A stretch of 64,000 nucleotides of DNA, from NCBI GenBank assembly GCA_001515945.1, contig LOER01000034.1:124001-188000 (forward strand). Reading direction: 5' to 3'. The notes beneath the pieces were generated by a model. It saw nothing but the letters and a program-made list of their open reading frames with translations. It did no database searches and was not told where the DNA came from. Positions 1 to 64,000 of the stretch are shown here, in pieces. Within the stretch, counting starts at the first letter, position 1. Each line of letters opens with the position of its first letter. Source of the DNA: Desulfitibacter sp. BRH_c19. GTDB lineage: Bacteria; Bacillota; DSM-16504; Desulfitibacterales; Desulfitibacteraceae. Both the position numbers and the translations under genes were made by a program.

Positions 1-569
1 TGTATAACTTTAAATACCTCCAGTTTACCAATGGGATCAACCTGAGAAGTAGGTTCATCTAAAACCATAATTTTAGGTTTTAGTATGAGGGATGCGGCAA
101 TAGCTACTCTCTGTTTTTGGCCACCCGATAGATCACTAGGGGGCTTGTCTAAAAAACCCCTATCCAAATTTACTTCGTTTAAAGTCCACTCTAGCCTATC
201 CTTTATTTCTTGTATCGAGAAACCTGCATTCTCTGCACCAAAGACTATCTCTTCTTCTACAGTTCCCCTAATGAACTGGGCATCAGGGTCCTGAAATACC
301 ATACCAACTTTCCTGGCACATTCAGCAATGGGCATGTCAAAGGTATCTATTTCACCGTCTATCATCACTTTACCTTTCATAGATCCATTAAATCTATGTG
401 GTATTAGACCATTCAGGCATCGGCAGAAAGTACTTTTACCTGCACCATTTTGACCCATTATACCTATGAACTCACCTTTTTTAATTTTCAATGAAATATC
501 TTTAAGCACCCACTTCTCAGTATCTTTGTACTGCCAGGATAAATTGTCAATATCAATTATATACTCCAC
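1..569 (-). CDS. ECF transporter ATPase (EcfA' type), cut by left edge
   Basis: ATP-binding subunit of an energy-coupling-factor vitamin/metabolite importer; pairs with the upstream ATPase and the T protein at the membrane. About 189 residues are in the window: Walker A GQNGAGKS at 39-46, Q-loop VFQDP at 91-95, signature LSGGQKQR at 147-154, Walker B IMVLDEPT at 167-174; the C-terminal third lies outside. Start is a GTG at 569 preceded by a G-rich Shine-Dalgarno (run of seven G), overlapping the end of the preceding gene by 13 bases, so the two are translationally coupled. This copy has the canonical signature, unlike its partner. Family assignment is firm; substrate is set by the S component at 3568-4197. 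Confidence 0.9.
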   Translation of the reverse strand, partial: MEYIIDIDNLSWQYKDTEKWVLKDISLKIKKGEFIGIMGQNGAGKSTFCRCLNGLIPHRFNGSMKGKVMIDGEIDTFDMPIAECARKVGMVFQDPDAQFIRGTVEEEIVFGAENAGFSIQEIKDRLEWTLNEVNLDRGFLDKPPSDLSGGQKQRVAIAASLILKPKIMVLDEPTSQVDPIGKLEVFKVI

Positions 570-1411
570 TTGCCGCCCCCCCTTTTCTTGTGAATCTTTT
601 TAATTTCAGCAAATAATTCCGAAACGGTAAGTATGTCTGATTTTATACCTGATTCACCCATTTTTAAAACTAGCTCAGTAATTTGAGGAGGTGCAACGAA
701 AGCTTCTTTTAATTTATCAACTTGAGTAAAAACGTGTCCCGATGGCCCATCCAATAATATCTTCCCACGGCTCATTACTACAGTTCTTTTTGCAAATTCT
801 GTTGAAAATCTCATCTCGTGAGTAATAAATATTATTGTTTTTCCTTCTTCTTTGTTTAGTTTCTCAAAAAGTTTCATAAACTGATAAGCCATTTTATAGT
901 CTTGACCAGTAGTAGGTTCATCCACTATCAATACCTTTGGTTGTAAAGCCAGTATTGCAGCTATAGCTACTCTCTGTTTTTCACCCATGGTTAAAAAGAA
1001 AGGATACTCATCAATTTTATCTAGCAACCCTACTGTTTCCAAAACTTCTTCAACTGTTTTAGCTATCTGATCCTTTGGCACTTTTAATAGTTTCAAACCA
1101 AAGGATACTTCGTCTCTTACACTTCTGCAAAACAGTTGCAAACTTGGATTTTGATATACATAACCAACAGTTCTTGCAAGAGTACCTAGTGGTTGTTCTT
1201 TTACACTTACTCCACCTATCAACACGTCTCCCTCTGTAGGTTTAAGCAGTCCGTTAAAATGCTTTACCAGAGTGGTTTTTCCAGAACCATTTTGTCCTAC
1301 AATAGATACTATTTCTCCCTCATAGATATCCAAATCAACCCCATAAATTGCCTTAGTGCCATCTGGATACTTATAGTGAACATCTTTAACACTTATAAAA
1401 GGCTGAGACAT
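557..1411 (-). CDS. ECF transporter ATPase (EcfA type) with altered signature motif
   Basis: Second ATPase of the ECF importer. 284 residues: Walker A GQNGSGKT at 39-46, Q-loop VYQNP near 86-90, Walker B VLIVDEPT at 160-167, H-loop FITHE near 196-200. The ABC signature reads LTMGEKQR at 140-147 instead of LSGGQ. ABC heterodimers often keep one canonical and one degenerate signature, and the downstream partner is canonical, so an asymmetric ATPase pair is likely. The C-terminal tail of about 60 residues is typical of ECF ATPases. ATG at 1411 follows GAAGGGGG. It lies between the T subunit and the second ATPase in one operon. Confidence 0.9.
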   Translation of the reverse strand: MSQPFISVKDVHYKYPDGTKAIYGVDLDIYEGEIVSIVGQNGSGKTTLVKHFNGLLKPTEGDVLIGGVSVKEQPLGTLARTVGYVYQNPSLQLFCRSVRDEVSFGLKLLKVPKDQIAKTVEEVLETVGLLDKIDEYPFFLTMGEKQRVAIAAILALQPKVLIVDEPTTGQDYKMAYQFMKLFEKLNKEEGKTIIFITHEMRFSTEFAKRTVVMSRGKILLDGPSGHVFTQVDKLKEAFVAPPQITELVLKMGESGIKSDILTVSELFAEIKKIHKKRGGGKWSI

Positions 1412-1448
1412 TTATCTATACCCCCTTCAGTTATTTTATTAGTGCTAT

Positions 1449-2369
1449 TTAAAAAAACCTTTGAAACAATGATGGCCAGAAAGCAGGGTCAGCAGGAATC
1501 CATTTTATAATTGGACCAATTATTGGTAGAAATCTTGCAATTAAAACTGCCAGAAGGAACAATACTACAAATATTATAAATGCCTTATCATGAAATTTAA
1601 GGATTTTATCATGTCCGATATATTCAGTTCTGTTATAATCCTTTGATTTAAACGTTGTCACATATCCTCTTGAATCACAAGCATCAGACATCTCATCTGC
1701 TTTTTTGAGTTCAATCATTATTAATGGCACCATAACAGCAGCATAATATTTGGCTTTTCTTAACATCCCCATGCTATCTAAATCTAATCCTCGAGCTTTT
1801 TGTGCTTCAATTATTTGCATTGCATCGTAGTAGAAGGTAAAGAAACAACGTAATGCAGTAGCTACTATAAATCTAAAAAAATATGGAAAGCGTAGACTCT
1901 TTAATGCAATGTTTATATCTCTTTCATCAATGATAGATAAAACAAATATTACACCAAAAATGGCTGACATCCATCTAACCCACATTGTTACAGTTGCTAT
2001 AAAGTTTTCATAATAATACGTAAAGCCGAATTGAAAAATAACATACTCGTAAGGTGGCTTTATCCATACTGAAGGGAAAAAAGCAAAGCTTAAAAACAAG
2101 AAGAACGTTAAAATAAACAAAAAAGGTGTAAACTTTAACAAGTAAGCTTTTGGTACATTAGCTACCCTATAGCAGATTAAAACAGTAGCAAGAAAAATTA
2201 AGTTCAGAAAAGGGTTGACAATAAGGAAAGGAATATTGAAAACTATAACGATCATTATCCTTGCCAACGGATGTAATACCGAAAACGGTGTCTCCTTGGG
2301 CGTGTAGCCAAAAATTGTTTTTCTATACTCTATTTTTGATCCTGGTGTTGCCAATGTGGCTGTTTCCAC
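1449..2369 (-). CDS. ECF transporter transmembrane protein (EcfT/CbiQ family)
   Basis: Membrane coupling subunit that links the two ATPases to the substrate-binding S component. 306 residues, with a hydrophobic cluster at about 30-125 (closely spaced membrane helices), a cytoplasmic coupling region at about 150-235 containing the family's alanine/arginine motifs (AQKARGLDLDS and SDACDSRGY), and a last membrane helix near 262-285. Starts with GTG at 2369 after GGAGTGGAGG. The order T, A, A' downstream of the S component makes this a self-contained (group I-like) ECF system rather than a shared housekeeping module; that reading is inference from gene order. Confidence 0.88.
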   Translation of the reverse strand: METATLATPGSKIEYRKTIFGYTPKETPFSVLHPLARIMIVIVFNIPFLIVNPFLNLIFLATVLICYRVANVPKAYLLKFTPFLFILTFFLFLSFAFFPSVWIKPPYEYVIFQFGFTYYYENFIATVTMWVRWMSAIFGVIFVLSIIDERDINIALKSLRFPYFFRFIVATALRCFFTFYYDAMQIIEAQKARGLDLDSMGMLRKAKYYAAVMVPLIMIELKKADEMSDACDSRGYVTTFKSKDYNRTEYIGHDKILKFHDKAFIIFVVLFLLAVLIARFLPIIGPIIKWIPADPAFWPSLFQRFF

Positions 2370-2409
2370 GGTCCTCCACTCCTTTTAGTTAAGTGTCTAT
2401 ATCTATCCA

Positions 2410-3285
2410 TTATTGTTTATAAGAAAGACTTTTTCTGTATTGCTTGATAAATTCAACGCCATATGGGTCTATACCATTCAAAAAATCCATAGTCGAAGTC
2501 ATCTGGCTTAAATGTGGGGTTGATGGATTAACCATTGCCACATTTAACCCCCAGGAAGCTCCAGAAACAAAGTACGCTAAGTCAATTAGTCCCGGGTTTG
2601 GCATCATATATCCTGCATTACTTATACCGAGTAGTGCTGGTACTCCCAGCTCTTCATGAAATGCTTTAATTGTTTCTAGAGTAACCTGCATACTATTTGG
2701 GACTACCCCAATAGGTAAACACACAGCGTCTATAGCTAAATCTTCACGAGGTATACCATGTGCTTCTGCGGCATCTACTATACGTTTTGCAACAAACACT
2801 CTATCTTTTACAGATTCAGGTATTCCCTTTTCATAAACTAAAGCCGTTCCAACAGCTGCACCATACTTAGCTATTATTGGCAACATCTTTTTTAGATTAT
2901 CTTTTTCTCCATTTACTATGTTACACATGGCCTTATATGGATAAACTGCTAAGCCTGCTTCTACCACTTTAGTATCCCGGGCGTCAATTGCAATACAGCA
3001 GCCTGTTTTTTCCACAAGTAACTCTATTACTCTTGGCAGCAACTTTAGCTGGTCTAGTTTAGGTTGCATAAGCTGAACATTAACAACATTTATTCCCATT
3101 TCCATGCCATCCTCAGCAAGTTTTAATAAACTGGCCAGACAGCCATCCTGCAGTTCTGCAAGTACTTCAGGTTTTTCTATACAATATCCCATCTGATCAT
3201 TGATACACAAGATAGGTTTTCCTATTCCAAACTCAATTGTTCCTTTTGCATATGAAAGCTTTCCACGAAGAAAATTCTGTACCAT
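2410..3285 (-). CDS. Methyltetrahydrofolate:corrinoid-type methyltransferase (pterin-binding family)
   Basis: 291-residue TIM-barrel protein of the dihydropteroate synthase/MeTr (AcsE, MtgA-like) family, which moves methyl groups between a corrinoid protein and tetrahydrofolate. Visible family features are the early IND segment near 28-30, the IDARDTK strand near 99-105, CNIVNGE near 120-126 (the pterin-pocket Asn), the AIDAVCLPIG strand near 184-193, and LGISNAGYMMP near 218-228. Placed between the ECF S/47-residue genes and EcfT, in the same operon as two UroD-type methyltransferases and a corrinoid protein, it is the obvious last step: methyl-corrinoid to methyl-THF, feeding the Wood-Ljungdahl methyl branch. 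ATG at 3285 follows GGGAGG. The substrate corrinoid partner is inferred. Confidence 0.85.
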   Translation of the reverse strand: MVQNFLRGKLSYAKGTIEFGIGKPILCINDQMGYCIEKPEVLAELQDGCLASLLKLAEDGMEMGINVVNVQLMQPKLDQLKLLPRVIELLVEKTGCCIAIDARDTKVVEAGLAVYPYKAMCNIVNGEKDNLKKMLPIIAKYGAAVGTALVYEKGIPESVKDRVFVAKRIVDAAEAHGIPREDLAIDAVCLPIGVVPNSMQVTLETIKAFHEELGVPALLGISNAGYMMPNPGLIDLAYFVSGASWGLNVAMVNPSTPHLSQMTSTMDFLNGIDPYGVEFIKQYRKSLSYKQ

Positions 3286-3345
3286 ATTCCAATCCTCCCA
3301 ATCCAGACTACTTTCTAGGAGTATTTTTTGCTCTTATTATTGGTA

Positions 3346-3384
3346 GATAGGTTGATCAGTTTAGATGGAACTGATCAACCTATC
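3346..3384 (-). terminator. Perfect 16-bp hairpin between small membrane gene and MeTr gene
   Basis: Left arm 3346-3361 (GATAGGTTGATCAGTT) and right arm 3369-3384 are exact reverse complements with a 7-base loop. It follows the stop codon of the 47-residue gene (3400) and precedes the methyltransferase start (3285). No clean U-run follows on the minus strand, so it may be an mRNA-stabilising or partial-termination hairpin rather than a full terminator. Confidence 0.6.
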
Positions 3385-3399
3385 AATATATTATATTTA

Positions 3400-3543
3400 C
3401 TATTTACTTAAATTTGGAATTACCACCAATAAAACATACGTTACTAAGCCAGTAGCTGCCAAAGTAAACACAACATTGTAAATCATAATACCTTTGGTCC
3501 AACTATCATCAGCATTCTTAACTTCTTTTACATCTTCTACCAT
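3400..3543 (-). CDS. 47-residue single-span membrane protein linked to ECF genes
   Basis: Short gene: ATG at 3543, TAG at 3400-3402, preceded by a perfect GGAGGTG Shine-Dalgarno eight bases upstream. The N-terminus is charged (VEDVKEVKNADDSW), followed by one hydrophobic stretch from about residue 18 to 43 and an NLSK tail, so a single transmembrane helix. It sits 24 bases after the S-component stop and before the MeTr gene. I recognise no family. The position next to the S component suggests a small accessory subunit of the ECF importer, by analogy with small subunits such as CbiN of cobalt ECF systems; that role is inference. The strong RBS and tight spacing make it a real gene. Confidence 0.75.
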   Translation of the reverse strand: MVEDVKEVKNADDSWTKGIMIYNVVFTLAATGLVTYVLLVVIPNLSK

Positions 3544-3567
3544 GTGGTTGCACCTCCTATATTATAG

Positions 3568-4197
3568 TTACGCCAACCAGCGACCTGGTTCATTTGGCAC
3601 ATGTCCTCGGAAACGTACAATAAATGGTGACAATACCCATAAAGCGATGAGCCCTAAAATAATTCTGCCAACAAAAGAGCCGCCAAACCAAGAAGGCCAA
3701 ACTGCCATTAACCAAAATTCGGGAGCTGTCTGTCCTAACACGACGTACCAAGCACTCCAAAATGATGATATCAAGCTATTGATTAAAGCTCCAAAAAGAA
3801 TAAACACAACAATACTTTTCATATCTCTTGCTAAAGGACTACATGCAAAGTAACGAAATGCTAAGGCGGGAACAGCAATTTCAAAAACTGTAGCTAATTG
3901 AAATAATAATGTTGTAATTAAGGGCATGCCCCCTATAGAATTACCTATAATCATTCCGATACATGCACCAAGTATCCCCCATACTCCAAACCACAAACCT
4001 GCTACAACATAAAGACTTACAGCAATATTTAAACTAACTATTACTGCTGAAATTCCAAACCCTAACATGGAAATAGTTTGCAATACTGCAATAATACCTG
4101 CCCATATAGCACAAGTTACAATGTGAATTGTTGTAGGGGTTGGTAGTGTTTCCCGAACTCTTTCAATTGACCCAGTATTTGGTGTCATCTGTGCCAT
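3568..4197 (-). CDS. ECF transporter S component (substrate-specific membrane protein)
   Basis: Integral membrane protein, 209 residues from the chosen start, with about six hydrophobic helices. Glycine-rich helix motifs (GLWFGVWGILGACIGMIIGN near 90-110) resemble ECF S components, and the T and both A genes lie downstream in the same operon. I chose ATG at 4197 because GGAGGTG sits ten bases before it; an in-frame ATG at 4215 overlaps that Shine-Dalgarno and is unlikely. The N-terminal 25 residues are soluble and threonine/proline-rich. Substrate unknown; the operon context argues for the compound degraded by the neighbouring enzymes rather than a vitamin. Ordinary S-component families (BioY, ThiT, RibU) are not obvious. 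Confidence 0.75.
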   Translation of the reverse strand: MAQMTPNTGSIERVRETLPTPTTIHIVTCAIWAGIIAVLQTISMLGFGISAVIVSLNIAVSLYVVAGLWFGVWGILGACIGMIIGNSIGGMPLITTLLFQLATVFEIAVPALAFRYFACSPLARDMKSIVVFILFGALINSLISSFWSAWYVVLGQTAPEFWLMAVWPSWFGGSFVGRIILGLIALWVLSPFIVRFRGHVPNEPGRWLA

Positions 4198-4375
4198 TTT
4201 AATTAACACCTCCATATTTTTTTGGTATCAATAAACCTAGAATACTCTGACAATAAAACCCATTTTTCTCCTCATCACTCCCTTTCTATAATGGTTAGAC
4301 TCTTTTACCCCTCCTTCCTGAATAATAATCCTGCTCAATAGCACACTCAGTCTCTAAATAACTGATTAATATACT

Positions 4376-5251
4376 TTACACTTTAAATAGTTTTTGTAGG
4401 TAAAACTTATGTGGTCCAAAGTTCCCCCCAAAATTCATTGCTCCAATTTGTATAACACCTGGTACTCTAACTGCAGCTTCTATCCCCTGTTTAATTGCTA
4501 TAGCCACTAAGTCTTCGCTGACGCCAAAGAATAATATATTTAGAATTGAACCAACACCTTCTGGTACCTTTGTTTCATCAACTCTATTTCTTAATTCAGG
4601 GCAATACTGATGAAGCTTATAAATCTGCTCAAGACCAAATCCCATAGGAGACACTCCATCAATTCCCTCAAATGCATCTTTCGCTGCTTTAATGGCTATT
4701 ACAGCTGAAACCTCATTTTCTGCATAGCAAACGAAATGGCCATCTACCCCGCTGGTTGAAATGGATACCTCTGTTTCATATTTAAAAAATCCTGTAGTCG
4801 TAGGTACAATACATATATCTCTTCCACTTTCATTCCTAAAAGAATTTACTCCTTGCCAATTCTCTTCTAGGAGACTATTAATTCTAAATTTTTCGACATT
4901 CTCTAAGCCCGATAACATACAATCAAATATTGTAATAGTAGGTATCAATGTAGCAAGGTGATATCTTAAAGCTAATTCTTCAAGAAACTGATCTCTCATA
5001 TGAGGGGGCATAGTCATTGCTATAATAACACCAGGTCTATTATCAGGAGTTTCTTGAGGTAAAGCATTTCTCTCAATGCCACCATTAATTTTTGAGCCCA
5101 ACTCACTTGAACCAGCAGCTCCTGTAAACTGTTGAGCAGCATCCATTGCAATATCTGATGAAACAGCTGTAATAACCAAACGTACCACTTCTAACTTCCA
5201 AGACTCTGCATAAGTATCTTCAATATAAACATTATTTAATAGCATAGACAC
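4376..5251 (-). CDS. Ftr-like protein (formylmethanofuran:H4MPT formyltransferase homologue)
   Basis: 291 residues that align along their whole length with archaeal Ftr as I recall it: N-terminal YIEDTYAESWKLEVVRLVIT, the QETPDNRPGVII segment near 66-77, the central FDCML and TSGVDGHF segments, PEGVGSILNI near 227-236, and the C-terminal GIEAAVRVPGVIQIGAMNFGG with a final KLF. Ftr transfers formyl groups to tetrahydromethanopterin in methanogens and in methylotrophic Proteobacteria (FhcD). No other methanofuran/H4MPT gene is in this window, so the substrate here may differ. GTG at 5251 with GGAGG seven bases upstream is preferred over the ATG two codons later. Neighbours are a zinc dehydrogenase and an amidohydrolase; FwdA/FhcA, the usual partner, is also amidohydrolase-fold, but the one here is of the TrzN/SsnA type. 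Confidence 0.8.
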   Translation of the reverse strand: MSMLLNNVYIEDTYAESWKLEVVRLVITAVSSDIAMDAAQQFTGAAGSSELGSKINGGIERNALPQETPDNRPGVIIAMTMPPHMRDQFLEELALRYHLATLIPTITIFDCMLSGLENVEKFRINSLLEENWQGVNSFRNESGRDICIVPTTTGFFKYETEVSISTSGVDGHFVCYAENEVSAVIAIKAAKDAFEGIDGVSPMGFGLEQIYKLHQYCPELRNRVDETKVPEGVGSILNILFFGVSEDLVAIAIKQGIEAAVRVPGVIQIGAMNFGGNFGPHKFYLQKLFKV

Positions 5252-5291
5252 CTCGATACCTCCAATTTGCTTTACTTAAATTAATTCAAGA

Positions 5292-6308
5292 TTAGCATTC
5301 ATTTTTAATTACAATTTTCATTCCCTGTTGAGAATGTGCTGCTTCAAATGCCTGTTTAATGTCTGTTAAATAAAATGAATGAGTAATAAGTGGTTTAACA
5401 TCAATCTGATTTAAAAACATAAGTTTTAGAGCATCTCTATAATTTGCTAAAGTTGAATCATAACTGCCTATTAGCCTTAACTCCTTATAGTGGACGAGGT
5501 CTAAATCTAATTGAATTTTATCTTTCATTACTGCAGCGAAATATAACACCTGTCCTTTTCTTGCTGAAATAATTAATGCATCTTCTAAAACCTTTTCATT
5601 ACCTACAGCTGATATCACAATATCAGCACCATAGCCGCCAGTTATATGCTTTACTTCTTCAACCATATCCTGGTTTTCAGCATTTATTATAGAATCAAAA
5701 CCTAGACCTTTTGCTACCTCTAGGCGTTCCTTGGTTATTCCTATTATTGTAGTTTTGGCACCACGACTTCGTAAAATCTGTGCATGTAAAAGTCCAATTG
5801 GCCCATCACCTATTACTACTGCATTACAGCCTAATGGTATGTTTAATTGGCTAGTGCCATATATGCAGCAAGATAGTGGTTCAGTTAAAGCCGCCTCTTC
5901 AAATGAGACACCATTGGGAATCTTCACAAGATTTTGAAAAGGATAAACACTATACTCTTTAAATCCCCCAGAAGTATACCCAGCATTCAAACATGCATTG
6001 AAGTGACCCTTATGACAATTAATACATCTACCGCAAACAAGCCTTCCATCCGGTACAACGTGGTCTCCAATTTTAAAACCCTGTACTTCTGTTCCTAATT
6101 TATCTACAACACCAGATAATTCATGACCCATTTGAAATGGATACTGTATAGTCCACCCTTTTGGGCTATTGCCTTTATAAGCCTCTAGGTCTGTTCCACA
6201 TATACCAGCTGCTTTCACTTTTATCCTTACCTCAAAGGGTCCAGGCTCAGGTTGCTCTATTTCAATAATCTGAAATTTCAGAGGTTTAATTAATACAGCT
6301 GCCTTCAT
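5292..6308 (-). CDS. Zinc-dependent medium-chain alcohol/polyol dehydrogenase
   Basis: 338-residue MDR enzyme of the threonine/sorbitol dehydrogenase type; oxidises a secondary alcohol with NAD(P). Visible are the catalytic-zinc Cys in GICGTD near 36-41 and the GHE pair near 61-63, the structural-zinc lobe CGRCINCHKGHFNAC near 92-106, and the nucleotide-binding VIGDGPIGLLHAQ near 165-177. ATG at 6308 follows AAAGGAGG and overlaps the amidohydrolase stop by 4 bases, so the genes are translationally coupled. A second MDR enzyme lies in the same operon at 12516-13544; both have the LDLDLVHYKEL/ISIDPNLIHYKEL segment and are probably paralogues acting on related polyols. Substrate not determinable from sequence. 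Confidence 0.88.
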   Translation of the reverse strand: MKAAVLIKPLKFQIIEIEQPEPGPFEVRIKVKAAGICGTDLEAYKGNSPKGWTIQYPFQMGHELSGVVDKLGTEVQGFKIGDHVVPDGRLVCGRCINCHKGHFNACLNAGYTSGGFKEYSVYPFQNLVKIPNGVSFEEAALTEPLSCCIYGTSQLNIPLGCNAVVIGDGPIGLLHAQILRSRGAKTTIIGITKERLEVAKGLGFDSIINAENQDMVEEVKHITGGYGADIVISAVGNEKVLEDALIISARKGQVLYFAAVMKDKIQLDLDLVHYKELRLIGSYDSTLANYRDALKLMFLNQIDVKPLITHSFYLTDIKQAFEAAHSQQGMKIVIKNEC

Positions 6309-7726
6309 TCTTTGCCCTCCTTTATAGATGTAAGGTAATATGAGGGTACACTTAACCCCGCTTCTTTAAAACGCCCTAATGCATAGGCTTCAGCTTCATA
6401 AAGTGCCTCTTCTTCATTTACAGTTAGCATGATTTTATTGTCCATGACTATATTTCCGTTTACTATAACCGTATCTACATTTCCAGATTGAGCACAATAT
6501 ACTAGGTTATTAATAATATTGTTTATAGGTCTCATGTTAGCTGATTTAAGATCAACCAGAATTATATCAGCTAGCTTACCGGATTCTAAAGTTCCTAATT
6601 GATCTCCTAACCCAAGGGATTTTGCTCCTCCTATAGTAGCCATTTCTAAAGCTTGATAGCTTGAAACAATCATAGAGTCTAGATTTGCAACCCGCTGAAG
6701 CATAACTGCTATTCTCATGGTTTGAAAAATATCTGTATTATCATTAACTGCACAACTGTCTGTACCTAATGATACATTTATGCCCTCTTTTAGAATTTTT
6801 GCTATAGGAGCTATTCCAGATCCTATTTTCATATTGCATTCAGGATTATGAACTACCGATGTTCCTGTCTCTTTTAGTATCTTTATGTCTTCATCTGTTA
6901 CCCAGATACAATGAGCCGCTAGAACATCATTTCCTAAAACTCCTAGATCCTTTAAGAATTCGGTTGGAGTTTTGTTATAATTCTTTTTAAAGCTATTATA
7001 CTCATATTCTGTTTCCGCTAAATGAATGTGAATTGGGATATGCTTCATGTCAGCTAGTTCACGTACTTTAGTTAACATACCAGGGGTACATGAATTGGGA
7101 CAGGCTAAACCATACCAAAATGAAACCCTATTATCCTTAGAACCCTTACATCGTTCGTTAAGCTCATCAGCTAAATTAAACAATATGTCATTACTTAATA
7201 TGGCCGCTGAAGGTGTCCATTTATGATTATCTGTAATAGTCAGTGTATGTGCCGCCCTAATCCCAATGTCTTCATACACTTTAATAGTATCAACAGGTGT
7301 TGCCCATTCCATATTAACCACGCTCGTAATACCCGATTTTATATTTGTAATGCATCCATGTAAAGTGGCAAAGTTTTGGAGTTCATTTCTGCCATTTAGA
7401 TAGTCCTGTACAGCCACCCTAATTCTCGGAAAACTCACTTGATCAATCCAATCAATTAATGGCAAATCATCTCTAGCACCTTTCAGGAAATCCTGTAAGA
7501 AATGACAATGAGCGTTTATCAGCCCAGGCATTACCGCCTTATTTCTTGCATTAATAATCTTTCTACCATTGTACTTATCTATTAAAGTATCTGTTGTGCC
7601 AACCTCAAGGATTCTGCCTTTATTTACAGCTACTGCACCGTTTTCAATAACTTGATTTGGTCCAGTAACTGGAACGACTAAACCATTCATTATTAACATA
7701 TCTATATTCATTTTAGTTTCACTCAT
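6305..7726 (-). CDS. Metal-dependent amidohydrolase (TrzN/AtzA/SsnA-type deaminase family)
   Basis: Cytosolic amidohydrolase of the cytosine deaminase-like superfamily that hydrolyses C-N (or C-halide) bonds on heterocycles or amidines. Family marks: LINAHCHFLQDFLKG (metal HxH), HIHLAETEYEY, AAHCIWVTDEDI, HNPECNMKIGSG, and SLGTDSCAVNDN with the catalytic Asp, then the C-terminal composite beta domain (LESGKLADIILVDL). I start at ATG 7726 (473 residues), which has GAGGTG seven bases upstream; an in-frame ATG at 7741 overlaps that RBS. The start overlaps the end of the Fe-S gene (ATGAGTGA). In the demethylation/polyol operon it would handle an amine or amidine group of the substrate; inference only. 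Confidence 0.85.
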   Translation of the reverse strand: MSETKMNIDMLIMNGLVVPVTGPNQVIENGAVAVNKGRILEVGTTDTLIDKYNGRKIINARNKAVMPGLINAHCHFLQDFLKGARDDLPLIDWIDQVSFPRIRVAVQDYLNGRNELQNFATLHGCITNIKSGITSVVNMEWATPVDTIKVYEDIGIRAAHTLTITDNHKWTPSAAILSNDILFNLADELNERCKGSKDNRVSFWYGLACPNSCTPGMLTKVRELADMKHIPIHIHLAETEYEYNSFKKNYNKTPTEFLKDLGVLGNDVLAAHCIWVTDEDIKILKETGTSVVHNPECNMKIGSGIAPIAKILKEGINVSLGTDSCAVNDNTDIFQTMRIAVMLQRVANLDSMIVSSYQALEMATIGGAKSLGLGDQLGTLESGKLADIILVDLKSANMRPINNIINNLVYCAQSGNVDTVIVNGNIVMDNKIMLTVNEEEALYEAEAYALGRFKEAGLSVPSYYLTSIKEGKE

Positions 7727-8849
7727 CCGACAACACCTCATTAATTAGTTCTGTAAGAAATTTAACTTTAACATCAAGTTGATTAAAACCTACTGCTCTT
7801 TTAAGGTTTGAATAACAAGCTGGACATGAGGTTACTACTTCTTGAGCCTTTACTTCTTCTACTTCTTTTGCCCTCTCAGAGGCTACCTGAATAGATAATT
7901 CATTCATTCTAGGAATTTCTGCCAATGGAGCTCCACAGCATCTAGATTTTTCATGATGTAGCTTCATTTCTACAAAATTAATATCTGGTATCACTTTTAG
8001 TAAATTTCTAGGTTCTTCGTAAATACCTAGGTGTCTACCAAGTACACAAGGGTCGTGCCAAGTAACAGTTTTATTATGAGAAGACAATTTTCCATTAACC
8101 AAAGGTATCAAAAATTCAGAAATGTCTTTAATATCATAATTGTGGTTTAAACTTAACTCATTAGGATAAAGATGCTTTAAAGCATTTAAACATCCTGGGC
8201 ATGCAGTAACTATTATGTCGGCTTCGTACTTCTCTATCTTACTTAGCGTTTCTTCTGCTGCCATTTTCATATCACTAATATGACCGCTTTCATATAGCGG
8301 ATAGCCACAACAGGCATCTTCATCTAAAACTTGGTAATTAATCTGAAGTTTAGCAAATACTGATTTTGTGGCTCTAATTATTTTTGGAGCGTTATAATTT
8401 GCATTACATCCAGGATAATAAAGAACTTTTATTTTACCTGACATATTCTTTTCAGCATAACTGTGTCTTCTTCTATTACCAAATGGATGACTATCTTTTA
8501 TTACATTGTTTGCCATCTCTCTATGTGCAGGATCTGACAAATCGTTTTCGACTATTTCTTTTCGTATAGCATGGAAAATTTTGTCTAATGGAATATTAAT
8601 TGGACACGAAATTTTACAATGACCGCAAAGTGTACACATAAGCAAATGGTCAACCATTTTTTCAGATATTTTTATTTTTTTCTCGGTTAAAAGCTTTGCT
8701 AGTTTTACTCTTCCACGGGGATATTGGGTTTCCCATCCATCTGTATACTTATAAACTGGACAGACCGAATCAACATCCTTCCAACCCCACACTCTACAAA
8801 ATCCACATCTAGTACACTTATTTATTTCATCAAGATATTTTTCTAGCAT
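7719..8849 (-). CDS. Iron-sulfur oxidoreductase subunit (GlcF/LldE/HdrD-like, two CCG domains)
   Basis: 376-residue electron-transfer partner of the FAD oxidase upstream. Two N-terminal [4Fe-4S] motifs: CTRCGFCRVWGWKDVDSVCP near 12-31 (the fourth Cys is widely spaced) and CTLCGHCKISCP near 72-83. Two cysteine-rich CCG domains follow, with DEDACCGYPLYESG near 178-191 and SRCCGAPLAEIP near 306-317, as in heterodisulfide reductase and glycolate/lactate dehydrogenase subunits. ATG at 8849 follows AAGGAGG, 14 bases after the FAD gene. Together they probably oxidise a 2-hydroxy acid and pass electrons to a membrane or ferredoxin pool. Confidence 0.88.
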   Translation of the reverse strand: MLEKYLDEINKCTRCGFCRVWGWKDVDSVCPVYKYTDGWETQYPRGRVKLAKLLTEKKIKISEKMVDHLLMCTLCGHCKISCPINIPLDKIFHAIRKEIVENDLSDPAHREMANNVIKDSHPFGNRRRHSYAEKNMSGKIKVLYYPGCNANYNAPKIIRATKSVFAKLQINYQVLDEDACCGYPLYESGHISDMKMAAEETLSKIEKYEADIIVTACPGCLNALKHLYPNELSLNHNYDIKDISEFLIPLVNGKLSSHNKTVTWHDPCVLGRHLGIYEEPRNLLKVIPDINFVEMKLHHEKSRCCGAPLAEIPRMNELSIQVASERAKEVEEVKAQEVVTSCPACYSNLKRAVGFNQLDVKVKFLTELINEVLSDE

Positions 8850-8863
8850 CCCTGGACCTCCTT

Positions 8864-10207
8864 TTAAAAACCTATTACACCTGGATTCATTATTGCATTG
8901 GGATCTAAAGCCTTCTTAATAGTTTTTGACATGCTCCAATATCCAGTTTCTTTCATTTCTTCTTTCAAAAAGGGTGCCCATTGTCTTCCTTTTGAATATG
9001 GTGCTCCACCCAAAATCAAACTTTTGCTCATCATTTCCTTCATAGCAGAATAGATTTTATTTAGTTCTTCTTTATCAGATGGATTATGAAATAAAAGTGC
9101 TACAACCTCTGCTCCAGTCGGCCCAGGAAACACCTGCTGCACATATTTTGTCACTCCATGCTTATCAATGAGTTCTCGCATTTCATTAATACCGAGTTCA
9201 ATCTTTGAGTAAGGTAAAAAGAAGTTTACAACACCTGCAATACCATCTACAAATTCTAAACCAGTATTATACCAGCGATTCTCCCAAAACTTTAGTGGTT
9301 CATCGGAACCTAGATGTTTTACATCCGGATATTTATTGATGATTTTTCTAACTTCTTCTTTTTTAGCTTCCACTTCTTTTTCGAAGCCTTCAATGTTAAT
9401 ATCAAATACTATTTCATTTGAATTGATAAAAGGTGCCGAAATAAAACATGTAAGATTGTGAATTGCAATTTCTCTAAAAATAGATACAGCATCTTTCAAG
9501 CTCCTTACTGAAAATCTTTCAAGATATATCTCTTCAGGATAAGGATACATTCTCAAGGTTGCCTCTGTAACTATGCCATAAACACCTTCAGCCCCAATAA
9601 AAAGTCCGGTTAAATCTGGACCTAAAGCATATCGAAAAAAGACTTCAGAATGTGGATTAGCTGCTGTTGCAGTATTAACAACGTCTCCCATTGGAAGCAC
9701 AGCTTTAACTCCTAAAACTTGATCTCCCTGGCTTACATATTTTACATTTCCCCAGCCTACTCCTGGTCGCGAGAGATGGGCACCAACCGTTCCAGCCAAT
9801 GCGCCTGAAGGAGCAATGCCAATTTTCCAGCCTTTTTTTTCTAAGGCAGCCATTAACTTGCCAAAGGTGATTCCAGCCTCAACCTTGACTATGCTGTTAT
9901 CCTCATCTATATTAAGTATTCGATCCATACGAAGAGTTTCTATGACTATTCCACCTTCTACTGCCAGACAACCACCCTCTTGAGCCGAACCTCCGCCCCT
10001 AGGAGAAATAGGGATTTTATATTCATTTGCAAGCTTAACGATATTTGATATTTCTTCAGTAGTACCGGGTCTTACAACTGCTAGAGGTACAACTGAAGGT
10101 GAAACAGAAAAATCATTTGTATAAGTATGAAGAATGAATTCTTCAGTTGTTACATTATTATCTCCAACAATTGCTTTCAGTTTATCTAGAAGCATATTAA
10201 TATCCAC
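8864..10207 (-). CDS. FAD-linked 2-hydroxyacid oxidase/dehydrogenase (GlcD/LldD2-like)
   Basis: 447-residue flavoprotein with an N-terminal FAD_binding_4 (PCMH-type) domain: VRPGTTEEISNIVKLANEYK near 45-64, ISPRGGGSAQEGG near 67-79, and PSGALAGTVGAHLSRPGVG near 133-151. It ends in the FAD-oxidase C-terminal signature LDPNAIMNPGVIGF. Homologues oxidise glycolate, lactate or other 2-hydroxy acids. Starts at GTG 10207 after AGGGAGAG. Paired with the Fe-S subunit downstream; a third (GlcE-like) subunit is absent. In this operon it could consume a glycolate-type product of the aldolase step (inference). Confidence 0.88.
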   Translation of the reverse strand: MDINMLLDKLKAIVGDNNVTTEEFILHTYTNDFSVSPSVVPLAVVRPGTTEEISNIVKLANEYKIPISPRGGGSAQEGGCLAVEGGIVIETLRMDRILNIDEDNSIVKVEAGITFGKLMAALEKKGWKIGIAPSGALAGTVGAHLSRPGVGWGNVKYVSQGDQVLGVKAVLPMGDVVNTATAANPHSEVFFRYALGPDLTGLFIGAEGVYGIVTEATLRMYPYPEEIYLERFSVRSLKDAVSIFREIAIHNLTCFISAPFINSNEIVFDINIEGFEKEVEAKKEEVRKIINKYPDVKHLGSDEPLKFWENRWYNTGLEFVDGIAGVVNFFLPYSKIELGINEMRELIDKHGVTKYVQQVFPGPTGAEVVALLFHNPSDKEELNKIYSAMKEMMSKSLILGGAPYSKGRQWAPFLKEEMKETGYWSMSKTIKKALDPNAIMNPGVIGF

Positions 10208-10241
10208 TTATTCACACTCTCCCTTATGTTTAAGCCATAGA

Positions 10242-10991
10242 TTATGCAGTGAACATTATTTTACGCATATTGCTTACAAGTTCTCCTGGATTATCTGACT
10301 GCCACACTCTTCGGCCTATTGCTACCCCTGAAGCTCCAGCCTGCATAAGTTCCTTGACCATATTTATAGTTCCATCAGCGCCATTTTGGTTAGCTCCTCC
10401 GGCCACAACGATTGGTAAGCCTACTGAGTCAACTATTTGCCTAAAAGCTTCTGGATCGCCACAATAGTTTGTCTTTATTATATCTGCGCCAAGTTCCATT
10501 CCCAATCTTGATACATGGGCTATTGCTTCTGCATCAAAAAACTTATCACTTGAAGGCATCATTTCAGCTAATACTGGCATCTGATATTCATAACTCTTTT
10601 CAATCAATTCGCTCATCCATCTCATAATACTGCATTCGCCACTTCTTCCAAAGAAAATAGAAACTGCAACAGCATCTGCATCTAATCGAAGAGCTGTTTT
10701 AAGTGTGGCAGCTGGGGTTTCTTGAAACGCTTCCTCACTAGGTCCTGCTACGATACTAACCCTTAAAACAATACCAACTTCTGGCTTTACTATATGTCCA
10801 ACTTGGTTTAGGAAACCTGGAGTAACGAGCAAAGCATTTGCCCCTCCATCTAGAACCTGCCCCACAATTTCCTTCGGTTTATTAATTCCTTTAATTGGAC
10901 CCAACCAAGGAGCATGATCTAGAGGAACCATTAGACAACGTTTTTCAGGACCTCTAAATAATCTTTCCATTCTTCGCTTCTTCCCACTCAT
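10242..10991 (-). CDS. Class I aldolase of the DhnA/DeoC-FbaB family
   Basis: 249-residue Schiff-base TIM-barrel aldolase related to archaeal-type fructose-bisphosphate aldolase, LsrF and ADH synthase. Visible are VPLDHAPWLGPIKGI near the N-terminus, the TPGF segment, the catalytic-lysine strand GADIIKTNYCGDPEAF, and the phosphate-binding end PIVVAGGAN and GASGVAIGRRVWQS. ATG at 10991 with AAGGGAG eight bases upstream is preferred over a GTG at 11000. Directly downstream of a sugar kinase and a polyol dehydrogenase, it is the natural C-C cleavage step for a phosphorylated ketose-like intermediate; the exact substrate is open. Confidence 0.82.
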   Translation of the reverse strand: MSGKKRRMERLFRGPEKRCLMVPLDHAPWLGPIKGINKPKEIVGQVLDGGANALLVTPGFLNQVGHIVKPEVGIVLRVSIVAGPSEEAFQETPAATLKTALRLDADAVAVSIFFGRSGECSIMRWMSELIEKSYEYQMPVLAEMMPSSDKFFDAEAIAHVSRLGMELGADIIKTNYCGDPEAFRQIVDSVGLPIVVAGGANQNGADGTINMVKELMQAGASGVAIGRRVWQSDNPGELVSNMRKIMFTA

Positions 10992-11046
10992 GTGAAGCAC
11001 TCCCTTCTTTTTTGAAAACTCATTAATATATTTATTTCTAAAAAAT

Positions 11047-12519
11047 TTAGTTTAAACTAGATGCAAATTTGGAAAACTTGAGATAATTACTATAGACCTT
11101 TTCATAAGCTAATTTATTTTGTTTACTATGATTTACTATTTCTGGTTTATTAAAAGTAGACATCAGGTTGTTCTCAAAATTACCTAATCCTAGATTTTCT
11201 TTGGATAAAGCAAACAATACTCTTGTAACTGTTTCCTGCCCAGCGTACACAAATACGTCCTTTTGGCATACATCAGCAATAATCTGCAACAAACCAGGAG
11301 TTCTAATGCCACCAGCTGCTAGTGCTAGTTCTTTTACAATAACACCAGATTCTTCGTAAAGATCCAGCAAGTGTTTTAGACTATAAGCTATCCCCTCTAA
11401 GACTGCCCTAGCTAAATGTCTTTTGTCATGGGACAACTTTAAACCATAAAACCCTCCTCGTATATCATCACTCCAATAGGGACTTCTTTCTCCTGTTAGA
11501 TATGGGATAAAACATACACCATCTGATCCTGGTTCAATTTCCAAAGCTTCATGAATCCACTCATTAAATTCTATTTTATTTTCTAGACCTGACAATATAT
11601 TTTCATAAAACCACATTATTGCTGCGCCAGTAGTTGAGGATACTCCACCAAACAAATGATAATTTTCCATATTAAGTTTGTATAAAGCGTCATTAGGAAC
11701 ACTTATAATCTTACTTGATTCAATAGTAGTAAATATCATTGAAGAACTGCCTAGAGAACATACAACTCTACCTTGCTTTGGTGGTGCACCGCCAATTAAA
11801 GCCGCCATATCACCCATACCTATTACAACCTTTATACTTTCACTAAACCCTAGCTCATCCGCTATATGCTTATGTATTGTTCCGCCATCATGGCTTGCTG
11901 GTTGTATTGTTGGCATTGCTTTAGGTTTAAGCCCAACTGCAGCTATCCTATCAATAGCCCATGTATTCTTCTCCCAATCATATAGTCCTGAACCATAAGC
12001 TTCAGTTCTATCTGTATAATATTGTCCAGTCATCTTCCAGCGTAAAAAGTCCTTAGGCCAAATTATTTTACTAATTCTTTCAGTAATATCGTTTCTGTTC
12101 TTATATATCCATAAAAGTTTCGATATTGTATAGGTGCTATTTAACTGATATAACGGAATTTGAAACATACTCTGAAGCTCTTCTGTTTCTTTTATAGCCC
12201 TTCTATCAAGCCATAGTATGGATGGGCATATAACATTGTCTTTTCTGTCCAGGAGAACGGCAGAATGCATTTGCCCAGTAAAAGCTATTGATTGTATCTG
12301 ATCTAAACTTATTCCTGATTTTCTTAAAGACGTCATTGCCTTTTTAAAAGCTTCCCACCATACTTCTGGATCTATTTCAGCCCAACCAGTCTTACAAGTT
12401 TCATAGGAATATTTCTCATTTACAATACTTATTATCTGGCCATCTATTGAATATAAGACAGCTTTTAAAGATGAAGTACCGACATCTATTCCTAAAATGC
12501 TGGGGGCTATATTGCTCAC
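11047..12519 (-). CDS. FGGY-family carbohydrate kinase (xylulokinase-like)
   Basis: 490-residue sugar/polyol kinase with the actin-like fold. N-terminal phosphate-1 motif LGIDVGTSSLKAVLYS near 8-23, the substrate-loop TGQMHSAVLLD near 81-91, the second nucleotide motif GMGDMAALIGGAPPKQGRVV near 240-259, and the FGGY-type adenosine motif LALAAGGIRTPGLLQIIADV near 401-420. Starts at GTG 12519, overlapping the preceding dehydrogenase stop by four bases (GTGA). Sequence resembles xylulokinase more than glycerol or gluconate kinase, but FGGY specificity cannot be read by eye. Acts between the dehydrogenase and the aldolase in a likely polyol, ketose, ketose-phosphate, cleavage route. Confidence 0.88.
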   Translation of the reverse strand: MSNIAPSILGIDVGTSSLKAVLYSIDGQIISIVNEKYSYETCKTGWAEIDPEVWWEAFKKAMTSLRKSGISLDQIQSIAFTGQMHSAVLLDRKDNVICPSILWLDRRAIKETEELQSMFQIPLYQLNSTYTISKLLWIYKNRNDITERISKIIWPKDFLRWKMTGQYYTDRTEAYGSGLYDWEKNTWAIDRIAAVGLKPKAMPTIQPASHDGGTIHKHIADELGFSESIKVVIGMGDMAALIGGAPPKQGRVVCSLGSSSMIFTTIESSKIISVPNDALYKLNMENYHLFGGVSSTTGAAIMWFYENILSGLENKIEFNEWIHEALEIEPGSDGVCFIPYLTGERSPYWSDDIRGGFYGLKLSHDKRHLARAVLEGIAYSLKHLLDLYEESGVIVKELALAAGGIRTPGLLQIIADVCQKDVFVYAGQETVTRVLFALSKENLGLGNFENNLMSTFNKPEIVNHSKQNKLAYEKVYSNYLKFSKFASSLN

Positions 12520-13544
12520 CCTTCTTCCCCTCCTACTTCAAACATCACCTTCAGCCCTTGACATTTAGCTACTATATCTAAACCTTCTTGAAGCTTATTT
12601 AAAGGCAAGAGATGAGAGATTAAAGGTTCCACTTTTATAGTTCCGTCTTCAATCATTTTAAGTGCTTTATAAAAATCTGTAGATGTACTATCAGCAGAAC
12701 CCAATATATTTAACTCCTTGTAATGAATTAAATTAGGATCGATACTTATTGGATCTACAGGATAAATCCCTGCAAAAATATTCAAACGTCCTCCAATTGC
12801 TAAAGCTTTAGCAGTTTCGGAAACTAATGGTGATGAAGGTACTGCAACAACAGCTGCATCTGCTCCCTTACCATCCGTTAATTCCTCTATAGCTGCCACC
12901 ATATCGTGCTGGGAACTGTTAACAATAGCATCTGCGCCCAGTTTCTTAGCTAAGTCAAGACGTTCTTGGATTAAATCTACTGCAATAACCCGAGCCCCAT
13001 ATGCTTTAGCTACTTGTGCATGAAGCTGACCGATGGGTCCAACACCCACTACTACTTCTGTTTCTCCAGGTTTTAATCTTAGTACTGTTTGACCTCTAAA
13101 AACTGTAGCCAAAGGTTCAGTAAAAGCAGCAGCTTTTAAACTAACACCAGGCTTAATGGGATGAATGTTTTTTCTTGGAAAAGCAGCATATTCTGCATAA
13201 CCTCCAGGCAGAAATGTAGGGTTAAGGCACTTATTTTCTCTTTCATTCCTACAGTTTTTACAAACACCACATTTGACTATGAAATCACCAACAACAGGAG
13301 TTCCTATCTCTAAGTCCTTTACATCTGAACCAACTTCAGTAACTATACCGGCGATTTCGTGACCGAGAATGCGTGGTAATGGAACATTCTTTTTGCCCAA
13401 GTAAACCCTAAGATCCCAAGGACAAATTCCTGAATAAGCGATTTTTACAAGAACATCTTTAGGGCCTATCTGATATACAGGCTTTTCACGCATTTCAATT
13501 ACTCCTGGTTCAACACACCACATAGAATTCATGATCTTAGCCAT
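12516..13544 (-). CDS. Zinc-dependent medium-chain dehydrogenase (second paralogue)
   Basis: MDR enzyme, 342 residues from ATG 13544. GICPWDLRVY near the catalytic zinc (the usual CGTD is CPWD here), GHE in RILGHEIAG, structural-zinc cysteines CGVCKNCRNERENKC, Rossmann VVGVGPIGQLHAQV. GGAGG lies at the right distance before ATG 13544; an in-frame TTG 15 bases earlier is embedded in the RBS region. Located between the GntR regulator and the FGGY kinase. Likely oxidises a polyol or methylated polyol to a keto compound; the paralogue at 5292-6308 may take the reverse or the epimer step. These roles are inference. Confidence 0.87.
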   Translation of the reverse strand: MAKIMNSMWCVEPGVIEMREKPVYQIGPKDVLVKIAYSGICPWDLRVYLGKKNVPLPRILGHEIAGIVTEVGSDVKDLEIGTPVVGDFIVKCGVCKNCRNERENKCLNPTFLPGGYAEYAAFPRKNIHPIKPGVSLKAAAFTEPLATVFRGQTVLRLKPGETEVVVGVGPIGQLHAQVAKAYGARVIAVDLIQERLDLAKKLGADAIVNSSQHDMVAAIEELTDGKGADAAVVAVPSSPLVSETAKALAIGGRLNIFAGIYPVDPISIDPNLIHYKELNILGSADSTSTDFYKALKMIEDGTIKVEPLISHLLPLNKLQEGLDIVAKCQGLKVMFEVGGEEG

Positions 13545-13578
13545 ATATTGCCTCCTCAATCTTTATTTGTGCGGTAAT

Positions 13579-14337
13579 TTAGTCCATACTTACATACTGG
13601 TTAGTGGTTGACCGTACTGAATACTTAAAACGGTCTGCCCTATTATATACATAGCTATATTCTATTGGACAACCATCTCCATCATAAGAAATTCCTTCAA
13701 CAAGTAAAAGTGGATTGCCCTGAAGTATTTTCAAAACCCTTGCTTGATGGCTATTTGCTGCAATAGCTTGAACTGTATCTTCTGTCTCCTTAATAATAAT
13801 TCCCTTTTGAAACAATAGTGCCCATAAAGATACTTCCTTTTCTAGCTCCCCTGGATGCAAATATATTTCCTGAGGAAGGTTTAAATGCGAAGTACTATAA
13901 GCTACGGGTTCATCGTCAATAGTCCTTAAACGTTCAATAACCCATATTTTCTTGCCTTCTTCAATGCCTAAAGCTTCAGCGATTTGTCCTACAGCAGACT
14001 CAAACCTTAGTTCCAAAAGTTTTGACCCGGGCTTACGTCCACTTAAACTAACTTCCTCGGAAAAGCTTCTACGGCTGTTAGTGCCACGGCTAAGCTTAGG
14101 TTGTGAAACAAAAGTACCTACACCCTGACGGCGTTGTAAGTAACCTTCCTGTACCATTTCTTGAATAGCAGCCCGCACAGTTATTCTACTAACCTGAAAT
14201 TTTTCGCATAGTTCCTTCTCAGTCATGATAATCTCGCCAGGCTTAAGTTCTCCATGATTTATTTGTTTTAAAAGTATCTGTTTTACTTGATAATACAGTG
14301 GTTCTGGAGCATTTCGATCGATTTTAAACACACTCAT
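13579..14337 (-). CDS. GntR-family regulator, HutC/UTRA type
   Basis: 252-residue repressor. N-terminal winged helix-turn-helix at about 5-75 (LYYQVKQILLKQINHGELKP, VSRITVRAAIQEMVQEGYL, RRQGVGTFV) and a C-terminal UTRA ligand domain from about 95 (WVIERLRTIDDEPVAYSTSHL through PLLLVEGISYDGDGCPIEYS). Lies inside the cluster between the UroD gene and the MDR gene. Two identical 10-bp palindromes (TGTTATAACA) lie upstream of the two UroD genes at 15459-15468 and 17321-17330, at almost the same distance from each start, and are the best candidate operators. The ligand is probably the pathway substrate or a phosphorylated intermediate. Confidence 0.88.
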   Translation of the reverse strand: MSVFKIDRNAPEPLYYQVKQILLKQINHGELKPGEIIMTEKELCEKFQVSRITVRAAIQEMVQEGYLQRRQGVGTFVSQPKLSRGTNSRRSFSEEVSLSGRKPGSKLLELRFESAVGQIAEALGIEEGKKIWVIERLRTIDDEPVAYSTSHLNLPQEIYLHPGELEKEVSLWALLFQKGIIIKETEDTVQAIAANSHQARVLKILQGNPLLLVEGISYDGDGCPIEYSYVYNRADRFKYSVRSTTNQYVSMD

Positions 14338-14367
14338 CTTTTTTACACTACATCCTTTTTATTAAAT

Positions 14368-14419
14368 TTTATCCAAAATACTATATGGGTTAAGACCCTC
14401 ATTTCTATAAGTGGGCACT
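14368..14419. repeat. Dispersed repeat, short copy
   Basis: The sequence TTTATCCAAAATA followed by CTATATGGGTTAAGACCC and, near its end, TATAAGTGGGCA is closely repeated at 41672-41770, where about 45 extra bases separate the two conserved parts. This copy covers the last codons and the stop of the UroD-type gene ending at 14405. Confidence 0.6.
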
Positions 14420-15403
14420 ATACTTTTCCATATTCCAATTCTTTTTGGCTTCACCCATTGCAATAATATTTTCGGTATTTAAATAATTTGCTAGAGAGTT
14501 GCTGCTAGAGAGAATATAATTGCCTCCTTTGCCTATCACAGTCATTAATGATCTAACATCTTTTTTAACCCTATCTTTATTTCCCGTGCATAAGAGGTTT
14601 AAATCTACATTACCCACAAGCGTTATTTTTTGCCCTAAAGTTTTTTTCAAAGCGTAAATATCCATTACATCAGGTTGAATAGGATGAATCGCATTCATTC
14701 CTAAACCCAACAAGTCATCAATGACTGGCAAAATATTGCCGTCACTATGATAGATCCAAGGTTTTTCGATTTTATCAGTAATTCTCTTAAAATATGGCAT
14801 GATTAACTCTCTAAACTGCTTGGGTGAAATAAAGGTACCACTATTATAGGCTATGTCTTCTCCAACCCATATGAAATCTATTTCTGGTAGTGAACTATAG
14901 ATACTTGTAATCTTCATATAGTATTGTGTATATCTTTCCAACATGTCCTTGATAAGATCTAAGTCATCGTACAGCTTATAGCAAAAGTTTTCGAAGCCAA
15001 GATCAATCATTACAGGATCAAGGCATAATAAGTGAGCAACAAATAGTGCCAGTCCAGAATCTCCTATTGCCTCCTTTGCTTCCTTTACCTGCCTGATTAT
15101 GGCTTCTTCATCTATTTCATTAGGCATATTAAAGAACTTATCTAAGTCCCCCCTTTCTTTTATTAGTGGCTGAAAACCTAGAACTCCATTCTTTTCTAAT
15201 AATTTATTTCCAAACCTATCCCAGTGAGCCATACCTACAGCATCCTGACCTACAAATTTTGCATACTCAACTCTTTCTGTCCAGCCCACATTTTTTACGT
15301 TAAACGTTTTTGCAATAAGTTCATCCCTGGTTTCTATCTCAATCCAAGGTATGGGGCCTTCTTTTCCAAGAAGGGCATTAAGAACTATATCTCTTGATTT
15401 CAC
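14405..15403 (-). CDS. UroD-family corrinoid methyltransferase (first copy)
   Basis: 332-residue uroporphyrinogen-decarboxylase-fold protein, the family of MtaA/MtbA and of many acetogen O-demethylase subunits. GTG at 15403 has AGGGGTG six bases upstream, and the resulting start KSRDIVLNALLGKE aligns with the paralogue's KPRERIMATLMGEE; the in-frame ATG at 15445 has no Shine-Dalgarno. The metal-site region reads WIYHSDGN instead of the HxC of MtaA/MtbA, so the zinc-thiolate for coenzyme M is absent. That argues for an activity other than thiol methylation, such as binding a methylated substrate and methylating the corrinoid. Downstream of the corrinoid protein gene; its 3' end is overlapped by a dispersed repeat. 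Confidence 0.83.
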   Translation of the reverse strand: MKSRDIVLNALLGKEGPIPWIEIETRDELIAKTFNVKNVGWTERVEYAKFVGQDAVGMAHWDRFGNKLLEKNGVLGFQPLIKERGDLDKFFNMPNEIDEEAIIRQVKEAKEAIGDSGLALFVAHLLCLDPVMIDLGFENFCYKLYDDLDLIKDMLERYTQYYMKITSIYSSLPEIDFIWVGEDIAYNSGTFISPKQFRELIMPYFKRITDKIEKPWIYHSDGNILPVIDDLLGLGMNAIHPIQPDVMDIYALKKTLGQKITLVGNVDLNLLCTGNKDRVKKDVRSLMTVIGKGGNYILSSSNSLANYLNTENIIAMGEAKKNWNMEKYSAHL

Positions 15404-15458
15404 TATTGACACCCCTGTGTAATAAGTTATCGGTTTTACTAACATTATTACATTATAT

Positions 15459-15468
15459 TGTTATAACA
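15459..15468. promoter_or_regulatory. Candidate GntR operator before first UroD gene
   Basis: Perfect palindrome TGTTATAACA in an AT-rich setting, 56 bases upstream of the GTG start at 15403. The same palindrome occurs 60 bases upstream of the second UroD gene (17321-17330). Spacing and identity suggest the HutC-type regulator encoded at 13579-14337 as binder; not proven. Confidence 0.45.
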
Positions 15469-15496
15469 TTTGAGCTGTTTGTAATAGTCAACGTTT

Positions 15497-16123
15497 CTAT
15501 AACCACTGCTTGAGTTGCCTGGCAGCTAAAGCAGCATGCCGAGAGTATGCGTCAGCTCCGATTTGAGCAGCGAAGCCTTCTGAAACAGCTGCTCCACCAA
15601 TTATAACCTTAAGATCTTCCCTTAGACCAGCACTCTTTAGTGCATCAATTACAACTTGCATTTCTACCATTGTAGTAGTAATTAATGATGACATTCCTAA
15701 AAAATTTGGTTTATACTCTCTTATAGCTTTCACAAAATCTTCCTCGTGAACATCCACGCCCAAATCTATAACTCTAAAACCACTAACATCCAAAATCATT
15801 TCTACCATATTCTTGCCAATATCATGCAAATCCCCTTTTACCGTTCCTAATACAATAGTAGCTTTTTTGGTTGATGGACCTTCTGTTAATCCTTTTGATG
15901 CAAGCTTCATAGCATCTTTCACGACATAGGAAGCCAGCAACATATCTGGTACAAAACATTCTCCCGATTCGAACTTATCTCCTACGATATTTATTCCTGG
16001 TATTAGTCCTTGATTAATTATGTCCAATCCTGAAGCTCCACCATTGAGAGATTTTTGAACTAATTCAAGGGTCTTACCCTTTTTCCCATTTGCAACAGAA
16101 TTTTGTATTTCTTCATAATACAT
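15497..16123 (-). CDS. Corrinoid (methylcobamide-binding) protein, MtaC/MtbC/MtmC-like
   Basis: 208-residue methyl carrier. An N-terminal helical cap (about 1-85) with GLDIINQGLIPGINIVGDKF precedes a B12-binding Rossmann domain with the base-off signature DLHDIGK at 98-104 (His100 is the cobalt ligand), then MSSLITTTM and a glycine-rich IIGGAAVSEGFA. It accepts a methyl group from a substrate-specific methyltransferase and hands it to an acceptor methyltransferase. It lies between the two UroD genes, so one is likely the donor enzyme. ATG at 16123 follows AGAGGGGAAG. No reductive activator (RamA/RACo type) is visible in the window, so reactivation must be encoded elsewhere. Confidence 0.92.
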   Translation of the reverse strand: MYYEEIQNSVANGKKGKTLELVQKSLNGGASGLDIINQGLIPGINIVGDKFESGECFVPDMLLASYVVKDAMKLASKGLTEGPSTKKATIVLGTVKGDLHDIGKNMVEMILDVSGFRVIDLGVDVHEEDFVKAIREYKPNFLGMSSLITTTMVEMQVVIDALKSAGLREDLKVIIGGAAVSEGFAAQIGADAYSRHAALAARQLKQWL

Positions 16124-16178
16124 GATTATCTTCCCCTCTATTCTTTGGAGTTTTAATAGTCACTTTGCTGAAATTTCC

Positions 16179-17261
16179 TTAATACCCAAATACATCTAAA
16201 GCACAGGAAAGGTTAGTTTCTAATGTTTCTAGAGGTATTTCTTCAGAGTGTTCAATAATCAAACCCTTTTTGCTTCCCCATTCTTCTAAGATGGAGCTAA
16301 ATCCATTCCGAACATCTTTTGGCTCAGCCCAATTCAAATGTGGAGGGCAGTTTACAAATAGCATTTTATCAGGCCAAATTTCTTTAGCTTCAGTTATAGA
16401 AAGATCACCGAGTGGAGGAACCGTAAAAGATTCGACTACATTAAATGGTGCATTTACGACTTCTTTCTTTATATGTCCAAACCGGCCATCCATATGTACG
16501 CCAAGTATCTTGCCGGTACCTTTCAAAGAATTACTGTAGATTTCATAATAAGGAATACAATACTCTTTATAATAAGCAGGGGAAATAACATCCGAGATAT
16601 GATCTACTATTTCTACAAACTTAGCTGGGCATCCAGCAACTATTTCTGCTATTCGCTCATGCAACTTTCTTTGTATATCCAAAAACTCAATAAAATCATC
16701 AGGCTTTTCAGCAAAGTCCATAATGGTTCTCTCAGTTGATGCGAGTTCCACAAAGGATCTTTGAAATGGAGTCTTTTCTACTACTGCGAAAGTCATGCCA
16801 TTATCACCTAGCTCATCTTCTTCTAGTTCAAAAGGCTCATAATTAGGTGCAAGCTTATCTAGACTAGCTCTGAATATATAATTCATTACACGCCAATCAG
16901 ATGGTTCTTTTACTAAATTCTCTTCTGTAGCACATGCCCCAAAGTCAAGCTTATTGAATCTAAGCAGTTCAGTAAGACTGCCCACAGGAGTATCAAAAGT
17001 GTTTCTACATTTGGCAGTACCCTTTTCAACGAAAAATTTCTGAGTAAAATCTATCCCCTCAATTTGCGGATTCATGTTGTGTGGATGTATAAAGAATGGT
17101 TTGTAGGGTGAAACCCAACGTATAATTCCCAATCCCCTTTCCATTAGACGACGACTCCAACCTCCTTGCGAGCCTTTTCTTAACCAATCTGCAGCTACAA
17201 CTGGGATTTTATCTGGCTCCTCACCCATAAGAGTAGCCATAATTCTTTCTCTTGGCTTCAT
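16179..17261 (-). CDS. UroD-family corrinoid methyltransferase (second copy), first gene of cluster
   Basis: 360-residue UroD-fold protein. N-terminal KPRERIMATLMGEEPDKIP is the family's opening; FVEIVDHISDVISP, YYKEYCIPYYEIYSNSLKG and GVHMDGRFGHIK follow. As in the neighbour, the metal-binding position reads HMDG rather than HxC. ATG at 17261 follows GGGGG. It is the first gene of the long minus-strand series, with a candidate operator at 17321-17330. The two copies are clearly divergent, consistent with one binding the methylated substrate and the other a different partner, or with two related substrates. Confidence 0.83.
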   Translation of the reverse strand: MKPRERIMATLMGEEPDKIPVVAADWLRKGSQGGWSRRLMERGLGIIRWVSPYKPFFIHPHNMNPQIEGIDFTQKFFVEKGTAKCRNTFDTPVGSLTELLRFNKLDFGACATEENLVKEPSDWRVMNYIFRASLDKLAPNYEPFELEEDELGDNGMTFAVVEKTPFQRSFVELASTERTIMDFAEKPDDFIEFLDIQRKLHERIAEIVAGCPAKFVEIVDHISDVISPAYYKEYCIPYYEIYSNSLKGTGKILGVHMDGRFGHIKKEVVNAPFNVVESFTVPPLGDLSITEAKEIWPDKMLFVNCPPHLNWAEPKDVRNGFSSILEEWGSKKGLIIEHSEEIPLETLETNLSCALDVFGY

Positions 17262-17320
17262 GTTTGTACCCCCTATAATCTGCTTTAATTATAAACCGAT
17301 ACTCTCTATACTTAAGTAGT

Positions 17321-17330
17321 TGTTATAACA
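17321..17330. promoter_or_regulatory. Candidate GntR operator before cluster
   Basis: Perfect palindrome TGTTATAACA, 60 bases upstream of the second UroD gene and identical to the one at 15459-15468. The surrounding 17262-17427 gap is strongly AT-rich and carries no other recognisable feature. Confidence 0.45.
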
Positions 17331-17427
17331 TTATATCATTTAATTAAAGTTTAACAGAATAGTTAGTTAAATTCAATAGTTATTTTTAAAAGATTTAGAA
17401 TATTTTTATGACATTATATATTTAGGG

Positions 17428-18348
17428 TTATAATTTGTTATCTCCACCCCTGGAGAAAGGTATTCCATTATAACGGGGAGTTGTTGAGGGACCAACGATA
17501 AAAAGAGCTATAATTGTGAGAAAGTACGGCAGAGCCAGAAATATCTGATAAGGAATATTGGAACCAATTACTTGCATCTTTAGTTGAAATGCATTTGCCA
17601 TACCAAACAAAAAAGTCCCAAGCAAAACTCCAAGTGGCGTAAATCCTCCAAAAACGATTGCAGCTAAGGCAACATACCCTCTACCCGCAGTCATCCCGTC
17701 CTGGAAGTAATGCAATACTCCTATCGTTAAGGCGGCACCACCTAGGGCTCCGAAAATGCCACTAATAAGAAGACCTGCATATCTCGTCTTTACTACGCTG
17801 ACTCCTAGCGAATCTGCAGCAAACGGGTTCTCTCCTACCGCTTTGATTTTTAAACCTATAGACGTATATTTAAAAATAATAATCGTAATAAAAACAAATC
17901 CGACCGCAATATAGGATAAGATAGTCTGATTGTTCACTATCGGTCCGATGTAAGGTGTATCACTTAGATAAGGTAGAACTATTTTGGGAAGCCCCGGTGC
18001 TTTTTTATATCCCGCTTCCACTTCAAAAAACAGTCTGAAGATTGTGCTCGTTAAACCTAATGCCAATATATTAATTGCAACACCATAGACAACCTGGGAA
18101 CATTTCAGGGTTACTAAAAAAACTGCATTAATAAAACCTATAATCAATCCAAAAACAATAGCTGCTATTAAACCGATATATACGTTACCGGAAAAAAATG
18201 CAAAATGATACGCAAAATATGCCCCTATAATCATTGAAGCTTCGATTCCTAAATTCAAAACACCGCTTTTTTCAGCATATAAGTCTCCAATGGCTGCAAG
18301 AAGTATAGGAATTGTTAATAATATCCCTGAGATAATCAAACTTTCCAT
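17428..18348 (-). CDS. BMP-type ABC transporter permease (NupQ/YufQ-like)
   Basis: 306-residue inner-membrane permease of the branched-chain/ribose-type family used by nucleoside BMP importers. About nine hydrophobic helices; family marks are the N-terminal GDLYAEKSGVLNLGIEASM and KAVGENPFAADSLGVSV in the cytoplasmic loop, and the GRGYVALAAIVFGGFTPLG helix. ATG at 18348 follows GGAAGAGGTG. It is separated from the other permease by 167 AT-rich bases, an unusually long gap within such an operon. Forms the channel with the permease at 18516-19595; the ATPase and lipoprotein are further upstream. Confidence 0.92.
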   Translation of the reverse strand: MESLIISGILLTIPILLAAIGDLYAEKSGVLNLGIEASMIIGAYFAYHFAFFSGNVYIGLIAAIVFGLIIGFINAVFLVTLKCSQVVYGVAINILALGLTSTIFRLFFEVEAGYKKAPGLPKIVLPYLSDTPYIGPIVNNQTILSYIAVGFVFITIIIFKYTSIGLKIKAVGENPFAADSLGVSVVKTRYAGLLISGIFGALGGAALTIGVLHYFQDGMTAGRGYVALAAIVFGGFTPLGVLLGTFLFGMANAFQLKMQVIGSNIPYQIFLALPYFLTIIALFIVGPSTTPRYNGIPFSRGGDNKL

Positions 18349-18515
18349 GACGTCGTAACACCTCTTCCTTATTCTTAGTACGCTCTTAAAAACTCTAGAA
18401 TAATGAAATTTGAAATTTAATAAATGAATTACAACTCAAAATTTTTTCAAGATTATAAGAAAATTCCTAAATACATTACTGGACAAATTTATCCTAATTA
18501 CCCTGATTAAGTAAT

Positions 18516-19595
18516 TTAACATTCTTTGTTTTTTTGAAGTTTACTCACTCTTTTGTGTTTCTCCCCTAAATATTTCTGGAGTCCATTCATCCCAATAGAG
18601 GCAAGAATGGCTAAAGCCATAATGACTTGGACTATAGAAACAGGTATGCCCATAGCAACTTGCATAGAACTAGCCCCTCTTAATAGCGCTCCGTAGAAAA
18701 ATGCTACCAAAAGTGTACCAAGTGGACTTAACCCTCCAAGTAAGGCAATTGGAATGGCATTGTAACCATAGTTAACCAAAAACCTTTCTGTCAATCTATG
18801 TTGTATCCCTAAAATTTCTACACTTCCTGCCAGAGAAGCCATTGCTCCACTTAATATCATCGTCAGTATAATAATTTTTGTAGTATCTATACCCGCGAAA
18901 ATGGCGGCATCTTTATTGCATCCAACTGCTTTAATTTCATATCCAAATGTTCTGTGTTTAAGAATGTAGTGAATAATCAAAGCAAGAATTAAAAGCAAAA
19001 CAATTCCATAATGAACTGTTGTTTCAGGTATTCGGGGAATTTGTGCTGATACTAAAATCCTTTGACTCCATGGTATTCCCTGATCAGGTACTTTTAAAAA
19101 AGTACTTAGACTGGCTCCTAAAATATAGATGGCGATGAAATTCATAAAAATTGAAATAATGATTTCATTAAACCCCCTTGTTGCCTTTAGATAACCAGGA
19201 ATAAACGCCCAAAAAGCTCCGGCTGCACAACCAGCTAACAATGCTAGAGGTAGGTGAATAAAAACCGGTAGATTTGCAAAGGATACTCCTACCCATGTAG
19301 CAAAAAGTGCCCCAATATAGAGTTGCCCTTCTACTCCAATATTAAAGAGACCTGCTCTGAATGCTAGTGTTACGGCAAGTCCCGCAAATGCAAGAGCAAT
19401 AAATCTTTGGGTGGTGGCGAAAAAACCATGTATTGACCCAAATGCACCAATGAATATTTCTATATATACTTGGATTGGATTAACTCCGATAAAGGCAATA
19501 ATTATTCCCGCACCTATCATACCTAGAGCAATTGAAAGCACTGGAAATAAGACAGTATAAATCCCTTTATTCTTAAAAAAATCTAAAAATTTCAA
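18516..19595 (-). CDS. BMP-type ABC transporter permease (NupP/YufP-like)
   Basis: 359-residue permease partner. Helices throughout; AFRAGLFNIGVEGQLYIGAL near 78-97, KATRGFNEIIISIFMNFIAI near 140-160, KAVGCNKDAAIFAGID near 222-237, and NYGYNAIPIALLGGLSPLGT near 273-292 are characteristic. Starts at TTG 19595, whose last bases overlap the TGA stop of the ATPase gene (TTGA), with AGGAGG nine bases upstream, so translation is coupled. Exports no substrate information itself; BMP-type systems import nucleosides and related purine compounds. Confidence 0.92.
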   Translation of the reverse strand: MKFLDFFKNKGIYTVLFPVLSIALGMIGAGIIIAFIGVNPIQVYIEIFIGAFGSIHGFFATTQRFIALAFAGLAVTLAFRAGLFNIGVEGQLYIGALFATWVGVSFANLPVFIHLPLALLAGCAAGAFWAFIPGYLKATRGFNEIIISIFMNFIAIYILGASLSTFLKVPDQGIPWSQRILVSAQIPRIPETTVHYGIVLLLILALIIHYILKHRTFGYEIKAVGCNKDAAIFAGIDTTKIIILTMILSGAMASLAGSVEILGIQHRLTERFLVNYGYNAIPIALLGGLSPLGTLLVAFFYGALLRGASSMQVAMGIPVSIVQVIMALAILASIGMNGLQKYLGEKHKRVSKLQKNKEC

Positions 19596-21145
19596 GAACC
19601 GGTACCTCCTTCAATATTCTCAATTGCTGTAGTTTGAATATTTCCAGCCATGAGGGCCCCTATTTCACCGATATTCGCTGAAGAAGAATTAAATGTTCCT
19701 ACAATTCTGCCGTTATACATGACAATTATTCTGTCACTCATATCAATTATTTCATCAAGTTCTGTGGACACATACAACACAGCGGTACCCATCTCTTTTT
19801 GTTTTATTATACATTTTTGCACAAATTTTGCAGCTGAAACATCCAGTCCCCTTGTAGGCTGTGTCGCTATCAGCACATCTGGCTGAAAAGCCAATTCTCT
19901 AGCAAGGATAAGCTTTTGTTGATTCCCCCCAGAAAGATTTTCAGCTGGTACATCTACGCTGGGTGTAATAACATTAAATTCTTTAACCTTATTTTCCGCA
20001 TATGATAGATTGTAACTATGGTTCAATTTACCTTGAGTTGAATAAGGCTCCTCGTAATACCTGCTTAACAACAGATTGTCTTTTACTGAAAAGCTAAGTA
20101 TTAACCCGTATCTATGTCGATCTTCCGGAATATATCTTACTTTGTTCTTCTGCATTTCCCTGGAGTTGTGTTTCACAATCTTCTTGTCTCCGATAGTAAT
20201 ATTCCCACCATCAAGCTTTCTGATTCCTGCTAAAGCTTCTGTTAATTCATTCTGCCCGTTTCCAGATACCCCGGCAATACCTAAAATCTCTCCTTTATAT
20301 ATATCAAACGAGACATCTCTTACAACGTCCAATCCTCTATTATCCTTCACCAACAGATTTTTAACTCTCAAGGCAGGGACTTGCTCAGAGGGCCTTTGGG
20401 AAGAATTCTTTAGTTTTAAATCTATAATCTCTCCAACCATTTTCGAAGCAAGTTCTTTTTTATCCTTAATATCCTTTCTTTCATAAGTTCCTACATTTTT
20501 ACCTGCTCGCATAACAGTAATACGATGAGATATGTCTAATATTTCTTCTAATTTGTGGGTTATCAGAACAACTGAGTTACCCTGCTTGACATACTGTTTA
20601 ATAAATTCAAATAGTTTCTTGGTCTCTGAGGGGGTTAATACCGCAGTCGGTTCATCCAAAATTAATAGACTGCTTTCCCTGTAAAGCACCTTTAAAATCT
20701 CTACACTTTGCTGTGACCCTACAGAAAGGTTTCTTATTTCCTGATCAAGATCTAATCCTATCTGATACTTACTCATAAGCTTTTTTAGTTCCAATGAAAC
20801 ATTCTTTTTATCTAAGAAAGGTGCCTTGGCAGATTTCAACCCAAGCATAATATTTTCTAATACTGTCATATTATGAACGAGCATGAAATGTTGATGTACC
20901 ATTCCAATACCCTTTTTAATTGATTCATTGACGCTATGAACAGTAAATTTTTGACCCTCATAGAAGATTTCCCCATCATCCAGCGGATAAATTCCATATA
21001 TACAATTCATCATTGTTGTTTTTCCGGCACCATTTTCTCCGAGAATACAGTGTACTTCTCCTTTATTCAAGTCAAAATTTACAGAATCATTGGCTATAAC
21101 ATTTCCAAATGACTTCTTAAGTCCTACCACTTCCAGTTTTTTCAT
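19592..21145 (-). CDS. BMP-type ABC transporter ATPase, tandem domains (NupO/YufO-like)
   Basis: 517-residue ATPase with two ABC domains. First: Walker A GENGAGKTT near 34-42, signature LSVGSQQ, Walker B LLILDEPTAVLTPSE. Second: degenerate Walker A GVSGNGQNELTEAL near 284-297, IPEDRHRYGL, signature LSGGNQQKLILAREL, and VLIATQPTRGLDV in place of a full Walker B. This is the ribose/nucleoside importer pattern with one weak site. ATG at 21145 follows AAAAGGAGG. Energises uptake through the two permeases downstream. Confidence 0.93.
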   Translation of the reverse strand: MKKLEVVGLKKSFGNVIANDSVNFDLNKGEVHCILGENGAGKTTMMNCIYGIYPLDDGEIFYEGQKFTVHSVNESIKKGIGMVHQHFMLVHNMTVLENIMLGLKSAKAPFLDKKNVSLELKKLMSKYQIGLDLDQEIRNLSVGSQQSVEILKVLYRESSLLILDEPTAVLTPSETKKLFEFIKQYVKQGNSVVLITHKLEEILDISHRITVMRAGKNVGTYERKDIKDKKELASKMVGEIIDLKLKNSSQRPSEQVPALRVKNLLVKDNRGLDVVRDVSFDIYKGEILGIAGVSGNGQNELTEALAGIRKLDGGNITIGDKKIVKHNSREMQKNKVRYIPEDRHRYGLILSFSVKDNLLLSRYYEEPYSTQGKLNHSYNLSYAENKVKEFNVITPSVDVPAENLSGGNQQKLILARELAFQPDVLIATQPTRGLDVSAAKFVQKCIIKQKEMGTAVLYVSTELDEIIDMSDRIIVMYNGRIVGTFNSSSANIGEIGALMAGNIQTTAIENIEGGTGS

Positions 21146-21320
21146 TTGGCAACAACCTCCTTTTAAAAAAGAAGAAGGATTAGTCTTTTGCTAAAAGACC
21201 CCCACTTTTCAACTAAAGACATATTATTGTAATTTGCTGCATTGTAGTATTGTAGTATTTGTTGGTTATGCCTAATTTTTCTATGCTTTATTACTGAGAT
21301 TATTTAGTTTTGTGAATCTT

Positions 21321-21356
21321 CTAAAAGGAAGAAGGGCCATGCCTTCTTCCTTTTAG
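21321..21356 (-). terminator. 15-bp hairpin between BMP lipoprotein and ABC genes
   Basis: Arms 21321-21335 (CTAAAAGGAAGAAGG) and 21342-21356 are exact complements with a 6-base loop, directly after the BMP gene stop (21369). Without a strong U-run, it probably limits read-through so that the binding protein is made in excess over the ATPase and permeases, or protects its mRNA 3' end. Confidence 0.65.
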
Positions 21357-21368
21357 AGTTATTTGAGA

Positions 21369-22364
21369 TTAATCCCAGCCTGGCACATCAATATTGACTG
21401 CGATACTTCCATCTTCAACGCTTGCTTGTTCTTCTATGCATCTGTTAATCAAATCCTGAGGAACAGCATTTCCAAACTCCCCAAATCCAATCGCCTCGGC
21501 TTCAAGACCGATCTTCATAGATTCTCCAGGAGAATATTCACCTGCAAGAACTCTTTCAATTACATTATATAAAACTACGTCATTTCTGATAACGAGACTT
21601 GACAAAATAACATCAGGATCAAGATGTGCTTCATCCCCAGTCCAACCTACCACATATATGCCTCTTTCTGCAGCTAATGCAGCAACAGCTCCGGTTGCCC
21701 CATCGATATTATTAAGGATAATGTCAACTCCATCATCCGCTAATGAGGAGGCTCCTTCTCTTGCTAAACTAATATCGGACCAGTCACCTGTATATACTAC
21801 ACTCAACTCTATTTCTGGATCTATTGTTTCTAACACGGACCTTAAGTTTCCAAGTTCAGTTTGCATCTGGGGGGAGTCAACCGCTGCTACACATCCTATT
21901 TTTTTTGTTTTTGTCATTTCTCCCATTAATACTCCCGCAAGATGTCCGTTGATTCCATAAGTTGTTCTGGCCGTTGCAAGGTTTGGTCCGGATAGTGGAA
22001 CATTAAGACCGATAAACATAATTTCAGGAAAGTCTTCTGAAATTGTTTGCAGGGCATCACTAAATGTATACCCATTTGCAATAATCAAATCATAATCGTT
22101 GTATGCATAATCAAGCATTACATCTGAAATCTCTTCAGTTGCAATTTGTTCAGTATAGCTTCCTTCTATTTCAAAATCATCTATTGCTTTCATCAAACCT
22201 TCATATGGAAGTTGATTCCAGCCACCATCAGCAATATTTCCATCAAGAAGTAGAGCTACTCTGAAAGTACCATCTTCTTCAGCTACATCATTCCCACAAG
22301 CAGAAAACAAAATGGTACTAAACAAAACCGCAACTATAACTATAAAAATCCTACTACTTTTCAT
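21369..22364 (-). CDS. BMP-family substrate-binding lipoprotein (nucleoside-type)
   Basis: 331 residues from ATG 22364. Lipoprotein signal peptide KSSRIFIVIVAVLFSTILFSAC with lipobox LFSAC, then a BMP/PnrA-like periplasmic-binding fold: VALLLDGNIADGGWNQLPYEG, DLIIANGYTFSDALQTISED, YGINGHLAGVLMGEMTKTKKIG, ILNNIDGATGAVAALAAERGIYVVGW. The start is chosen for GGGAGG upstream; an upstream in-frame ATG at 22445 would put 27 extra residues before the signal peptide. Family members bind purine nucleosides or similar. Two candidate LacI operators lie 200-280 bases upstream. Confidence 0.9.
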   Translation of the reverse strand: MKSSRIFIVIVAVLFSTILFSACGNDVAEEDGTFRVALLLDGNIADGGWNQLPYEGLMKAIDDFEIEGSYTEQIATEEISDVMLDYAYNDYDLIIANGYTFSDALQTISEDFPEIMFIGLNVPLSGPNLATARTTYGINGHLAGVLMGEMTKTKKIGCVAAVDSPQMQTELGNLRSVLETIDPEIELSVVYTGDWSDISLAREGASSLADDGVDIILNNIDGATGAVAALAAERGIYVVGWTGDEAHLDPDVILSSLVIRNDVVLYNVIERVLAGEYSPGESMKIGLEAEAIGFGEFGNAVPQDLINRCIEEQASVEDGSIAVNIDVPGWD

Positions 22365-22565
22365 CAATTTTACTTCCTCCCATTTCAAAATAAAAACCTG
22401 GGTAGAACCCTCTCCTAACAGAACTATCTCATCATAAATGTTCATGATATGACTTCTTTCTTCTCTTCATCCCCCCTTACATAGTTTTTCTACTGGGGTC
22501 ATAGAGCATATGAAAGTGTATATGCGCTTCAATTACAAGGAAGTCTTGTAATTGTTAAACATTAA

Positions 22566-22579
22566 TGTTAAGGTGTTCA
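22566..22579. promoter_or_regulatory. Candidate LacI operator (variant) before BMP operon
   Basis: TGTTAAGGTGTTCA, one base different from the site at 22631-22644 and followed by the same TTTT extension. Likely a second half of an operator pair spaced 65 bases start to start. Confidence 0.45.
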
Positions 22580-22630
22580 TTTTCAGGAAGATTGATTAAT
22601 GTCCTGATTTTAGAAATTCATAAAGTCATA

Positions 22631-22644
22631 TGTTAACGTGTTCA
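22631..22644. promoter_or_regulatory. Candidate LacI operator before BMP operon
   Basis: TGTTAACGTGTTCA followed by TTTTG; identical to the site at 32310-32323 upstream of the MtmB-like operon. It has the LacI-family layout TG-N4-ACGT-N4-CA (also resembling a weak cre site). Confidence 0.55.
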
Positions 22645-22770
22645 TTTTGTCAGTAAGTTATAAATCTGCTTAATCTCTTTTCTACATTTCTATAAAATAG
22701 TGTAATTTCCTTCTAATATTATGTAAGTTTTCATAAGATTGCCATAATAGAATTGTTATGTATTTTTTCT

Positions 22771-24351
22771 CTATTTCAATAATTTAACAAGAAAATCGTA
22801 GGATAATGCAACCTGATATATATGTCCGTTTTCACAACTAATCATTAAGTATTTAAATAATCTCCCATCATCTGCGCTAGGCACTATGGGACTAACATAA
22901 TACGGTTTGTTATGTATAAATAAAGTCTCTTTAATTTGAGGGTCAATCTCAAAAAGCTTTAGCCCGATTATTGTCTCTTTACTAGAATACTGAAAAACTC
23001 CATTTGTATCTGATATACTTACTTGATCAACACCTAAGCTGTCAGCTAAATCCTGCAAATTAGCAATGGATAATTTTTCTAGTGAAATGTCTGATTGAAA
23101 GTATTTTCTTAATTCTAAAACCTTTGTATACATTAGTCTATCCATCACCATGGAAGCAATAACTTGCTTTGTTTTTTCCGCCAAACCAGAAAGGACATCT
23201 ACTGCTTCGTTAATTTCTTCCAAAGAAGAATTTTGTTCCTGTGATGCAGCGGCGACTTCTTCAGTTGAGTTGCTCGTTTCTAGGGCTAAGGCTTGTGTTT
23301 GTGTCATTATTTCTAGTACTTTTCCACTAGTTCTATTAGTATTCTCCATCAAATCCCTTATTAGGCTTATTTTTTCTTCTGTATTCTTAACTGATAAAAT
23401 AATATTTTCTAATGCTCCTCCAGTACTTTGCATAACAACAACACCTTCTTTAACAAACTTTGTTAGTTCATTAAAGACATTAATAACTAAACCAATTTCC
23501 TGCTGTATTTCACATATAATAACAGCTATTTCAAGAGAAGCTTTATTTGATTGTTCAGCAAGCTTTCTAACTTCATCAGCTACAACTGCAAACCCTCTTC
23601 CCTGTTCCCCAGCACGTGCAGCCTCTATTGCAGCATTCAAAGCAAGAAGATTTGTCCTTTCTGCTATGTTTCTAATTACCTCAGTTATATTACTGATCCT
23701 AAGCGACTTATCCTCCAACGAAACCACCTTTTGAACAGTTTGAGATACTTTTTCATTGATCTCATGCATTTTAACAAGGGCTTCCTCAGCAGCTTCTCCT
23801 CCCTGGGCAGCTGCATTAGTTGAGGTGTTTGCAGCAGCAAATGCTTCAGAAGCAGATCGTGAAGTCTCCTCTACATTTTCAGCAATCTGCTTTGTAAAGT
23901 ATAGAGTTTTATTAACAGATTCTAATTGAGAGGAATTCTTTTCGGCAATAAATAGGTTTTTGGAGGCAATTTCCTCAGATGCTCTACCACCTTCCATAGA
24001 ACCAGCTTTTATTTCTTGAACATTTCTTGCTATCTGTACAGAGTTTTGTAAATTAAAAAATAACAATTCTTTTAAGCTTTTTGATAGCTCAAACAATGAA
24101 TCATTTACTGCTTCATAGCCTTTATCTTGATCTTGATAATCCAGAATTAAATTTCCATTTGCCAATTCAGAGATTTTAGACGCAATGCTGTTAGTATCAT
24201 TTTTTTTAGAAAATAAGTGTAACCCTGCCGTAACTAGACCTGTATTTATAACACCTATGATAATAAATCCACTCCATCCAGTTACGTTAAAGAGCATAGA
24301 AATAATCACAGCAATAATATATCCTAATGCCACAGTAAGAACTGTTTGCAT
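22771..24351 (-). CDS. Methyl-accepting chemotaxis protein with C-terminal sensor-like domain
   Basis: 526-residue chemoreceptor from ATG 24351 (GGGGGTG upstream). Two N-terminal membrane helices (about 2-20 and 26-45) joined by a very short loop, so no external ligand domain. A coiled coil then leads into the signalling hairpin [20 protein letters not shown] with [18 protein letters not shown]. After the signalling domain the last 110 residues ([20 protein letters not shown] onward, with [16 protein letters not shown]) look like a cytoplasmic PAS/Cache-like sensor, so sensing is probably intracellular. It lies upstream of the BMP transporter and may steer cells toward the transported compound; that link is inference. 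Confidence 0.88.
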
Positions 24352-24453
24352 TGATACACCCCCTTTTATTCTAACCCCATTATATTCTCGCAAAGCACAA
24401 ATACTAAGAAGCAAATTATAAATTTTGCTTCTTAGTATCCATTTAGTTAGCTT

Positions 24454-26352
24454 TTATGTTGGCAAATCCCCTATCATATCTTCCAAATCTAGTTCTTCTA
24501 ATTTATCTACTGTTGGGATACCGTTAATATCCCATCCTCTAACACAATAATACTCGTCAAGCATTTCCTGAAGCTTTATTGTTAAGTCCTTCTTCATTAC
24601 TTCTTTTCTTTCTAAAGTAATGCCATCTTCAGAAACCATCTTATGAACTGAAATTCCTTCTTTTAAAAATCTTTTTGGAAGCTGATCTGCTTTTCGATCT
24701 AAACCTAAACGAACATTATACATTCTTTCCAAATTAACTACGCGCTCTCCAGCTTTCATTAGCTCATCTGGAGTATATTTCTGCCCTAAAGCTGAAAGCC
24801 CTTCACTAATGTCTTCTGGATACAAACAGTAGTTTTCTGTAGTAGAGAATTTACAGATTCCTACACTGTCACTAATTGCATTAAAGGCTTCAGTAAACTT
24901 TAACATCCTTCCCTTATGCTTTTCCATACCTATATCCATTATTTCAGGAAATATATCACTAAAGTATTTTTTTGCTACCTCAACATGCCCAGCAAGATCA
25001 ATGGTGGGGAGAGCATATAGATGATCGGCTCCTCTATTTGCAACTGCATGAGCTAAACCAAAACCTTTAACAATTCTAGGTTCTTGCCTTGGCATCTCCA
25101 TTCCCTTTACATGCATTGCCAAGTCCTCTGCACCACCGCCTATTTCCTCTGATGCTCTTTTTACACCTTCTGCGAGGAGATTTCCAATACCTCTTCTGTA
25201 CGAAATCATTCTTATAAGTTCCATGATTTCTTTTTCATTGCCCCACTCTAGTGTTAGGCTTTCATTCGTTAACAGGCCCCTTTCTCTACATTCCATTGCA
25301 AAAGCTATTACTACTCCAGTAGAGATAGTATCTATCCCCATCTCATTGCATAATAAATTCCCATAAATTACTGATTCTATGTTTCTATTGCCTAGCAGGG
25401 GACCTAAAGCATTAATTGTCTCATATTCTGGTCCTTCAGTTTCACAAGCAAAGTCCCCATGACTCACTCTAGAGTATCTTGAGCATCTAATAGGACAAGC
25501 AAAACAAGCCATATTTTTTTGGACATATTCTTTTAAGGCTTTTGCATTTACGCCCAAGTTCCCTTCAAATTGAGCCTGTTGATGATTTCTTGTTGGCTGA
25601 TCACCCACTACATTCTTGGGGTCCATTAATAGTGCTGTTCCCCATTCCCTAAGCCCTGCCGATCCAGGATGGTCTTTTACTTGTTTCATACACTTAAGTG
25701 CAACCTTTTTGAATTCAGGGGGTATCGAAACCTTTTGTTTACCCTTTACAACAACAGCCTTGAGATTTTTTGAACCCATTACAGCACCTAAACCGCATCG
25801 TGCTGCCGCTCTCCCATAGTCATTTATTACAGAAGAAATTTTTACTAGATTCTCTCCTGCTGGACCAATACAGGCTACCTTGGAACCTTCAAATCTCTCT
25901 CTAAGTGCCTTTTCAACCACAGATGTTGTCATACCCCAATATCTATCGCCATTAATAAATTCTATTTTATCATCTTCTATCCATACAACTGTGGGGTTCT
26001 CTGCCTTACCTGTAAATACAACAGCATCATACCCAGCTTTCCGCATTTCTGGTCCAAAATGCCCAGAAGAATTGGCATATCCATAAATTCCGGTCAGGGG
26101 GGACTTTGCAGTCACAGTATACCTGGCTGAACTTGGCCACGGAGTACCAGTTAAAGGACCAGGAGAAAAGATCAAAAAGTTTTCTGGACTTAATGGTTCT
26201 ATTTTTGGTCCCACATTATCATATAATATTTTAGCAGCATAACCCCGACTACCAATAAATCGATGTAACTCTTTACTTGGAGTTTCCTCTAATCTATATG
26301 TTCTATCTGTCAGGTTAATATATGCAGTTATCCCAATTATTTCACCCCTCAT
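24454..26352 (-). CDS. Aldehyde:ferredoxin oxidoreductase family (tungsten/molybdo-bispterin enzyme)
   Basis: 632 residues, the usual length. The N-terminal AOR domain shows RFIGSRGYAAKILYDNV and KSPLTGIYGYANSSGHFGPE for pterin binding. The [4Fe-4S] cysteines are in NMACFACPIRCSRYS near 282-296 plus SVGICKFST near 490, giving the family's CX2CX3C...C pattern. Oxidises aldehydes to acids with ferredoxin, or the reverse. Start is ATG 26352 (a TTG just before it is also possible). It is last in an operon with a molybdenum hydroxylase, an association that suggests the two act on successive oxidation states of one substrate (inference). Confidence 0.9.
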   Translation of the reverse strand: MRGEIIGITAYINLTDRTYRLEETPSKELHRFIGSRGYAAKILYDNVGPKIEPLSPENFLIFSPGPLTGTPWPSSARYTVTAKSPLTGIYGYANSSGHFGPEMRKAGYDAVVFTGKAENPTVVWIEDDKIEFINGDRYWGMTTSVVEKALRERFEGSKVACIGPAGENLVKISSVINDYGRAAARCGLGAVMGSKNLKAVVVKGKQKVSIPPEFKKVALKCMKQVKDHPGSAGLREWGTALLMDPKNVVGDQPTRNHQQAQFEGNLGVNAKALKEYVQKNMACFACPIRCSRYSRVSHGDFACETEGPEYETINALGPLLGNRNIESVIYGNLLCNEMGIDTISTGVVIAFAMECRERGLLTNESLTLEWGNEKEIMELIRMISYRRGIGNLLAEGVKRASEEIGGGAEDLAMHVKGMEMPRQEPRIVKGFGLAHAVANRGADHLYALPTIDLAGHVEVAKKYFSDIFPEIMDIGMEKHKGRMLKFTEAFNAISDSVGICKFSTTENYCLYPEDISEGLSALGQKYTPDELMKAGERVVNLERMYNVRLGLDRKADQLPKRFLKEGISVHKMVSEDGITLERKEVMKKDLTIKLQEMLDEYYCVRGWDINGIPTVDKLEELDLEDMIGDLPT

Positions 26353-26380
26353 CAAAACTTTAAACCCTTTGTTATCATAA

Positions 26381-26854
26381 TCATTCTTTTGCTTTTGCTG
26401 CTACCTCTTCGATTGCCTCTACAACCTGTTCATACCCAGTACATCTGCAAAGGTTCCCAGAAATTGCAACCTTGATATCTTCTCTTGAAGGGTTGGAATT
26501 CTCATCCAAGCATGCTTTTGCACTCATTAATAATCCAGGGGTGCAGAAACCACACTGTATTGCATTATGTCTAATAAAAGCCTCCTGCAATGGGTGTAAT
26601 GTTTCTTCTTGAGCTAGGCCTTCAATTGTTAAAACACTCTTGCCTTCCATTGAAGCAGCAAGTGTTAGGCAGGAATTGACAGTATTACCATCAACTATTA
26701 CAGTACATGCACCACACTCCCCAATTCCACACCCCTCTTTTGTGCCAGTGAGACCTAATTCTTCACGCAACAAGTCAATTAACCTAGTATAAGGTTTAAC
26801 TTCTGCCATAACCTCTTTATTATTCACTATGAGTTTTATAATAATTTTTTCCAC
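26381..26854 (-). CDS. Molybdenum hydroxylase [2Fe-2S] subunit (XdhC/CoxS-like)
   Basis: 157-residue small subunit. Plant-type [2Fe-2S] ligands in GCGIGECGACTVIVDG near 41-56 and the all-helical second cluster in IQCGFCTPGLLMSAKA near 99-114 and GNLCRCTGYEQVVEAI near 134-149. It transfers electrons from the Mo site to FAD. GTG at 26854 abuts the preceding FAD-subunit stop (26855), with GGGGGTG upstream. Part of a three-gene xanthine dehydrogenase/CO dehydrogenase-type enzyme. Confidence 0.93.
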   Translation of the reverse strand: MEKIIIKLIVNNKEVMAEVKPYTRLIDLLREELGLTGTKEGCGIGECGACTVIVDGNTVNSCLTLAASMEGKSVLTIEGLAQEETLHPLQEAFIRHNAIQCGFCTPGLLMSAKACLDENSNPSREDIKVAISGNLCRCTGYEQVVEAIEEVAAKAKE

Positions 26855-27724
26855 CTAGCACACCCCCAATGCTTTTTTTAAGCACCTCTTTGTCAAGGCT
26901 TCAATTACAGGCTTTTTGTACTCAGTAGACCAACGGATCCCCGATCTTTTAAGCATTTCCTCTGAGACTTTTTTGCCTGCTTCATCGATTAAATCTAATT
27001 CAGGTTTATTTCCTAATAGAATTTCTTCGGCTGCTGTAACTCGTCCTGGATTGGGCAGAACCGACCCTGGAGATATCCTTACCTCACTCACTTTTCCTTC
27101 ATCATCTAATGTAACACAGACAGCAATGTTAATTCTAGCTATAGCAAGTGCTTTTCTACGACCTACTTTTAGAAAAGCTGTTTTGCTATTTGCAGGAAGT
27201 TTTTTGAATGAAATTTCCACTAATATCTCGTCTGCTGCAATATTTGTTGAATATGGTTTTTCAAATATGCTTACTAGTGAAACAACTCGAGTTCCCCTAG
27301 TGCTTAATAGCTTTACCTGTGCATCTAAAGCAACGAGGGGGGGAATAGGGTCAGCTGCTGGAGATGCATTACAAACACTACCACCTATGGTACCTGTATG
27401 ACGGATTTGGGGAGAACCAACAGTATTAACTGCTTCAGCAAGGAAATATGCTTCTTCATGAATTAAAGAAGATTTGGATATTTTGTCATGCGTAGTTAAC
27501 GCACCTATCCGAATAACATCATTGTCCTCAAGAATATAATCTAATTCCTTCAAGAAGCTGATGTCTATTAAGTATTCTAGTCCAATGTATTTTGAATCAT
27601 CACCACGGAGTTGAACAAGCAAGTCCGTTCCGCCGGCAATAACTCTTGATTGTTTATTGTATTCTTCTAATAATTGACAAGTTTCCTTTAAAGAATCTGG
27701 TCTTTTATATCCATACCTAATCAT
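26855..27724 (-). CDS. Molybdenum hydroxylase FAD subunit (XdhB/CoxM-like)
   Basis: 289-residue FAD-binding subunit. FAD loop VIAGGTDLLVQLRGD near 28-42, the second motif TIGGSVCNASPAADPIPPL near 110-128, and the C-terminal CO-dehydrogenase flavoprotein domain from about 175 (AFLKVGRRKALAIARINIAV). Overlaps the large-subunit stop by four bases (ATGA), with GGAGGTG upstream. Receives electrons from the [2Fe-2S] subunit and reduces NAD or another acceptor. Confidence 0.93.
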   Translation of the reverse strand: MIRYGYKRPDSLKETCQLLEEYNKQSRVIAGGTDLLVQLRGDDSKYIGLEYLIDISFLKELDYILEDNDVIRIGALTTHDKISKSSLIHEEAYFLAEAVNTVGSPQIRHTGTIGGSVCNASPAADPIPPLVALDAQVKLLSTRGTRVVSLVSIFEKPYSTNIAADEILVEISFKKLPANSKTAFLKVGRRKALAIARINIAVCVTLDDEGKVSEVRISPGSVLPNPGRVTAAEEILLGNKPELDLIDEAGKKVSEEMLKRSGIRWSTEYKKPVIEALTKRCLKKALGVC

Positions 27725-30027
27725 TGTTTAGCACCTCCTGCTTTTAAGTCCTTACCTAAAAGAACCTTCTCAAGATTAGCAGGTAAATTACGAACTCTCT
27801 TCCCAGTTGCATTATATACTGCATTTGCAATTGCAGCACCTACTGCCTCTGTTGCAGGCTCACCTAAACTTTTTGCCCCATAAGTACCTTCTGTATCATC
27901 ACATTCAAAGAGGATTGCTTCCATCTCAGGAACATCCAATGCTGTTGGGATTAAATAGGTGTCAAGGTTCAGGGTAGAAACTTGCCCTTGTTTTGATTCT
28001 ACTTCTTCCATAATAGCAAACCCCATCCCCATAGCTATTCCACCAAATATCTGTCCCTTAGCTAACGCGGGATTTATAGTAGTTCCAACGTCATGGCAGG
28101 ATACAACCTTCAGAATGTCCACATAACCAGTTTCTGTATCAACCTCTACTTCAGCAACAACACATCCATAAGAATAGGTAGGAAAAGCATCCCCCTGCCC
28201 AGTTTTATGGTTGTAATTTAATTCTTTTGGTTGGTGCCACACAAATACCGACATTTGTCTGCCAGTCCACAGCTGGGTATTGCAAACATCACTAAAAAAG
28301 ACTTTCTTTTCAGAATTATTTTTGTTATAAAAAATTCCTTCATCTAATTCAACTTCTTCAGTTGATAGTGATAGCATTTCTGCAGCAGTCTTCTTCAATA
28401 TCTCTTTTAACTGTTCAGAAGCAATTTTCATCGCTTGGCTTCCCATTACAGTACCTCTTGAAGCAACTGACATACCACAGTCCGCCATTGAGTGGGTATC
28501 AACACCGATGAATTGAATTTTGTCGAGAGGAATTCTTAGTGATTCTGCCACAATTTGAGAATAAGCAGTTTTTAATCCCTGGCCATTCTCTACTAGACCA
28601 CTATTTATTATTACTGTCCCATCCTCTAATGCTGTAACAGTAGCCCCAGCTGCGTCAACAGCCTCTGCCCCAAACCCACATCCTCTATAACAAATTGCCA
28701 TTCCAATACCTTTTTCTTTTGGACCTTTTTCACTATTATATATCATTCTTTTTTCAGCAAACTGTGTTTTTTCCATAATAGTATCTATTATTTCATGTAT
28801 CGTAACAGGCTGAACCATTTTCTGGCCAGTAGCCGTTATGGATCCAGTTTTAAGAGCATTTATCCTTCTAAACTCTACAGGATCAATACCCAACTCCTCG
28901 GCAAGCTCTTCTACAACCTGTTCCTGTGCAAAAATAACTTGTGGAGAACTATAACCTCTCATTGCACCTGAATGAACATTATTAGTATATACACCATATA
29001 CATCTACTTTTACATTTGGAATCTCATAAACACCTGCAGAATGAACAGCTGCTCTAAAATTCATGTACTGTGTTTGGTTTGTATAAGCTCCAATGTTATC
29101 AACTAACTCAGCCTCTAAAGCTTTTATTTTTCCTTCATTGGTAGCACCAATCTTATACCTAAGCCTAAATGGATGACGTTTTGAACTTTCTAGAATGGAT
29201 TCTTCTCTTGTAAGTACAATTTTTACAGGGCGTCCTGTTTTTTTTGCAAGAAAGGAAGCCCTAGCAGATATCAACCCTACACCTTCCTCTTTTCCCCCAA
29301 AAGTTCCACCTAAGGTCTGCTGTATAATTCTTACTTTGTGAACACCGCACTGAAGAATATCAGCTATATATCGTCTAGTAAAATATGGGTTTTGCGATGA
29401 AGAGTAAACAGTCATAGAACTATCTAAAGGATTAGGAACTGCTACACAAGCTTCTGGTTCAATATAAGCGTGCTCAATATATTGGGTTCTGTATTCTCTT
29501 TCAATAATCACATCACATTCAGAGAAGCTTTTGACTACATCACCTTTTCTAATAGGAAAACAGGAATCCAAAAAAATATTATCTGGAGCATTTTCATGTA
29601 TTACAGGGGCGCCCTCTTGTAACGCTTCCTCAATAGTATACACTCCCGGAAGTTCTTCATATTCTACTTCAATAGCCTTGATCGCATCCTCTACTGCTTC
29701 ACGTGTTTCTGCTGCTACGATTGCTACAACGTCACCCACGTACCTTGCCCGATCTGTTATATACATATAGTTGGCCCAACTCTTTGTTTTGGGTAGATCT
29801 TCATGGGTCAAAACCTCACATACACCTGGAATGCTTTTGGCTTTTGTAGTGTCTATTTTAATAACTTTCGCATGACTTAATCCTGCCCTCAGCATTCCTG
29901 CATATAACATATTAGGGAAAACAAGATCTGCTGCGTATTTAGATCTACCAAGAGCTTTGTCAACGCCATCTACCCTTGGCAAAGGCTTATTAATATATGC
30001 AAACTTTTTTTCACCAATTATTGGCAT
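27721..30027 (-). CDS. Molybdenum hydroxylase large subunit (XdhA/CoxL-like)
   Basis: 768-residue molybdopterin subunit, catalysing hydroxylation of an N-heterocycle or aldehyde. Aldehyde-oxidase a/b-hammerhead domain near 15-125 (GRSKYAADLVFPNMLYAGML), Mo-binding GGTFGGKEEG near 240-249, AMRGYSSPQVIFAQEQVVEE near 357-376, GQGLKTAYSQIVAE, and the active-site Glu in KSLGEPATEAVGAAI near 720-734. No in-frame UGA (selenocysteine) is present. With SsnA, YgeW, YgeY and HyuA homologues 4-12 kb away, a purine-type substrate is favoured but not proved. First gene of the four-gene operon with the AOR. Confidence 0.92.
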   Translation of the reverse strand: MPIIGEKKFAYINKPLPRVDGVDKALGRSKYAADLVFPNMLYAGMLRAGLSHAKVIKIDTTKAKSIPGVCEVLTHEDLPKTKSWANYMYITDRARYVGDVVAIVAAETREAVEDAIKAIEVEYEELPGVYTIEEALQEGAPVIHENAPDNIFLDSCFPIRKGDVVKSFSECDVIIEREYRTQYIEHAYIEPEACVAVPNPLDSSMTVYSSSQNPYFTRRYIADILQCGVHKVRIIQQTLGGTFGGKEEGVGLISARASFLAKKTGRPVKIVLTREESILESSKRHPFRLRYKIGATNEGKIKALEAELVDNIGAYTNQTQYMNFRAAVHSAGVYEIPNVKVDVYGVYTNNVHSGAMRGYSSPQVIFAQEQVVEELAEELGIDPVEFRRINALKTGSITATGQKMVQPVTIHEIIDTIMEKTQFAEKRMIYNSEKGPKEKGIGMAICYRGCGFGAEAVDAAGATVTALEDGTVIINSGLVENGQGLKTAYSQIVAESLRIPLDKIQFIGVDTHSMADCGMSVASRGTVMGSQAMKIASEQLKEILKKTAAEMLSLSTEEVELDEGIFYNKNNSEKKVFFSDVCNTQLWTGRQMSVFVWHQPKELNYNHKTGQGDAFPTYSYGCVVAEVEVDTETGYVDILKVVSCHDVGTTINPALAKGQIFGGIAMGMGFAIMEEVESKQGQVSTLNLDTYLIPTALDVPEMEAILFECDDTEGTYGAKSLGEPATEAVGAAIANAVYNATGKRVRNLPANLEKVLLGKDLKAGGAKQ

Positions 30028-30077
30028 ATCTTCACCTCCATGTAGTTAGAAGTATTTAAAGTGCCTATATTTAAAAT

Positions 30078-30104
30078 TAAGTGGGGGTTTGGTTCCCCCA
30101 CTTA
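30078..30104 (-). terminator. Hairpin after MtmB-like gene
   Basis: Arms 30078-30087 (TAAGTGGGGG) and 30095-30104 are exact complements with a 7-base loop, between the MtmB-like stop (30158) and the Mo-hydroxylase start (30027); followed on the minus strand by ATTTTAAAT. Probably terminates or attenuates the methyltransferase transcript. Confidence 0.65.
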
Positions 30105-30157
30105 CAAAGGCTACTCTTAATCATATAGAAATTTAAAGAGGTTAACTAACGTAGATG

Positions 30158-31549
30158 TTAAGATACAACTCCATCCGATGGCATTGGTACTCCAAGGTCC
30201 TCAGCATATTTTCTCATTTTTAAATACATATCTAAGTATTCTTTTGATGGTTCTAGTGTCTGTACATTAAAGCATTCAGGGAAGCTCTTGCCTTTTGGAG
30301 GGTTACGAAGTTCATTTTCAAACTTTGGTAACACTTCCTTAATGATTTCATTAGCTTTTTCTGCACTTAATCCAGAAGCACCTTTAAATACTGCTGAAGT
30401 ATACCACGCTTCAAAAGGAGTTAAATGGTTCTTATATTTTCCACCGCCTGATCTTGGACCAATTGTAAATTCCAGGCCAGAAACGGAAGCTGCTACAAAA
30501 CCAGCTAAACTCTCATAGAAAAACATTTCTGTGCAAGGTCCAGAAACCTGGTTGATTGTTTTAAGCATAACTATGTTAGTATTTCTAGAAGTAGCTTGTG
30601 ATGCAATGGTTTGTGACCATAGTGCATGACGTCCACAGTTTCCTGCGTACCTTAAATCGTAAGTTGGAGCTCCCGACATATGTGCAAAGTGTACAGGAGA
30701 CTGCAGTAAATCCGTTGCAATAGAACCTACTGCACAGCCTTCTGGACCTCCAGTATAGCCACCTATCATTGTTGGTGAACCAGACTCTACATATCCCCCA
30801 AACTCAAGGGTTTGAACTACTTTATGCAGTGTCGGGTAATTAGTTTTTAATGCCGAAGGTATTAAACATAAAGAAATTTGTGGCTTGTTAAAAATACCAA
30901 AAGCTGCTAAATTTCCATACTCCGTGCTGCTACTAGCTATAAGCATATTGCCAATGCCAACTCTTCCAGCTCTCCATTGAGCTTCCTTTCTTAAACGAGC
31001 TTCATAAAATCCAGCAAATGTTTCGTATGGGCTGTTAGCTAATAAAGGTGATCCCATTACAGTATCAAGTGAGGGCCCTTCATGAATATCAATTAACCTA
31101 CTGCTTAGTATTCCTTGAGCAACTGGTACATAGTATTCTTCGTTCATTTGAATTGATAGGGGTCCTCCATATTTTGGGGGATTGCCGTCACTCGGAGTTC
31201 TAGTAGCGATTGTACATTTTTCATCCCCTTCTCCTACTGTCAAATAGGATGGAACATTTTTGAGACTTACTAATAATTCTTCTTCGCTTACTTTTATAAT
31301 TGTCTCAGTATCAGTACATAACAAACCAAGTCTTGTAGCTGCTTCAAAGCCCGCTTGATAAAATCTGTCTGCTAATTCCATATCTGTATTAACTGGGTTG
31401 TTTATATCACATGTTTTCTCTAACTTGTATTTTTTCACTATTTCCGCTATTGTCTTTGGAACTATTTCATAATCCCATTGTTTTTCCGTACATCTTTCAC
31501 CAATTCTTGCCTTATCTAACGTTTTAATTGCTTTAGCAGAACTTGTCAT
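30158..31549 (-). CDS. MtmB-like methyltransferase without pyrrolysine
   Basis: 463-residue homologue of monomethylamine:corrinoid methyltransferase MtmB along its length: ARIGERCTEKQWDYEIVPK near the N-terminus (MtmB AKVGEKCTQDDWD), RFYQAGFEAATRLGLLCTDT near 63-82, PTMIGGYTGGPEG near 270, and SGPCTEMFFYESLAGFVAAS near 360-380. MtmB has UAG-encoded pyrrolysine at 202 in GMGV-Pyl-GPETSLSAQGN; here residue 202 is Met, encoded by ATG at 30944-30946 within GIGNMLIASSSTEYGN. So this is a non-Pyl member, analogous to MtgB in the MttB family, and probably acts on a different N-methyl substrate. ATG at 31549 with GGAGGTG; 17 bases after the corrinoid protein gene, its likely methyl acceptor. Confidence 0.85.
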   Translation of the reverse strand: MTSSAKAIKTLDKARIGERCTEKQWDYEIVPKTIAEIVKKYKLEKTCDINNPVNTDMELADRFYQAGFEAATRLGLLCTDTETIIKVSEEELLVSLKNVPSYLTVGEGDEKCTIATRTPSDGNPPKYGGPLSIQMNEEYYVPVAQGILSSRLIDIHEGPSLDTVMGSPLLANSPYETFAGFYEARLRKEAQWRAGRVGIGNMLIASSSTEYGNLAAFGIFNKPQISLCLIPSALKTNYPTLHKVVQTLEFGGYVESGSPTMIGGYTGGPEGCAVGSIATDLLQSPVHFAHMSGAPTYDLRYAGNCGRHALWSQTIASQATSRNTNIVMLKTINQVSGPCTEMFFYESLAGFVAASVSGLEFTIGPRSGGGKYKNHLTPFEAWYTSAVFKGASGLSAEKANEIIKEVLPKFENELRNPPKGKSFPECFNVQTLEPSKEYLDMYLKMRKYAEDLGVPMPSDGVVS

Positions 31550-31566
31550 TTTGTCACCTCCAAATT

Positions 31567-32235
31567 TTAATCACCAATTATAGTTTCTGAAACCTTATCA
31601 AGCTTCATCAATTCTTTAAGTGTCTTAACTGCACCAACTGCTGTTCTAGCATACGCATCCACACCGATGGTTTTCGCCCAATTAGGATCAATGGGTCCCC
31701 CACCAACTATTACCTTAAACTTTGATTTTAAATTTTCTTTTTCTAATCTGTTAGCTAAATCTTCCATGTAATAAGCTGATGTGGTTAATAAAGATGACAT
31801 TGCAATTATATCTGCTTCATGTTGAGTTGCCAATTCAATGAACTTATTAGTGCTAACATCCACACCTAGATCAACAACATTAAAACCGTTAACTGATAAT
31901 GTTGTTCCCACAAGGTTTTTCCCTATATCGTGAAGATCTCCCTTACAAGTTCCAATTACTACCTTGCCAGTAAAGGCACTCTTTTCATTTTTCATATAAG
32001 GAGCAAGCTTATCAATTAATACCTTCATTGTTTCTCCGCCTATCATTAATTCAGGCAAAAATGCCTCTAACTCTTCAAATGCCACACCAAGTCTATCCAG
32101 TCCTGCTACTCCACCTTTTTGAATTGCATCAATTGGATTAATATTATTTGCAATTACCTCTTCCGCCAACTTTTCAATCTCATCCTTGTTGCCATATCTA
32201 ACAGCATCAGAAATTTTCAATAATAAGTTTGACAA
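31567..32235 (-). CDS. Corrinoid protein partner of the MtmB-like enzyme (MtmC/MttC-like)
   Basis: 222-residue methyl carrier. N-terminal cap near 1-85 with NPIDAIQKGGVAGLDRLGVAF and PELMIGGETM, then a B12 domain with GTCKGDLHDIGKNLVG (His102 is the cobalt ligand), GVDVSTNKFIELATQH, MSSLLTTSAYYMEDL and VIVGGGPIDPNWAK. Accepts the methyl group from the adjacent MtmB-like enzyme. TTG start at 32235 after AGAAGGAGTG. Two candidate LacI operators lie in the 277-base gap upstream. The methyl-corrinoid acceptor enzyme may be the MeTr at 2410-3285; no acceptor gene is adjacent. Confidence 0.92.
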   Translation of the reverse strand: MSNLLLKISDAVRYGNKDEIEKLAEEVIANNINPIDAIQKGGVAGLDRLGVAFEELEAFLPELMIGGETMKVLIDKLAPYMKNEKSAFTGKVVIGTCKGDLHDIGKNLVGTTLSVNGFNVVDLGVDVSTNKFIELATQHEADIIAMSSLLTTSAYYMEDLANRLEKENLKSKFKVIVGGGPIDPNWAKTIGVDAYARTAVGAVKTLKELMKLDKVSETIIGD

Positions 32236-32309
32236 TGTAATTCACTCCTTCTATTATTATTTTCTAATCAATTTATAACCATCAATAACGACCATATCTC
32301 ACCTCCATG

Positions 32310-32323
32310 TGTTAACGTGTTCA
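32310..32323. promoter_or_regulatory. Candidate LacI operator before MtmB-like operon (proximal)
   Basis: TGTTAACGTGTTCA followed by TTTTT, identical over 18 bases to 22631-22648 upstream of the BMP transporter. It lies 75 bases before the TTG start at 32235. Confidence 0.6.
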
Positions 32324-32461
32324 TTTTTCTTTGCAATTAATTCTATGCAAAATACATAAAAATAAATGAACATATAAATAAGCTGTAAATATAAATAATG
32401 ATATTTTTAAAATTCAATGTATATTTAATTTTCAGTATTCTCCATTCTGCATCAATATTCC

Positions 32462-32475
32462 TGCTAACGTGTGCA
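32462..32475. promoter_or_regulatory. Candidate LacI operator before MtmB-like operon (distal)
   Basis: TGCTAACGTGTGCA, followed by an A-rich tract, just after the lacI stop (32513) and 139 bases upstream of the proximal site's end. It shares the TG-N4-ACGT-N4-CA core; pairing with 32310-32323 could allow looping. Confidence 0.55.
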
Positions 32476-32512
32476 AAAAAATTAAAAAATTTCTAAGTAT
32501 TTTACACACTTA

Positions 32513-33556
32513 TTAGAGCTTTTTAGGGGGTGCCGTGGAAGCTCTAATAAGTAGCTTAGTGGAATACATTATCTCAACCGATGGTCTCCCAGGTTCTCCA
32601 ACTCTCCTAAGTAAAGTTTCTGCTGCATCTCTACCCATTTCAAAGGAGGAAGTATCCAAAGTGGTTAGCGGCGGATTATACTCAGCACTTCCTAGCTCAT
32701 TGTTAAAACCAATAATAGAAACGTCCATTGGGACATTAAGTCCAAGTTCAGCAGCCCCTGCAATAGCCCCCATTGCCATTGTATCTGTAATAGCAAAAAC
32801 AGCAGTAGGAGGATCTTCTAAATGCAATAATCTAATCATTGCAGCCTTTGCATCCCAAGATGTCCACATGCCTTTTTCGATATATTCATTTCTGTAGGAC
32901 AGTTCTAATACATTCAATGCCTTTTTAAATGATTTTAGTCGCTCTTTACTAGTAATACTCATGGAATCTCCCAATATAATTGCGATCTTGCTGTGACCTA
33001 AGCCATATAAATGCTCACATGCTTTTTTTACACCTTCATCCAGATCTAGTTGGTAAGTGTCAATATCCTCAGATTTGCAGCTTCGTTCTACTAAAACCTT
33101 AGCCATTTTTTGAGGTAACAACTCAATAGGTGGTATCCCGCCAGCAGAACTAACAAATATTACTCCGTCTACCCAATGCTGCCGTAGCATTAAACAGATA
33201 GATTGTTCCTTGGCACAATTTTCATCAGAACTTGCAATAGTTAAACCGTATGATTCATTTTGCTCCAAGCAACTTTGAACACCACGAGCAAAATTTGCAA
33301 ATGCTAAGTTAGTTATACTTGGCACCACTAAAGCAATCATCCCGCTTAAGGATGTCTGAAGTCCACGTGCAAATGGATTAGGTTGATAATCTAAGTCTCT
33401 AATACATTGCCATATTTTTTCCCTTGTTTTGGGATTTACTATCTCAGGATGGTTTATCACTCTAGATACTGTAGAATGTGTAACTCCTGCAAGCTCTGCC
33501 ACATCTTTCAAGGTGGCTGGTTTGTCAGTTGTTTTTTTTGATGAAGAGTTAGGCAT
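32513..33556 (-). CDS. LacI-family transcriptional regulator
   Basis: 347-residue repressor. N-terminal LacI helix-turn-helix TLKDVAELAGVTHSTVSRVIN near 16-36 with hinge helix RGLQTSLSGMIALVVPS, followed by a periplasmic-binding-type effector domain (DGVIFVSSAGG, KACEHLYGLGHSKIAIILGD, GAAELGLNVPMDVSIIGFNN, PPLTTLDTSSFEMGRDAAE). ATG at 33556 with AGGAGG seven bases upstream is preferred to the TTG just before it. Operator-like sites flank the gene (32462 and 33658) and recur before the BMP transporter, so it likely autoregulates and controls the methyltransferase and transporter operons. The effector is probably the transported compound. Confidence 0.9.
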   Translation of the reverse strand: MPNSSSKKTTDKPATLKDVAELAGVTHSTVSRVINHPEIVNPKTREKIWQCIRDLDYQPNPFARGLQTSLSGMIALVVPSITNLAFANFARGVQSCLEQNESYGLTIASSDENCAKEQSICLMLRQHWVDGVIFVSSAGGIPPIELLPQKMAKVLVERSCKSEDIDTYQLDLDEGVKKACEHLYGLGHSKIAIILGDSMSITSKERLKSFKKALNVLELSYRNEYIEKGMWTSWDAKAAMIRLLHLEDPPTAVFAITDTMAMGAIAGAAELGLNVPMDVSIIGFNNELGSAEYNPPLTTLDTSSFEMGRDAAETLLRRVGEPGRPSVEIMYSTKLLIRASTAPPKKL

Positions 33557-33657
33557 CAATGGACCTCCTAGTACTTTAAATAGCTTGATTAACTATTAAA
33601 ACCACTCTTTATTAACGAAGCCTTTTTTATTTAATTCTATAGATAAGATCAAATTCC

Positions 33658-33671
33658 TGCACACGTTTGCA
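33658..33671. promoter_or_regulatory. Candidate LacI autoregulatory operator
   Basis: TGCACACGTTTGCA, whose reverse complement TGCAAACGTGTGCA matches the other sites. It lies 102 bases upstream of lacI and directly before the stop of the amidohydrolase gene (33674). Confidence 0.5.
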
Positions 33672-33673
33672 AA

Positions 33674-34999
33674 TTATTGATGCTTATTCCACATTTTTTT
33701 TGCTGCCTTTTGGCATTTATCTATAGCTTGCTTCTCATTAATTGAAAGTATTTCTCTATTTTGCATAATCCATTTGCCATTAATCATTACATCTTTTACA
33801 TCTATCGATGACTTAAATAATACAAGCTGGTCATATATGTTTTCACTATTTAATGGAGTAGGTAAAGATGCATCTATTGTTATTAGGTCAGCTAAGTAGC
33901 CTTGCTTAATTTCTCCCAATTTTTTAAAGCCTAATACATTTGCACCCATTGAAGTTGCCATCTTATATACTAAACTTGAAGGCATCACCTGAGGATCTTG
34001 CCTATAAGCTTTATGAATCAAAAATGCTCCTCTCATCACTTCAAAAAAATCATTTATATAACCATCTGTTCCTAATCCTACTAGTATTCCCTTTTCAAGC
34101 ATATCAGGAATGGGTGCAACACCACCCCCAACTTCACAGTTACTCAATGGCATGTGTACCGCTTTTGTACCTGCTTTAGCTAGAATTTCGACCTCAACAT
34201 TATTTAACTGTACACATTGAGAAGCAACTACATCTTCATCCAAATAATCTAACTCACTATAAATATCTACTGGCCTTTTCCCGTATTTATCCATAGAGTA
34301 TTCAGGTTCATATACACTTTCTGACAAGTGCATATGAATTTTACTTCCAACCTTTTGGGATAACTGCTTTGCCCTTTTAATAAAGTCTTTAGAACATGTA
34401 AAAGTTGTATGTATGCACATCATTCCTGCAACAAGCTTATAATTCTTTTTTGCCCACTCAATAAAGTCAACATTCTCCTGGAGACCGAGCTCAGCATTGC
34501 TCTCATCAACTCTCTCGCAAGCCTCAAATGATAGAATTCCACGCATACCAGCCTCTTCTACCACTTGAGCTGAAACCTTTAAAGCCCCTGGTATTGAGTT
34601 TGGTCCTTCTAAACAGTCATAAAATGTGGTTATGCCAGACTTGATCATCTCTACACATGCCATTTCTGTTGATGCTTTTACCATTTCATGGTCTAATTGA
34701 TCTTCTACATATGGCCACCAAAAATCTTCTAAAAAACTAGTGAATTCTGTTGGTGCTGCATCCACAGTTATACCATGAGACAAAATTCCATACATATGCA
34801 TGTGTCCATTTATAAAACCAGGCGCAATTATTTTATCGGTAGCATCTATAATAGCTGCTTTCGGATACTCTCTTTTTAAATCCTCATGGGAACCTACCCT
34901 GCTTATTAAATTCGCTTCTATGCAAACTCCCCAATTTTCCATTATGCCTTCCTCAGAGTTTATTAAAATATATCTTCCAAGAATAATAGTTTGTGACAC
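33674..34999 (-). CDS. SsnA-like metal-dependent amidohydrolase
   Basis: 441-residue amidohydrolase of the SsnA/guanine-deaminase-like group. Metal site GFINGHMHMYGILSHG near 57-72 (HxH), HIHMHLSESVYEPEY... region near 220-235, MPLSNCEVGGGVAPIP, and LVGLGTDGYINDFFEVM with the catalytic Asp near 308-324; C-terminal KQGYLADLITIDA. GTG at 34999 after AAGGGGGTG. SsnA occurs in the anaerobic purine/uric acid gene set with YgeW, YgeY, HyuA, all of which lie immediately upstream here. It would hydrolyse a C-N bond in a purine-derived ring or its opened product. Confidence 0.82.
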   Translation of the reverse strand: MSQTIILGRYILINSEEGIMENWGVCIEANLISRVGSHEDLKREYPKAAIIDATDKIIAPGFINGHMHMYGILSHGITVDAAPTEFTSFLEDFWWPYVEDQLDHEMVKASTEMACVEMIKSGITTFYDCLEGPNSIPGALKVSAQVVEEAGMRGILSFEACERVDESNAELGLQENVDFIEWAKKNYKLVAGMMCIHTTFTCSKDFIKRAKQLSQKVGSKIHMHLSESVYEPEYSMDKYGKRPVDIYSELDYLDEDVVASQCVQLNNVEVEILAKAGTKAVHMPLSNCEVGGGVAPIPDMLEKGILVGLGTDGYINDFFEVMRGAFLIHKAYRQDPQVMPSSLVYKMATSMGANVLGFKKLGEIKQGYLADLITIDASLPTPLNSENIYDQLVLFKSSIDVKDVMINGKWIMQNREILSINEKQAIDKCQKAAKKMWNKHQ

Positions 35000-35027
35000 A
35001 AAGTCACCCCCTTCGAATTAATAACTA

Positions 35028-35081
35028 ACAGGAAACAAAGCAAGATGTTTTATACTATGGTTATCTTACCTTGTTTCCTGT
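35028..35081 (-). terminator. Imperfect 19-bp hairpin after PreA-like gene
   Basis: Arms 35028-35046 (ACAGGAAACAAAGCAAGAT) and 35063-35081 pair with two mismatches around a 16-base loop, between the PreA-like stop (35112) and the SsnA-like start (34999). No U-run; probably an mRNA processing or partial-termination structure. Confidence 0.5.
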
Positions 35082-35111
35082 GAAATATAAAGAAAATGTA
35101 TTTAATTATAA

Positions 35112-36218
35112 TTAAACAGATACCTTCCCTTTCAGAGCCCCAGTAGGGCAGGTAGATATGCACAAACCACAATAGCGACATAAGTCTTCATCCAACTTCA
35201 TTTGTGGAAATTCTAGTTTTCGAGCTAGGTAGCAGCAGACAATTTCACACTTTTTACATTTTGTACAAAGGCTTTCATCAAATTTAAAATCAAGGGTCCC
35301 TATTATTTCTTTTTTAGGAAAATTTGGTAACGCTGCCCCTTTAACCGCTTCAATGGATGAGTAGCCCAACTCAGCTAATAACTTAGATAAATTCTTGTTG
35401 AGCTTTTCAAAGACCCCAATACCTTTTAGCATAGCAATCGAGCAAACACCAACAGCTCCGGCTCCCGCCATCAGCATTTCTACGGCTTCTTCTGCTTTAG
35501 TAACCCCACCAATACCTATCAGTTCTTTACAATCCTTCCTTGCTATTTCAGAAACTATTCTAATAGCAATTGGACGAATAGCTGAACCAGACATCCATCC
35601 ATAACCATCTTCACTATTCATCTCTGGCCGAGCATTATAGATGTCAATTTTTAATGTAGGTCCAATTGAGTCTATTGCAGAAATTGCCTGAGCACCAGCC
35701 TCTAAACATTTGACTGCTGTACTAGCTGGATCAGGCCAGTTTGGGCTCATCTTACATATGATGGGAATGTTTGCATTCCTACAGGCAATATCTACCATGG
35801 GAATCATTGTATCTTCTGAATAAGATACTAATTCAATCATATCTGCACCAGCATCTGCAACGGCTTTTACCAAGTTTTTAGCTTCCTCTGGCGTATGGCC
35901 AATGCTCCCTATTACCACAACACCTTCTTTTTTAGCTTTAGGTATTTCCTTTTCAATCCAAATGTCTGCATCAAAATCAGACCATTTTTCACAATTTATT
36001 AAAGTGTCTCTTCCGAATGACCCTATGTGAGGCACAGGATTAATAGCAGCGTTATCTCTTAATGTCTTTGTAACACAAGCCCCTGCCCCAGCCCTATATG
36101 CCCTAATCATTCCTTCAGCATCAAACGAAAGAGGTCCCGAAGCTAACACAAATGGGCTTTTGAGTTTTACACCAGCTATCTGCGTACTAAGATCTATTTG
36201 TTTTTGAATTTCACTCAT
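35112..36218 (-). CDS. PreA-like FMN/Fe-S dihydropyrimidine dehydrogenase family protein
   Basis: 368-residue fusion of a dihydroorotate-dehydrogenase-type FMN barrel (about 8-300: ASGPLSFDAEGMIRAYRAGAG, PIICKMSPNWPDP, IGIGGVTKAEEAVEMLMAGAGAVGVCS) with a C-terminal two-[4Fe-4S] ferredoxin domain (CTKCKKCEIVCCYLAR and CRYCGLCISTCPTGALKG). This is the PreA architecture that reduces uracil/thymine with PreT. No PreT (flavin/NAD subunit) is adjacent, so ferredoxin or another flavoprotein may supply electrons. ATG at 36218 after GGGAGG. Positioned between ygeW and ssnA homologues, it may reduce or oxidise a ring C=C/C=N bond in the same pathway. Confidence 0.85.
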   Translation of the reverse strand: MSEIQKQIDLSTQIAGVKLKSPFVLASGPLSFDAEGMIRAYRAGAGACVTKTLRDNAAINPVPHIGSFGRDTLINCEKWSDFDADIWIEKEIPKAKKEGVVVIGSIGHTPEEAKNLVKAVADAGADMIELVSYSEDTMIPMVDIACRNANIPIICKMSPNWPDPASTAVKCLEAGAQAISAIDSIGPTLKIDIYNARPEMNSEDGYGWMSGSAIRPIAIRIVSEIARKDCKELIGIGGVTKAEEAVEMLMAGAGAVGVCSIAMLKGIGVFEKLNKNLSKLLAELGYSSIEAVKGAALPNFPKKEIIGTLDFKFDESLCTKCKKCEIVCCYLARKLEFPQMKLDEDLCRYCGLCISTCPTGALKGKVSV

Positions 36219-36269
36219 TTTTATCCATTCCTTCCTCCCAATGGATTACTGAAAAAGTTTTTAAAACTT

Positions 36270-37256
36270 CTATCTCATAGTTAATGCCATTAAGGCTTTT
36301 TGTACATGTAATCTATTTTCTGCCTCATCATATATTACCGAATGTGGCCCATCAATTACTTCGTCAGTAACTTCAATTCCTCTATCTGCTGGCATACAAT
36401 GCATATAAATAGAATCATGCTTTGCTACATCAAATTTTCTTTGGTCACAGACCCAACCTTTGTCCTTATATTTGTCAATGATAGCCAAGCCTTCTTGTTC
36501 ATCTTCTGTATGCATTATTGGTCCCCAGCTTTTAGCATAAATAATATCTGCATCTTTACATGCTTCTTCCATACTGTGAACCACTTCGAATTTCGCTCCT
36601 GCATTCTTTGCATTTTCTTCAGCTTGCTTCATTACTTCAGGAAGTAAACCAAATTCAGGAGGATGTGCTAGAGTTACATCCATTCCAAATCTTGGCATCA
36701 AGGTAACTAGAGATTGAGCCATTGACAAAGGTCTAATATATCCAGGGCCGTATGTCCATGAAATTACAAACTTGCGTCCTTTTAAATTCTTGCCATACTT
36801 TTCTCTAATTGTAAATAAATCAGCTAAGGCTTGAGTAGGGTGGTAAATATCACATTGCATATTGTAAACAGGAATTTTTGCATGCTTTGCCATCTCTTTC
36901 ATATACTCATGTCCACCTACAAGGGTATTTCTTATGCCCATTGCATGACCATAGCGGCCCAAAACATTTACAGTATCCTTTGGCCCTTCACCATGATCAA
37001 TTTGGGTAGCTTTTGGAGTTAAGTAGTTGGCATGTCCTCCTAGTTGTGTAATTCCACACTCAAAGGCATTTCTAGTTCTTGTGGACTCTTCAAAAAATAG
37101 CATGAATAATGTTTTGTTTTTGCAAATCTCATGAGGTATTTCTAGTCCTGACTGTCTTTTTAGTTCAGCTGCTAGGTCCATAACTGTTTCTAGTTCTTCG
37201 TTTGTCCAATCCTGCTCATTGATAAAGTGCTTTAATTTTAATTGTGTTGATGCCAT
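36270..37256 (-). CDS. YgeW-like carbamoyltransferase
   Basis: 328-residue transcarbamylase. Carbamoyl-phosphate loop FEESTRTRNAFE near 55-66, GRYGHAMGIRN near 100-110, MQCDIYHPTQALADL near 133-147, and MHCMPADRGIEV near 292-303 (HCMP for the usual HCLP). YgeW-type enzymes carry ureido chemistry in purine catabolism, releasing carbamoyl phosphate for ATP through carbamate kinase. It is shorter than E. coli YgeW. ATG at 37256 follows TAGGAGG; 13 bases after ygeY. Ornithine carbamoyltransferase is the alternative, but the YgeY neighbour favours YgeW. Confidence 0.85.
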   Translation of the reverse strand: MASTQLKLKHFINEQDWTNEELETVMDLAAELKRQSGLEIPHEICKNKTLFMLFFEESTRTRNAFECGITQLGGHANYLTPKATQIDHGEGPKDTVNVLGRYGHAMGIRNTLVGGHEYMKEMAKHAKIPVYNMQCDIYHPTQALADLFTIREKYGKNLKGRKFVISWTYGPGYIRPLSMAQSLVTLMPRFGMDVTLAHPPEFGLLPEVMKQAEENAKNAGAKFEVVHSMEEACKDADIIYAKSWGPIMHTEDEQEGLAIIDKYKDKGWVCDQRKFDVAKHDSIYMHCMPADRGIEVTDEVIDGPHSVIYDEAENRLHVQKALMALTMR

Positions 37257-37269
37257 AATAAGTAACCTC

Positions 37270-38478
37270 CTAGTTTTTTGTAATCATTTTTGGTAGTAAT
37301 GTATAAAAAGCTGATGCTTTCTTTAAATCAGATACTGATATCCGCTCGCCTTCACAGTGGCATAAAACTCCTTCGCCTGGCCCAAAGCCTAGGGTAGGGA
37401 TACCTGCTCTTCCCATTGTATAGGTTCCATCTGTGCTAAAGCCCCACTTATCAATTACTGCTTTTTCGTTAAAAAGTGCTTCGAAAGCCTGTGCTCCAGA
37501 CTGAATTAAAGAATGCTCCTCTTCTAATACCCAGGCCGGGAAAAACTCTTCGGCCTCTTTAACATAGCCTGTATAGCTTGGGCTATCAAAATACATTAAT
37601 TCAACCTTGCCTTCATATGGATTAGCAATTTCTTCTAGTTGCTGTAAGGCCAAATCATTGGTTTCACCTGCTGTCAATCTTCTATCTATAAACACTACTG
37701 TTTCTCCTGGAATGGTGTTTATTGAATTACTTTTAACTTCTACTTTGGTTGCTGCTATGGTGCCTTTTCCTAAAAAGGAATCTTCCATAAGCTGTTCATT
37801 AAGGTCTTCTATTTTTGACACAATTCTAGCGGCCTTATATAGTGAGTTATCAGATAGGTGAGGAGCACTTGCATGTCCTGCTCTTCCAGGAACAGTAATT
37901 TGATAGAGCGCTCTACCCCTATGTCCTCGACATATTCTTAGCTCACTTGCTTCTCCTATAACTACATAGTCTGGTTTTATTCCTTCTGTTTCAATTAAAT
38001 GAGCTACAGCCAAGCCTTCACATTCTTCTTCACCAGTTATTCCTACTACGTATAAGGTGAAGTCTTCTTTGTCTAGGCCGAGGTCCTTAATTGCTCTTCC
38101 TGCGTAAACCATTGCAGCTAGAGGACCTTTATCATCACAAGCTCCTCTGCCGTAAATATACCCATCTTCATGTTTTCCTTTTATTGGATCAAACCCCCAT
38201 ACAGCTGGATCTCCAGGTCCTACTGTATCCATATGTGCATCATAGAGGATTACAGTTTTTCCACTTCCTACTCTACCTACTACATTACCTATTTGATCTA
38301 CTGAAACTTCATCAAAGCCTATTCTTCTCATTTCTTCTGCTAAGAGCCTTGCTGCCTGCGCTTCGTTTCCTGTTACACTTTCTGCTGCTATGAAATTTCT
38401 TAAAAAGTCTACCAATTCTTCCGAGTAGTTTTCCACCTGTTCGTTAACCTTTTGAGCCAAATCTTTATAATCTGTCAT
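37270..38478 (-). CDS. YgeY-like M20 metallohydrolase
   Basis: 402-residue di-zinc hydrolase of the M20 (DapE/ArgE) family. Metal ligands in LYDAHMDTVGPGD near 78-90, YGRGACDDKGPLAAM near 109-123, GITGEEECEGLAV near 144-156 (catalytic Glu), IGEASELRICRGHRGR, and the C-terminal CHCEGERIS. The dimerisation lid lies at about 185-300. Its neighbours YgeW and HyuA place it with the YgeY subgroup, which acts in anaerobic purine-derived ureido-compound breakdown. ATG at 38478 follows GAGAGGAGAG. A second, more distant M20 enzyme is at 41834-42994. Confidence 0.87.
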   Translation of the reverse strand: MTDYKDLAQKVNEQVENYSEELVDFLRNFIAAESVTGNEAQAARLLAEEMRRIGFDEVSVDQIGNVVGRVGSGKTVILYDAHMDTVGPGDPAVWGFDPIKGKHEDGYIYGRGACDDKGPLAAMVYAGRAIKDLGLDKEDFTLYVVGITGEEECEGLAVAHLIETEGIKPDYVVIGEASELRICRGHRGRALYQITVPGRAGHASAPHLSDNSLYKAARIVSKIEDLNEQLMEDSFLGKGTIAATKVEVKSNSINTIPGETVVFIDRRLTAGETNDLALQQLEEIANPYEGKVELMYFDSPSYTGYVKEAEEFFPAWVLEEEHSLIQSGAQAFEALFNEKAVIDKWGFSTDGTYTMGRAGIPTLGFGPGEGVLCHCEGERISVSDLKKASAFYTLLPKMITKN

Positions 38479-38560
38479 ATGTCACTCTCCTCTCTAGAAT
38501 AAGTTCTTAACCTCCTATAATTGATAGCCAAAAATAGACATGATCATTTTCTAGGAGTTT

Positions 38561-38593
38561 ATCTTTAAAATAGGTAATTTTTATTTTAAAGAT
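38561..38593 (-). terminator. AT-rich 12-bp hairpin after XRE-cupin gene
   Basis: Arms ATCTTTAAAATA (38561-38572) and TATTTTAAAGAT (38582-38593) are exact complements; it follows the regulator stop at 38619 and precedes the ygeY RBS. Weak stem; a role as terminator is uncertain. Confidence 0.35.
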
Positions 38594-38618
38594 TAACCCT
38601 CCTCACAAATACAATAAT

Positions 38619-39161
38619 CTACGGTAGTAATGAGACGTTTGCTATAGCTGATACATAGACCAAGTCTAATTCCCCGACATTCCAAATCTTATGCGGTAGA
38701 TGGTCATGACAATAAACACTATCCCCCTCTTCTAATGTATAATCTGAATCCCCAAGGGTGATTTGCATTTTTCCTTCCATTACCAATATTATTTCTTCCC
38801 CTAAATGAACTAAAGGTTCATCACAATCAGAAGACCCAGGTTTTAAACGTCCTATTACCATCTGAATATTTCTATTTAACTCTGGACATAACATTTCAAG
38901 GCTTAAGTCAGAATCTTGAACATTTAGCACTCTTCTTGTATTTTTTCTTACTACTGGGTCATGAGATTGGTTATCCATGAGAAAATAGAATATTGGAACA
39001 TTAAGCGCCTCAGCTATCTTTCTTAGAGATGATATTGAAGGCTCTGCTATGTCGCGTTCTACCTGGCTGATAAAACCTCGTGTAAGGTTTGTCTTTTCCT
39101 CTAAGTCTTTCAAGCTCATGTTAAGTTCTTGTCTTTTTTCTCTAATCTTTTTTCCTATCAC
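38619..39161 (-). CDS. XRE-family regulator with C-terminal cupin domain
   Basis: 180-residue regulator: helix-turn-helix near 4-60 (GKKIREKRQELNMSLKDLEE, RGFISQVERDIAEPSISSLR) fused to a cupin near 105-178 (LKPGSSDCDEPLVHLGEEII, EEGDSVYCHDHLPHKIWN). The HTH_3-cupin architecture (PuuR-like) senses small metabolites. GTG at 39161 after AAAAAGGTG. It lies between hyuA and ygeY-ygeW and is the probable local regulator of the purine/ureide genes. Confidence 0.9.
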   Translation of the reverse strand: MIGKKIREKRQELNMSLKDLEEKTNLTRGFISQVERDIAEPSISSLRKIAEALNVPIFYFLMDNQSHDPVVRKNTRRVLNVQDSDLSLEMLCPELNRNIQMVIGRLKPGSSDCDEPLVHLGEEIILVMEGKMQITLGDSDYTLEEGDSVYCHDHLPHKIWNVGELDLVYVSAIANVSLLP

Positions 39162-39364
39162 TTTATCACCTTTTTTAAATTATTTATTGCTTCTTGTGCA
39201 TTCTGAAATACTAATACTAAATTTTTTGCCTAAAAATACATGAGTACTAAATCTTTATTGTAATTTATTCTATAGAATTCTAAAAATTCCTTCTATATTT
39301 TCAAAATATATTTAGTGTTAGGCTATTTTTTTAAGAAAAATTTAGTCTCACTATACTTATAAAT

Positions 39365-39399
39365 GTTATAAAAAAATAAAAAAGCATCCATTGGATGCT
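39365..39399 (-). terminator. Intrinsic terminator after hydantoinase gene
   Basis: Arms AGCATCCA (39383-39390) and TGGATGCT (39392-39399), followed on the minus strand by a long U-rich tract (TTTTTTATTTTTTT) at 39365-39382. Lies just after the stop at 39418. Confidence 0.8.
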
Positions 39400-39417
39400 A
39401 ATTCACTAAAAATTACC

Positions 39418-40776
39418 CTATTTTGTTCCAGGTACAAATTTACCGTAGCCCTTCTTGCCGAGAAATTTCTCATTGTCATATATTATTTCTCCTCTAAGTA
39501 TTGTTGTTTCAGGATATCCTTGGAGGATGATACCCTCAAAAGGTGTATACTCTGCCTTAGAGTGTAAATCTTTTGCTCTTAATGCTCTCCTTTTATTCGG
39601 ATTGAATATGACTATATCCGCATCACTACCTTCTTCTATCACACCTTTACGTGGATATAATCCAAATATTTTTGCAGGATTGGTAGACAAAAGTTTGCTC
39701 AGTTTATTAATATCCATTTCCCCAGAAGCAACCAAATTGTACATAAGAGGTAATAGAGTTTCTACACCTGGTATTCCTGGCAGTACTTCGAAAAACTTAA
39801 GGCTTCTCACTTTCTGACTTTTAGTAAATGCACAATGATCGGTTGCTATAACAGAAAAGACATCCTCCTTTATTGCCCTACATAGTTCAAGTCTCTGTCT
39901 TTCTTCTCTTAAAGGCGGACACATAATAAACATTTGAGGATTGTCACTATTTAAATACTTCTCAGAATTTAGAAATAAATAATGTGGACAGGTTTCAGCT
40001 AAAATTTTAAGACCTTTCCTTTGTGCCTCTCGAATTTCTTCTGCAGCTTCAGATGATGATATATGCACAAAGTATACTGGCGTATCAACCCTCGATGAAA
40101 TATCTATAATTTTTCTAACCGCTTCAACTTCGGCTTCTACTGGTCTACTTATGGCATGAAAAGTTGAATCAGTCCTACTAGTTTCTAGTAATTCCCTCTT
40201 TTTATCAACTATTATCCCTTCCTCTTCTGCATGAAATGATACCAGAATATTATTCCTCTTACTCCATTCTAAAAGATCATTTATTTCATTATATGAGAGC
40301 ATCATATCCTCATAAGCTGTAAAAACTTTTAAACTATTAATTCCTGAGTTAATTACTTCCTCAAGTTCTTTTAAAAATAATTCATTCCACTGTCTTATGA
40401 CATAATGTAAAGCATAGTCAATACATATATCTTTTGCTTCTATCATGCGATTGTCTACTGCTTTTTGAGGAGGTTGATTATCTAATGGCTCAACATAATC
40501 TACCACAGTTGTAACACCTCCACACGCTGCTGAAAGACTCCCACTATAAAAGTCATCTATTGTTCGATCATTTATCCCACAAGGCATATTAAAGTGAACA
40601 TGTGAATCAATTACACCTGGTAGAATTATTTTATTTGTGCAATCAATAATATGTGTATCTAAATCAGCTTGCAAATTGCTTTTAATACTTTGTATTACTC
40701 CTTTAGAAATAAGCATATCTTTTAAAACAGTTCTTTCCTCAAGTACAACCAACCCACCCTTTAATAATAATTTCAT
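39418..40776 (-). CDS. Dihydropyrimidinase/hydantoinase (HyuA-like)
   Basis: 452-residue cyclic amidohydrolase. Metal ligands GVIDSHVHFNMP near 55-66, the bridging lysine in NSLKVFTAYEDM near 147-158, SFHAEEEGI near 178-186, PVYFVHISSSEAA near 232-244, and IATDHCAFTKS near 310-320. HyuA-type enzymes open cyclic ureides (dihydropyrimidines, hydantoins, allantoin) and belong to the YgeW/YgeY/SsnA set. ATG at 40776 follows GAGGAG. Transcribed before the XRE regulator, with its own terminator, so a separate unit. Confidence 0.88.
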   Translation of the reverse strand: MKLLLKGGLVVLEERTVLKDMLISKGVIQSIKSNLQADLDTHIIDCTNKIILPGVIDSHVHFNMPCGINDRTIDDFYSGSLSAACGGVTTVVDYVEPLDNQPPQKAVDNRMIEAKDICIDYALHYVIRQWNELFLKELEEVINSGINSLKVFTAYEDMMLSYNEINDLLEWSKRNNILVSFHAEEEGIIVDKKRELLETSRTDSTFHAISRPVEAEVEAVRKIIDISSRVDTPVYFVHISSSEAAEEIREAQRKGLKILAETCPHYLFLNSEKYLNSDNPQMFIMCPPLREERQRLELCRAIKEDVFSVIATDHCAFTKSQKVRSLKFFEVLPGIPGVETLLPLMYNLVASGEMDINKLSKLLSTNPAKIFGLYPRKGVIEEGSDADIVIFNPNKRRALRAKDLHSKAEYTPFEGIILQGYPETTILRGEIIYDNEKFLGKKGYGKFVPGTK

Positions 40777-40967
40777 TCGTCTTCTCCTCTGAACCGTAGT
40801 GATTATATTTTCTACAGTATGTGATATATTCCTTCAAAATTCGATTACAATTTCCAACTAAACAAAAATCCTATTTATGACTTTTAAACATATGGACTTC
40901 CCCGCACCATTTCTCTCAAACTATGAATGTAACTTTCTTGCTTATTAAATAATTGCGCAAATAGATA

Positions 40968-41001
40968 TAAAAAAAGTCCTCCAAAATCAATTAGAAGGAC
41001 T
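40968..41001 (-). terminator. Intrinsic terminator of HAD gene
   Basis: Stem of eight pairs (one G-T) between 40975-40982 and 40994-41001, with a seven-U run at 40968-40974 on the minus strand. The stem overlaps the HAD stop codon. Confidence 0.75.
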
Positions 41002-41662
41002 AGGAAATTATCTTCCATTTCCGTTCTTTCGCAACTTCCAAAAGAATTTTATCTGGTCTGACAGCAACTGGTTCTCCCGCTAACTCCATAATAGCTAGGT
41101 CTGAGAAGCTATCAGCATATGCACGACTATTTTTCCAGTCTACCTCATAGTCTCTATATTTTTTAACTACAGTTATTGCTTTTTCTTCTCCCTGTATGTA
41201 CTGAAAATTTTTATAAAAAAATGGCGTATTTCCCCTCATAGTCAGTTCTGTACCAATAACATCATTAAAATTATACTCTTCGGCCACCCTATCTAGTATA
41301 GGCTTTAATGCTCCCGACAGCAAGACAAGGTGAAAGCCCTCTTCTTGGCATTTTTTGATTTCCTTGACCATCTTACTATCTATACGTTTCTTCATATTGG
41401 CATATGCTTCATTAAAAAATGCATCTACCTGCTTCATGTCCATACCATTAAAAAGGCTAGCCAATGCAAAAACTGCCTTTCTTCTCATTTTTTCTGATGA
41501 AACAAGCTTTGCTTTATATAAGAGGTAAACAGGCATAAATGAAAGCATACCATTAATATATTTGAGGTGGGATTTCTTTTGCTCTTTCCACTGCGAATAT
41601 AAATATGGAAAGGTTTCAAATGGAAATAATGTACCATCAAAATCAAATATTGCTAATTTCAT
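41000..41662 (-). CDS. HAD-family phosphatase (HAD-IB, SerB-like)
   Basis: 220 residues from ATG 41662 (AAAGGAG upstream). Catalytic DxD in LAIFDFDGTLFPFET near 3-17, motif II in LVLLSGALKP near 120-129, motif III/IV in YADSFSDLAIMELAG near 182-196. The helical cap at about 25-90 and overall length match HAD-IB phosphatases such as phosphoserine phosphatase-like or lysophospholipid phosphatases. Cytosolic. No link to neighbours is evident; it stands alone with its own terminator. Confidence 0.85.
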   Translation of the reverse strand: MKLAIFDFDGTLFPFETFPYLYSQWKEQKKSHLKYINGMLSFMPVYLLYKAKLVSSEKMRRKAVFALASLFNGMDMKQVDAFFNEAYANMKKRIDSKMVKEIKKCQEEGFHLVLLSGALKPILDRVAEEYNFNDVIGTELTMRGNTPFFYKNFQYIQGEEKAITVVKKYRDYEVDWKNSRAYADSFSDLAIMELAGEPVAVRPDKILLEVAKERKWKIIS

Positions 41663-41671
41663 AGCTTCTCC

Positions 41672-41770
41672 TTTATCCAAAATATTCTATATGGATTAAG
41701 ACCCCTCTTAAGGAAATGGGACACACCTGTGAGTAGAACCAGAAATGTCCCCAATCTGTAAGTGGGCTCT
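41672..41770. repeat. Dispersed repeat, long copy
   Basis: Begins TTTATCCAAAATA, then CTATATGGATTAAGACCC, and ends with CTGTAAGTGGGCT; the same ends occur close together at 14368-14419. Intergenic, immediately followed by a hairpin element also found at 45705-45736. Confidence 0.6.
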
Positions 41771-41826
41771 AACTCAGGTGGAGTAAAGTCTCCATCTGAT
41801 TCCCCGATGTTCAGCTTTGGCTGAAC
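41771..41826. repeat. Palindromic intergenic element, copy 1
   Basis: AACTCAGGTGGAGT followed after four bases by CTCCATCTGA, then a second hairpin GTTCAGC-TTTG-GCTGAAC. The first hairpin recurs in inverted orientation at 45705-45736, and the TTCAGCT...GACGAGTTTCACT part has a counterpart at 45552-45583. A small non-coding repeat family. Confidence 0.55.
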
Positions 41827-41833
41827 GAGTTCA

Positions 41834-42994
41834 CTACATAGTTAAGTTTATTCCTAAACTGTAATAACCCCGCGCAGCTTGTACTAAATCATCAATTTCT
41901 ACCCACTCATTTGCAATATGAGCCTCGCTTTCGTTCCCAGGGCCAAAACCAATGGTAGGTATGGACATTATTCCTGCTGAACCACTTCCATTTGTACAAA
42001 ATGAATAGGCACCTAGTTCAGGTTTTATTCCTACACTCTGAATAGCTCTAATGGCATCCTTTACTAGTGAGCTTTCTAGGCTAGTCTTCCATGCTGGGGC
42101 AAACTTTGGTGCTTGTAGTCTTTCACCTTTATAGGTTAATATATCAGTTTCTGCAATACTTACTTTAAGTTTATTGGATTCTTCACTATTTATCCAATTT
42201 GAAACTTCCTTAATTATAGTTTCACTTGAATCGCCTACTAATAGTCTACGATCATAGGTTGCTTTGCAGTAGTTCGGAATTACTGACAAACCTGGATAAG
42301 GGCTAGATACAATATCAGTTAATTCCATTATAGCCTTTCCTAATAGTTTATCTTCATTTGGACTCATGCCCTTTATCTTATCAACTGCATCTAGCATCAT
42401 ATATACAGCATTCTGTCCTGATTGTGGGTTAGACGAGTGGGCTGATTTACCAAAAGTCTCAATAGTAACTTCCCCTCTCCCCCGTTGCCCTATATTGATT
42501 CTTAAGGAAGTTGCCTCTCCTATCACCACATATGTAGGTAAATACTTTTCCAATACAGGGATTAGAGAAATTCCTTCAGCAGGTTCCTCAGCAACTGTAC
42601 CTACAATATATATGTCCCCTACAGGCCTTTTCTCTACCAAATATTTACCAGCCATAATCATAGCTGCTAATGAGCCTTTCATGTCAGCTGCTCCTCGACC
42701 ATAAATCTTGCCATCTTGAACCCATGGAGAAAATGGACTCTGTTTCCACTTATCTATATCTGATACTCCTACTGTATCGAGATGTGCATCAAGTAATACT
42801 GATTTTCCACCACAAGTACCTCTAATCATGCCAACAATACTACCATATTTATCAACTTCTACATTATCAAAACCCCAGTTATTCATTTGAGATGCTATAA
42901 ATTCAACTAATTGCCCTTCATTTCCTGTTTCACTAGGAATGGATATGATTTTCTTGCATAACTGTACTAGTTCTTCCTTATTTACATCTATCAT
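41834..42994 (-). CDS. M20-family metallopeptidase/deacylase (ArgE/DapE-like)
   Basis: 386-residue di-zinc hydrolase. LLDAHLDTVGVSD near 72-84, YGRGAADMKGSLAAM near 102-116, VAEEPAEGIS with the catalytic Glu near 133-142, IGEATSLRINIGQRGRGEV near 164-182, and the C-terminal EAHIANEWVEIDD. Resembles the YgeY homologue at 37270 in layout but is divergent. ATG at 42994 follows GGGAGG. Probably hydrolyses an N-acyl or N-carbamoyl amino acid; it may extend the ureide pathway, but a repeat-filled gap and HAD gene separate them. Confidence 0.85.
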   Translation of the reverse strand: MIDVNKEELVQLCKKIISIPSETGNEGQLVEFIASQMNNWGFDNVEVDKYGSIVGMIRGTCGGKSVLLDAHLDTVGVSDIDKWKQSPFSPWVQDGKIYGRGAADMKGSLAAMIMAGKYLVEKRPVGDIYIVGTVAEEPAEGISLIPVLEKYLPTYVVIGEATSLRINIGQRGRGEVTIETFGKSAHSSNPQSGQNAVYMMLDAVDKIKGMSPNEDKLLGKAIMELTDIVSSPYPGLSVIPNYCKATYDRRLLVGDSSETIIKEVSNWINSEESNKLKVSIAETDILTYKGERLQAPKFAPAWKTSLESSLVKDAIRAIQSVGIKPELGAYSFCTNGSGSAGIMSIPTIGFGPGNESEAHIANEWVEIDDLVQAARGYYSLGINLTM

Positions 42995-43049
42995 CTCTTG
43001 CCTCCCGTGACTATCTTTGATAAGAGTATTATGACATTATGGATGAATT

Positions 43050-44057
43050 TTAACTAACGTTCTCATTTTCTACCTCTTCAATCTCAAGTATCTCATCTAG
43101 TTCCTTTTTATAAAGACCAATGTGCCTATCACCTATCTTATATGCCTCAAAGGCCTTACTTAATTCCAGACCAATCTTTTCATAATTACTATAAAAATGT
43201 CCATATTTCTTTTGTAGTTTAGCTAATTTTTTTTGCACTTCCCTGGCATGGTTTAAAACTTCCAAGTTTCTCATGCTTGTTAAGACTATTTGTAAAAAAG
43301 CATAGAAATTTTTAGGGCTAACAGCAATAACCTTTTGTTTTTCTAAAGCTTCGGCAATTCTAGATGTCTGTCCATAAAAGTTCTTATCTGCTATAGTCTC
43401 ATAATAAACAGCCTCTGAAGGAATAAACATCAAGGCAAAATCTGCTGTCCCATGCTCTGGTTGAACGTATTTTGCTGTTTCTTTAATTTGGTTTAGCAAG
43501 TCTCTCTCAAATAATTTCCAATACTGGTCCTTGTCCTGCTTTTGGTCACATTCAAGATATTTTAAATAGTTGTCTCTGGGAAACTTGGCATCTATAGGAA
43601 CTAACAAATCCTTGTATTTCACTACTACATCTACTACACATCCATCAGAAATCTTATACTGTCTTTCCCACATCCCACATGGAAGAATTTTTTCTAACAA
43701 ATCCTCAAGAATTATCTCCCCATAGTTTCCCCTTAATTTAGGCATTGCCAGAACATCTTTCAAAGATTGGCCCAGTTTATTTGCTTCCTCTTGTTGAGAA
43801 ATAACTTTCTCTATAGTGGATTGCATTTCAACAAGAAACTTCAAGGTGTCCGTAGCCTGCCTGTTTAGATCAACTCGAGCGTCTGTCATCTCATTTTTTG
43901 AAGCCTGTATAGATCCTTCTATTTCTCTGCGAAAGCCTTCCAAATGATTCTTTACAACAAGATCTAAAACTTTTGCATTTTCATTACCTTTCTTGAAAAC
44001 AAAGTATAGAGCTATTAATATTAACACCATCAGCATGACAATTATTATTAATTCCAT
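43050..44057 (-). CDS. rmuC: RmuC-family DNA recombination protein
   Basis: 335 residues from ATG 44057 (GAGG upstream). One N-terminal membrane helix (about 2-20), a coiled coil (about 25-90), then the RmuC nuclease-like domain: AMPKLRGNYGEIILEDLLEK, VDVVVKYKDLLVPIDAKFPRDNY, FALMFIPSEAVYYE, VIAVSPKNFYAFLQIV. RmuC is thought to limit recombination at inverted repeats. Unrelated to the catabolic genes. Confidence 0.92.
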   Translation of the reverse strand: MELIIIVMLMVLILIALYFVFKKGNENAKVLDLVVKNHLEGFRREIEGSIQASKNEMTDARVDLNRQATDTLKFLVEMQSTIEKVISQQEEANKLGQSLKDVLAMPKLRGNYGEIILEDLLEKILPCGMWERQYKISDGCVVDVVVKYKDLLVPIDAKFPRDNYLKYLECDQKQDKDQYWKLFERDLLNQIKETAKYVQPEHGTADFALMFIPSEAVYYETIADKNFYGQTSRIAEALEKQKVIAVSPKNFYAFLQIVLTSMRNLEVLNHAREVQKKLAKLQKKYGHFYSNYEKIGLELSKAFEAYKIGDRHIGLYKKELDEILEIEEVENENVS

Positions 44058-44092
44058 ACTATTAACCTCACAATCCAAGTTGCTCTAGTAGA

Positions 44093-45001
44093 TCAATCTT
44101 GTATATTATATTCCTCTTCATTGGGACTAACATGGATAAATACTTCTTTTATGTTATCATTAGCTTCCATTATCTTTTCTTCAGCAAGGGTCGCAAGGTT
44201 GTGTCCATCGTTTACTGTAATATGAGGGTTAACAACAATAACACAATCTACTACCAAAAAGATGCCGTACTTTCTAATTTTAATATTTCTAACAGCTTTA
44301 ACTCCTGGCACCTCTTTAGATAATTCGGTGATCCTTTGAGGTATTTTTTTATCTGGGATTGTATCCATCAGTTCATCAATAGATTCACGTAGTAACTTAA
44401 ATCCTGCCCAGATTATAAAGATGGAAACAACACCTGCCATAATAGGATCTAATACAGGATAGCCAATTCGTGCTCCTACTATGCCAAATAAAACAGCAAT
44501 AGAACTCAAAGCATCTGTCCTATGATGCCATGCATCGGCCGCTAAAATAGTACTTTGAATTTTGTTTGCTGCAGAGACGGTATATCTGTATGAAAACTCC
44601 TTTACTACTATGGACAAAACTGCTGCCCAAATAGTAATCCCGGCAGGAATTAACAAAGTGCCACTTAATACTCTCTTGATAGCAGCAACCAACATAAGTG
44701 CACCCACTACTATTAAAACTAATGAAATAATTTTTGCAGCAATGGATTCTACCTTCCCATGTCCATATGGATGTTCCCTATCAGGAGGTTGTCTTGAAAT
44801 ACGTAAACAAATTATAACACAGATTGTAGTAAGTACATCTGATAGAGAATGAAAAGAATCTGCTATTAGTGCAACACTATTACCAAATATGCCAGCTATA
44901 AATTTAATAATGGATAGGAAAACATTAAGTACTAAGATATGAAGAGAAACTTTCTCTCCATATTTATTTTTTTCATCTCCACAAATGTGGCTAGGTTCCA
45001 C
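44093..45001 (-). CDS. Cation diffusion facilitator (CDF) metal efflux protein
   Basis: 302-residue membrane exporter of divalent metal. Six helices in about 20-210; metal-site residues in ALIADSFHSLSDVL (HxxxD) near 46-59 and ILAADAWHHRTDALSS near 152-167; short cytoplasmic C-terminal domain with VDCVIVVNPHITVNDGH and EVFIHVSPN. GTG at 45001 with GGAGG seven bases upstream. The 5' leader contains a clear intrinsic terminator (45026-45062) and an alternative hairpin, so expression is probably controlled by conditional termination. Confidence 0.92.
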   Translation of the reverse strand: MEPSHICGDEKNKYGEKVSLHILVLNVFLSIIKFIAGIFGNSVALIADSFHSLSDVLTTICVIICLRISRQPPDREHPYGHGKVESIAAKIISLVLIVVGALMLVAAIKRVLSGTLLIPAGITIWAAVLSIVVKEFSYRYTVSAANKIQSTILAADAWHHRTDALSSIAVLFGIVGARIGYPVLDPIMAGVVSIFIIWAGFKLLRESIDELMDTIPDKKIPQRITELSKEVPGVKAVRNIKIRKYGIFLVVDCVIVVNPHITVNDGHNLATLAEEKIMEANDNIKEVFIHVSPNEEEYNIQD

Positions 45002-45025
45002 TCCAAAACCTCCATTTCAGACTAC

Positions 45026-45062
45026 AAAAAAATAAAAATACCCGCAGGAAAGGTCCCGCAGG
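45026..45062 (-). terminator. Terminator in the 5' leader of the CDF gene
   Basis: On the minus strand CCTGCGGGA (45054-45062) pairs with TCCTGCGGG (45041-45049) over nine pairs including two G-U, loop CCTT, followed by a U-rich tract (45026-45040). It lies 25 bases before the start codon, with no minus-strand gene directly upstream to terminate, so it looks regulatory. Confidence 0.75.
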
Positions 45063-45071
45063 TACACCTGC
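45058..45071 (-). promoter_or_regulatory. Alternative hairpin competing with the leader terminator
   Basis: GCAGG-TGTA-CCTGC forms a five-pair stem that uses part of the terminator's left arm, so the two structures exclude each other. The upstream leader up to about 45200 is AT-rich with possible stems; it matches no riboswitch class I can recognise. Confidence 0.4.
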
Positions 45072-45282
45072 TGCTTAACGCCCGATTTATCTAATAAATC
45101 TGACCATTTATCTCTTAAGTTACATCTATTTTATGCAATAGACCATTGTCCTGTCAAACTTTTTATTAATACTACTTGGAAATAAATTAGAATATAAGAA
45201 TATTTTTCTATTTTTTGGAGATATTATAAGTGTAACCTGTTGAGCATTTACAGGTCATCATATGAAAGGAGGTATTTACTAA

Positions 45283-45486
45283 ATGTCACTAGATAGAATA
45301 GCTCTTATTTTAGTAATTATTGGTGCCCTAAATTGGTTATTAGTGGGTGTATTAGGCCTTGATCTTGTAGCCACAATTTTTGGTGGCCAAGATGCTATCA
45401 TAAGCAGAATTATCTATACCCTAGTCGGTGTTGCTGGTATTTGGGCAATTTCCTTGCTTGTAAGACCAAAAACAGAAGTGAAATAA
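45283..45486 (+). CDS. DUF378 small membrane protein
   Basis: 67-residue protein with two membrane helices: IALILVIIGALNWLLVGVLG near 6-25 and IIYTLVGVAGIWAISLLV near 43-60, separated by the DUF378 GLDLVATIFGG segment. Preceded by AAAGGAGG six to seven bases before ATG. Function unknown; such proteins (YuzA-like) are common in Firmicutes. It stands alone on the plus strand, head-to-head with the CDF gene, with an ACCTGT-N9-ACAGGT inverted repeat at about 45236-45256 just upstream. Confidence 0.88.
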   Translation: MSLDRIALILVIIGALNWLLVGVLGLDLVATIFGGQDAIISRIIYTLVGVAGIWAISLLVRPKTEVK

Positions 45487-45531
45487 TTATACTGATAAAA
45501 GCACCTTAACATTTATTTATCCGATGACAAT

Positions 45532-45678
45532 CGCCACTAGCCTTGCATGGGTTCAGCTATGTCAACAAGTTGACGAGTTTCACTCCAAGACTCCTATCTT
45601 CTAGCCTTGCACTAGTATTTCTACGCATTGCAAAATCACAATGCTAGAAATACGGTCGCAAGTAGGAGATAAGTGGCG
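45532..45678. repeat. Large structured intergenic palindrome
   Basis: Outer arms CGCCACT/AGTGGCG (45532-45538 and 45672-45678); middle arms CTCCTA/TAGGAG and CTTGC/GCAAG; inner hairpin GTATTTCTACGCATTG (45615-45630) with its complement at 45639-45653, one bulged base. No open frame fits. Could be a small non-autonomous mobile or REP-like element, or a structured RNA. Confidence 0.55.
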
Positions 45679-45704
45679 CTACGTCCCTGGATAACGGTTT
45701 CTAA

Positions 45705-45736
45705 AACTCAGATGGAGTCAAAACTCCACCTGAGTT
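45705..45736. repeat. Palindromic intergenic element, copy 2
   Basis: AACTCAGATGGAGT and ACTCCACCTGAGTT pair over 14 bases with one mismatch and a 4-base loop. On the minus strand it reads AACTCAGGTGGAGT, the same as 41771-41784. Lies just beyond the glutaminase stop and may also act as its terminator. Confidence 0.55.
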
Positions 45737-45769
45737 CAAGAATCCTGTTTATGTTGAGGTGTTTTTGTC

Positions 45770-46726
45770 TTAAAAGGCATGTAATTGCCAATTGCTAGAA
45801 ATTCTTTTAAGAAGTTGAATTCCCGCTATACTATTACCATATTCATCTAATGAGGGTCCATAAACCCCTATCCCACATCCGTCTGCGAATATTGTGTTCT
45901 TAGAAGAGGTAAATGCTGATAAAACCCCTCCACTTACTCCACTTTTTGAAGGAATACCAACTGATACAGCAAATTTTCCCGATGCGTTGTACATACCACA
46001 TGTAAACATTAGAGATTTTATGATACGTGTATATTCAGTTGGAACTATTTGTAGGTTTTTAGTTGGGTGAAGACCATTATTTGCAATAATTGCTCCAATC
46101 CAAGCTAAATCAAGACAATGTAATTCAATGGAACACTGTTTAAAGTACAACTCTAGAGTCTCCTCGAGATCAGCCTCTAACATTCCAACATCTTTTAAAA
46201 AATATGCTAGAGACCTATTGCGATAACCAGTTTCCCATTCAGATAATAGTACTTGGTGGTTAATTTTCGGCAATTTTCCAGTACAATTATATATTAAATT
46301 TAAGATTTTGTTTAATCTTTCATCAACGTTTTTCCCATTTATTAAGGAACAGACTGTAATTGCTCCAGCATTAATTAGTGGGTTAAAAGGTATTCCAGGT
46401 TTTACTGTTTCTAGCCTCGCTATAGAATTAAATGGATCCCCAGTAGGTTCCATATCAACTTTTGAAAGAACGAAATCGAAATCCTGTTCTATAAGAACTA
46501 TTATTAAACCAAGTATTTTTGAAATGCTCTGTAAGGTAAATGGAGTCTGCCACTCACCAGCTGTAATTTCTCTGCCTTTTAGATCAACAATAGCTACTCC
46601 CAGATCATTTGGATTGGCCATGGCTAAAGCAGGGATATATGTAGCCACTTCACCTTGTTGTGCAATTGGCCTGATTTCCTCCAGCCAATTGCTTAATTCC
46701 ATCTCAAGAATGCATGGTTCAATCAT
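45770..46726 (-). CDS. glsA: Glutaminase A
   Basis: 318-residue serine-dependent glutaminase, converting glutamine to glutamate and ammonia in the cytosol. Beta-lactamase-like fold motifs: TPFTLQSISKILGL with the catalytic Ser near 60-73 (SxxK), NPLINAGAITVCSLI near 114-128, the Tyr region YRNRSLAYFLKDVGML near 165-180, and KSGVSGGVLSAF near 258-269. ATG at 46726 follows AAAAGAGG. Isolated gene; no operon partner. Confidence 0.93.
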   Translation of the reverse strand: MIEPCILEMELSNWLEEIRPIAQQGEVATYIPALAMANPNDLGVAIVDLKGREITAGEWQTPFTLQSISKILGLIIVLIEQDFDFVLSKVDMEPTGDPFNSIARLETVKPGIPFNPLINAGAITVCSLINGKNVDERLNKILNLIYNCTGKLPKINHQVLLSEWETGYRNRSLAYFLKDVGMLEADLEETLELYFKQCSIELHCLDLAWIGAIIANNGLHPTKNLQIVPTEYTRIIKSLMFTCGMYNASGKFAVSVGIPSKSGVSGGVLSAFTSSKNTIFADGCGIGVYGPSLDEYGNSIAGIQLLKRISSNWQLHAF

Positions 46727-46811
46727 AATAGACCTCTTTTCCCAGATGTTAGTAACTTAATTCTATTGTGTACAATTTGTTAGGGTAATATATAAAATAC
46801 TTATACTTTTT

Positions 46812-46958
46812 TGTACTAAAAAAGAAGATGCTTTCCTAAAATGTAGGGGTTGCAGAAGGTGTGAACTAGCTTGTTCTTGGACTAATTCTGCTTACAGAAT
46901 GGATGATCCAAGTTGCAAGCAAATAGTTATAACCACCCCCTTGTTAGTTAGAGGTTGA
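46812..46958 (+). pseudogene. Remnant of a 4Fe-4S ferredoxin-type protein
   Basis: In one plus-strand frame, with no start codon or RBS, the sequence reads DAFLKCRGCRRCELACSW and continues to a TGA at 46956-46958. CX2CX2CX3C followed by ELACSW is typical of the first cluster of dicluster electron-transfer proteins. The rest of the protein, including the final cluster cysteines, is missing. The remaining 46727-47074 gap holds only the terminator below and the next gene's RBS. Confidence 0.4.
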
Positions 46959-47008
46959 AAGAAGGATTTTCTAACAAAAATATAGAAAGTTTCATAAAGT
47001 TATTTTTT

Positions 47009-47032
47009 AAGGGGCTGTGGCCCCTTTTGTTT
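47009..47032 (+). terminator. Intrinsic terminator upstream of DUF401 gene
   Basis: AAGGGGC (47009-47015), loop TGTG, GCCCCTT (47020-47026), followed by TTTTGTTT. It ends transcripts arriving from the ferredoxin remnant side, insulating the permease gene. Confidence 0.75.
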
Positions 47033-47074
47033 ATTCCTTGCAGTATATAGTTTAGAATAAAGGGAGTAATTTCT

Positions 47075-48310
47075 TTGGAATTAATAGGCTTATTCATTGC
47101 TTTACTAGCAATTGTTATAATAACATCTAAATGGCATCAGGTTATTTATGCCTTACTCTTTGGTAACATACTTATTGCATTTTTTTCATCAATGTCAATG
47201 AATACTATTATTTCGATAATTATGGAAGTAACCATTAATATTGATACAATATCCCTTGTAATCATAGTTTTGTTAATAACCCTTTTTAGTTCAATAATGT
47301 ATAAAACACTTTTACTAGATAAACTATTAGAGTCATTAATCAACCTAATTAAAAATATTCATGTCCTTATTTCCGTAATACCGGCCCTGGTGGGACTTCT
47401 GGCCGTCCCAGGCGGTGCAGTAATGTCAGTACCTTTTATTGATAAACTAGGCGATAAAGTTAAAATGTCTTCAGGTTATAAGTCAGGTGTAAATATATTT
47501 TTTAGACACATTGCAGTATTCTTTAATCCTCTATCACCTTTACTTATTGTAGTAGCAGACCTAAGCACATTGGGTTTCTTGCCAATTATGAAATTTCACC
47601 TTGTACCAGTAGCAGTAAGTTTAATTGTATCCTATTTAATAATGATACATTTTTGGCCATTAAATGCGGAAGATATAGAAAACATTACTTTACAATCTGA
47701 CAATATGCCTTACAATAAAGCTTTTAAACAATTTATTTTTTCTGGATTACCTTTAGTTGTGGCCATAGTATTAGCACTAGTATTCGAAGTTAGCTTTGTA
47801 ATCACACTTGTAATAGCCATCTTGCTTAGCATATTTTTTGACTACAAATCAGAGAAAATCCTAAAACTTGCGAATATTAGTGAGTTTTTCATTAAAGGTA
47901 TTAACTGGAAATTAGGCTTGTCAGTATATACTATTTTTCTTTTTGGTGAATTCGTAAAAGATTCAGGAGCCATTCCGCAATTGGCAGAATTGATTACAAG
48001 GTCAAACATGCCCCTACTGTTAATAGTAATCGTTACTTCAGTACTAATTGGCTTTGCTGCAGGTCATCCCATAGTAGGTGGAGCTATAGTCTATCCAATC
48101 TTTTTGCCCTTGGTAGGCCCAGAAAATGTTACTTATCTATCTTTAATACTTTCTGGTATGCTGTTTGGTTATGTAGTATCGCCTATTCATCTTTGTCTTA
48201 TTGTTTCTAATGAGTATTTCAAGGCTGATTATTTGGAAAGCTACCGTATACTAATTCCTCTGCAATTAATACTCTTGATATCTGCTATAATAATGGCCGT
48301 GCTTTGGTAA
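47075..48310 (+). CDS. DUF401 family membrane permease
   Basis: 411-residue integral membrane protein with about ten helices, related to the gluconate/citrate-type (IT superfamily) permeases. Family region VIPALVGLLAVPGGAVMSVPFIDKLGDK near 106-133 and HIAVFFNPLSPLLIVVADLS near 149-168, then a second repeat with GFAAGHPIVGGAIVYPIFLPL near 332-352. TTG start at 47075 with AGGGAG eight bases upstream. Substrate unknown. It is one of few plus-strand genes and stands alone. Confidence 0.85.
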   Translation: MELIGLFIALLAIVIITSKWHQVIYALLFGNILIAFFSSMSMNTIISIIMEVTINIDTISLVIIVLLITLFSSIMYKTLLLDKLLESLINLIKNIHVLISVIPALVGLLAVPGGAVMSVPFIDKLGDKVKMSSGYKSGVNIFFRHIAVFFNPLSPLLIVVADLSTLGFLPIMKFHLVPVAVSLIVSYLIMIHFWPLNAEDIENITLQSDNMPYNKAFKQFIFSGLPLVVAIVLALVFEVSFVITLVIAILLSIFFDYKSEKILKLANISEFFIKGINWKLGLSVYTIFLFGEFVKDSGAIPQLAELITRSNMPLLLIVIVTSVLIGFAAGHPIVGGAIVYPIFLPLVGPENVTYLSLILSGMLFGYVVSPIHLCLIVSNEYFKADYLESYRILIPLQLILLISAIIMAVLW

Positions 48311-48314
48311 TATA

Positions 48315-48372
48315 TTATATATTAATGTCAATCTTAAAAACCATTGAATTTTTTTAAATTCTATGGCTAACT
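48315..48372 (+). repeat. Direct repeat, copy 1, left of CPBP/DUF1648/GntR module
   Basis: TTATATATTAATGTCAAT... through ...TTCTATGGCTAACT; about 57 bases closely matching 50935-50991 in the same orientation. The interior can form a CCAT..GAA/TTC.ATGG hairpin. Confidence 0.65.
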
Positions 48373-48379
48373 CTTTAAA

Positions 48380-48404
48380 AATGTCAATTTGTCAGGCCTG
48401 ACCC
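48380..48404 (+). repeat. GTCAGGCCTGAC repeat, copy 1
   Basis: AATGTCAATTTGTCAGGCCTGACCC; the same 25 bases with one change occur at 54152-54176. Contains the 12-base perfect palindrome GTCAGGCCTGAC. Overlaps the 3' end of the CPBP gene. Confidence 0.6.
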
Positions 48405-49300
48405 CCGCTATGCATAACTGCTTCTTTCGAAAAATACCTGTCATAGCCAAATAAGAGAATATTTATGATCACTAAGGCTAGAAATCCTGCTAAACCTGTA
48501 ACTCCCACAATCAGGTCGTTTCCTCCTACAAGTAGCATAATAGCCAGGCCACTTACTGCGTTAAAGGTACCATGCATTATTGCTGCAGCAATTACTGACC
48601 CAGATTTTATTCTTACATAGGTGAAAATAGGAGAAATAAGCACAGCAAATATAGTCATCATAAACATACCAGCTACTGGATGTTCCGGATAGTTATGTCC
48701 TAATAGTATAATGGGTGCATGCCAGATACCCCAAATCACACCAATTATAAAGGAAGATTTCCAGAAGCCCAGATGCTTTACTTCTTTAAACAAATACCCC
48801 CTCCATCCCAACTCTTCTCCAAAGCCTGCTATTGCATTAATAGTAACTCCAGCAATTAAACCTTGAATTAAGCTTAACCAAATTGGATGTATCGGCATGT
48901 TTTCTATTTGATTAAGCATATCCTCCATTTGTTCTGGAGACAATAAATCTCCGAACCTTTCGAACAAACCCAGCATATTTGGTGAGTACTCAACACCACC
49001 AAATAATAGACTGATTCCAAAGGTCATAAATGCTATGCCAGGGGAAATTAACCAGGCAAATAAGAACCATCTATTCAATTTAAAGGAAATCCCCAATGTT
49101 TCCTTAACCCTTTGCTTATATTTAAATCTTTGAAGATATACTGCGACTGATGCTGGAACAAACATATATAGGATCCCAATTATGAAAGCCATAGAAGTAT
49201 TCCATTGCCCACCTAATCCCACAAAAATTGCTATCATGAGCCAGCTAAAAACATATGTCAAAGCTACAAACTCTATTGCTCTCCTATTTTTTGAAGTCAT
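48392..49300 (-). CDS. CPBP-family intramembrane glutamic endopeptidase (Abi/CAAX-like)
   Basis: 302-residue membrane protease with about eight helices. Active-site motifs: AGFGEELGWRGYLFKEV (EExxxR) near 161-177, IGVIWGIWHAPIILLGH near 188-204 with the catalytic His, and IMHGTFNAVSG near 250-260. ATG at 49300 follows GTGGAGG. Precedes nothing further downstream; co-directional with DUF1648 and YtrA-like genes. Stop codon lies inside a repeated 25-base sequence, suggesting a recombined 3' end. Confidence 0.9.
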   Translation of the reverse strand: MTSKNRRAIEFVALTYVFSWLMIAIFVGLGGQWNTSMAFIIGILYMFVPASVAVYLQRFKYKQRVKETLGISFKLNRWFLFAWLISPGIAFMTFGISLLFGGVEYSPNMLGLFERFGDLLSPEQMEDMLNQIENMPIHPIWLSLIQGLIAGVTINAIAGFGEELGWRGYLFKEVKHLGFWKSSFIIGVIWGIWHAPIILLGHNYPEHPVAGMFMMTIFAVLISPIFTYVRIKSGSVIAAAIMHGTFNAVSGLAIMLLVGGNDLIVGVTGLAGFLALVIINILLFGYDRYFSKEAVMHSGGQA

Positions 49301-49371
49301 TACTTAAACCTCCACTTTTTATATGCTAAACACTTTTATTTATACTCTAAACATATATTAACCCAGTATAT

Positions 49372-50481
49372 TTAGAATGAAAATAAATATCGCAACCCCA
49401 TTATTAAAAGTATTGTGACGATAATAATCAGCCAACCCCTTATGTTACCGAAATTAAGAGTCCAGCCTATTCCAAAACGCTTTTCGATAAATATAGTAGG
49501 GTCATTAGGATTAAAATAAAACTGACCAAGTTTCCAATATATATCATCATCTCTGTCAATTTCCTTTGCATCTTTTCCACTAGCAACCTTTATTCTGCTG
49601 CCACCCTGCCCTGTAAAAACTGATAGGACTATAGCATACAGGACGATGCAGCCTGTAAAACTCAGATTAAGAAAAGTAAGGGTTTTTGGATCAATGTCAA
49701 ATATTAATGATAACTGAACAAAAGCAAATATTAGAACCATAATTGTCCCTGTAAATATGATAAACCCTGACCATTTACGTCTAAAGCTTTGATTTTGAAT
49801 AAGAGATTTTTCCGGATTCGCTGCATTTATCTGTTGTTTAGCTCTAGATATCATACTGTTAATGAAAACAAACAATCCAATCATAAAAATTTGCTGAACA
49901 GGTACCCATAAAACTGTTTTATTGGATTTCTCGATCATATTTGTTGGTTCCCAATTGAACCCATAATGAATAGGGATTCTATTAGGTATCTGCTCAAAAA
50001 ATATAATTGTCATTATTAGAGTAATAAACATTATAAACGTGGGAATTATGAACCACAGGTTTGAATAGGCTATTTTTTTATTTCTAAAACTAGTATCTAC
50101 TACAACTGCTTGAGGCTTGTCTTGAACCCAATTTCGTTCAGATTTTAAATTCTTCATCTGAAAATAGTACTTTAAATAAAGAGCAAACAATGCACCTAGC
50201 AGGATAGCAATGCCACTCATAAAAACATATGTTGCCTGATCTGGATTTGGTGCATTAGATGATAATATTGAAAATATAACTGTAAGTGGAATAAATACCA
50301 AAAAAGCCTGTTTAGAATATATCTTTCTCATATCTCTTAATTCTTTACTGTAGTATATATCTTCAGGAATACTCACACCAAAACTTTCTGTTCTCCTAGT
50401 AAGGTATGGCATAAAACTTATTAAAGCTCCCAAAATAATATAGGTGCTATACATAACTAAAATAACCATTAAGTTTTCCAT
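49372..50481 (-). CDS. DUF1648-domain membrane protein
   Basis: 369 residues, about eight helices. The DUF1648 segment NRIPIHYGFNWEPTNMIEKS lies near 167-186. The C-terminal part (about 300-340) is a soluble stretch rich in aspartate followed by YWKLGQFYFNPNDPTIFIEK and a GWTLNFG motif, as in the DUF5808-type end of related proteins. ATG at 50481 after AAGGGAG, five bases beyond the regulator stop. GntR/YtrA plus DUF1648 pairs are common in Firmicutes; biochemical role unknown. Confidence 0.82.
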   Translation of the reverse strand: MENLMVILVMYSTYIILGALISFMPYLTRRTESFGVSIPEDIYYSKELRDMRKIYSKQAFLVFIPLTVIFSILSSNAPNPDQATYVFMSGIAILLGALFALYLKYYFQMKNLKSERNWVQDKPQAVVVDTSFRNKKIAYSNLWFIIPTFIMFITLIMTIIFFEQIPNRIPIHYGFNWEPTNMIEKSNKTVLWVPVQQIFMIGLFVFINSMISRAKQQINAANPEKSLIQNQSFRRKWSGFIIFTGTIMVLIFAFVQLSLIFDIDPKTLTFLNLSFTGCIVLYAIVLSVFTGQGGSRIKVASGKDAKEIDRDDDIYWKLGQFYFNPNDPTIFIEKRFGIGWTLNFGNIRGWLIIIVTILLIMGLRYLFSF

Positions 50482-50485
50482 ATAT

Positions 50486-50875
50486 TTACTCCCTTCTGCC
50501 CTTTAATACTTCAAAGATTTCATTACAAAGATTTTTAAAATCATCTTCATTCATTCCTCTGCACATGGCTTCGGAAATAATGGGCCTTAATGTATCTCGT
50601 AAATTTTCTAAATAATCTGCAGTTACCTCTGGCATACCATCAGGGTTTATAACAACTCCTTTTTGCCTGTGTATCTGAATAAAACCATCCTGCTTCAGTA
50701 AATTATATGCTTTATTAACTGTATGCATATTTACTCCTAAATCAGAAGCCATATTCCGTACCGAAGGCAAAGGCTCTCCTGGTTTTAAATCTCCTGAAAC
50801 TATTCCTTCTATAATAGTGTTTCTTAGCTGTGTATAGATAGGTGTATCTGATTGTAAGTCAATTTTAATTATCAC
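50486..50875 (-). CDS. GntR-family regulator, YtrA subfamily
   Basis: 129-residue repressor from GTG 50875 (AAAGGAG upstream); an ATG at 50905 lies before the RBS and is unlikely. Winged HTH at about 8-75: TPIYTQLRNTIIEGIVSGDLKPG, LPSVRNMASDLGVNMHTVNKAY, GFIQIHRQKGVVI; a short C-terminal helical dimerisation part completes it. The 39-base perfect palindrome just upstream (50904-50942) is its likely operator, so it autoregulates the three-gene unit. Confidence 0.9.
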   Translation of the reverse strand: MIIKIDLQSDTPIYTQLRNTIIEGIVSGDLKPGEPLPSVRNMASDLGVNMHTVNKAYNLLKQDGFIQIHRQKGVVINPDGMPEVTADYLENLRDTLRPIISEAMCRGMNEDDFKNLCNEIFEVLKGRRE

Positions 50876-50903
50876 GGCAGTCTCCTTTCTTGCCTGTTCT
50901 AAC

Positions 50904-50942
50904 ATATATAACTGTTATATATAATATATAACAGTTATATAT
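50904..50942. promoter_or_regulatory. 39-base perfect palindrome, likely YtrA-type operator
   Basis: Arms 50904-50922 and 50924-50942 are exact complements about base 50923, containing ATAACTGTTAT and ATAACAGTTAT. It is 29 bases upstream of the regulator start. The right arm runs into the direct repeat at 50935-50991. Confidence 0.65.
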
Positions 50943-50991
50943 TAATGTCAATATTAAAAGCCATAGAACTATGAAAATTCTATGGCTAATT
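50935..50991 (+). repeat. Direct repeat, copy 2, right of CPBP/DUF1648/GntR module
   Basis: Matches 48315-48372 at most positions; includes an AGCCATAGAA/TTCTATGGCT hairpin. The pair brackets 2.5 kb containing three genes. Confidence 0.65.
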
Positions 50992-51019
50992 TAGAATTGT
51001 TCAATAAAGCAAATTTCTA

Positions 51020-51112
51020 GGGTTGCCTGTCTACTGCAGAAGGTGCAAGCATTATAGCCTCTATGGAGGTTTTTCCCAACTGAAGAATATGCTCTTCAAG
51101 GCAGTTTTTGTT
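51020..51112 (-). pseudogene. Possible nitroreductase fragment
   Basis: On the minus strand a frame with no good start reads CLEEHILQLGKTSIEAIMLA then PSAVDRQP and a stop. The APSA..RQP pattern recalls the N-terminal flavin-binding region of nitroreductases, but only about 30 codons remain. Short, so uncertain. Confidence 0.25.
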
Positions 51113-51131
51113 AAAAAGTTTAATATTGGTT

Positions 51132-51470
51132 CTACTTGTTAATAAATTCTTCTCGAACAGGTGAAAATACTTCAATTATAAAGGAATTCTCTAATACTTT
51201 CGCTTTATGTTCCACATTTCCTAGGATACACCAAGTATCACCAGCCTTCATTTCATATTCCTTACCATCAATTGTAAACAAAACTTTGCCAGAAACTAAG
51301 AAACCTGTCTGTTCATGTGGATGCTCATGCATAGGTATTACTGCATTTTTTTCTAGTTTGAATTCGCATAATAAGGTTTCCTTACCATATACAACTGCTT
51401 TACGATCTATACCTTCTGTGATCTTAATAAAGCCATTTTCTTCAACTTTGCTAACTCTACACGGAATCAT
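51132..51470 (-). CDS. Small cupin-domain protein
   Basis: 112-residue single cupin barrel. Metal-site motif 1 PMHEHPHEQTGFLVSGKVLF near 46-65 (HxH, E) and motif 2 AGDTWCILGNVEHKAKVLE near 77-95. ATG at 51470 with AGGAG upstream. Follows the dehydratase gene on the same strand with a 63-base gap; may be an isomerase or epimerase for the same hydroxy-acid pathway, or a stress cupin. No function can be assigned by eye. Confidence 0.82.
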   Translation of the reverse strand: MIPCRVSKVEENGFIKITEGIDRKAVVYGKETLLCEFKLEKNAVIPMHEHPHEQTGFLVSGKVLFTIDGKEYEMKAGDTWCILGNVEHKAKVLENSFIIEVFSPVREEFINK

Positions 51471-51533
51471 TTTTTTCAGCTCCTATTTGAATTATTTACC
51501 CTTGCAATAATTTCTTAATTTTATTTTTCCATC

Positions 51534-53237
51534 CTATCTTTCTAAAACCGCTCCTGATGCTGCTGAACTAACCATTTTTGCATATCTTAGTAAATAGCTG
51601 TCTTCAGGCATGTCAGGATGGTTTGATATGCCTGCTTTTCGTCTGGCATCTATCGCTTCTTTAGATTCCCAGATTGCCTTTCTTTCAGCTAATACATCTT
51701 GAGAAACTTCTAACTCAATTATTCCATCATTAAGATTAAAGTTAATTATATCGCCATCTTCGATGAGTACAATAGGTCCTCCTTCTGCTGCCTCAGGTGA
51801 TACATGACCAATGGCAGCTCCTCTAGTTGCACCTGAGAAACGTCCATCAGTAACTAAAGCTACTGTTTTCTCTAGCCCCATTCCAAATAATGCCGCTGTT
51901 GCAGTAACCATTTCCCTCATGCCTGGACCACCCTTAGGCCCCTCATATCGAACAACAATGACTTCGCCTGGATTAACAGCACTTGCAAACAGGGCATCTA
52001 AAGCCTCTCTCTCGGAATTAAAACACCTCGCTGGTCCTCTATGGCTTAGCATTTCTGGTAGTACTCCACCTCTTTTGCAGATAGCTCCCATTGGAGCTAG
52101 GCTTCCTTTAAGGTGGACCAATCCACCATTATGGGAATAAGGATCATCACAAGTTCTTATAACATCTGCATCAACAACTTTAGCCTTTGCTACATTTTCT
52201 CCAAGTGTCTTTCCTGTTACAGTAAGGCTGTTCGCATTAATAACTCCTAGCTCAATCAACTGTTTTACAACGGCAGCTACACCACCTGCTCGATCAAAAT
52301 CTTCTGGAAAATGCTTTCCAGCTGGTTTCATTTTTACTATTTGAGGAACCTTGTTAGCATAATCATTGAATTTATCTAGATTCAGCTTAAGTCCAGCACT
52401 ATGTGCTATCGCTGGCAGATGCAAAGCAGTATTTGTTGAACCCCCTATTGCCATATTTACTGCGATTGCGTTTTCAATAGCTTCCATAGTAATTATATCC
52501 CGTGGCTTTATATTATTTTTCAGTAATTCCATTACTTGCATACCTGCCATTTTTGCAAGTCCTACTCTTTTGCCAGTTACGGCCATTACATTTCCTGAGC
52601 CTGGCAAAGCCATTCCCATTACTTCGGTTAATATGTTCATCGTATTGGCTGTTCCCAATAAATTACAAGAGCCTGCCCCAGGAAGAGCTACAGATTCTAA
52701 TTCATGAAGTTTCTCTTCACTCATTTCTCCTCTTTTTACGCGCCCTATACATTCATAAACGTCAGGTAGGCTAACCTTGTTTCCATTCCAGCAACCCGCA
52801 TACATGGGACCACCGCTTACTATTACAGTTGGAATATTTAAGCGTGCTGCTGCCATTAAAACAGCAGGACTAATTTTATCACAATTTGTTACTAGCACCA
52901 TAGCATCTAAAGCATGACCCATTACCATAATTTCTATAGAATCAACAATATGTTCCCTACTAGCTAAAGGGTACAGCATTCCTACATGCCTTTGAGCCAA
53001 CCCATCACATGCTCCAATAATTGGAAACTCCATTGGGGTTCCTCCACCCATACGCACCCCATCTTTTACAGCTTGAGTTATCGTATTTAGATGGATATTA
53101 CCAGCATGCATTTCATTAAAACCATTTGCCACTCCTACTAGTGGTCTTTCCATTTCTTCAGGAATGAAACCCATTGAGTGAAACATCATTCTGTTAGTTG
53201 CATTTTCCACGCCCTTAAGCATTATATGGCTTCTCAT
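51534..53237 (-). CDS. IlvD/Edd-family dehydratase (first paralogue)
   Basis: 567 residues, dehydrating a 2,3-dihydroxy acid to a 2-keto acid with an Fe-S cluster. [33 protein letters not shown] near 115-134 and [15 protein letters not shown] near 190-204 supply two cluster cysteines; the first cluster Cys position of PCN-type enzymes is Gly ([10 protein letters not shown]), so it is not the [2Fe-2S] PCN class. C-terminal [11 protein letters not shown] and [10 protein letters not shown] are conserved. ATG at 53237 after GGGAGG. Less like true IlvD than the copy at 55090 and next to an HpcH aldolase: a sugar- or hydroxy-acid dehydratase is likely. Confidence 0.87.
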
Positions 53238-53294
53238 CTTAAAACCCTCCCATTCTTTGCGTGAACTCGATTATTTATTTCAAATCATATATCT

Positions 53295-54050
53295 TTAGTC
53301 TTGAAAGCTTTCTTTTAATTTAGAGCAAGCATCATAGAAGACTTTGGTATCAACAGATAATGAAAACATTTTAATGCCCTTTTGCTTCCATTCATCTAAA
53401 CCTTGGCTATTCACAAAAAACATTCCTAATGATATCCCATATTGATGACCGATCTCCACCATCTTATCAACTTCATCTAATACTTCTCTATGATTAATCT
53501 GCCCTGGTAGACCTAATGACTGAGACAAATCATATGGCCCAATGGTAATGGCATCAACTCCTGATACCTGTGCAATATCTTTGAAATTTCTTACTCCCTC
53601 TACCCCCTCTACAAGCAAAACTATAGATGTTTTCTCATTCGCTATTTCAACATAATCTGCTCCATCCACAGCGCCGTACGTGTTAGCTCGTACAAATGGA
53701 TTCACACCCCTGTTGCCTATTGGTGAAAATTTTGAATATTTAACGGCTTTTTCTGCGTCTTCTTTGGTAAAAATCCCTGGAATAATGATTCCTTCGGCAC
53801 CCATATCAAGTGCCTTGGATATTTGAACCTGTTCATTAGAGGCAACCCTGATCAATGGTGATATAGTTGAAGACGATGCAGCCCTTACCATGTTTAATGC
53901 AGCCATACTCTCATAGCTGCCATGTTCTAAATCGATTACTCCGTAGTCAAATCCAACATACCCTAATATTTCCATTATTTCTGGTACAGGACATAATAAA
54001 AACATTCCTAAAAGATGATCTTTTTGTTTAAGCTTATCTTTAAATAACAT
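53295..54050 (-). CDS. HpcH/HpaI-family 2-keto-4-hydroxy acid aldolase
   Basis: 251-residue metal-dependent class II pyruvate aldolase. FDYGVIDLEHGSYES near 33-47, ISPLIRVASNEQVQISKALD near 63-82, GAEGIIIPGIFTKEDAEKAV near 84-103, LLVEGVEGVRNF (metal Glu) near 145-156, and DAITIGPYDLSQSLG (metal Asp) near 165-179. It cleaves a 2-keto-4-hydroxy acid into pyruvate and an aldehyde. ATG at 54050 with AGAGGGG. Between the two IlvD paralogues, it is the natural step after dehydration of a sugar acid or branched hydroxy acid. Confidence 0.9.
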   Translation of the reverse strand: MLFKDKLKQKDHLLGMFLLCPVPEIMEILGYVGFDYGVIDLEHGSYESMAALNMVRAASSSTISPLIRVASNEQVQISKALDMGAEGIIIPGIFTKEDAEKAVKYSKFSPIGNRGVNPFVRANTYGAVDGADYVEIANEKTSIVLLVEGVEGVRNFKDIAQVSGVDAITIGPYDLSQSLGLPGQINHREVLDEVDKMVEIGHQYGISLGMFFVNSQGLDEWKQKGIKMFSLSVDTKVFYDACSKLKESFQD

Positions 54051-54099
54051 AATTTATTTCCCCTCTTTACGTTACTTATTTTACCAGGCAGAAGTTTTT

Positions 54100-54144
54100 A
54101 AAGAGGGGTTCTCTACTCAAACATCTTGATAGAGAACCCCCTTT
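54100..54144. terminator. Strong hairpin after panB
   Basis: AAAGAGGGGTTCTCTA (54100-54115) and TAGAGAACCCCCTTT (54130-54144) pair with one mismatch; T-rich on the minus-strand exit side (CTTTAAAAACTT). It probably ends the ilvD2-panB transcript or attenuates it before the aldolase gene. Confidence 0.7.
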
Positions 54145-54151
54145 ATAACGA

Positions 54152-54176
54152 AATGTCAATTTGTCAAGCCTGACCC
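54152..54176 (+). repeat. GTCARGCCTGAC repeat, copy 2
   Basis: AATGTCAATTTGTCAAGCCTGACCC, one base different from 48380-48404. Directly followed by the tandem array below. Confidence 0.6.
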
Positions 54177-54199
54177 TAATAAAGCCTGACCCTAATAAA
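54166..54199 (+). repeat. Tandem 16-base repeat overlapping the panB stop
   Basis: AAGCCTGACCCTAATA occurs twice in a row and a third, truncated unit AAGCCT follows. The panB stop codon (54192-54194) falls within it, so the gene's last codons are partly repeat-derived. Confidence 0.65.
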
Positions 54200-55025
54200 G
54201 CCTTTCCAAATCTTCATCCTTCATGGTAAACTCGTGCTTTTTTTCTGGAAATTGGCCTTCATCTATTTCAGTACACCATGTATCAAATATATCTACCATT
54301 TGCTGTCCCATCTGAGCATATTGCTTTACAAATTTAGGCACAAATTTGTTAAATATCCCTAGAAGATCATATGCATTTAGGTTTTGACCAGTAGTATATG
54401 GGCCAGCCCCACAACCAATTGTAGGAATTGATAGTTTTTCATCAATTAACTTAGCTAAACCTGTTGGTAAGCACTCCAGAACAATTGCAAATGCTCCTGC
54501 TTCTTCTAAAGCTAAGGCTTCCTTCACAAGCTTTTCTGCTGCCTCTACGCTTTTACCTTGAACTTTAAAACCACCAACTAGAGCTGCTGTTTGTGGGGTT
54601 AATCCAATATGAGCAATTACAGGTATACCTGCATCAGCAACTGCTCTTACCCTTTCAACAACCTTCATGCCACCTTCCATCTTAACACAGTCTGCACCTA
54701 CTTTTAGTAAAGTGCCAGCATTTCTTATAGCTTCTTCTGTGTTCACCTGATATGACAAAAATGGCATATCTCCTACTATAAATGTGTTAGGAGCTCCCTT
54801 TTTTACTGCTTTTACATGGTAAATAACATCTTCAATATTAACTGGAACTGTTCCCTCGTGCCCTTGAATTACCATCCCGAGCGAATCCCCAACTAATATG
54901 AGCTCTGCTTTTGATTGATCTACCATGGATGCCATGGGATAGTCATAAACTGTAATCATCTTAAATTTCTTGCCTAGATTCTTCATCTCGAGAATTCCTG
55001 GAATTGTTACCTTTTTCTTAGCCAA
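54192..55025 (-). CDS. panB: Ketopantoate hydroxymethyltransferase
   Basis: 277-residue TIM-barrel enzyme transferring a hydroxymethyl group from methylene-THF to 2-ketoisovalerate (reversible). Motifs: MITVYDYPMASMVDQSKAEL near 22-41, LILVGDSLGMVIQGHEGT near 40-57 (Mg Asp), GDMPFLSYQVN near 82-92, GADCVKMEGG near 109-118, AHIGLTPQTAALVGGFKVQG near 139-158, IVLECLP (catalytic Glu), TIGCGAGP. TTG start at 55025 after AAGGAGG. No panC or panD is present; flanked by IlvD paralogues and a TRAP transporter, so a catabolic or alternative role is possible. Its 3' end overlaps a tandem repeat. Confidence 0.92.
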   Translation of the reverse strand: MAKKKVTIPGILEMKNLGKKFKMITVYDYPMASMVDQSKAELILVGDSLGMVIQGHEGTVPVNIEDVIYHVKAVKKGAPNTFIVGDMPFLSYQVNTEEAIRNAGTLLKVGADCVKMEGGMKVVERVRAVADAGIPVIAHIGLTPQTAALVGGFKVQGKSVEAAEKLVKEALALEEAGAFAIVLECLPTGLAKLIDEKLSIPTIGCGAGPYTTGQNLNAYDLLGIFNKFVPKFVKQYAQMGQQMVDIFDTWCTEIDEGQFPEKKHEFTMKDEDLERLY

Positions 55026-55089
55026 AATATTTACCTCCTTAACCAGTAATTTAAATGATTATTCATACCACTTTGAGCAAATGAACCTT

Positions 55090-56754
55090 TTACCTTTTAA
55101 AGACTGCCCCAGCCATTGCGGAAGTGACCTGTTTTTCATATCTATCCAAATAGCTTCCCTTTTGTACATTAGGAATTCGCTTTACCCATTTTGCTTTCCT
55201 CTTTGCCAACTCCTCATCACTAACCTCTAGGGTTAGTATTCCTGCAGGAATGTCTATAATGATAGTATCTCCTTCTTCAACTAAAGCAAGTGGGCCGCCT
55301 TCAGCTGCCTCAGGAGAAATATGTCCAATTGCTGCACCAGAAGTTCCACCTGAAAATCTTCCATCAGTTATAAGTCCAACCTGCTTATCTAATCCCATAC
55401 CTACTATTGCTGCAGTAGGTGTAAGCATCTCCCTCATTCCAGGACCACCTTTGGGACCTTCATATCTAACAACCACAATATCACCAGGATATATTTTTCC
55501 TTCATAAATAGCAGCAACTGCTGGTTCCTCCTGATCAAATACCCTAGCTGGACCTCTATGGTTTAGCATCTCTGGTGCTACAGCAGCACTTTTACATACT
55601 GAACCTTCTGGTGCTAAGTTTCCATATAAAAGTTGGATACCACCTGTAGCTGAATATGGGTTATCCATGGGTCTAATAACATTTGCATCTATTACTTTTA
55701 TACCTTTCACATTTTCAAACACCGTCTTTGCACTAACTGTAATCATATCCTTGTGTAGAAGTCCTGCTTCACAAAGTTGAGCCATAACTGCGGAAACACC
55801 ACCAGCCCTATGAACATCTGCTGGGTAATGCCCTCCCCTGGCAGGCTTCATTTTAACAAGATGTGGTACTTTCTTTGCCCTGTCAGCAAAGCTATTAATA
55901 TCGAAATCAATATCCGCCTCATGAGCTAACGCTGTAAAGTGCAAAACTGTATTTGTTGACCCTCCAATTGCAAGATCTACACTAATAGCATTTTCCAATG
56001 ATTTAGCAGTTACAATATCTCTAGGTAAAAGATTCTTTTTATATAGTTCCATGATTTTATGCCCGGTCCTTTTTGCTAATGCTACTCTTTGTCCTGATAC
56101 TGCTGGTATAGTACTTCCCGGCAAACACATTCCAAGTGCTTCAGTCAAAAAGTTCATTGAATTTGCTGTGCCAAGTAGGTTACAAGCCCCACATCCAGGT
56201 AGTGCTTCTTTCTCAATCCTTGCCAATTCTTCGTTGGTCATAATTCCCCTAGCAACATCCCCTTGGGCTGCCATAAGGTCCGAATAACCCACTTCATTGC
56301 CATCTATACATCCAGTAGCCATTGGTCCGCCACTAATCATAATAGCAGGAATATTTAATCTAACTGCTGCCATTAACATTCCTGGAGTTACCTTGTCACA
56401 GTTTGTAATTAGAACCATTGCATCATATGAATGGGCATTTACCATTACTTCAATGGAATCTGCTATTAGCTCTCTACTTGCCAAAGGATAATGCATTCCA
56501 TAATTGCCTTGAGCAATACCATCGCATATACCAATAGTTGGAAACTCTATGGGAGTTCCCCCTGCTGCAATTACTCCTTCTCTAACTGCCTTTGCAATGC
56601 TATCTAGATGAGTATGCCCGGGCATAGTTTCATTTTGGGAATTTACAATTGCAACTAAAGGTTTATCCAACTCTTCAGGCAAAAAGCCCATGGAATAATA
56701 TAGAGCTCTATGGGTAGCCCTTTCTAAACCCTTAGTAGTAACATGACTTCGCAT
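55090..56754 (-). CDS. Dihydroxyacid dehydratase (IlvD family, second paralogue)
   Basis: 554-residue dehydratase close to canonical IlvD: NSQNETMPGHTHLDSIAKAV near 38-57 (the PGH class typical of oxygen-labile [4Fe-4S] enzymes), GICDGIAQGNYGM, LITNCDKVTPGMLMAAVRLN near 115-134, [15 protein letters not shown] near 190-204, [40 protein letters not shown]. Dehydrates 2,3-dihydroxyisovalerate-type acids; 2-ketoisovalerate, its product, is the PanB substrate/product, which fits the adjacent panB. ATG at 56754 after AAGGAGG. Whether it is biosynthetic or catabolic is unclear; no other ilv gene is near. Confidence 0.88.
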   Translation of the reverse strand: MRSHVTTKGLERATHRALYYSMGFLPEELDKPLVAIVNSQNETMPGHTHLDSIAKAVREGVIAAGGTPIEFPTIGICDGIAQGNYGMHYPLASRELIADSIEVMVNAHSYDAMVLITNCDKVTPGMLMAAVRLNIPAIMISGGPMATGCIDGNEVGYSDLMAAQGDVARGIMTNEELARIEKEALPGCGACNLLGTANSMNFLTEALGMCLPGSTIPAVSGQRVALAKRTGHKIMELYKKNLLPRDIVTAKSLENAISVDLAIGGSTNTVLHFTALAHEADIDFDINSFADRAKKVPHLVKMKPARGGHYPADVHRAGGVSAVMAQLCEAGLLHKDMITVSAKTVFENVKGIKVIDANVIRPMDNPYSATGGIQLLYGNLAPEGSVCKSAAVAPEMLNHRGPARVFDQEEPAVAAIYEGKIYPGDIVVVRYEGPKGGPGMREMLTPTAAIVGMGLDKQVGLITDGRFSGGTSGAAIGHISPEAAEGGPLALVEEGDTIIIDIPAGILTLEVSDEELAKRKAKWVKRIPNVQKGSYLDRYEKQVTSAMAGAVFKR

Positions 56755-56793
56755 TATATTTGCCTCCTTATTACTTAGTTTAAATTGTATTTA

Positions 56794-58074
56794 TTATTTG
56801 CCCAACAAATTAGGTAACCACATAATAACATCTGAAAAGTAAGTTAGCATTAAAAGTATCCCAACTAATACTAAGAAATAAGGAATAATCCGCTTACTTA
56901 TTTGTTCAATAGATACCTTAGATATTCCACTAGCCACGAAAAGATTTACTGCCATAGGTGGAGTAATCATCCCAACAGATGTATTTATAATTATTATTAG
57001 ACCCAGAGCAACGGGATGAATTCCAAGCTGCATTGCCAATGGAAGCAATATTGGAGTCATCAAAAGAATAATTGATTGGGTTTCGAGGAAACACCCTAAT
57101 AATAACAAACTTATATTTATCATTATGAAAATAATATATTTATTTTGAAAGGAATCCAGCATAAACCCTGCAATCTGGCCAGGAACGCCAGCACTTGTCA
57201 TAAGCCATGAGAATGATGATGATACTGCTACAATAAATAATACAATTGCAGTACTTGTAGCAGACTTTGCAAAAATACCTCTGAGCTCAGAATACTTTAA
57301 TTCCCTATAGATAAACTTACTTACTAAAAATGCATAGACACAGGAGACTGCTGCTGCCTCTGTGGGTGTAAAAATTCCCCCGTATATTCCGCCCAAAATA
57401 ATTACAGGCATTAGCAACGCCCAAATAGCCTCTCTAAAAGATTTAAACAAATTGACAAAACCAATGGTATCCGTGCCACTTTTCTCATATTTGCTACACG
57501 TAATGACACTAACTAGAATTATTCCAGATGCTAATAATAATCCTGGCACTATACCTGCAATAAACATTGAACCTACAGATACCGAAGCTACTACAGCATA
57601 CGTAATCATTGATATACTTGGCGGAATAACAACTCCAAGAGTACCTGATGCTGCTGCAATAGCTGCAGCCTTATCCTTTGGATAACCTGCCTTAGTCATG
57701 GCAGGTATCATTAATCCACCTATAGCAGCTACAGTAGCTGGGTTTGAGCCTGATATAGCCCCAAAAAAAGCTGAGGCTGTAGTTGTAATAATTGAAAGGC
57801 TGGCAGGTAATTTACCAAGTAAGGCCTTTGCAAAGTTTATGAGTCTTTTTGAAATACCTCCCCGTTCCATTAAATCTCCAGCCAATATAAAGAAAGGTAC
57901 CGCCATAAATGGAAAGTTATCTACTGCTGTAAACATTCTTTGAGCTATAATCATGCTTGAAGTTGTGGTATCAACAAATGTTAAAGCAGCTAAAACTGCC
58001 ATACCCATAGAGATACCAATAGGCACATTAATAATTAACATTAATAATAGTGTTCCAAAAAGTACTAGGGCCAT
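56794..58074 (-). CDS. dctM: TRAP transporter large membrane subunit
   Basis: 426 residues, about twelve helices, of the DctM family. N-terminal LFGTLLLMLIINVPIGISMG, ALLGKLPASLSIITTTASAFFGAISGSNPATVAAIGG near 85-120, MTKAGYPKDKAAAIAAASGT near 129-148, and IIINTSVGMITPPMAVNLFVASGIS near 360-384 are diagnostic. ATG at 58074 directly adjoins the DctQ stop. Imports a C4-dicarboxylate, sugar acid or similar acid using the ion gradient. Confidence 0.94.
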   Translation of the reverse strand: MALVLFGTLLLMLIINVPIGISMGMAVLAALTFVDTTTSSMIIAQRMFTAVDNFPFMAVPFFILAGDLMERGGISKRLINFAKALLGKLPASLSIITTTASAFFGAISGSNPATVAAIGGLMIPAMTKAGYPKDKAAAIAAASGTLGVVIPPSISMITYAVVASVSVGSMFIAGIVPGLLLASGIILVSVITCSKYEKSGTDTIGFVNLFKSFREAIWALLMPVIILGGIYGGIFTPTEAAAVSCVYAFLVSKFIYRELKYSELRGIFAKSATSTAIVLFIVAVSSSFSWLMTSAGVPGQIAGFMLDSFQNKYIIFIMINISLLLLGCFLETQSIILLMTPILLPLAMQLGIHPVALGLIIIINTSVGMITPPMAVNLFVASGISKVSIEQISKRIIPYFLVLVGILLMLTYFSDVIMWLPNLLGK

Positions 58075-58575
58075 TTATTTCACCACCTTATCTACATCCA
58101 TAAGCTTATTCTCTTTCCATTGAATTACAATATATTGAATTGACCTAAGTGCCATTAATGAGCAACCTATGGGTATAGCAGCATATGCTATCCAAATAGG
58201 TATGCCTAAAGAAGGTGAACTTTGCCCCATGGCCATTTGGGCTTTAATTAGATTTATCGCTAGACTAACAACCGTAGAACAAAACACGATAATAACAATT
58301 GTTCTCAAAATCTTAAAGTATTTATGAACTTTCTCCGGCATGAGTTTATAGAAAACCTCAACAGCAAAGTGCGAATTTTTCTTTGCTCCTGTACCTATTC
58401 CCAAGTAAATAATCCATATCATCATGTATCTAGCTAGCTCTTCAGCCCACGAAATTGTCATAAAACCTGTGTACCTAAAAAAGGTGGCTATGAATACTAG
58501 CAAGACCATTAAAGGAAGTAAAATGACAATAAGATTCTCCTCGAAATTATCAATAAAACTTGCTATCTTATTCAT
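58075..58575 (-). CDS. dctQ: TRAP transporter small membrane subunit
   Basis: 166-residue four-helix DctQ protein: LPLMVLLVFIATFFRYTGF near 19-37, TISWAEELARYMMIWIIYLGIGTGAKKNSHFAVEVF near 39-74, two further helices at about 88-108 and 122-146. The WAEELARY segment and four-helix layout are typical. ATG at 58575 after AAAAGGAG. Works with DctM; separated from DctP by a strong hairpin. Confidence 0.93.
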   Translation of the reverse strand: MNKIASFIDNFEENLIVILLPLMVLLVFIATFFRYTGFMTISWAEELARYMMIWIIYLGIGTGAKKNSHFAVEVFYKLMPEKVHKYFKILRTIVIIVFCSTVVSLAINLIKAQMAMGQSSPSLGIPIWIAYAAIPIGCSLMALRSIQYIVIQWKENKLMDVDKVVK

Positions 58576-58597
58576 TAGCTTACTCCTTTTACCAATT

Positions 58598-58640
58598 ATT
58601 TTTATAAAAATAGAGTACAGAAGTAAATCTGTACTCTATT
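58598..58640 (-). terminator. Attenuating terminator between dctP and dctQ
   Basis: Arms 58609-58620 (AATAGAGTACAG) and 58629-58640 are exact complements, loop of eight, with a U-rich exit on the minus strand. Likely lowers expression of the membrane subunits relative to the binding protein. Confidence 0.75.
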
Positions 58641-58650
58641 TACTTTTCAA

Positions 58651-59661
58651 TTATTGACCTATTAATGCTTCAATATATTCGGGATTAATCTGATCCGCAA
58701 ATTTTTCATATACTGGTTCGCATGCCTTTTGCCATTCTAATTTATCAACTTCAGTAACAACCATGCCTTTTTCTGCTAAAGCACTAACCAGTTCAGCATC
58801 AAGGTCACTACTATACTGTCTTTCCCAATCTCTAGCTTCCTTTTCAGCCTTTACAATAGCTTCTTGAGTGTCGGAAGAAAATCCATCGAAAAGCTCTTTA
58901 TTAATTGACATTACAGCTGGTGAGTAGAAATGCCCCGTTAAAGAAACATGCTCTTGAACTTCATATACCTTAGCCGTATCAAGAATTACAAGGGGATTTT
59001 CCTGCCCATCGATTGTACCCTGCTGTAGTGCTATAAACACTTCACCCCATGCCATTGGTGTTGGTTGGGCGCCAAGATGGCGGAAAGTTTCAAGGTGGAT
59101 TGGGTTTTCCATAGTTCTAATTTTCATACCTTCAATATCTTCCGGACTAACAATAGGACCTGCATTATTGGTCACGTGACGGAACCCATTTTCCCAGAAG
59201 CCTAAAGCGTTAATTCCCATAGGTTCTAAACTCCCAAGTATCTCTTGACCAATTTCTCCATCCATAACCTCATAAGCCTTTTGTCTATCAGTTATTATAA
59301 ATGGCAAATCAAATAACATGAAATCGGAGGAGAAGTTTGGTAGTGGTCCAGTAGAAGTTAAACTCATTTCAATAGTTCCAATACCCACACCTTCGACCAA
59401 GTCTCTTTCATTTCCAAGCTGACTACTTGGAAAAATCTGTATTTCGACTTCACCATCAGTATACTCAGATACCTTATCAGCAAAAACCTGTGCACCTTTT
59501 CCATAGTGACTATCAGCTTCTGCAGTCATTCCCAATCTTAGAACAACTTTTTCAGGTTCATTTGAACCATTGTCGGTATCTGGTGCCTTATCATTACCAC
59601 CACAGGCTACTAAAGTAAACATCATTGCAATTACAACAGCAATCATTAAAAATCTCTTCAA
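58651..59661 (-). CDS. dctP: TRAP transporter substrate-binding protein (DctP), lipoprotein
   Basis: 336 residues from TTG 59661 (GGGGGG upstream; an ATG at 59679 overlaps the RBS). Lipoprotein signal with lipobox LVAC near residue 18-21, then the DctP fold: VVLRLGMTAEADSHYGKGAQ, VEIQIFPSSQLGNERDLVEG, GMKIRTMENPIHLETFRHLG with the conserved ligand-carboxylate Arg, PMAWGEVFIALQQGTIDGQENPL. Binds an organic acid outside the membrane. Tandem AT-rich repeats (59691-59720) upstream may bind the AraC-type response regulator. Confidence 0.92.
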   Translation of the reverse strand: MKRFLMIAVVIAMMFTLVACGGNDKAPDTDNGSNEPEKVVLRLGMTAEADSHYGKGAQVFADKVSEYTDGEVEIQIFPSSQLGNERDLVEGVGIGTIEMSLTSTGPLPNFSSDFMLFDLPFIITDRQKAYEVMDGEIGQEILGSLEPMGINALGFWENGFRHVTNNAGPIVSPEDIEGMKIRTMENPIHLETFRHLGAQPTPMAWGEVFIALQQGTIDGQENPLVILDTAKVYEVQEHVSLTGHFYSPAVMSINKELFDGFSSDTQEAIVKAEKEARDWERQYSSDLDAELVSALAEKGMVVTEVDKLEWQKACEPVYEKFADQINPEYIEALIGQ

Positions 59662-59690
59662 TTTCCTAACCCCCCACATTTTTTCTTGCT

Positions 59691-59720
59691 TAGATATATT
59701 TAGATATATTTAAATATATC
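59691..59720 (+). promoter_or_regulatory. Three tandem 10-base repeats upstream of dctP
   Basis: TAGATATATT, TAGATATATT, TAAATATATC in a row, 30-60 bases before the dctP start. Helically phased direct repeats are what AraC-type regulators bind; they could alternatively be simple promoter AT-richness. Confidence 0.35.
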
Positions 59721-59754
59721 CTTTAAAGAAACCCCCATAAACTCCTTCTTTATT

Positions 59755-59795
59755 AGTGATAAGTTTATTCGGCTACACCGAACAAACTTATCACT
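59755..59795. terminator. 18-bp hairpin between response regulator and dctP
   Basis: AGTGATAAGTTTATTCGG (59755-59772) and CCGAACAAACTTATCACT (59778-59795) pair with one mismatch, loop CTACA. It follows the response-regulator stop (59904) and probably ends or attenuates that transcript; U-run is weak. Confidence 0.6.
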
Positions 59796-59903
59796 TAAAA
59801 GTAGTACTATATAAAAGAGGAGGATGGTTGAATGTTTCTCTGCTATCTTAATTCTATAGTAATCAATAATTCCCTTGAGAGTATTTTGACATTGAATATT
59901 AAA

Positions 59904-61463
59904 TTATTGACCTTTAGCATCTTCGATGATTTTACTAGGACTAATACTTGTGTGCTTCTTGAAAACACTACTAAAATAGCTAGGGTCATGTATTCCAACC
60001 TGTCTACCTACTTCACCTACCGAAAACTTTCCAGTCATAAGTAAAGTTTTTGCCTTTTCTATTCTAGTTTTTGTTAAAACTTCAGCAAATCCTTGTCCCG
60101 TTTGTTTTTTAAATATTCTGCTCAAATAAAATGGGCTTATAAAGAGTTTACCCGCAACTCCTTCTAAAGTAACTTCTGCATGATAGTTTTGTTTTATATA
60201 ATCAATGGTCAAATTAATATAGTAGTCAGAAGATGAAATCCTTGCAGGAGTGATCTTGGAACATAACTCGCTGATTATGTTCTCTATGGCGTTTTTTAAG
60301 TCTGTTACTGTAATTAGTTGATTATTAATGGATGCAATCTTTTCTCTAAAGAATTCAGTTTCTTCTCTAGTTAAGATATCTTTTGCTGATACACAGACTA
60401 TAAGCGTAAGCAAGTCTGAAGTAAATCCAATAGCTTTATCTTTACGGCAAAAAGTATCATTCATTACTGTAAGGCTTCTATTAATTAGCTCTAAAATAAA
60501 ACTATACTCTTTCCGCAAAACAGCACTAAAAACCTCACCTTGAACATCTGACACCTTTGGTAATACGCAACTTTTTTCTTCCATGTTTGCACTAAAATGT
60601 ATCCCACTATTAAGCCAGAATAGTGCATTCTCACAGATTTCATTGGCTTTATTAAATGCTGAATGAATATTGCCTTCCATTGAAAGGGTTAGTACACCAG
60701 CATAAATACCATAACCATTTGAAGAGCACCATATGTTTATGTCTTTCATCATATCCTTGGTTAGTTGTTTTTTACCAAAAACTATTAACTTTCCTCCAGT
60801 TAGGACAGTATACAATCCATTATCTAAAGATTTGTTTATTGCTGCCGCTATTTTTGTAATAGTAGTTTCATTTATAATAATTCTACTACTTTTCTCATCA
60901 ACAAATGTAGCAACAAGGATTTGAGTGTAGTTGTAATCCTTAATTCCTAAAATTTTTTTAGCCACTTTTTCTTGGCCTATCTTTAAATTGTCGTTTATTA
61001 GATCCACTACAAACTGTTTTTTTAGGTTGGGCTCTATAGTCTTAAGGTTATTGTGCAATCTTAAGGCTTTAGAAGTCTCCAACTTTTCCTTTAACTTACT
61101 TTTTATGCCTCTTTTTAGTACATTGATAAGTTTTTCCGGACTTATGGGTTTACTAAGATAATCTTCTACATCTATTTCAATTGCCTTTTTTGCATAATCA
61201 AACCGCTCATAAGCTGTTAAAATATAGATTTTGATCCCTGGGTACTTTTCCTTAATCATGGCTGCTGCTTCTAGACCATTTTTATGAGGCATTGATATAT
61301 CAATAATCATAAAGTCTGGTTGAAATTTTTCTGCCAATTCCACAGCTTGATACCCATTCTGTGCTTCTCCACAAATTTTTAAAGGCATTTTATACTTATC
61401 AATGACATATCGGAGAAACTGTAATTCAATTAGTTCATCATCAACAATTAATAATTTATACAT
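59904..61463 (-). CDS. AraC-type response regulator (YesN-like)
   Basis: 519 residues from ATG 61463 (GAAGGAG upstream). Receiver domain at about 1-120 with acidic pair DDE near 8-10, phospho-Asp55 in MIIDISMP, and KPIS near 105-108. A long middle region (about 130-400) of unknown fold follows, then two AraC helix-turn-helix units in the last 100 residues (YINLTIDYIKQNYHAEVTLE, KLFISPFYLSRIFKKQTGQG, VGRQVGIHDPSYFSSVFKKH). Activated by the kinase encoded just upstream; the likely target is the TRAP/dehydratase operon immediately downstream. Confidence 0.92.
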   Translation of the reverse strand: MYKLLIVDDELIELQFLRYVIDKYKMPLKICGEAQNGYQAVELAEKFQPDFMIIDISMPHKNGLEAAAMIKEKYPGIKIYILTAYERFDYAKKAIEIDVEDYLSKPISPEKLINVLKRGIKSKLKEKLETSKALRLHNNLKTIEPNLKKQFVVDLINDNLKIGQEKVAKKILGIKDYNYTQILVATFVDEKSSRIIINETTITKIAAAINKSLDNGLYTVLTGGKLIVFGKKQLTKDMMKDINIWCSSNGYGIYAGVLTLSMEGNIHSAFNKANEICENALFWLNSGIHFSANMEEKSCVLPKVSDVQGEVFSAVLRKEYSFILELINRSLTVMNDTFCRKDKAIGFTSDLLTLIVCVSAKDILTREETEFFREKIASINNQLITVTDLKNAIENIISELCSKITPARISSSDYYINLTIDYIKQNYHAEVTLEGVAGKLFISPFYLSRIFKKQTGQGFAEVLTKTRIEKAKTLLMTGKFSVGEVGRQVGIHDPSYFSSVFKKHTSISPSKIIEDAKGQ

Positions 61464-61673
61464 ATAGATTTCTCCTTCATTAAAAATCATTCCTTGATTG
61501 TATACCTATACACACTATTATGCATTGGAAAATTTTTCTCAAGCCCCAAAACAACTTGGTCGCTAATTTAATAAACTAAGAGCATATAAAAATATATATG
61601 CCCTCATCCAATATTAAAACAATATAATAATAATATGAAACCTGCTATAACTACTACATTTGCGCTCATTTAA

Positions 61674-63266
61674 TTAAGATAATGGCAACTCTATGGTCGC
61701 TTTTGTACCATTTTCACAAAGCCTTTCAATATTAAAACTAAAATCTATTCCATAGTAATACTCAAGTCTCTTGTAAATATTTTTTAAACCTATCCCTTTT
61801 ATGGATGACAATGAGCTGAAGTTTTGATTTGTAAATTCCTGTACTTCCTGTACTACCTTATTTTCCACACCGCAACCATTATCAATAACCTCTAGAACAA
61901 CCTTATTGTTTTTTAAAAACCCGTTAATAATTAATTTGCCCTGCCAACTAATATTGGTAAATCCATGCAGAATGGCATTTTCTACCAAAACCATTAATGT
62001 CATGTTGGGAACTTTTATTGACAACACTTCTTCAACTATATTGATTTCTACTGAAAATCTAGTTGGAAACCTAGTCTTTTGTATCAACAGATAGTCATTT
62101 ATTTGGTCTATCTCCTCTGCAATGGATAAAAGTGATTCAGTTTTACCTAAACTTCTTCTTAACAAATTAGATAATGCGTAAGTGAGACTAGAGGCTGTGG
62201 TAGCACCCTCCATTAATGAAGTTTGGGCTATTGTGTTTAAAGTATTAAAAAGAAAATGTGGGTTTACCTGTGATTCTAAGAACTTTAACCTTGCCTCATT
62301 TAAAGAACTTTCAAGTTCTGCCTTTCTTTGCTCTTCTTTTGCCAAGCTAAGTTTGTAAGCACTTATTTGCTTCCCCCTTGCTGAGTGTATTATCATCTGT
62401 ACAAGAGACGCACTAAAAATGGAAAGAGTTTCTGCAACAGATTTTAAGTGATTTCTATTGATAATGTTTAGATTCACATAAGCTTTGTGAGCTAATAAAT
62501 AATCCCTTTCTGAAAAAGAACTCTTTATTAAAACTTCATCATAATCTGTAGATACCTCAACCCTTCCATAGCCACATCCTAAATAACCAAGCAGTCTTTG
62601 ATTAATAATAATAGGTGATTGAATGGAATACACATTAAATTTACATTTAAAAACTACAAGTTCATTGCCCTTTTTATCTCCATTATCAGTACACAACACA
62701 CAATTTCCTGCTTTTTGTCTCATACAAAGAGTACAAAAATCCGGGAAGTTTTTTGGTTCAGCTAGCAAGTCACCAGAACAATCCACTAATGTGACAGCCA
62801 GGCTAACACTTTGGGCAAATTTATCCGCAATTATATTAAGATTAACTAATTTGTCTATATCATATAGATTTAAGTCATCTATTGTCTCCATTTCATTAAG
62901 AGGTTCTAGTAAAGCAGGATATACTATACTTAAGAATTGAGATTGTTTGTCAGTTTTATTAGTCAGATAATGTTGGGCACCATCTGGAACATACCCAAGC
63001 TTTCCTTTTCTTAAAACAAGCTTTCTTCCGTTAATTATGTGAATACTTTCCCCTTCTATACCATACAAAATTTCTATATATCCAGCATGTGTGTGTAGCT
63101 CTTGTTCTTTACCTGGAAATGCTGTGCCAAAAGAAAGGGTTGGCTGAGTATTAAAACCGTCTGGGTCCATTTGTAGCCAATACAAGTCTCCCCATTCATA
63201 ATGCTGTTCATCTATGATTTCTAAATCAAATAGTTTATGAATTGTTTTTTGAATTTGTTCATTCAC
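61674..63266 (-). CDS. Sensor histidine kinase with cupin and PocR sensory domains
   Basis: 530 residues from GTG 63266 (AGGTGA upstream; a GTG at 63275 lacks an RBS). Domain order: cupin at about 40-120 (HTHAGYIEILYGIEGESIHI, LGYVPDGAQHYL), PocR domain at about 135-285 with a cysteine cluster CTLCMRQKAGNCVLC and a further Cys, a coiled coil at about 310-335, then the YesM-type kinase: phospho-acceptor His in QVNPHFLFNTLNT (about 337), ATP-binding NAILHGF, IDNGCGV, GIGLKNIYKRLEYYYG. No membrane helix, so it senses an intracellular ligand. PocR domains sense small diols or hydrocarbons in other systems. Partner is the AraC-type regulator downstream. Confidence 0.92.
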   Translation of the reverse strand: MNEQIQKTIHKLFDLEIIDEQHYEWGDLYWLQMDPDGFNTQPTLSFGTAFPGKEQELHTHAGYIEILYGIEGESIHIINGRKLVLRKGKLGYVPDGAQHYLTNKTDKQSQFLSIVYPALLEPLNEMETIDDLNLYDIDKLVNLNIIADKFAQSVSLAVTLVDCSGDLLAEPKNFPDFCTLCMRQKAGNCVLCTDNGDKKGNELVVFKCKFNVYSIQSPIIINQRLLGYLGCGYGRVEVSTDYDEVLIKSSFSERDYLLAHKAYVNLNIINRNHLKSVAETLSIFSASLVQMIIHSARGKQISAYKLSLAKEEQRKAELESSLNEARLKFLESQVNPHFLFNTLNTIAQTSLMEGATTASSLTYALSNLLRRSLGKTESLLSIAEEIDQINDYLLIQKTRFPTRFSVEINIVEEVLSIKVPNMTLMVLVENAILHGFTNISWQGKLIINGFLKNNKVVLEVIDNGCGVENKVVQEVQEFTNQNFSSLSSIKGIGLKNIYKRLEYYYGIDFSFNIERLCENGTKATIELPLS

Positions 63267-63427
63267 CTGTATCACCTAATATTCTATAGTTTATTAAAGC
63301 TTACATATTAAGGCTTTGGCATTTATTACACTTTACGTTTAACTATTATCAAATTTACAGTCGACCATACAAGAGCATATTAGCCTTTGAACAAGTTATA
63401 TAATAACATATATAACTTGAAACGTAC

Positions 63428-63472
63428 AAAAAAACAGCGTCAACCATGTCGTACTGATTTTTACCGCTGTTT
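63428..63472 (-). terminator. Intrinsic terminator after AEC transporter gene
   Basis: Minus-strand AAACAGCG (63465-63472) pairs with CGCTGTTT (63432-63439) around a 25-base loop, followed by a U-run ending near 63428. It lies after the transporter stop at 63517. The rest of 63276-63516 shows no gene. Confidence 0.6.
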
Positions 63473-63516
63473 CTATATATCATACTAGTAGCTCTGTGTT
63501 GTCTGAATAATCCTGT

Positions 63517-64000
63517 TTAATAAAACTTAAAGATAAGAAATAATAAAACTGGGATTGTTACGATACTTACTAATGTAGTAAACACAACTCCTTCACTAGC
63601 CATTCTTACGTTGCCTTCATACGTTTCTGCAAAAATTGTTGCAAGAACACCAGAAGGTGTGCCTGCCATAATAATAACCACACCTGCAACCATAAGAGAA
63701 ACACTAGCCAGTTTTAGTATCACAAATAAAAGTATGGGTATAAAAAGTAATCGTATAAAAGTTATGGCAAAGTACTTTCTTAATTCCTTAAACCTTATTT
63801 TATCAATTTCCAATGTAAGCCCTATTATTATAAAGGACAATGGAAATGTCATTGAACCAATTGTTTCAAAGGTTTCCAGAAACGGAGATGGTATTCTCAG
63901 CTTTAATGCGACCATCACAATACTTGCGAACATAGCAACAACAGTCGGTTCTTTAAGAAATTTTAATTTGGTAACTTTGATGTCCTTTGGAGTCATTAAC
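63517..64000 (-). CDS. AEC-family transporter, C-terminal part, cut by right edge
   Basis: C-terminal half of an auxin-efflux-carrier family permease; the frame stays open to the window edge, and the Met at 63996 is internal. Helices at about 16-34, 46-62, 75-95, 100-118 and 135-157 of the visible part; IGSMTFPLSFIIIGLTL near 46-62 and AGTPSGVLATIFAETYEGN near 111-129 are typical of the second five-helix repeat. AEC members carry malate, other organic acids or amino acids. Its proximity to the TRAP and two-component genes fits organic-acid transport, but the terminator separates them. Confidence 0.85.
   Translation of the reverse strand, partial: LMTPKDIKVTKLKFLKEPTVVAMFASIVMVALKLRIPSPFLETFETIGSMTFPLSFIIIGLTLEIDKIRFKELRKYFAITFIRLLFIPILLFVILKLASVSLMVAGVVIIMAGTPSGVLATIFAETYEGNVRMASEGVVFTTLVSIVTIPVLLFLIFKFY

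Follow-up and report, generated by a model that had tools for sequence, protein, structure and literature searches.

Downstream of the gene for an ECF S component, the window (the whole 64,000-nucleotide stretch of Desulfitibacter sp. BRH_c19 DNA analyzed here) holds an open frame of only 47 residues, followed by a gene for a MeTr-type methyltransferase. This arrangement raises two questions: whether so short a frame is a gene at all, and if so, which of its neighbors the product serves. A preliminary description of this DNA took the product for a single-span membrane protein that could be either a new ECF accessory subunit or a membrane tether for the methyltransferase.

The ECF operon and its S component

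The genes around the frame lie on the minus strand and follow one another, in the direction of transcription, as FTR-like, S, small, MeTr, T, A, and A′ (Table 1, which also defines the locus and genome labels used below). Apart from the intervening MeTr gene discussed below, the order S-T-A-A′ with two ECF ATPases is common to the window, L007, L011, and L063.

Table 1. Features of the window and copies of the small gene at other loci
Feature	Position	Strand	Basis or remark
FTR-like gene	4376..5251	-	both FTR domains; far below NCBIfam cut-offs (window copy)
ECF S component, 209 aa	3568..4197	-	fold of model; weak MASE1 similarity
RBS GGAGGTG of small gene	3551..3557	-	sequence; purine-rich site 5′ of start in 7/7 copies
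Small gene, 47 aa, single-span, charged N-terminal head	3400..3543	-	ORF, 6 further loci, pN/pS
Hairpin, 16-bp stem, after small gene	3346..3384	-	-24.2 kcal/mol, z -7.9
MeTr-type methyltransferase gene	2410..3285	-	PF00809 E 1.1e-13; NF005719 E 1.5e-42
ECF T component (CbiQ family)	1449..2369	-	PF02361, E 2e-20
ECF ATPase A	557..1411	-	TIGR04521, E 3e-76
Second ECF ATPase A′	3..569	-	ORF open at window edge; judged from sequence and complete copies in L011, L007
Small gene, G002	L011 382-522		78% identical to window copy
Small gene, 'Candidatus Formimonas warabiya' DCMF	L007 8737-8865		48% identical to window copy
Small gene, MAG AS08sgBPME_225 (G078), first locus	L008 8635-8766
Small gene, MAG AS08sgBPME_225 (G078), second locus	L009 8612-8743
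Small gene, G133	L024 8348-8485
Small gene, G285	L063 57-191

By sequence, the S gene of the window matches no named S-component family in Pfam or NCBIfam; a weak MASE1 match is found (E 0.017 in Pfam), and no CbiM match appears in Pfam at E ≤ 0.1. Its structural model has the six membrane helices of the S-component fold. When the model was compared by VIA-align, the 16 best entries were all ECF S components, with Z scores of 10.4-14.8 and 147-171 residues aligned at an rmsd of 2.8-4.5. The S components of the riboflavin, folate, biotin, thiamin, and pantothenate systems are among them, and the next entry was the unrelated Lnt at Z 8.6. CbiM and NikM have no rows in this table, which is not evidence of absence, and Foldseek E-values for the model are weak on their own (0.17 and worse). 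The modeled fold thus marks the gene product as a vitamin-type ECF S component. Searches of PDB sequences with profiles of S and of the small protein gave nothing beyond noise.

Incidental to this assignment, three distant S homologues, which sit in S-T-A-A operons, match MASE1 in Pfam (E 4.5e-6, 1.2e-4, and 6.1e-5), all below the curated cut-off; such homologues lie at L026 7058-7669, L028 6905-7513, and L029 6837-7553. MASE1 is not mentioned in the main text of PMC11109136, which deals with S-component-like receptor folds.

A short frame under protein-level selection

The small frame runs on the minus strand from an ATG at 3543 to a stop codon at 3400-3402 and translates to MVEDVKEVKNADDSWTKGIMIYNVVFTLAATGLVTYVLLVVIPNLSK. 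The plus-strand heptamer CACCTCC reads as GGAGGTG seven bases 5′ of the ATG, so that both the frame and the ribosome-binding site of the preliminary description are present in the sequence. The charged head and the membrane helix given there are borne out as well: the head is MVEDVKEVKNADDSWTK, and hydropathy analysis gives one membrane-like stretch, with a top 19-residue Kyte-Doolittle mean of 2.50. The tight spacing reported for both flanks holds on the S side, where 24 nt separate the S stop from the frame, and fails on the MeTr side, where the gap is 114 nt and contains a strong hairpin.

A short, hydrophobic, A+T-rich frame could be an accident of composition, and Pfam and NCBIfam scans with the window protein returned no credible match. 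In 20,000 simulated gaps of 282 nt with the first-order composition of the real gap, however, an RBS together with a frame of at least 40 aa and a membrane-like stretch (mean ≥ 1.9) arose in only 12. Conservation tells against chance too. The small gene was found directly 3′ of an S gene at seven loci in six genomes, the window included, encoding 42-47 aa with 25-78% identity to the window copy among the relatives. Trp15 at the helix start and Tyr36 near the helix end are invariant, and all seven copies have room for one membrane helix.

Three independent close pairs were compared at the codon level. The pN/pS ratio is 0.22 for window/G002, 0.28 for the two AS08sgBPME_225 copies, and 0.38 for G133/G285. 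In each pair the substitutions also fall preferentially at codon position 3 (p 0.004, 0.006, and 0.010). From these ratios and this enrichment, the small gene is under purifying selection at the protein level; in other words, selection acts on the amino-acid sequence. More distant pairs have saturated synonymous sites, and their ratios of 0.34-1.19 are uninformative either way.

A chance frame is thus scarcely credible in view of the conservation, the codon-position pattern, the selection, and the simulation, and the frame is almost certainly a genuine gene. The same small gene stands beside homologous S components, where the preliminary description had suggested looking for it; its conservation there is the opposite of the outcome that the description had named as a refutation.

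Among candidates for family membership, a weak Pfam match of the window protein, to TMEM37, scores 17.4 bits against a cut-off of 31.7 and was rejected as noise from a hydrophobic helix, as were the Na/K-ATPase beta and DUF6341 matches of its relatives. Pfam and NCBIfam scans of three relatives gave no CbiN or NikN match.

Distribution, neighbors, and the hairpin

To gauge the range of the gene, 398 genomes sampled from the phylum were searched with one profile for S and another for the small protein. The former matches 10 of them, five at E < 1e-60 (G000, G002, G078, G133, and G285) and five at E 1e-16 to 1e-18. At E < 1e-12 the small-protein profile matches the same five genomes as the strong S matches, and the next match is at 2.8e-4. 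The match in G285 (E 1.3e-13) is an independent one because the model was built without the G285 sequence. The T protein of the window likewise has relatives in the same 5/398 genomes at 54-100% identity, and at 28-30% in four of the genomes with distant S. The ECF system is rare (5/398 genomes). G001, a complete genome from the same genus as the window, has neither S nor the small gene, and at five distant S loci, arranged as S-T-A-A or S-T-fused A, the S-T gap has no same-strand small frame of at least 30 aa.

When the threshold is relaxed to E ≤ 0.05, 47/398 genomes are matched by the small-protein profile, only 5 of them at E < 1e-12. About 20 of the other 42 are expected from the E-values, with more expected from any hydrophobic helix, and many of the matches fall inside long frames; a distant relative may be among them. 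A match in G003 from another search was discarded as noise, the locus (L003) having no ECF genes in 3.1 kb. Co-occurrence ties the small gene to one clade of ECF operons without telling S from T as its partner. In sum, this nutrient importer of a few anaerobes appears to have a small membrane protein in addition to its usual parts, which makes that protein a good candidate for a new type of small subunit.

Nine close S copies could be read past their 3′ side (in G285:C28 only the last 8 S codons are on the contig), and seven of them are followed by the small gene. One exception is an extra S copy in G285:C155 (L025 5111-5877), behind which come a different, unrelated frame and then the contig end. 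The other, in G078:C153 (L023 1501-2091), is shortened, carries an in-frame TGA, and is followed by a frame that looks dehydrogenase-like from its sequence. Both are in fragmented assemblies. S may be able to work without the small protein, or the two orphan copies may be spare, broken, or mis-assembled. An apparent frameshift is also present near the start of the S gene at L009.

Which gene comes next on the other side bears on the methyltransferase. Adjacency to MeTr, the one observation that would favor a membrane anchor for this enzyme, is confined to the window: among the genomes examined, no other has MeTr between the small gene and T. T is the next gene after the small gene in L007, L008, L011, and L063. 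The same holds for G133, with a transposase gene interrupting T; at L009 the sequence stops short of the following gene. Relatives of MeTr lie at a distance in DCMF (55%, about 4 kb downstream, behind an aldo-keto reductase gene) and in G285 (53%, about 12 kb downstream of the small gene). The best matches in G002 and G078 are at 23-27%, which is not a close relative, and no relative was found in G133 at E ≤ 1e-20. Since MeTr is elsewhere or absent in the relatives, the tether proposed in the preliminary description is disfavored, and we consider it highly improbable. As a separate observation, the transposase gene in G133 (L024 8558-10828) belongs to the Mutator family and splits T right after its first ~30 codons.

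A hairpin follows the small gene at all seven loci, with z from -2.2 to -7.9 and with unrelated sequences. It places the small gene on the S side of a boundary, apart from T-A-A′, which fits production together with S. The hairpin may have a regulatory role. Its constant presence would also suit a translated leader or attenuator, in which ribosomes on the small frame set the frequency with which RNA polymerase or ribosomes get past the hairpin to the genes downstream, and the peptide itself is irrelevant. Selection, however, acts on the amino-acid sequence (pN/pS 0.22-0.38), and the membrane helix is kept with its fixed Trp and Tyr. Moreover, the four distant S-T gaps that were folded have hairpins that differ in strength (z -1.2 to -2.1) but no small frame. 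We therefore regard a leader frame as improbable.

A candidate single-helix subunit and its known counterparts

That the small gene is functionally tied to the ECF transporter is very probable. We somewhat favor the reading that its product is, in the strict sense, an accessory subunit with a single span, serving an ECF transporter of the non-metal type. Of the accessory reading in the preliminary description, the genomic part holds, the gene being kept with S in six genomes and sharing its distribution; physical binding is a prediction from gene sequences.

A transient helper for S insertion, folding, or turnover, absent from the working transporter, would draw on the same genomic facts as a subunit, since its gene too would be expected to adjoin S ahead of the hairpin, and its synthesis to be coupled with that of S. 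Helpers of insertion and folding are usually common to several clients. Strong matches of the small gene, in contrast, occur only with one ECF clade. A helper is accordingly unlikely, although less so than the leader.

For an accessory subunit, the following course can be conceived. In one clade of dedicated ECF importers the gene order is S - small - (hairpin) - T - A - A′, and the small protein would be made together with S. It would insert with N-in/C-out topology, as suggested by the Lys-rich heads of divergent copies. There it could contribute a further helix, packed on S or where S and T meet, and this helix might stabilize substrate-free S or aid its docking on the module.

AlphaFold was run on two natural read-through fusions. 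In the S-small model the small helix has a pLDDT of ~40, with no homologues of the small part in the alignment; in the small-T model it has 60-71, with two such homologues. Because the alignments differ, the two models are not comparable, and neither provides an interface measure.

The substrate may be a compound handled by the genes around the operon. Because the operon sits in a conserved catabolic cluster, the importer probably carries a compound degraded there. Rfam gave no match on six loci, and hence no riboswitch hint at the substrate.

In the window the cluster spans 4376-17261 and includes an FGGY kinase, a DeoC/LacD aldolase, GlcD-like and CCG iron-sulfur proteins, an amidohydrolase, and Zn dehydrogenases. 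It is conserved in the window, L007, L008, L024, and L063, with parts in 'Ca. Formimonas warabiya' DCMF. The FTR-like protein, which has the domains of the formylmethanofuran:tetrahydromethanopterin formyltransferase family, is conserved at L007 6940-7809, L008 6965-7849, L024 18506-19432, and L063 9140-10072. A corrinoid protein and methyltransferases of the URO-D or MtmB type are found near the ECF cluster. Farther along the window, the stretch 17428-30027 holds a BMP-family ABC importer operon, with its substrate-binding protein at 21369-22445, and past the operon genes that look xanthine-dehydrogenase-like and aldehyde-ferredoxin-oxidoreductase-like from their sequences.

A bolder proposal, which we hold tentatively, is that the protein may be without precedent, as a subunit of one helix dedicated to a non-metal ECF transporter with a vitamin-type S. 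It would join S, T, and A as a component of a fourth kind and act as a clamp made of a helix, holding or toppling an S whose family resembles the MASE1 sensor domain. How an ECF S component topples, docks, and gets released is still being worked out. If the proposal is true, a one-helix partner of a vitamin-type S would be a minimal, deletable handle on the toppling and docking step. A further implication would be that ECF operons contain small subunits which have been missed, being below the usual gene size limits.

No description of a single-span ECF subunit was found in the literature searched, a scope that took in few subscription papers. A single-helix ECF partner is not mentioned in the available portions of PMC2667541, PMC7689651, PMC11109136, PMC9768040, PMC10903887, and PMC7755397. 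In the sources consulted, which were available in part, the small extra ECF subunits described so far are partners of metal systems only.

In size, in having one helix, and in acting on a large membrane complex, a subunit of this kind would resemble small proteins of E. coli. KdpF is a single-helix small subunit of a membrane complex in that bacterium. So are AcrZ and CydX (PMC7267776, PMC4325964). None of the three is part of an ECF transporter, and their sequence relation to the window protein was compared by family scans only.

Further counterparts are the extra components of ECF systems for metals. In nickel ECF transporters, NikL and NikK are alternative components of this sort (PMC2667541), present in addition to S, T, and A, as the window protein would be; they differ in belonging to nickel systems, and the window protein has no sequence match to them in Pfam or NCBIfam. 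CbiN and NikN, of the cobalt and nickel transporters CbiMNQO and NikMNQO, are likewise small hydrophobic extra proteins of dedicated ECF systems. Binding of CbiN is reported to be weak. CbiN is required for transport beside the S unit CbiM (PMC2667541, PMC7689651). The preliminary description had likened the window protein to a single-span CbiN, an analogy that does not stand as worded, since the accessible parts of the same two papers give CbiN and NikN two membrane helices each, those of CbiN being joined by an extracytoplasmic loop. CbiN and NikN pair with CbiM and NikM, whereas the window protein has a single helix and accompanies an S of vitamin-type fold without a CbiM match. Membership in the CbiN/NikN family was therefore rejected: there is one helix instead of two, no CbiM partner, and no match to a family model.

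CcmD offers a parallel from another transporter class. It is a small single-span member of the CcmABC ABC transporter complex with N-out/C-in topology, according to the available part of PMC10903887, as opposed to the N-in topology suggested here, and the window protein has no Pfam match to CcmD. What the two would have in common is small size, a single span, and membership in the complex of an ABC transporter. By analogy, if our inference holds, the small protein of the window would be a one-helix version of the CbiN/NikN idea, or would stand to its ECF transporter as CcmD stands to CcmABC.

Follow-up and report, generated by a model that had tools for sequence, protein, structure and literature searches.

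Ftr is one of the signature enzymes of archaeal-type one-carbon metabolism. In the canonical reaction, N5 of H4MPT receives a formyl group that methanofuran carries on its amine, and Glu245 (1ftr numbering throughout) is the catalytic residue. Acharya et al. are said to have described this glutamate in 2006 as strictly conserved and as stabilizing the oxyanion. An Ftr encoded in an Fwd/Fhc-type operon has been reported from an actinobacterium (PMC7325909). Among the sampled genomes of the host's phylum, we detected Ftr-type proteins in 17 of 398, mostly in Fhc operons; an earlier reading of the present DNA, made from the sequence only, had named methanogens and methylotrophic Proteobacteria as the known hosts, which is too narrow. 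In genomes G081, G307, G236, and G328, Ftr lies in an Fhc operon and is accompanied by FhcA, Mch, MfnB, and beta-RFAP synthase (the corresponding loci are L030, L031, L035, and L028). Because these four genomes carry them, loci with all Fhc, Mch, methanofuran, and H4MPT markers exist in the phylum. Here, we compare with these systems a gene from the genome of an anaerobic Bacillota-type host (G000; 3.85 Mb, 48 contigs, rated 100% complete), located in a stretch of 64,000 nucleotides that we call the window.

A divergent member of the Ftr family

The sequence-only reading had proposed a full-length Ftr homolog of 291 residues at positions 4376 to 5251, without naming a strand. This open reading frame proved to be real and complete, and it lies on the minus strand; the plus strand across the same interval is full of stops. 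Its start codon is GTG, with GGAGG 7 nt upstream, and its GC content is 36.5%, versus 36.2% for the rest of the window. Pfam and phmmer searches, alignment, tree, and AlphaFold model all place the product in the Ftr family as a divergent member. Both lobes scored above their Pfam gathering scores (FTR, PF01913, E value of 1.5e-23 and 83.8 bits versus 27; FTR_C, PF02741, E value of 1.3e-22 and 80.9 bits versus 25). This strong profile match disposes of the failed match to Ftr that the sequence-only reading had named as a ground for dropping the homolog. With phmmer, residues 4 to 289 matched 1m5s (E value of 5.6e-37), and the search against sequences of solved structures returned three archaeal Ftr proteins and FhcD with no other matches. 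Relative to its counterpart in locus L024 (71% identical), the gene differs at 21, 12.5, and 55% of first, second, and third codon positions, a pattern that indicates purifying selection. Many residues are invariant across all members of the Ftr-like clade. A whole-genome search of G000 detected no Ftr other than this one.

We modeled the protein with AlphaFold from an alignment of 19 sequences that included Ftr/FhcD relatives, obtaining a mean pLDDT of 87; this model replaced a poor one (pLDDT 49) built from the five clade sequences alone. In the model, the protein has the full Ftr fold over its whole length. Superposition on Methanopyrus Ftr (1ftr) gave a Z score of 31.5 and an rmsd of 2.2 over 272 residues, and across the solved archaeal Ftr structures the values were 30 to 31.5 and 2.2 to 2.3 over 272 to 274 residues, with 31 to 34% identity. 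Structural alignment with FhcD (6s6y chain D) gave 24% identity. The C-terminal lobe also resembles microcompartment shell proteins (Z score of about 8), which we take to reflect only a common fold. The archaeal enzymes (1ftr/2fhk, 1m5s, and 1m5h) and the window protein have in common their length, the two-lobe fold, an N-terminal D-T-[YF]-A-E motif, and a C-terminal GG motif.

Against this shared framework, the window protein departs from archaeal Ftr at several sites. Its scores with the NCBIfam equivalog models were well under the cutoffs (NF002554, 179.1 bits versus 297; TIGR03119, 146.2 bits versus 292.6). A check of the active site, suggested by the sequence-only reading, revealed that Glu245 is replaced by Asn in all five clade members (Asn238 in the window protein). 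Outside the clade, Glu occupies this position in 19 of 21 homologs examined, including all four solved Ftr/FhcD proteins. The surrounding strand, located ahead of the final long helix, has the sequence V-[YL]-E-I-V in all solved Ftr/FhcD proteins and I-L-N-[IL]-L in the five clade members. The loop at approximately 199 to 210, which carries a conserved P-GG---SGSK motif, is deleted in all five. The clade also replaces 11 of 41 near-invariant Ftr positions (T45, C50, E53, A54, G121, D129, N168, P199, S207, 208, and V247), as scored from 19 comparison rows, one of them in the wrong reading frame (the right frame was used in the tree). Substitutions in the window protein include T45S, C50S, E53N, and N168H. 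Given the low NCBIfam scores, the exchange of Glu245 for Asn, the lost loop, and the replaced positions, we conclude that this protein is not a canonical Ftr. In the remaining 2 of the 21 homologs, the Glu245 position is occupied by Gln. A second Ftr variant of this Gln type, on a long branch, was observed at L038:7225-8169 and L039:18955-19917, in two genomes of one genus that each encode a Glu-type Ftr as well.

In a tree of 26 sequences (three archaeal Ftr, one proteobacterial FhcD, and otherwise proteins of the host's phylum), the five Ftr-like proteins were monophyletic with 100/100 support on a branch of length 1.75, outside the sampled archaeal Ftr and bacterial FhcD rows. The FhcD group had 97/100 support, and the window clade fell outside it. 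Comparison with archaeal Ftr and FhcD, another check suggested earlier, therefore yielded a separate clade. The FhcD proteins (6s6y chain D and those in Fhc operons of the phylum) share fold and family with the window protein; unlike theirs, the window gene is not beside FhcA/B/C and does not group with FhcD. Clade members were detected in 5 of the 398 genomes, from three families; the classes of G133, G000, and G076 were represented in the sample by 10, 4, and 3 genomes. In addition to the window, the loci compared were L024 (MAG CROMO_A_192), L025 (AS08sgBPME_225), L026 (CSSed162cmA_249), and L027 (G133). A contig search for further members gave only three, and a second draw of genomes from the phylum gave the same members. 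A literature search on this Ftr-like subfamily returned nothing. Genome G047, of the host's genus, has neither this Ftr nor any Mch homolog, so the Ftr/Mch trait is patchy within the genus.

The operon and its conserved neighborhood

All genes from a regulator through the Ftr-like gene to the ECF transporter genes lie on the minus strand. The first gene of the packed run encodes a GntR-type regulator (13579 to 14337), recognized from its sequence and 56% identical to its positional equivalent in L025. According to profile searches, it is followed by a Zn-dependent dehydrogenase (12516 to 13559), a xylulokinase-like FGGY kinase (11047 to 12519), a DhnA/LsrF-type class I aldolase (10242 to 11000), a GlcD-like FAD-linked 2-hydroxyacid oxidoreductase (8864 to 10207), and an Fe-S/cysteine-rich (CCG) protein that resembles the GlcF/GlpC electron partners (7719 to 8849). 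Next come an amidohydrolase-superfamily deaminase/hydrolase of the SAH/MTA/5'-deoxyadenosine deaminase subgroup (6305 to 7741), in which the metal and catalytic motifs of the superfamily (NAHCH, HLAET, and GTD) are kept, and another Zn-dependent dehydrogenase (5292 to 6308), whose nearest solved relatives are L-threonine 3-dehydrogenase and L-iditol 2-dehydrogenase. From the regulator to this dehydrogenase, neighboring genes either overlap or are separated by no more than 46 bp; the amidohydrolase and dehydrogenase genes overlap by 4 bp.

The placement of the Ftr-like gene between a dehydrogenase and an S-component gene was as first proposed. The dehydrogenase is upstream, 40 bp away, and the putative ECF S component (3568 to 4215), suggested by its position and hydrophobicity with no Pfam or NCBIfam match, is downstream after a gap of 160 bp. 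The remaining gaps, of 282, 40, and 37 bp, lead to a pterin-binding methyltransferase of the methyl-THF:corrinoid (AcsE/MetH) type (2410 to 3285; PRK07535, 145.6 bits, below the cutoff of 259), a CbiQ-like ECF T component (1449 to 2369), and an ECF ATPase (557 to 1411), the last two assigned by profile search. Save for this methyltransferase, no other gene for methanofuran or H4MPT was present in the window, as the sequence-only reading had stated. Unlike archaeal Ftr, the window protein is thus encoded without partner genes and in a catabolic operon. Upstream of the run are an MtaA-family protein, a corrinoid protein, and a UroD-like methyltransferase; these include an MtaA/UroD-family methyltransferase gene (14405 to 15445, minus strand), 59 to 60% identical to genes of the L026 and L027 loci, and a corrinoid protein gene (15497 to 16123, minus strand) identified from its sequence.

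The order amidohydrolase, Zn-dehydrogenase, Ftr was conserved in all five clade loci, across three families. The FGGY kinase was detected in four of the five, the fifth (L024) being a 4.9-kb contig that is cut short. ECF T and A genes were likewise present in four, and L024 retains a putative S component. Among these five loci, the Fe-S protein was restricted to L024, L025, and the window, and GlcD to L025 and the window. An aldo-keto reductase in L065, upstream of the window, is 54 to 56% identical to genes of L026 and L027. A search of the window, L025, L026, and L027 with Rfam revealed no riboswitch that might hint at the substrate, including no THF riboswitch.

Several further observations concern the surroundings of these genes. 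In L034 (G076), a more distant Ftr that retains Glu adjoins an amidohydrolase and an ABC importer. Just before the window, L065:7494-12648 encodes the lipoyl synthases LipS1 (over the cutoff) and LipS2 (below it) beside GlcD/Fe-S genes, together with a GcvH-like protein and a lipoyl-ligase-like gene. Within the window, positions 24454 to 40776 form a catabolic island for nitrogen heterocycles, identified by profile searches and sequence. It includes an aldehyde oxidoreductase, xanthine-dehydrogenase-like subunits (assigned by sequence alone), a hydantoinase-like gene, an SsnA-like amidohydrolase, an OTCase/YgeW-like gene, and YgeY (464.8 bits, over the cutoff).

One-carbon markers and Mch homologs

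To score pathways as absent, we used one marker for each: FhcA (TIGR03121), MfnB for methanofuran (PF04476), and beta-RFAP synthase for H4MPT (TIGR00144). Across the whole G000 genome, no FhcA/FwdA was detected over the cutoff, and neither MfnB nor beta-RFAP synthase was detected in G000 or the other clade genomes. Among the clade genomes, only G076, which carries genuine Fhc genes as well, has an FhcA over the cutoff. A complete H4MPT/methanofuran pathway elsewhere in G000, which would make the gene an ordinary one, was accordingly rejected on these three markers, though Mch homologs are present. FTHFS was detected in all five clade genomes, as a full-length gene in G000 and as a partial match in the fragmented G121.

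Beyond what the earlier reading described, we found the replacement of the catalytic Glu and two Mch homologs elsewhere in the genome. These two Mch-family genes are adjacent, on another contig (L051:11722-13568; G000:C40, about 41.7 to 43.6 kb). One retains Arg183 and Glu186 (Archaeoglobus fulgidus numbering), the catalytic residues of Mch, and the other has lost both. Their neighbors encode FolB (dihydroneopterin aldolase, 2.4e-30), an Fe-ADH with lactaldehyde reductase as its best match, an amidohydrolase, an aldehyde oxidoreductase-like protein, and an ABC importer. Pairs of an intact and a degenerate Mch were observed again in L053 (G076) and L059 (G236); such a pair possibly makes up a heteromeric enzyme that takes part in breaking down pterins or purines. 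Near the G236 pair, a purine riboswitch (L059:3488-3589, minus strand, 75.5 bits) lies upstream of a gene for a 441-aa protein.

At L052:6384-13683, as in L053, L055, and L058, Mch homologs are next to E1/E2 genes of the 2-oxoacid/acetoin dehydrogenase type; the L052 locus also contains a lipoyl ligase, a RibD_C-type reductase, and an amidohydrolase, and in a related G121 cluster Mch is accompanied by a RibD_C-type reductase and an amidohydrolase. Mch homologs occur in 5 of 5 clade genomes versus 25 of 398 overall (hypergeometric probability of 6.5e-7, with genomes taken as independent), a co-occurrence that rests on three families; Mch also occurs in genomes without a clade Ftr. Neither the FTHFS nor the Mch genes are linked to the Ftr operon.

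Candidate reactions for the Ftr-like protein

Because the catalytic residue and the binding loop are lost and the host is without markers for synthesis of the partner cofactors, the window protein has probably adapted to a new reaction. The absence of these markers, the Glu245-to-Asn exchange, the separate clade, and the conserved catabolic neighborhood argue for the original suggestion of a repurposed formyl- or acyltransferase in a catabolic pathway, and we regard it as quite probable that the protein is repurposed and is not a methanofuran:H4MPT enzyme. What it does instead can be proposed only tentatively: it may be a catabolic transferase that takes formyl or formimino off an N-formyl-type intermediate on a breakdown route and passes it to a carrier, with N5 of THF the likeliest acceptor. 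For this proposal, we infer donor, acceptor, direction, and all chemistry from gene content. The ECF importer would bring in an amino-substituted nitrogen heterocycle whose side chain is a polyol or a sugar (a compound resembling a flavin, a pterin, or a modified nucleoside). The side chain would be broken down by the Zn-dehydrogenases, the pentulose-type kinase, and the LsrF-type aldolase, while the amidohydrolase would deaminate or open the ring, so that an amine with an N-formyl (or N-formimino) group remains. In parallel to the canonical transfer from methanofuran to H4MPT, the Ftr-like enzyme would then capture the one-carbon unit on N5 of tetrahydrofolate, with Asn238 in place of protonated Glu245 stabilizing the oxyanion. 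Like protonated Glu, Asn is able to give a hydrogen bond to the oxyanion. Conversion of N5-formyl-THF to methenyl-THF could fall to an Mch-like cyclohydrolase whose gene lies elsewhere, and 10-formyl-THF would allow FTHFS to recover ATP. The operon content does not single out one formyl-bearing substrate.

As the carrier, THF is likelier than the unusual C1 carrier once considered for this host, since FTHFS is present in every clade genome and the H4MPT marker is absent. By its proposed role, and not by sequence relation, the window protein can be likened to the THF formimino- and formyltransferases: the glycine and glutamate formiminotransferases would offer an analogy, passing a one-carbon unit from a degraded nitrogen compound to THF. 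A partial analogy may also be drawn with the HutF-type deiminase of histidine breakdown, which belongs to the same superfamily as the operon amidohydrolase (weak matches to the HutF models NF006681, 154 bits, and TIGR02022, 112 bits) and by whose example the amidohydrolase would act before formyl removal. However, the best models were SAH/MTA/5'-deoxyadenosine deaminase-like, and formyl is released by hydrolysis in the HutF-type route but would be transferred in the window operon. Since Asn is shorter than Glu, formyl transfer may have been lost altogether, and the changes at conserved positions might reflect loss of all pterin binding.

The chief rival to transfer onto THF is direct action on a pterin-like substrate in place of a C1 carrier, with the Ftr and Mch families recruited as pterin binders; scavenged pterins, folates, or tetrahydromethanopterin might, for example, be relieved of a formyl or other acyl group ahead of the degradation of ring and polyol chain. 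We consider this rather unlikely, though the gene neighborhoods lend it some weight: two Mch genes lie beside FolB, Fe-ADH, an amidohydrolase, and an ABC importer in L051, in the G121 cluster an amidohydrolase and a RibD_C-type reductase accompany Mch, and the Ftr operon itself includes a polyol-type dehydrogenase, a pentulose-type kinase, an aldolase, and a 2-hydroxyacid oxidase. However, the replaced positions and the lost 199-210 loop could equally mean that pterin binding is gone, the methyltransferase is the only pterin-specific enzyme of the operon, and the Rfam search yielded no THF riboswitch. A bolder extension, which we find improbable, is that a modular pathway, made up of the operon and the sister clusters with Mch, lets anaerobic bacteria feed on tetrahydropterin coenzymes (tetrahydromethanopterin, biopterin, and folate-like compounds) scavenged from dead archaea and bacteria. 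The methyltransferase and corrinoid proteins would remove N5-methyl, the Mch-like proteins would open methenyl, and the Ftr-like protein would strip N5-formyl, with the dehydrogenases, kinase, aldolase, and 2-hydroxyacid oxidase consuming the deoxyribitol and hydroxyglutarate tail.

Another candidate is the missing glycine-type formiminotransferase of anaerobic purine breakdown, which would transfer to THF the formimino group carried by an intermediate derived from purine. No glycine formiminotransferase gene was found in the genome of C. acidurici (PMC3519856), so the activity awaits a gene there, and the window has its own purine-type island, with YgeY and the SsnA-like, OTCase/YgeW-like, and xanthine-dehydrogenase-like genes described above. 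Yet the Ftr operon has a regulator of its own at its head, its sugar and polyol genes would be superfluous for purine bases, a clade present in 5 of 398 genomes is too rare to account for a step general to purinolysis, and canonical Ftr moves formyl, not formimino; we judge this assignment unlikely.

That the protein is a catalytically dead remnant, or has become a binding or regulatory protein, appears a minor prospect. The catalytic Glu is lost, and G000 offers a precedent in the Mch homolog that has neither catalytic residue; against this, the strong purifying selection, the conserved place in the operon across three families, and the many clade-wide invariant residues indicate a function under selection. 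That the protein works as a canonical Ftr on methanofuran and H4MPT obtained from neighboring methanogens is scarcely credible despite the overall fold and the 31 to 34% identity to solved archaeal enzymes, given that Glu245 is replaced in all clade members, the loop is lost, the scores are far under the NCBIfam cutoffs, and G000 has no Fhc/Fwd partner over the cutoff.

Returning to the catabolic transferase that we tentatively favor, these data suggest a new job for the Ftr fold, with the catalytic acid replaced and the genes placed in operons of anaerobic bacteria without the tested methanofuran and H4MPT markers. If the protein does load formyl onto N5 of folate, it would open a new way into one-carbon metabolism and could account for missing pieces such as the unassigned formiminotransferase genes of nitrogen-ring fermentation. 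Annotations of "Ftr" or "Mch" in metagenomes should not be taken as evidence of methanogenesis or methylotrophy.

One further gene in the window has a counterpart near a clade locus. The 463-aa protein encoded at 30158 to 31549 adjoins a corrinoid protein, has no NCBIfam match, and is 60% identical to the product of a gene near the L026 Ftr; it is possibly a methyltransferase of an undescribed kind.
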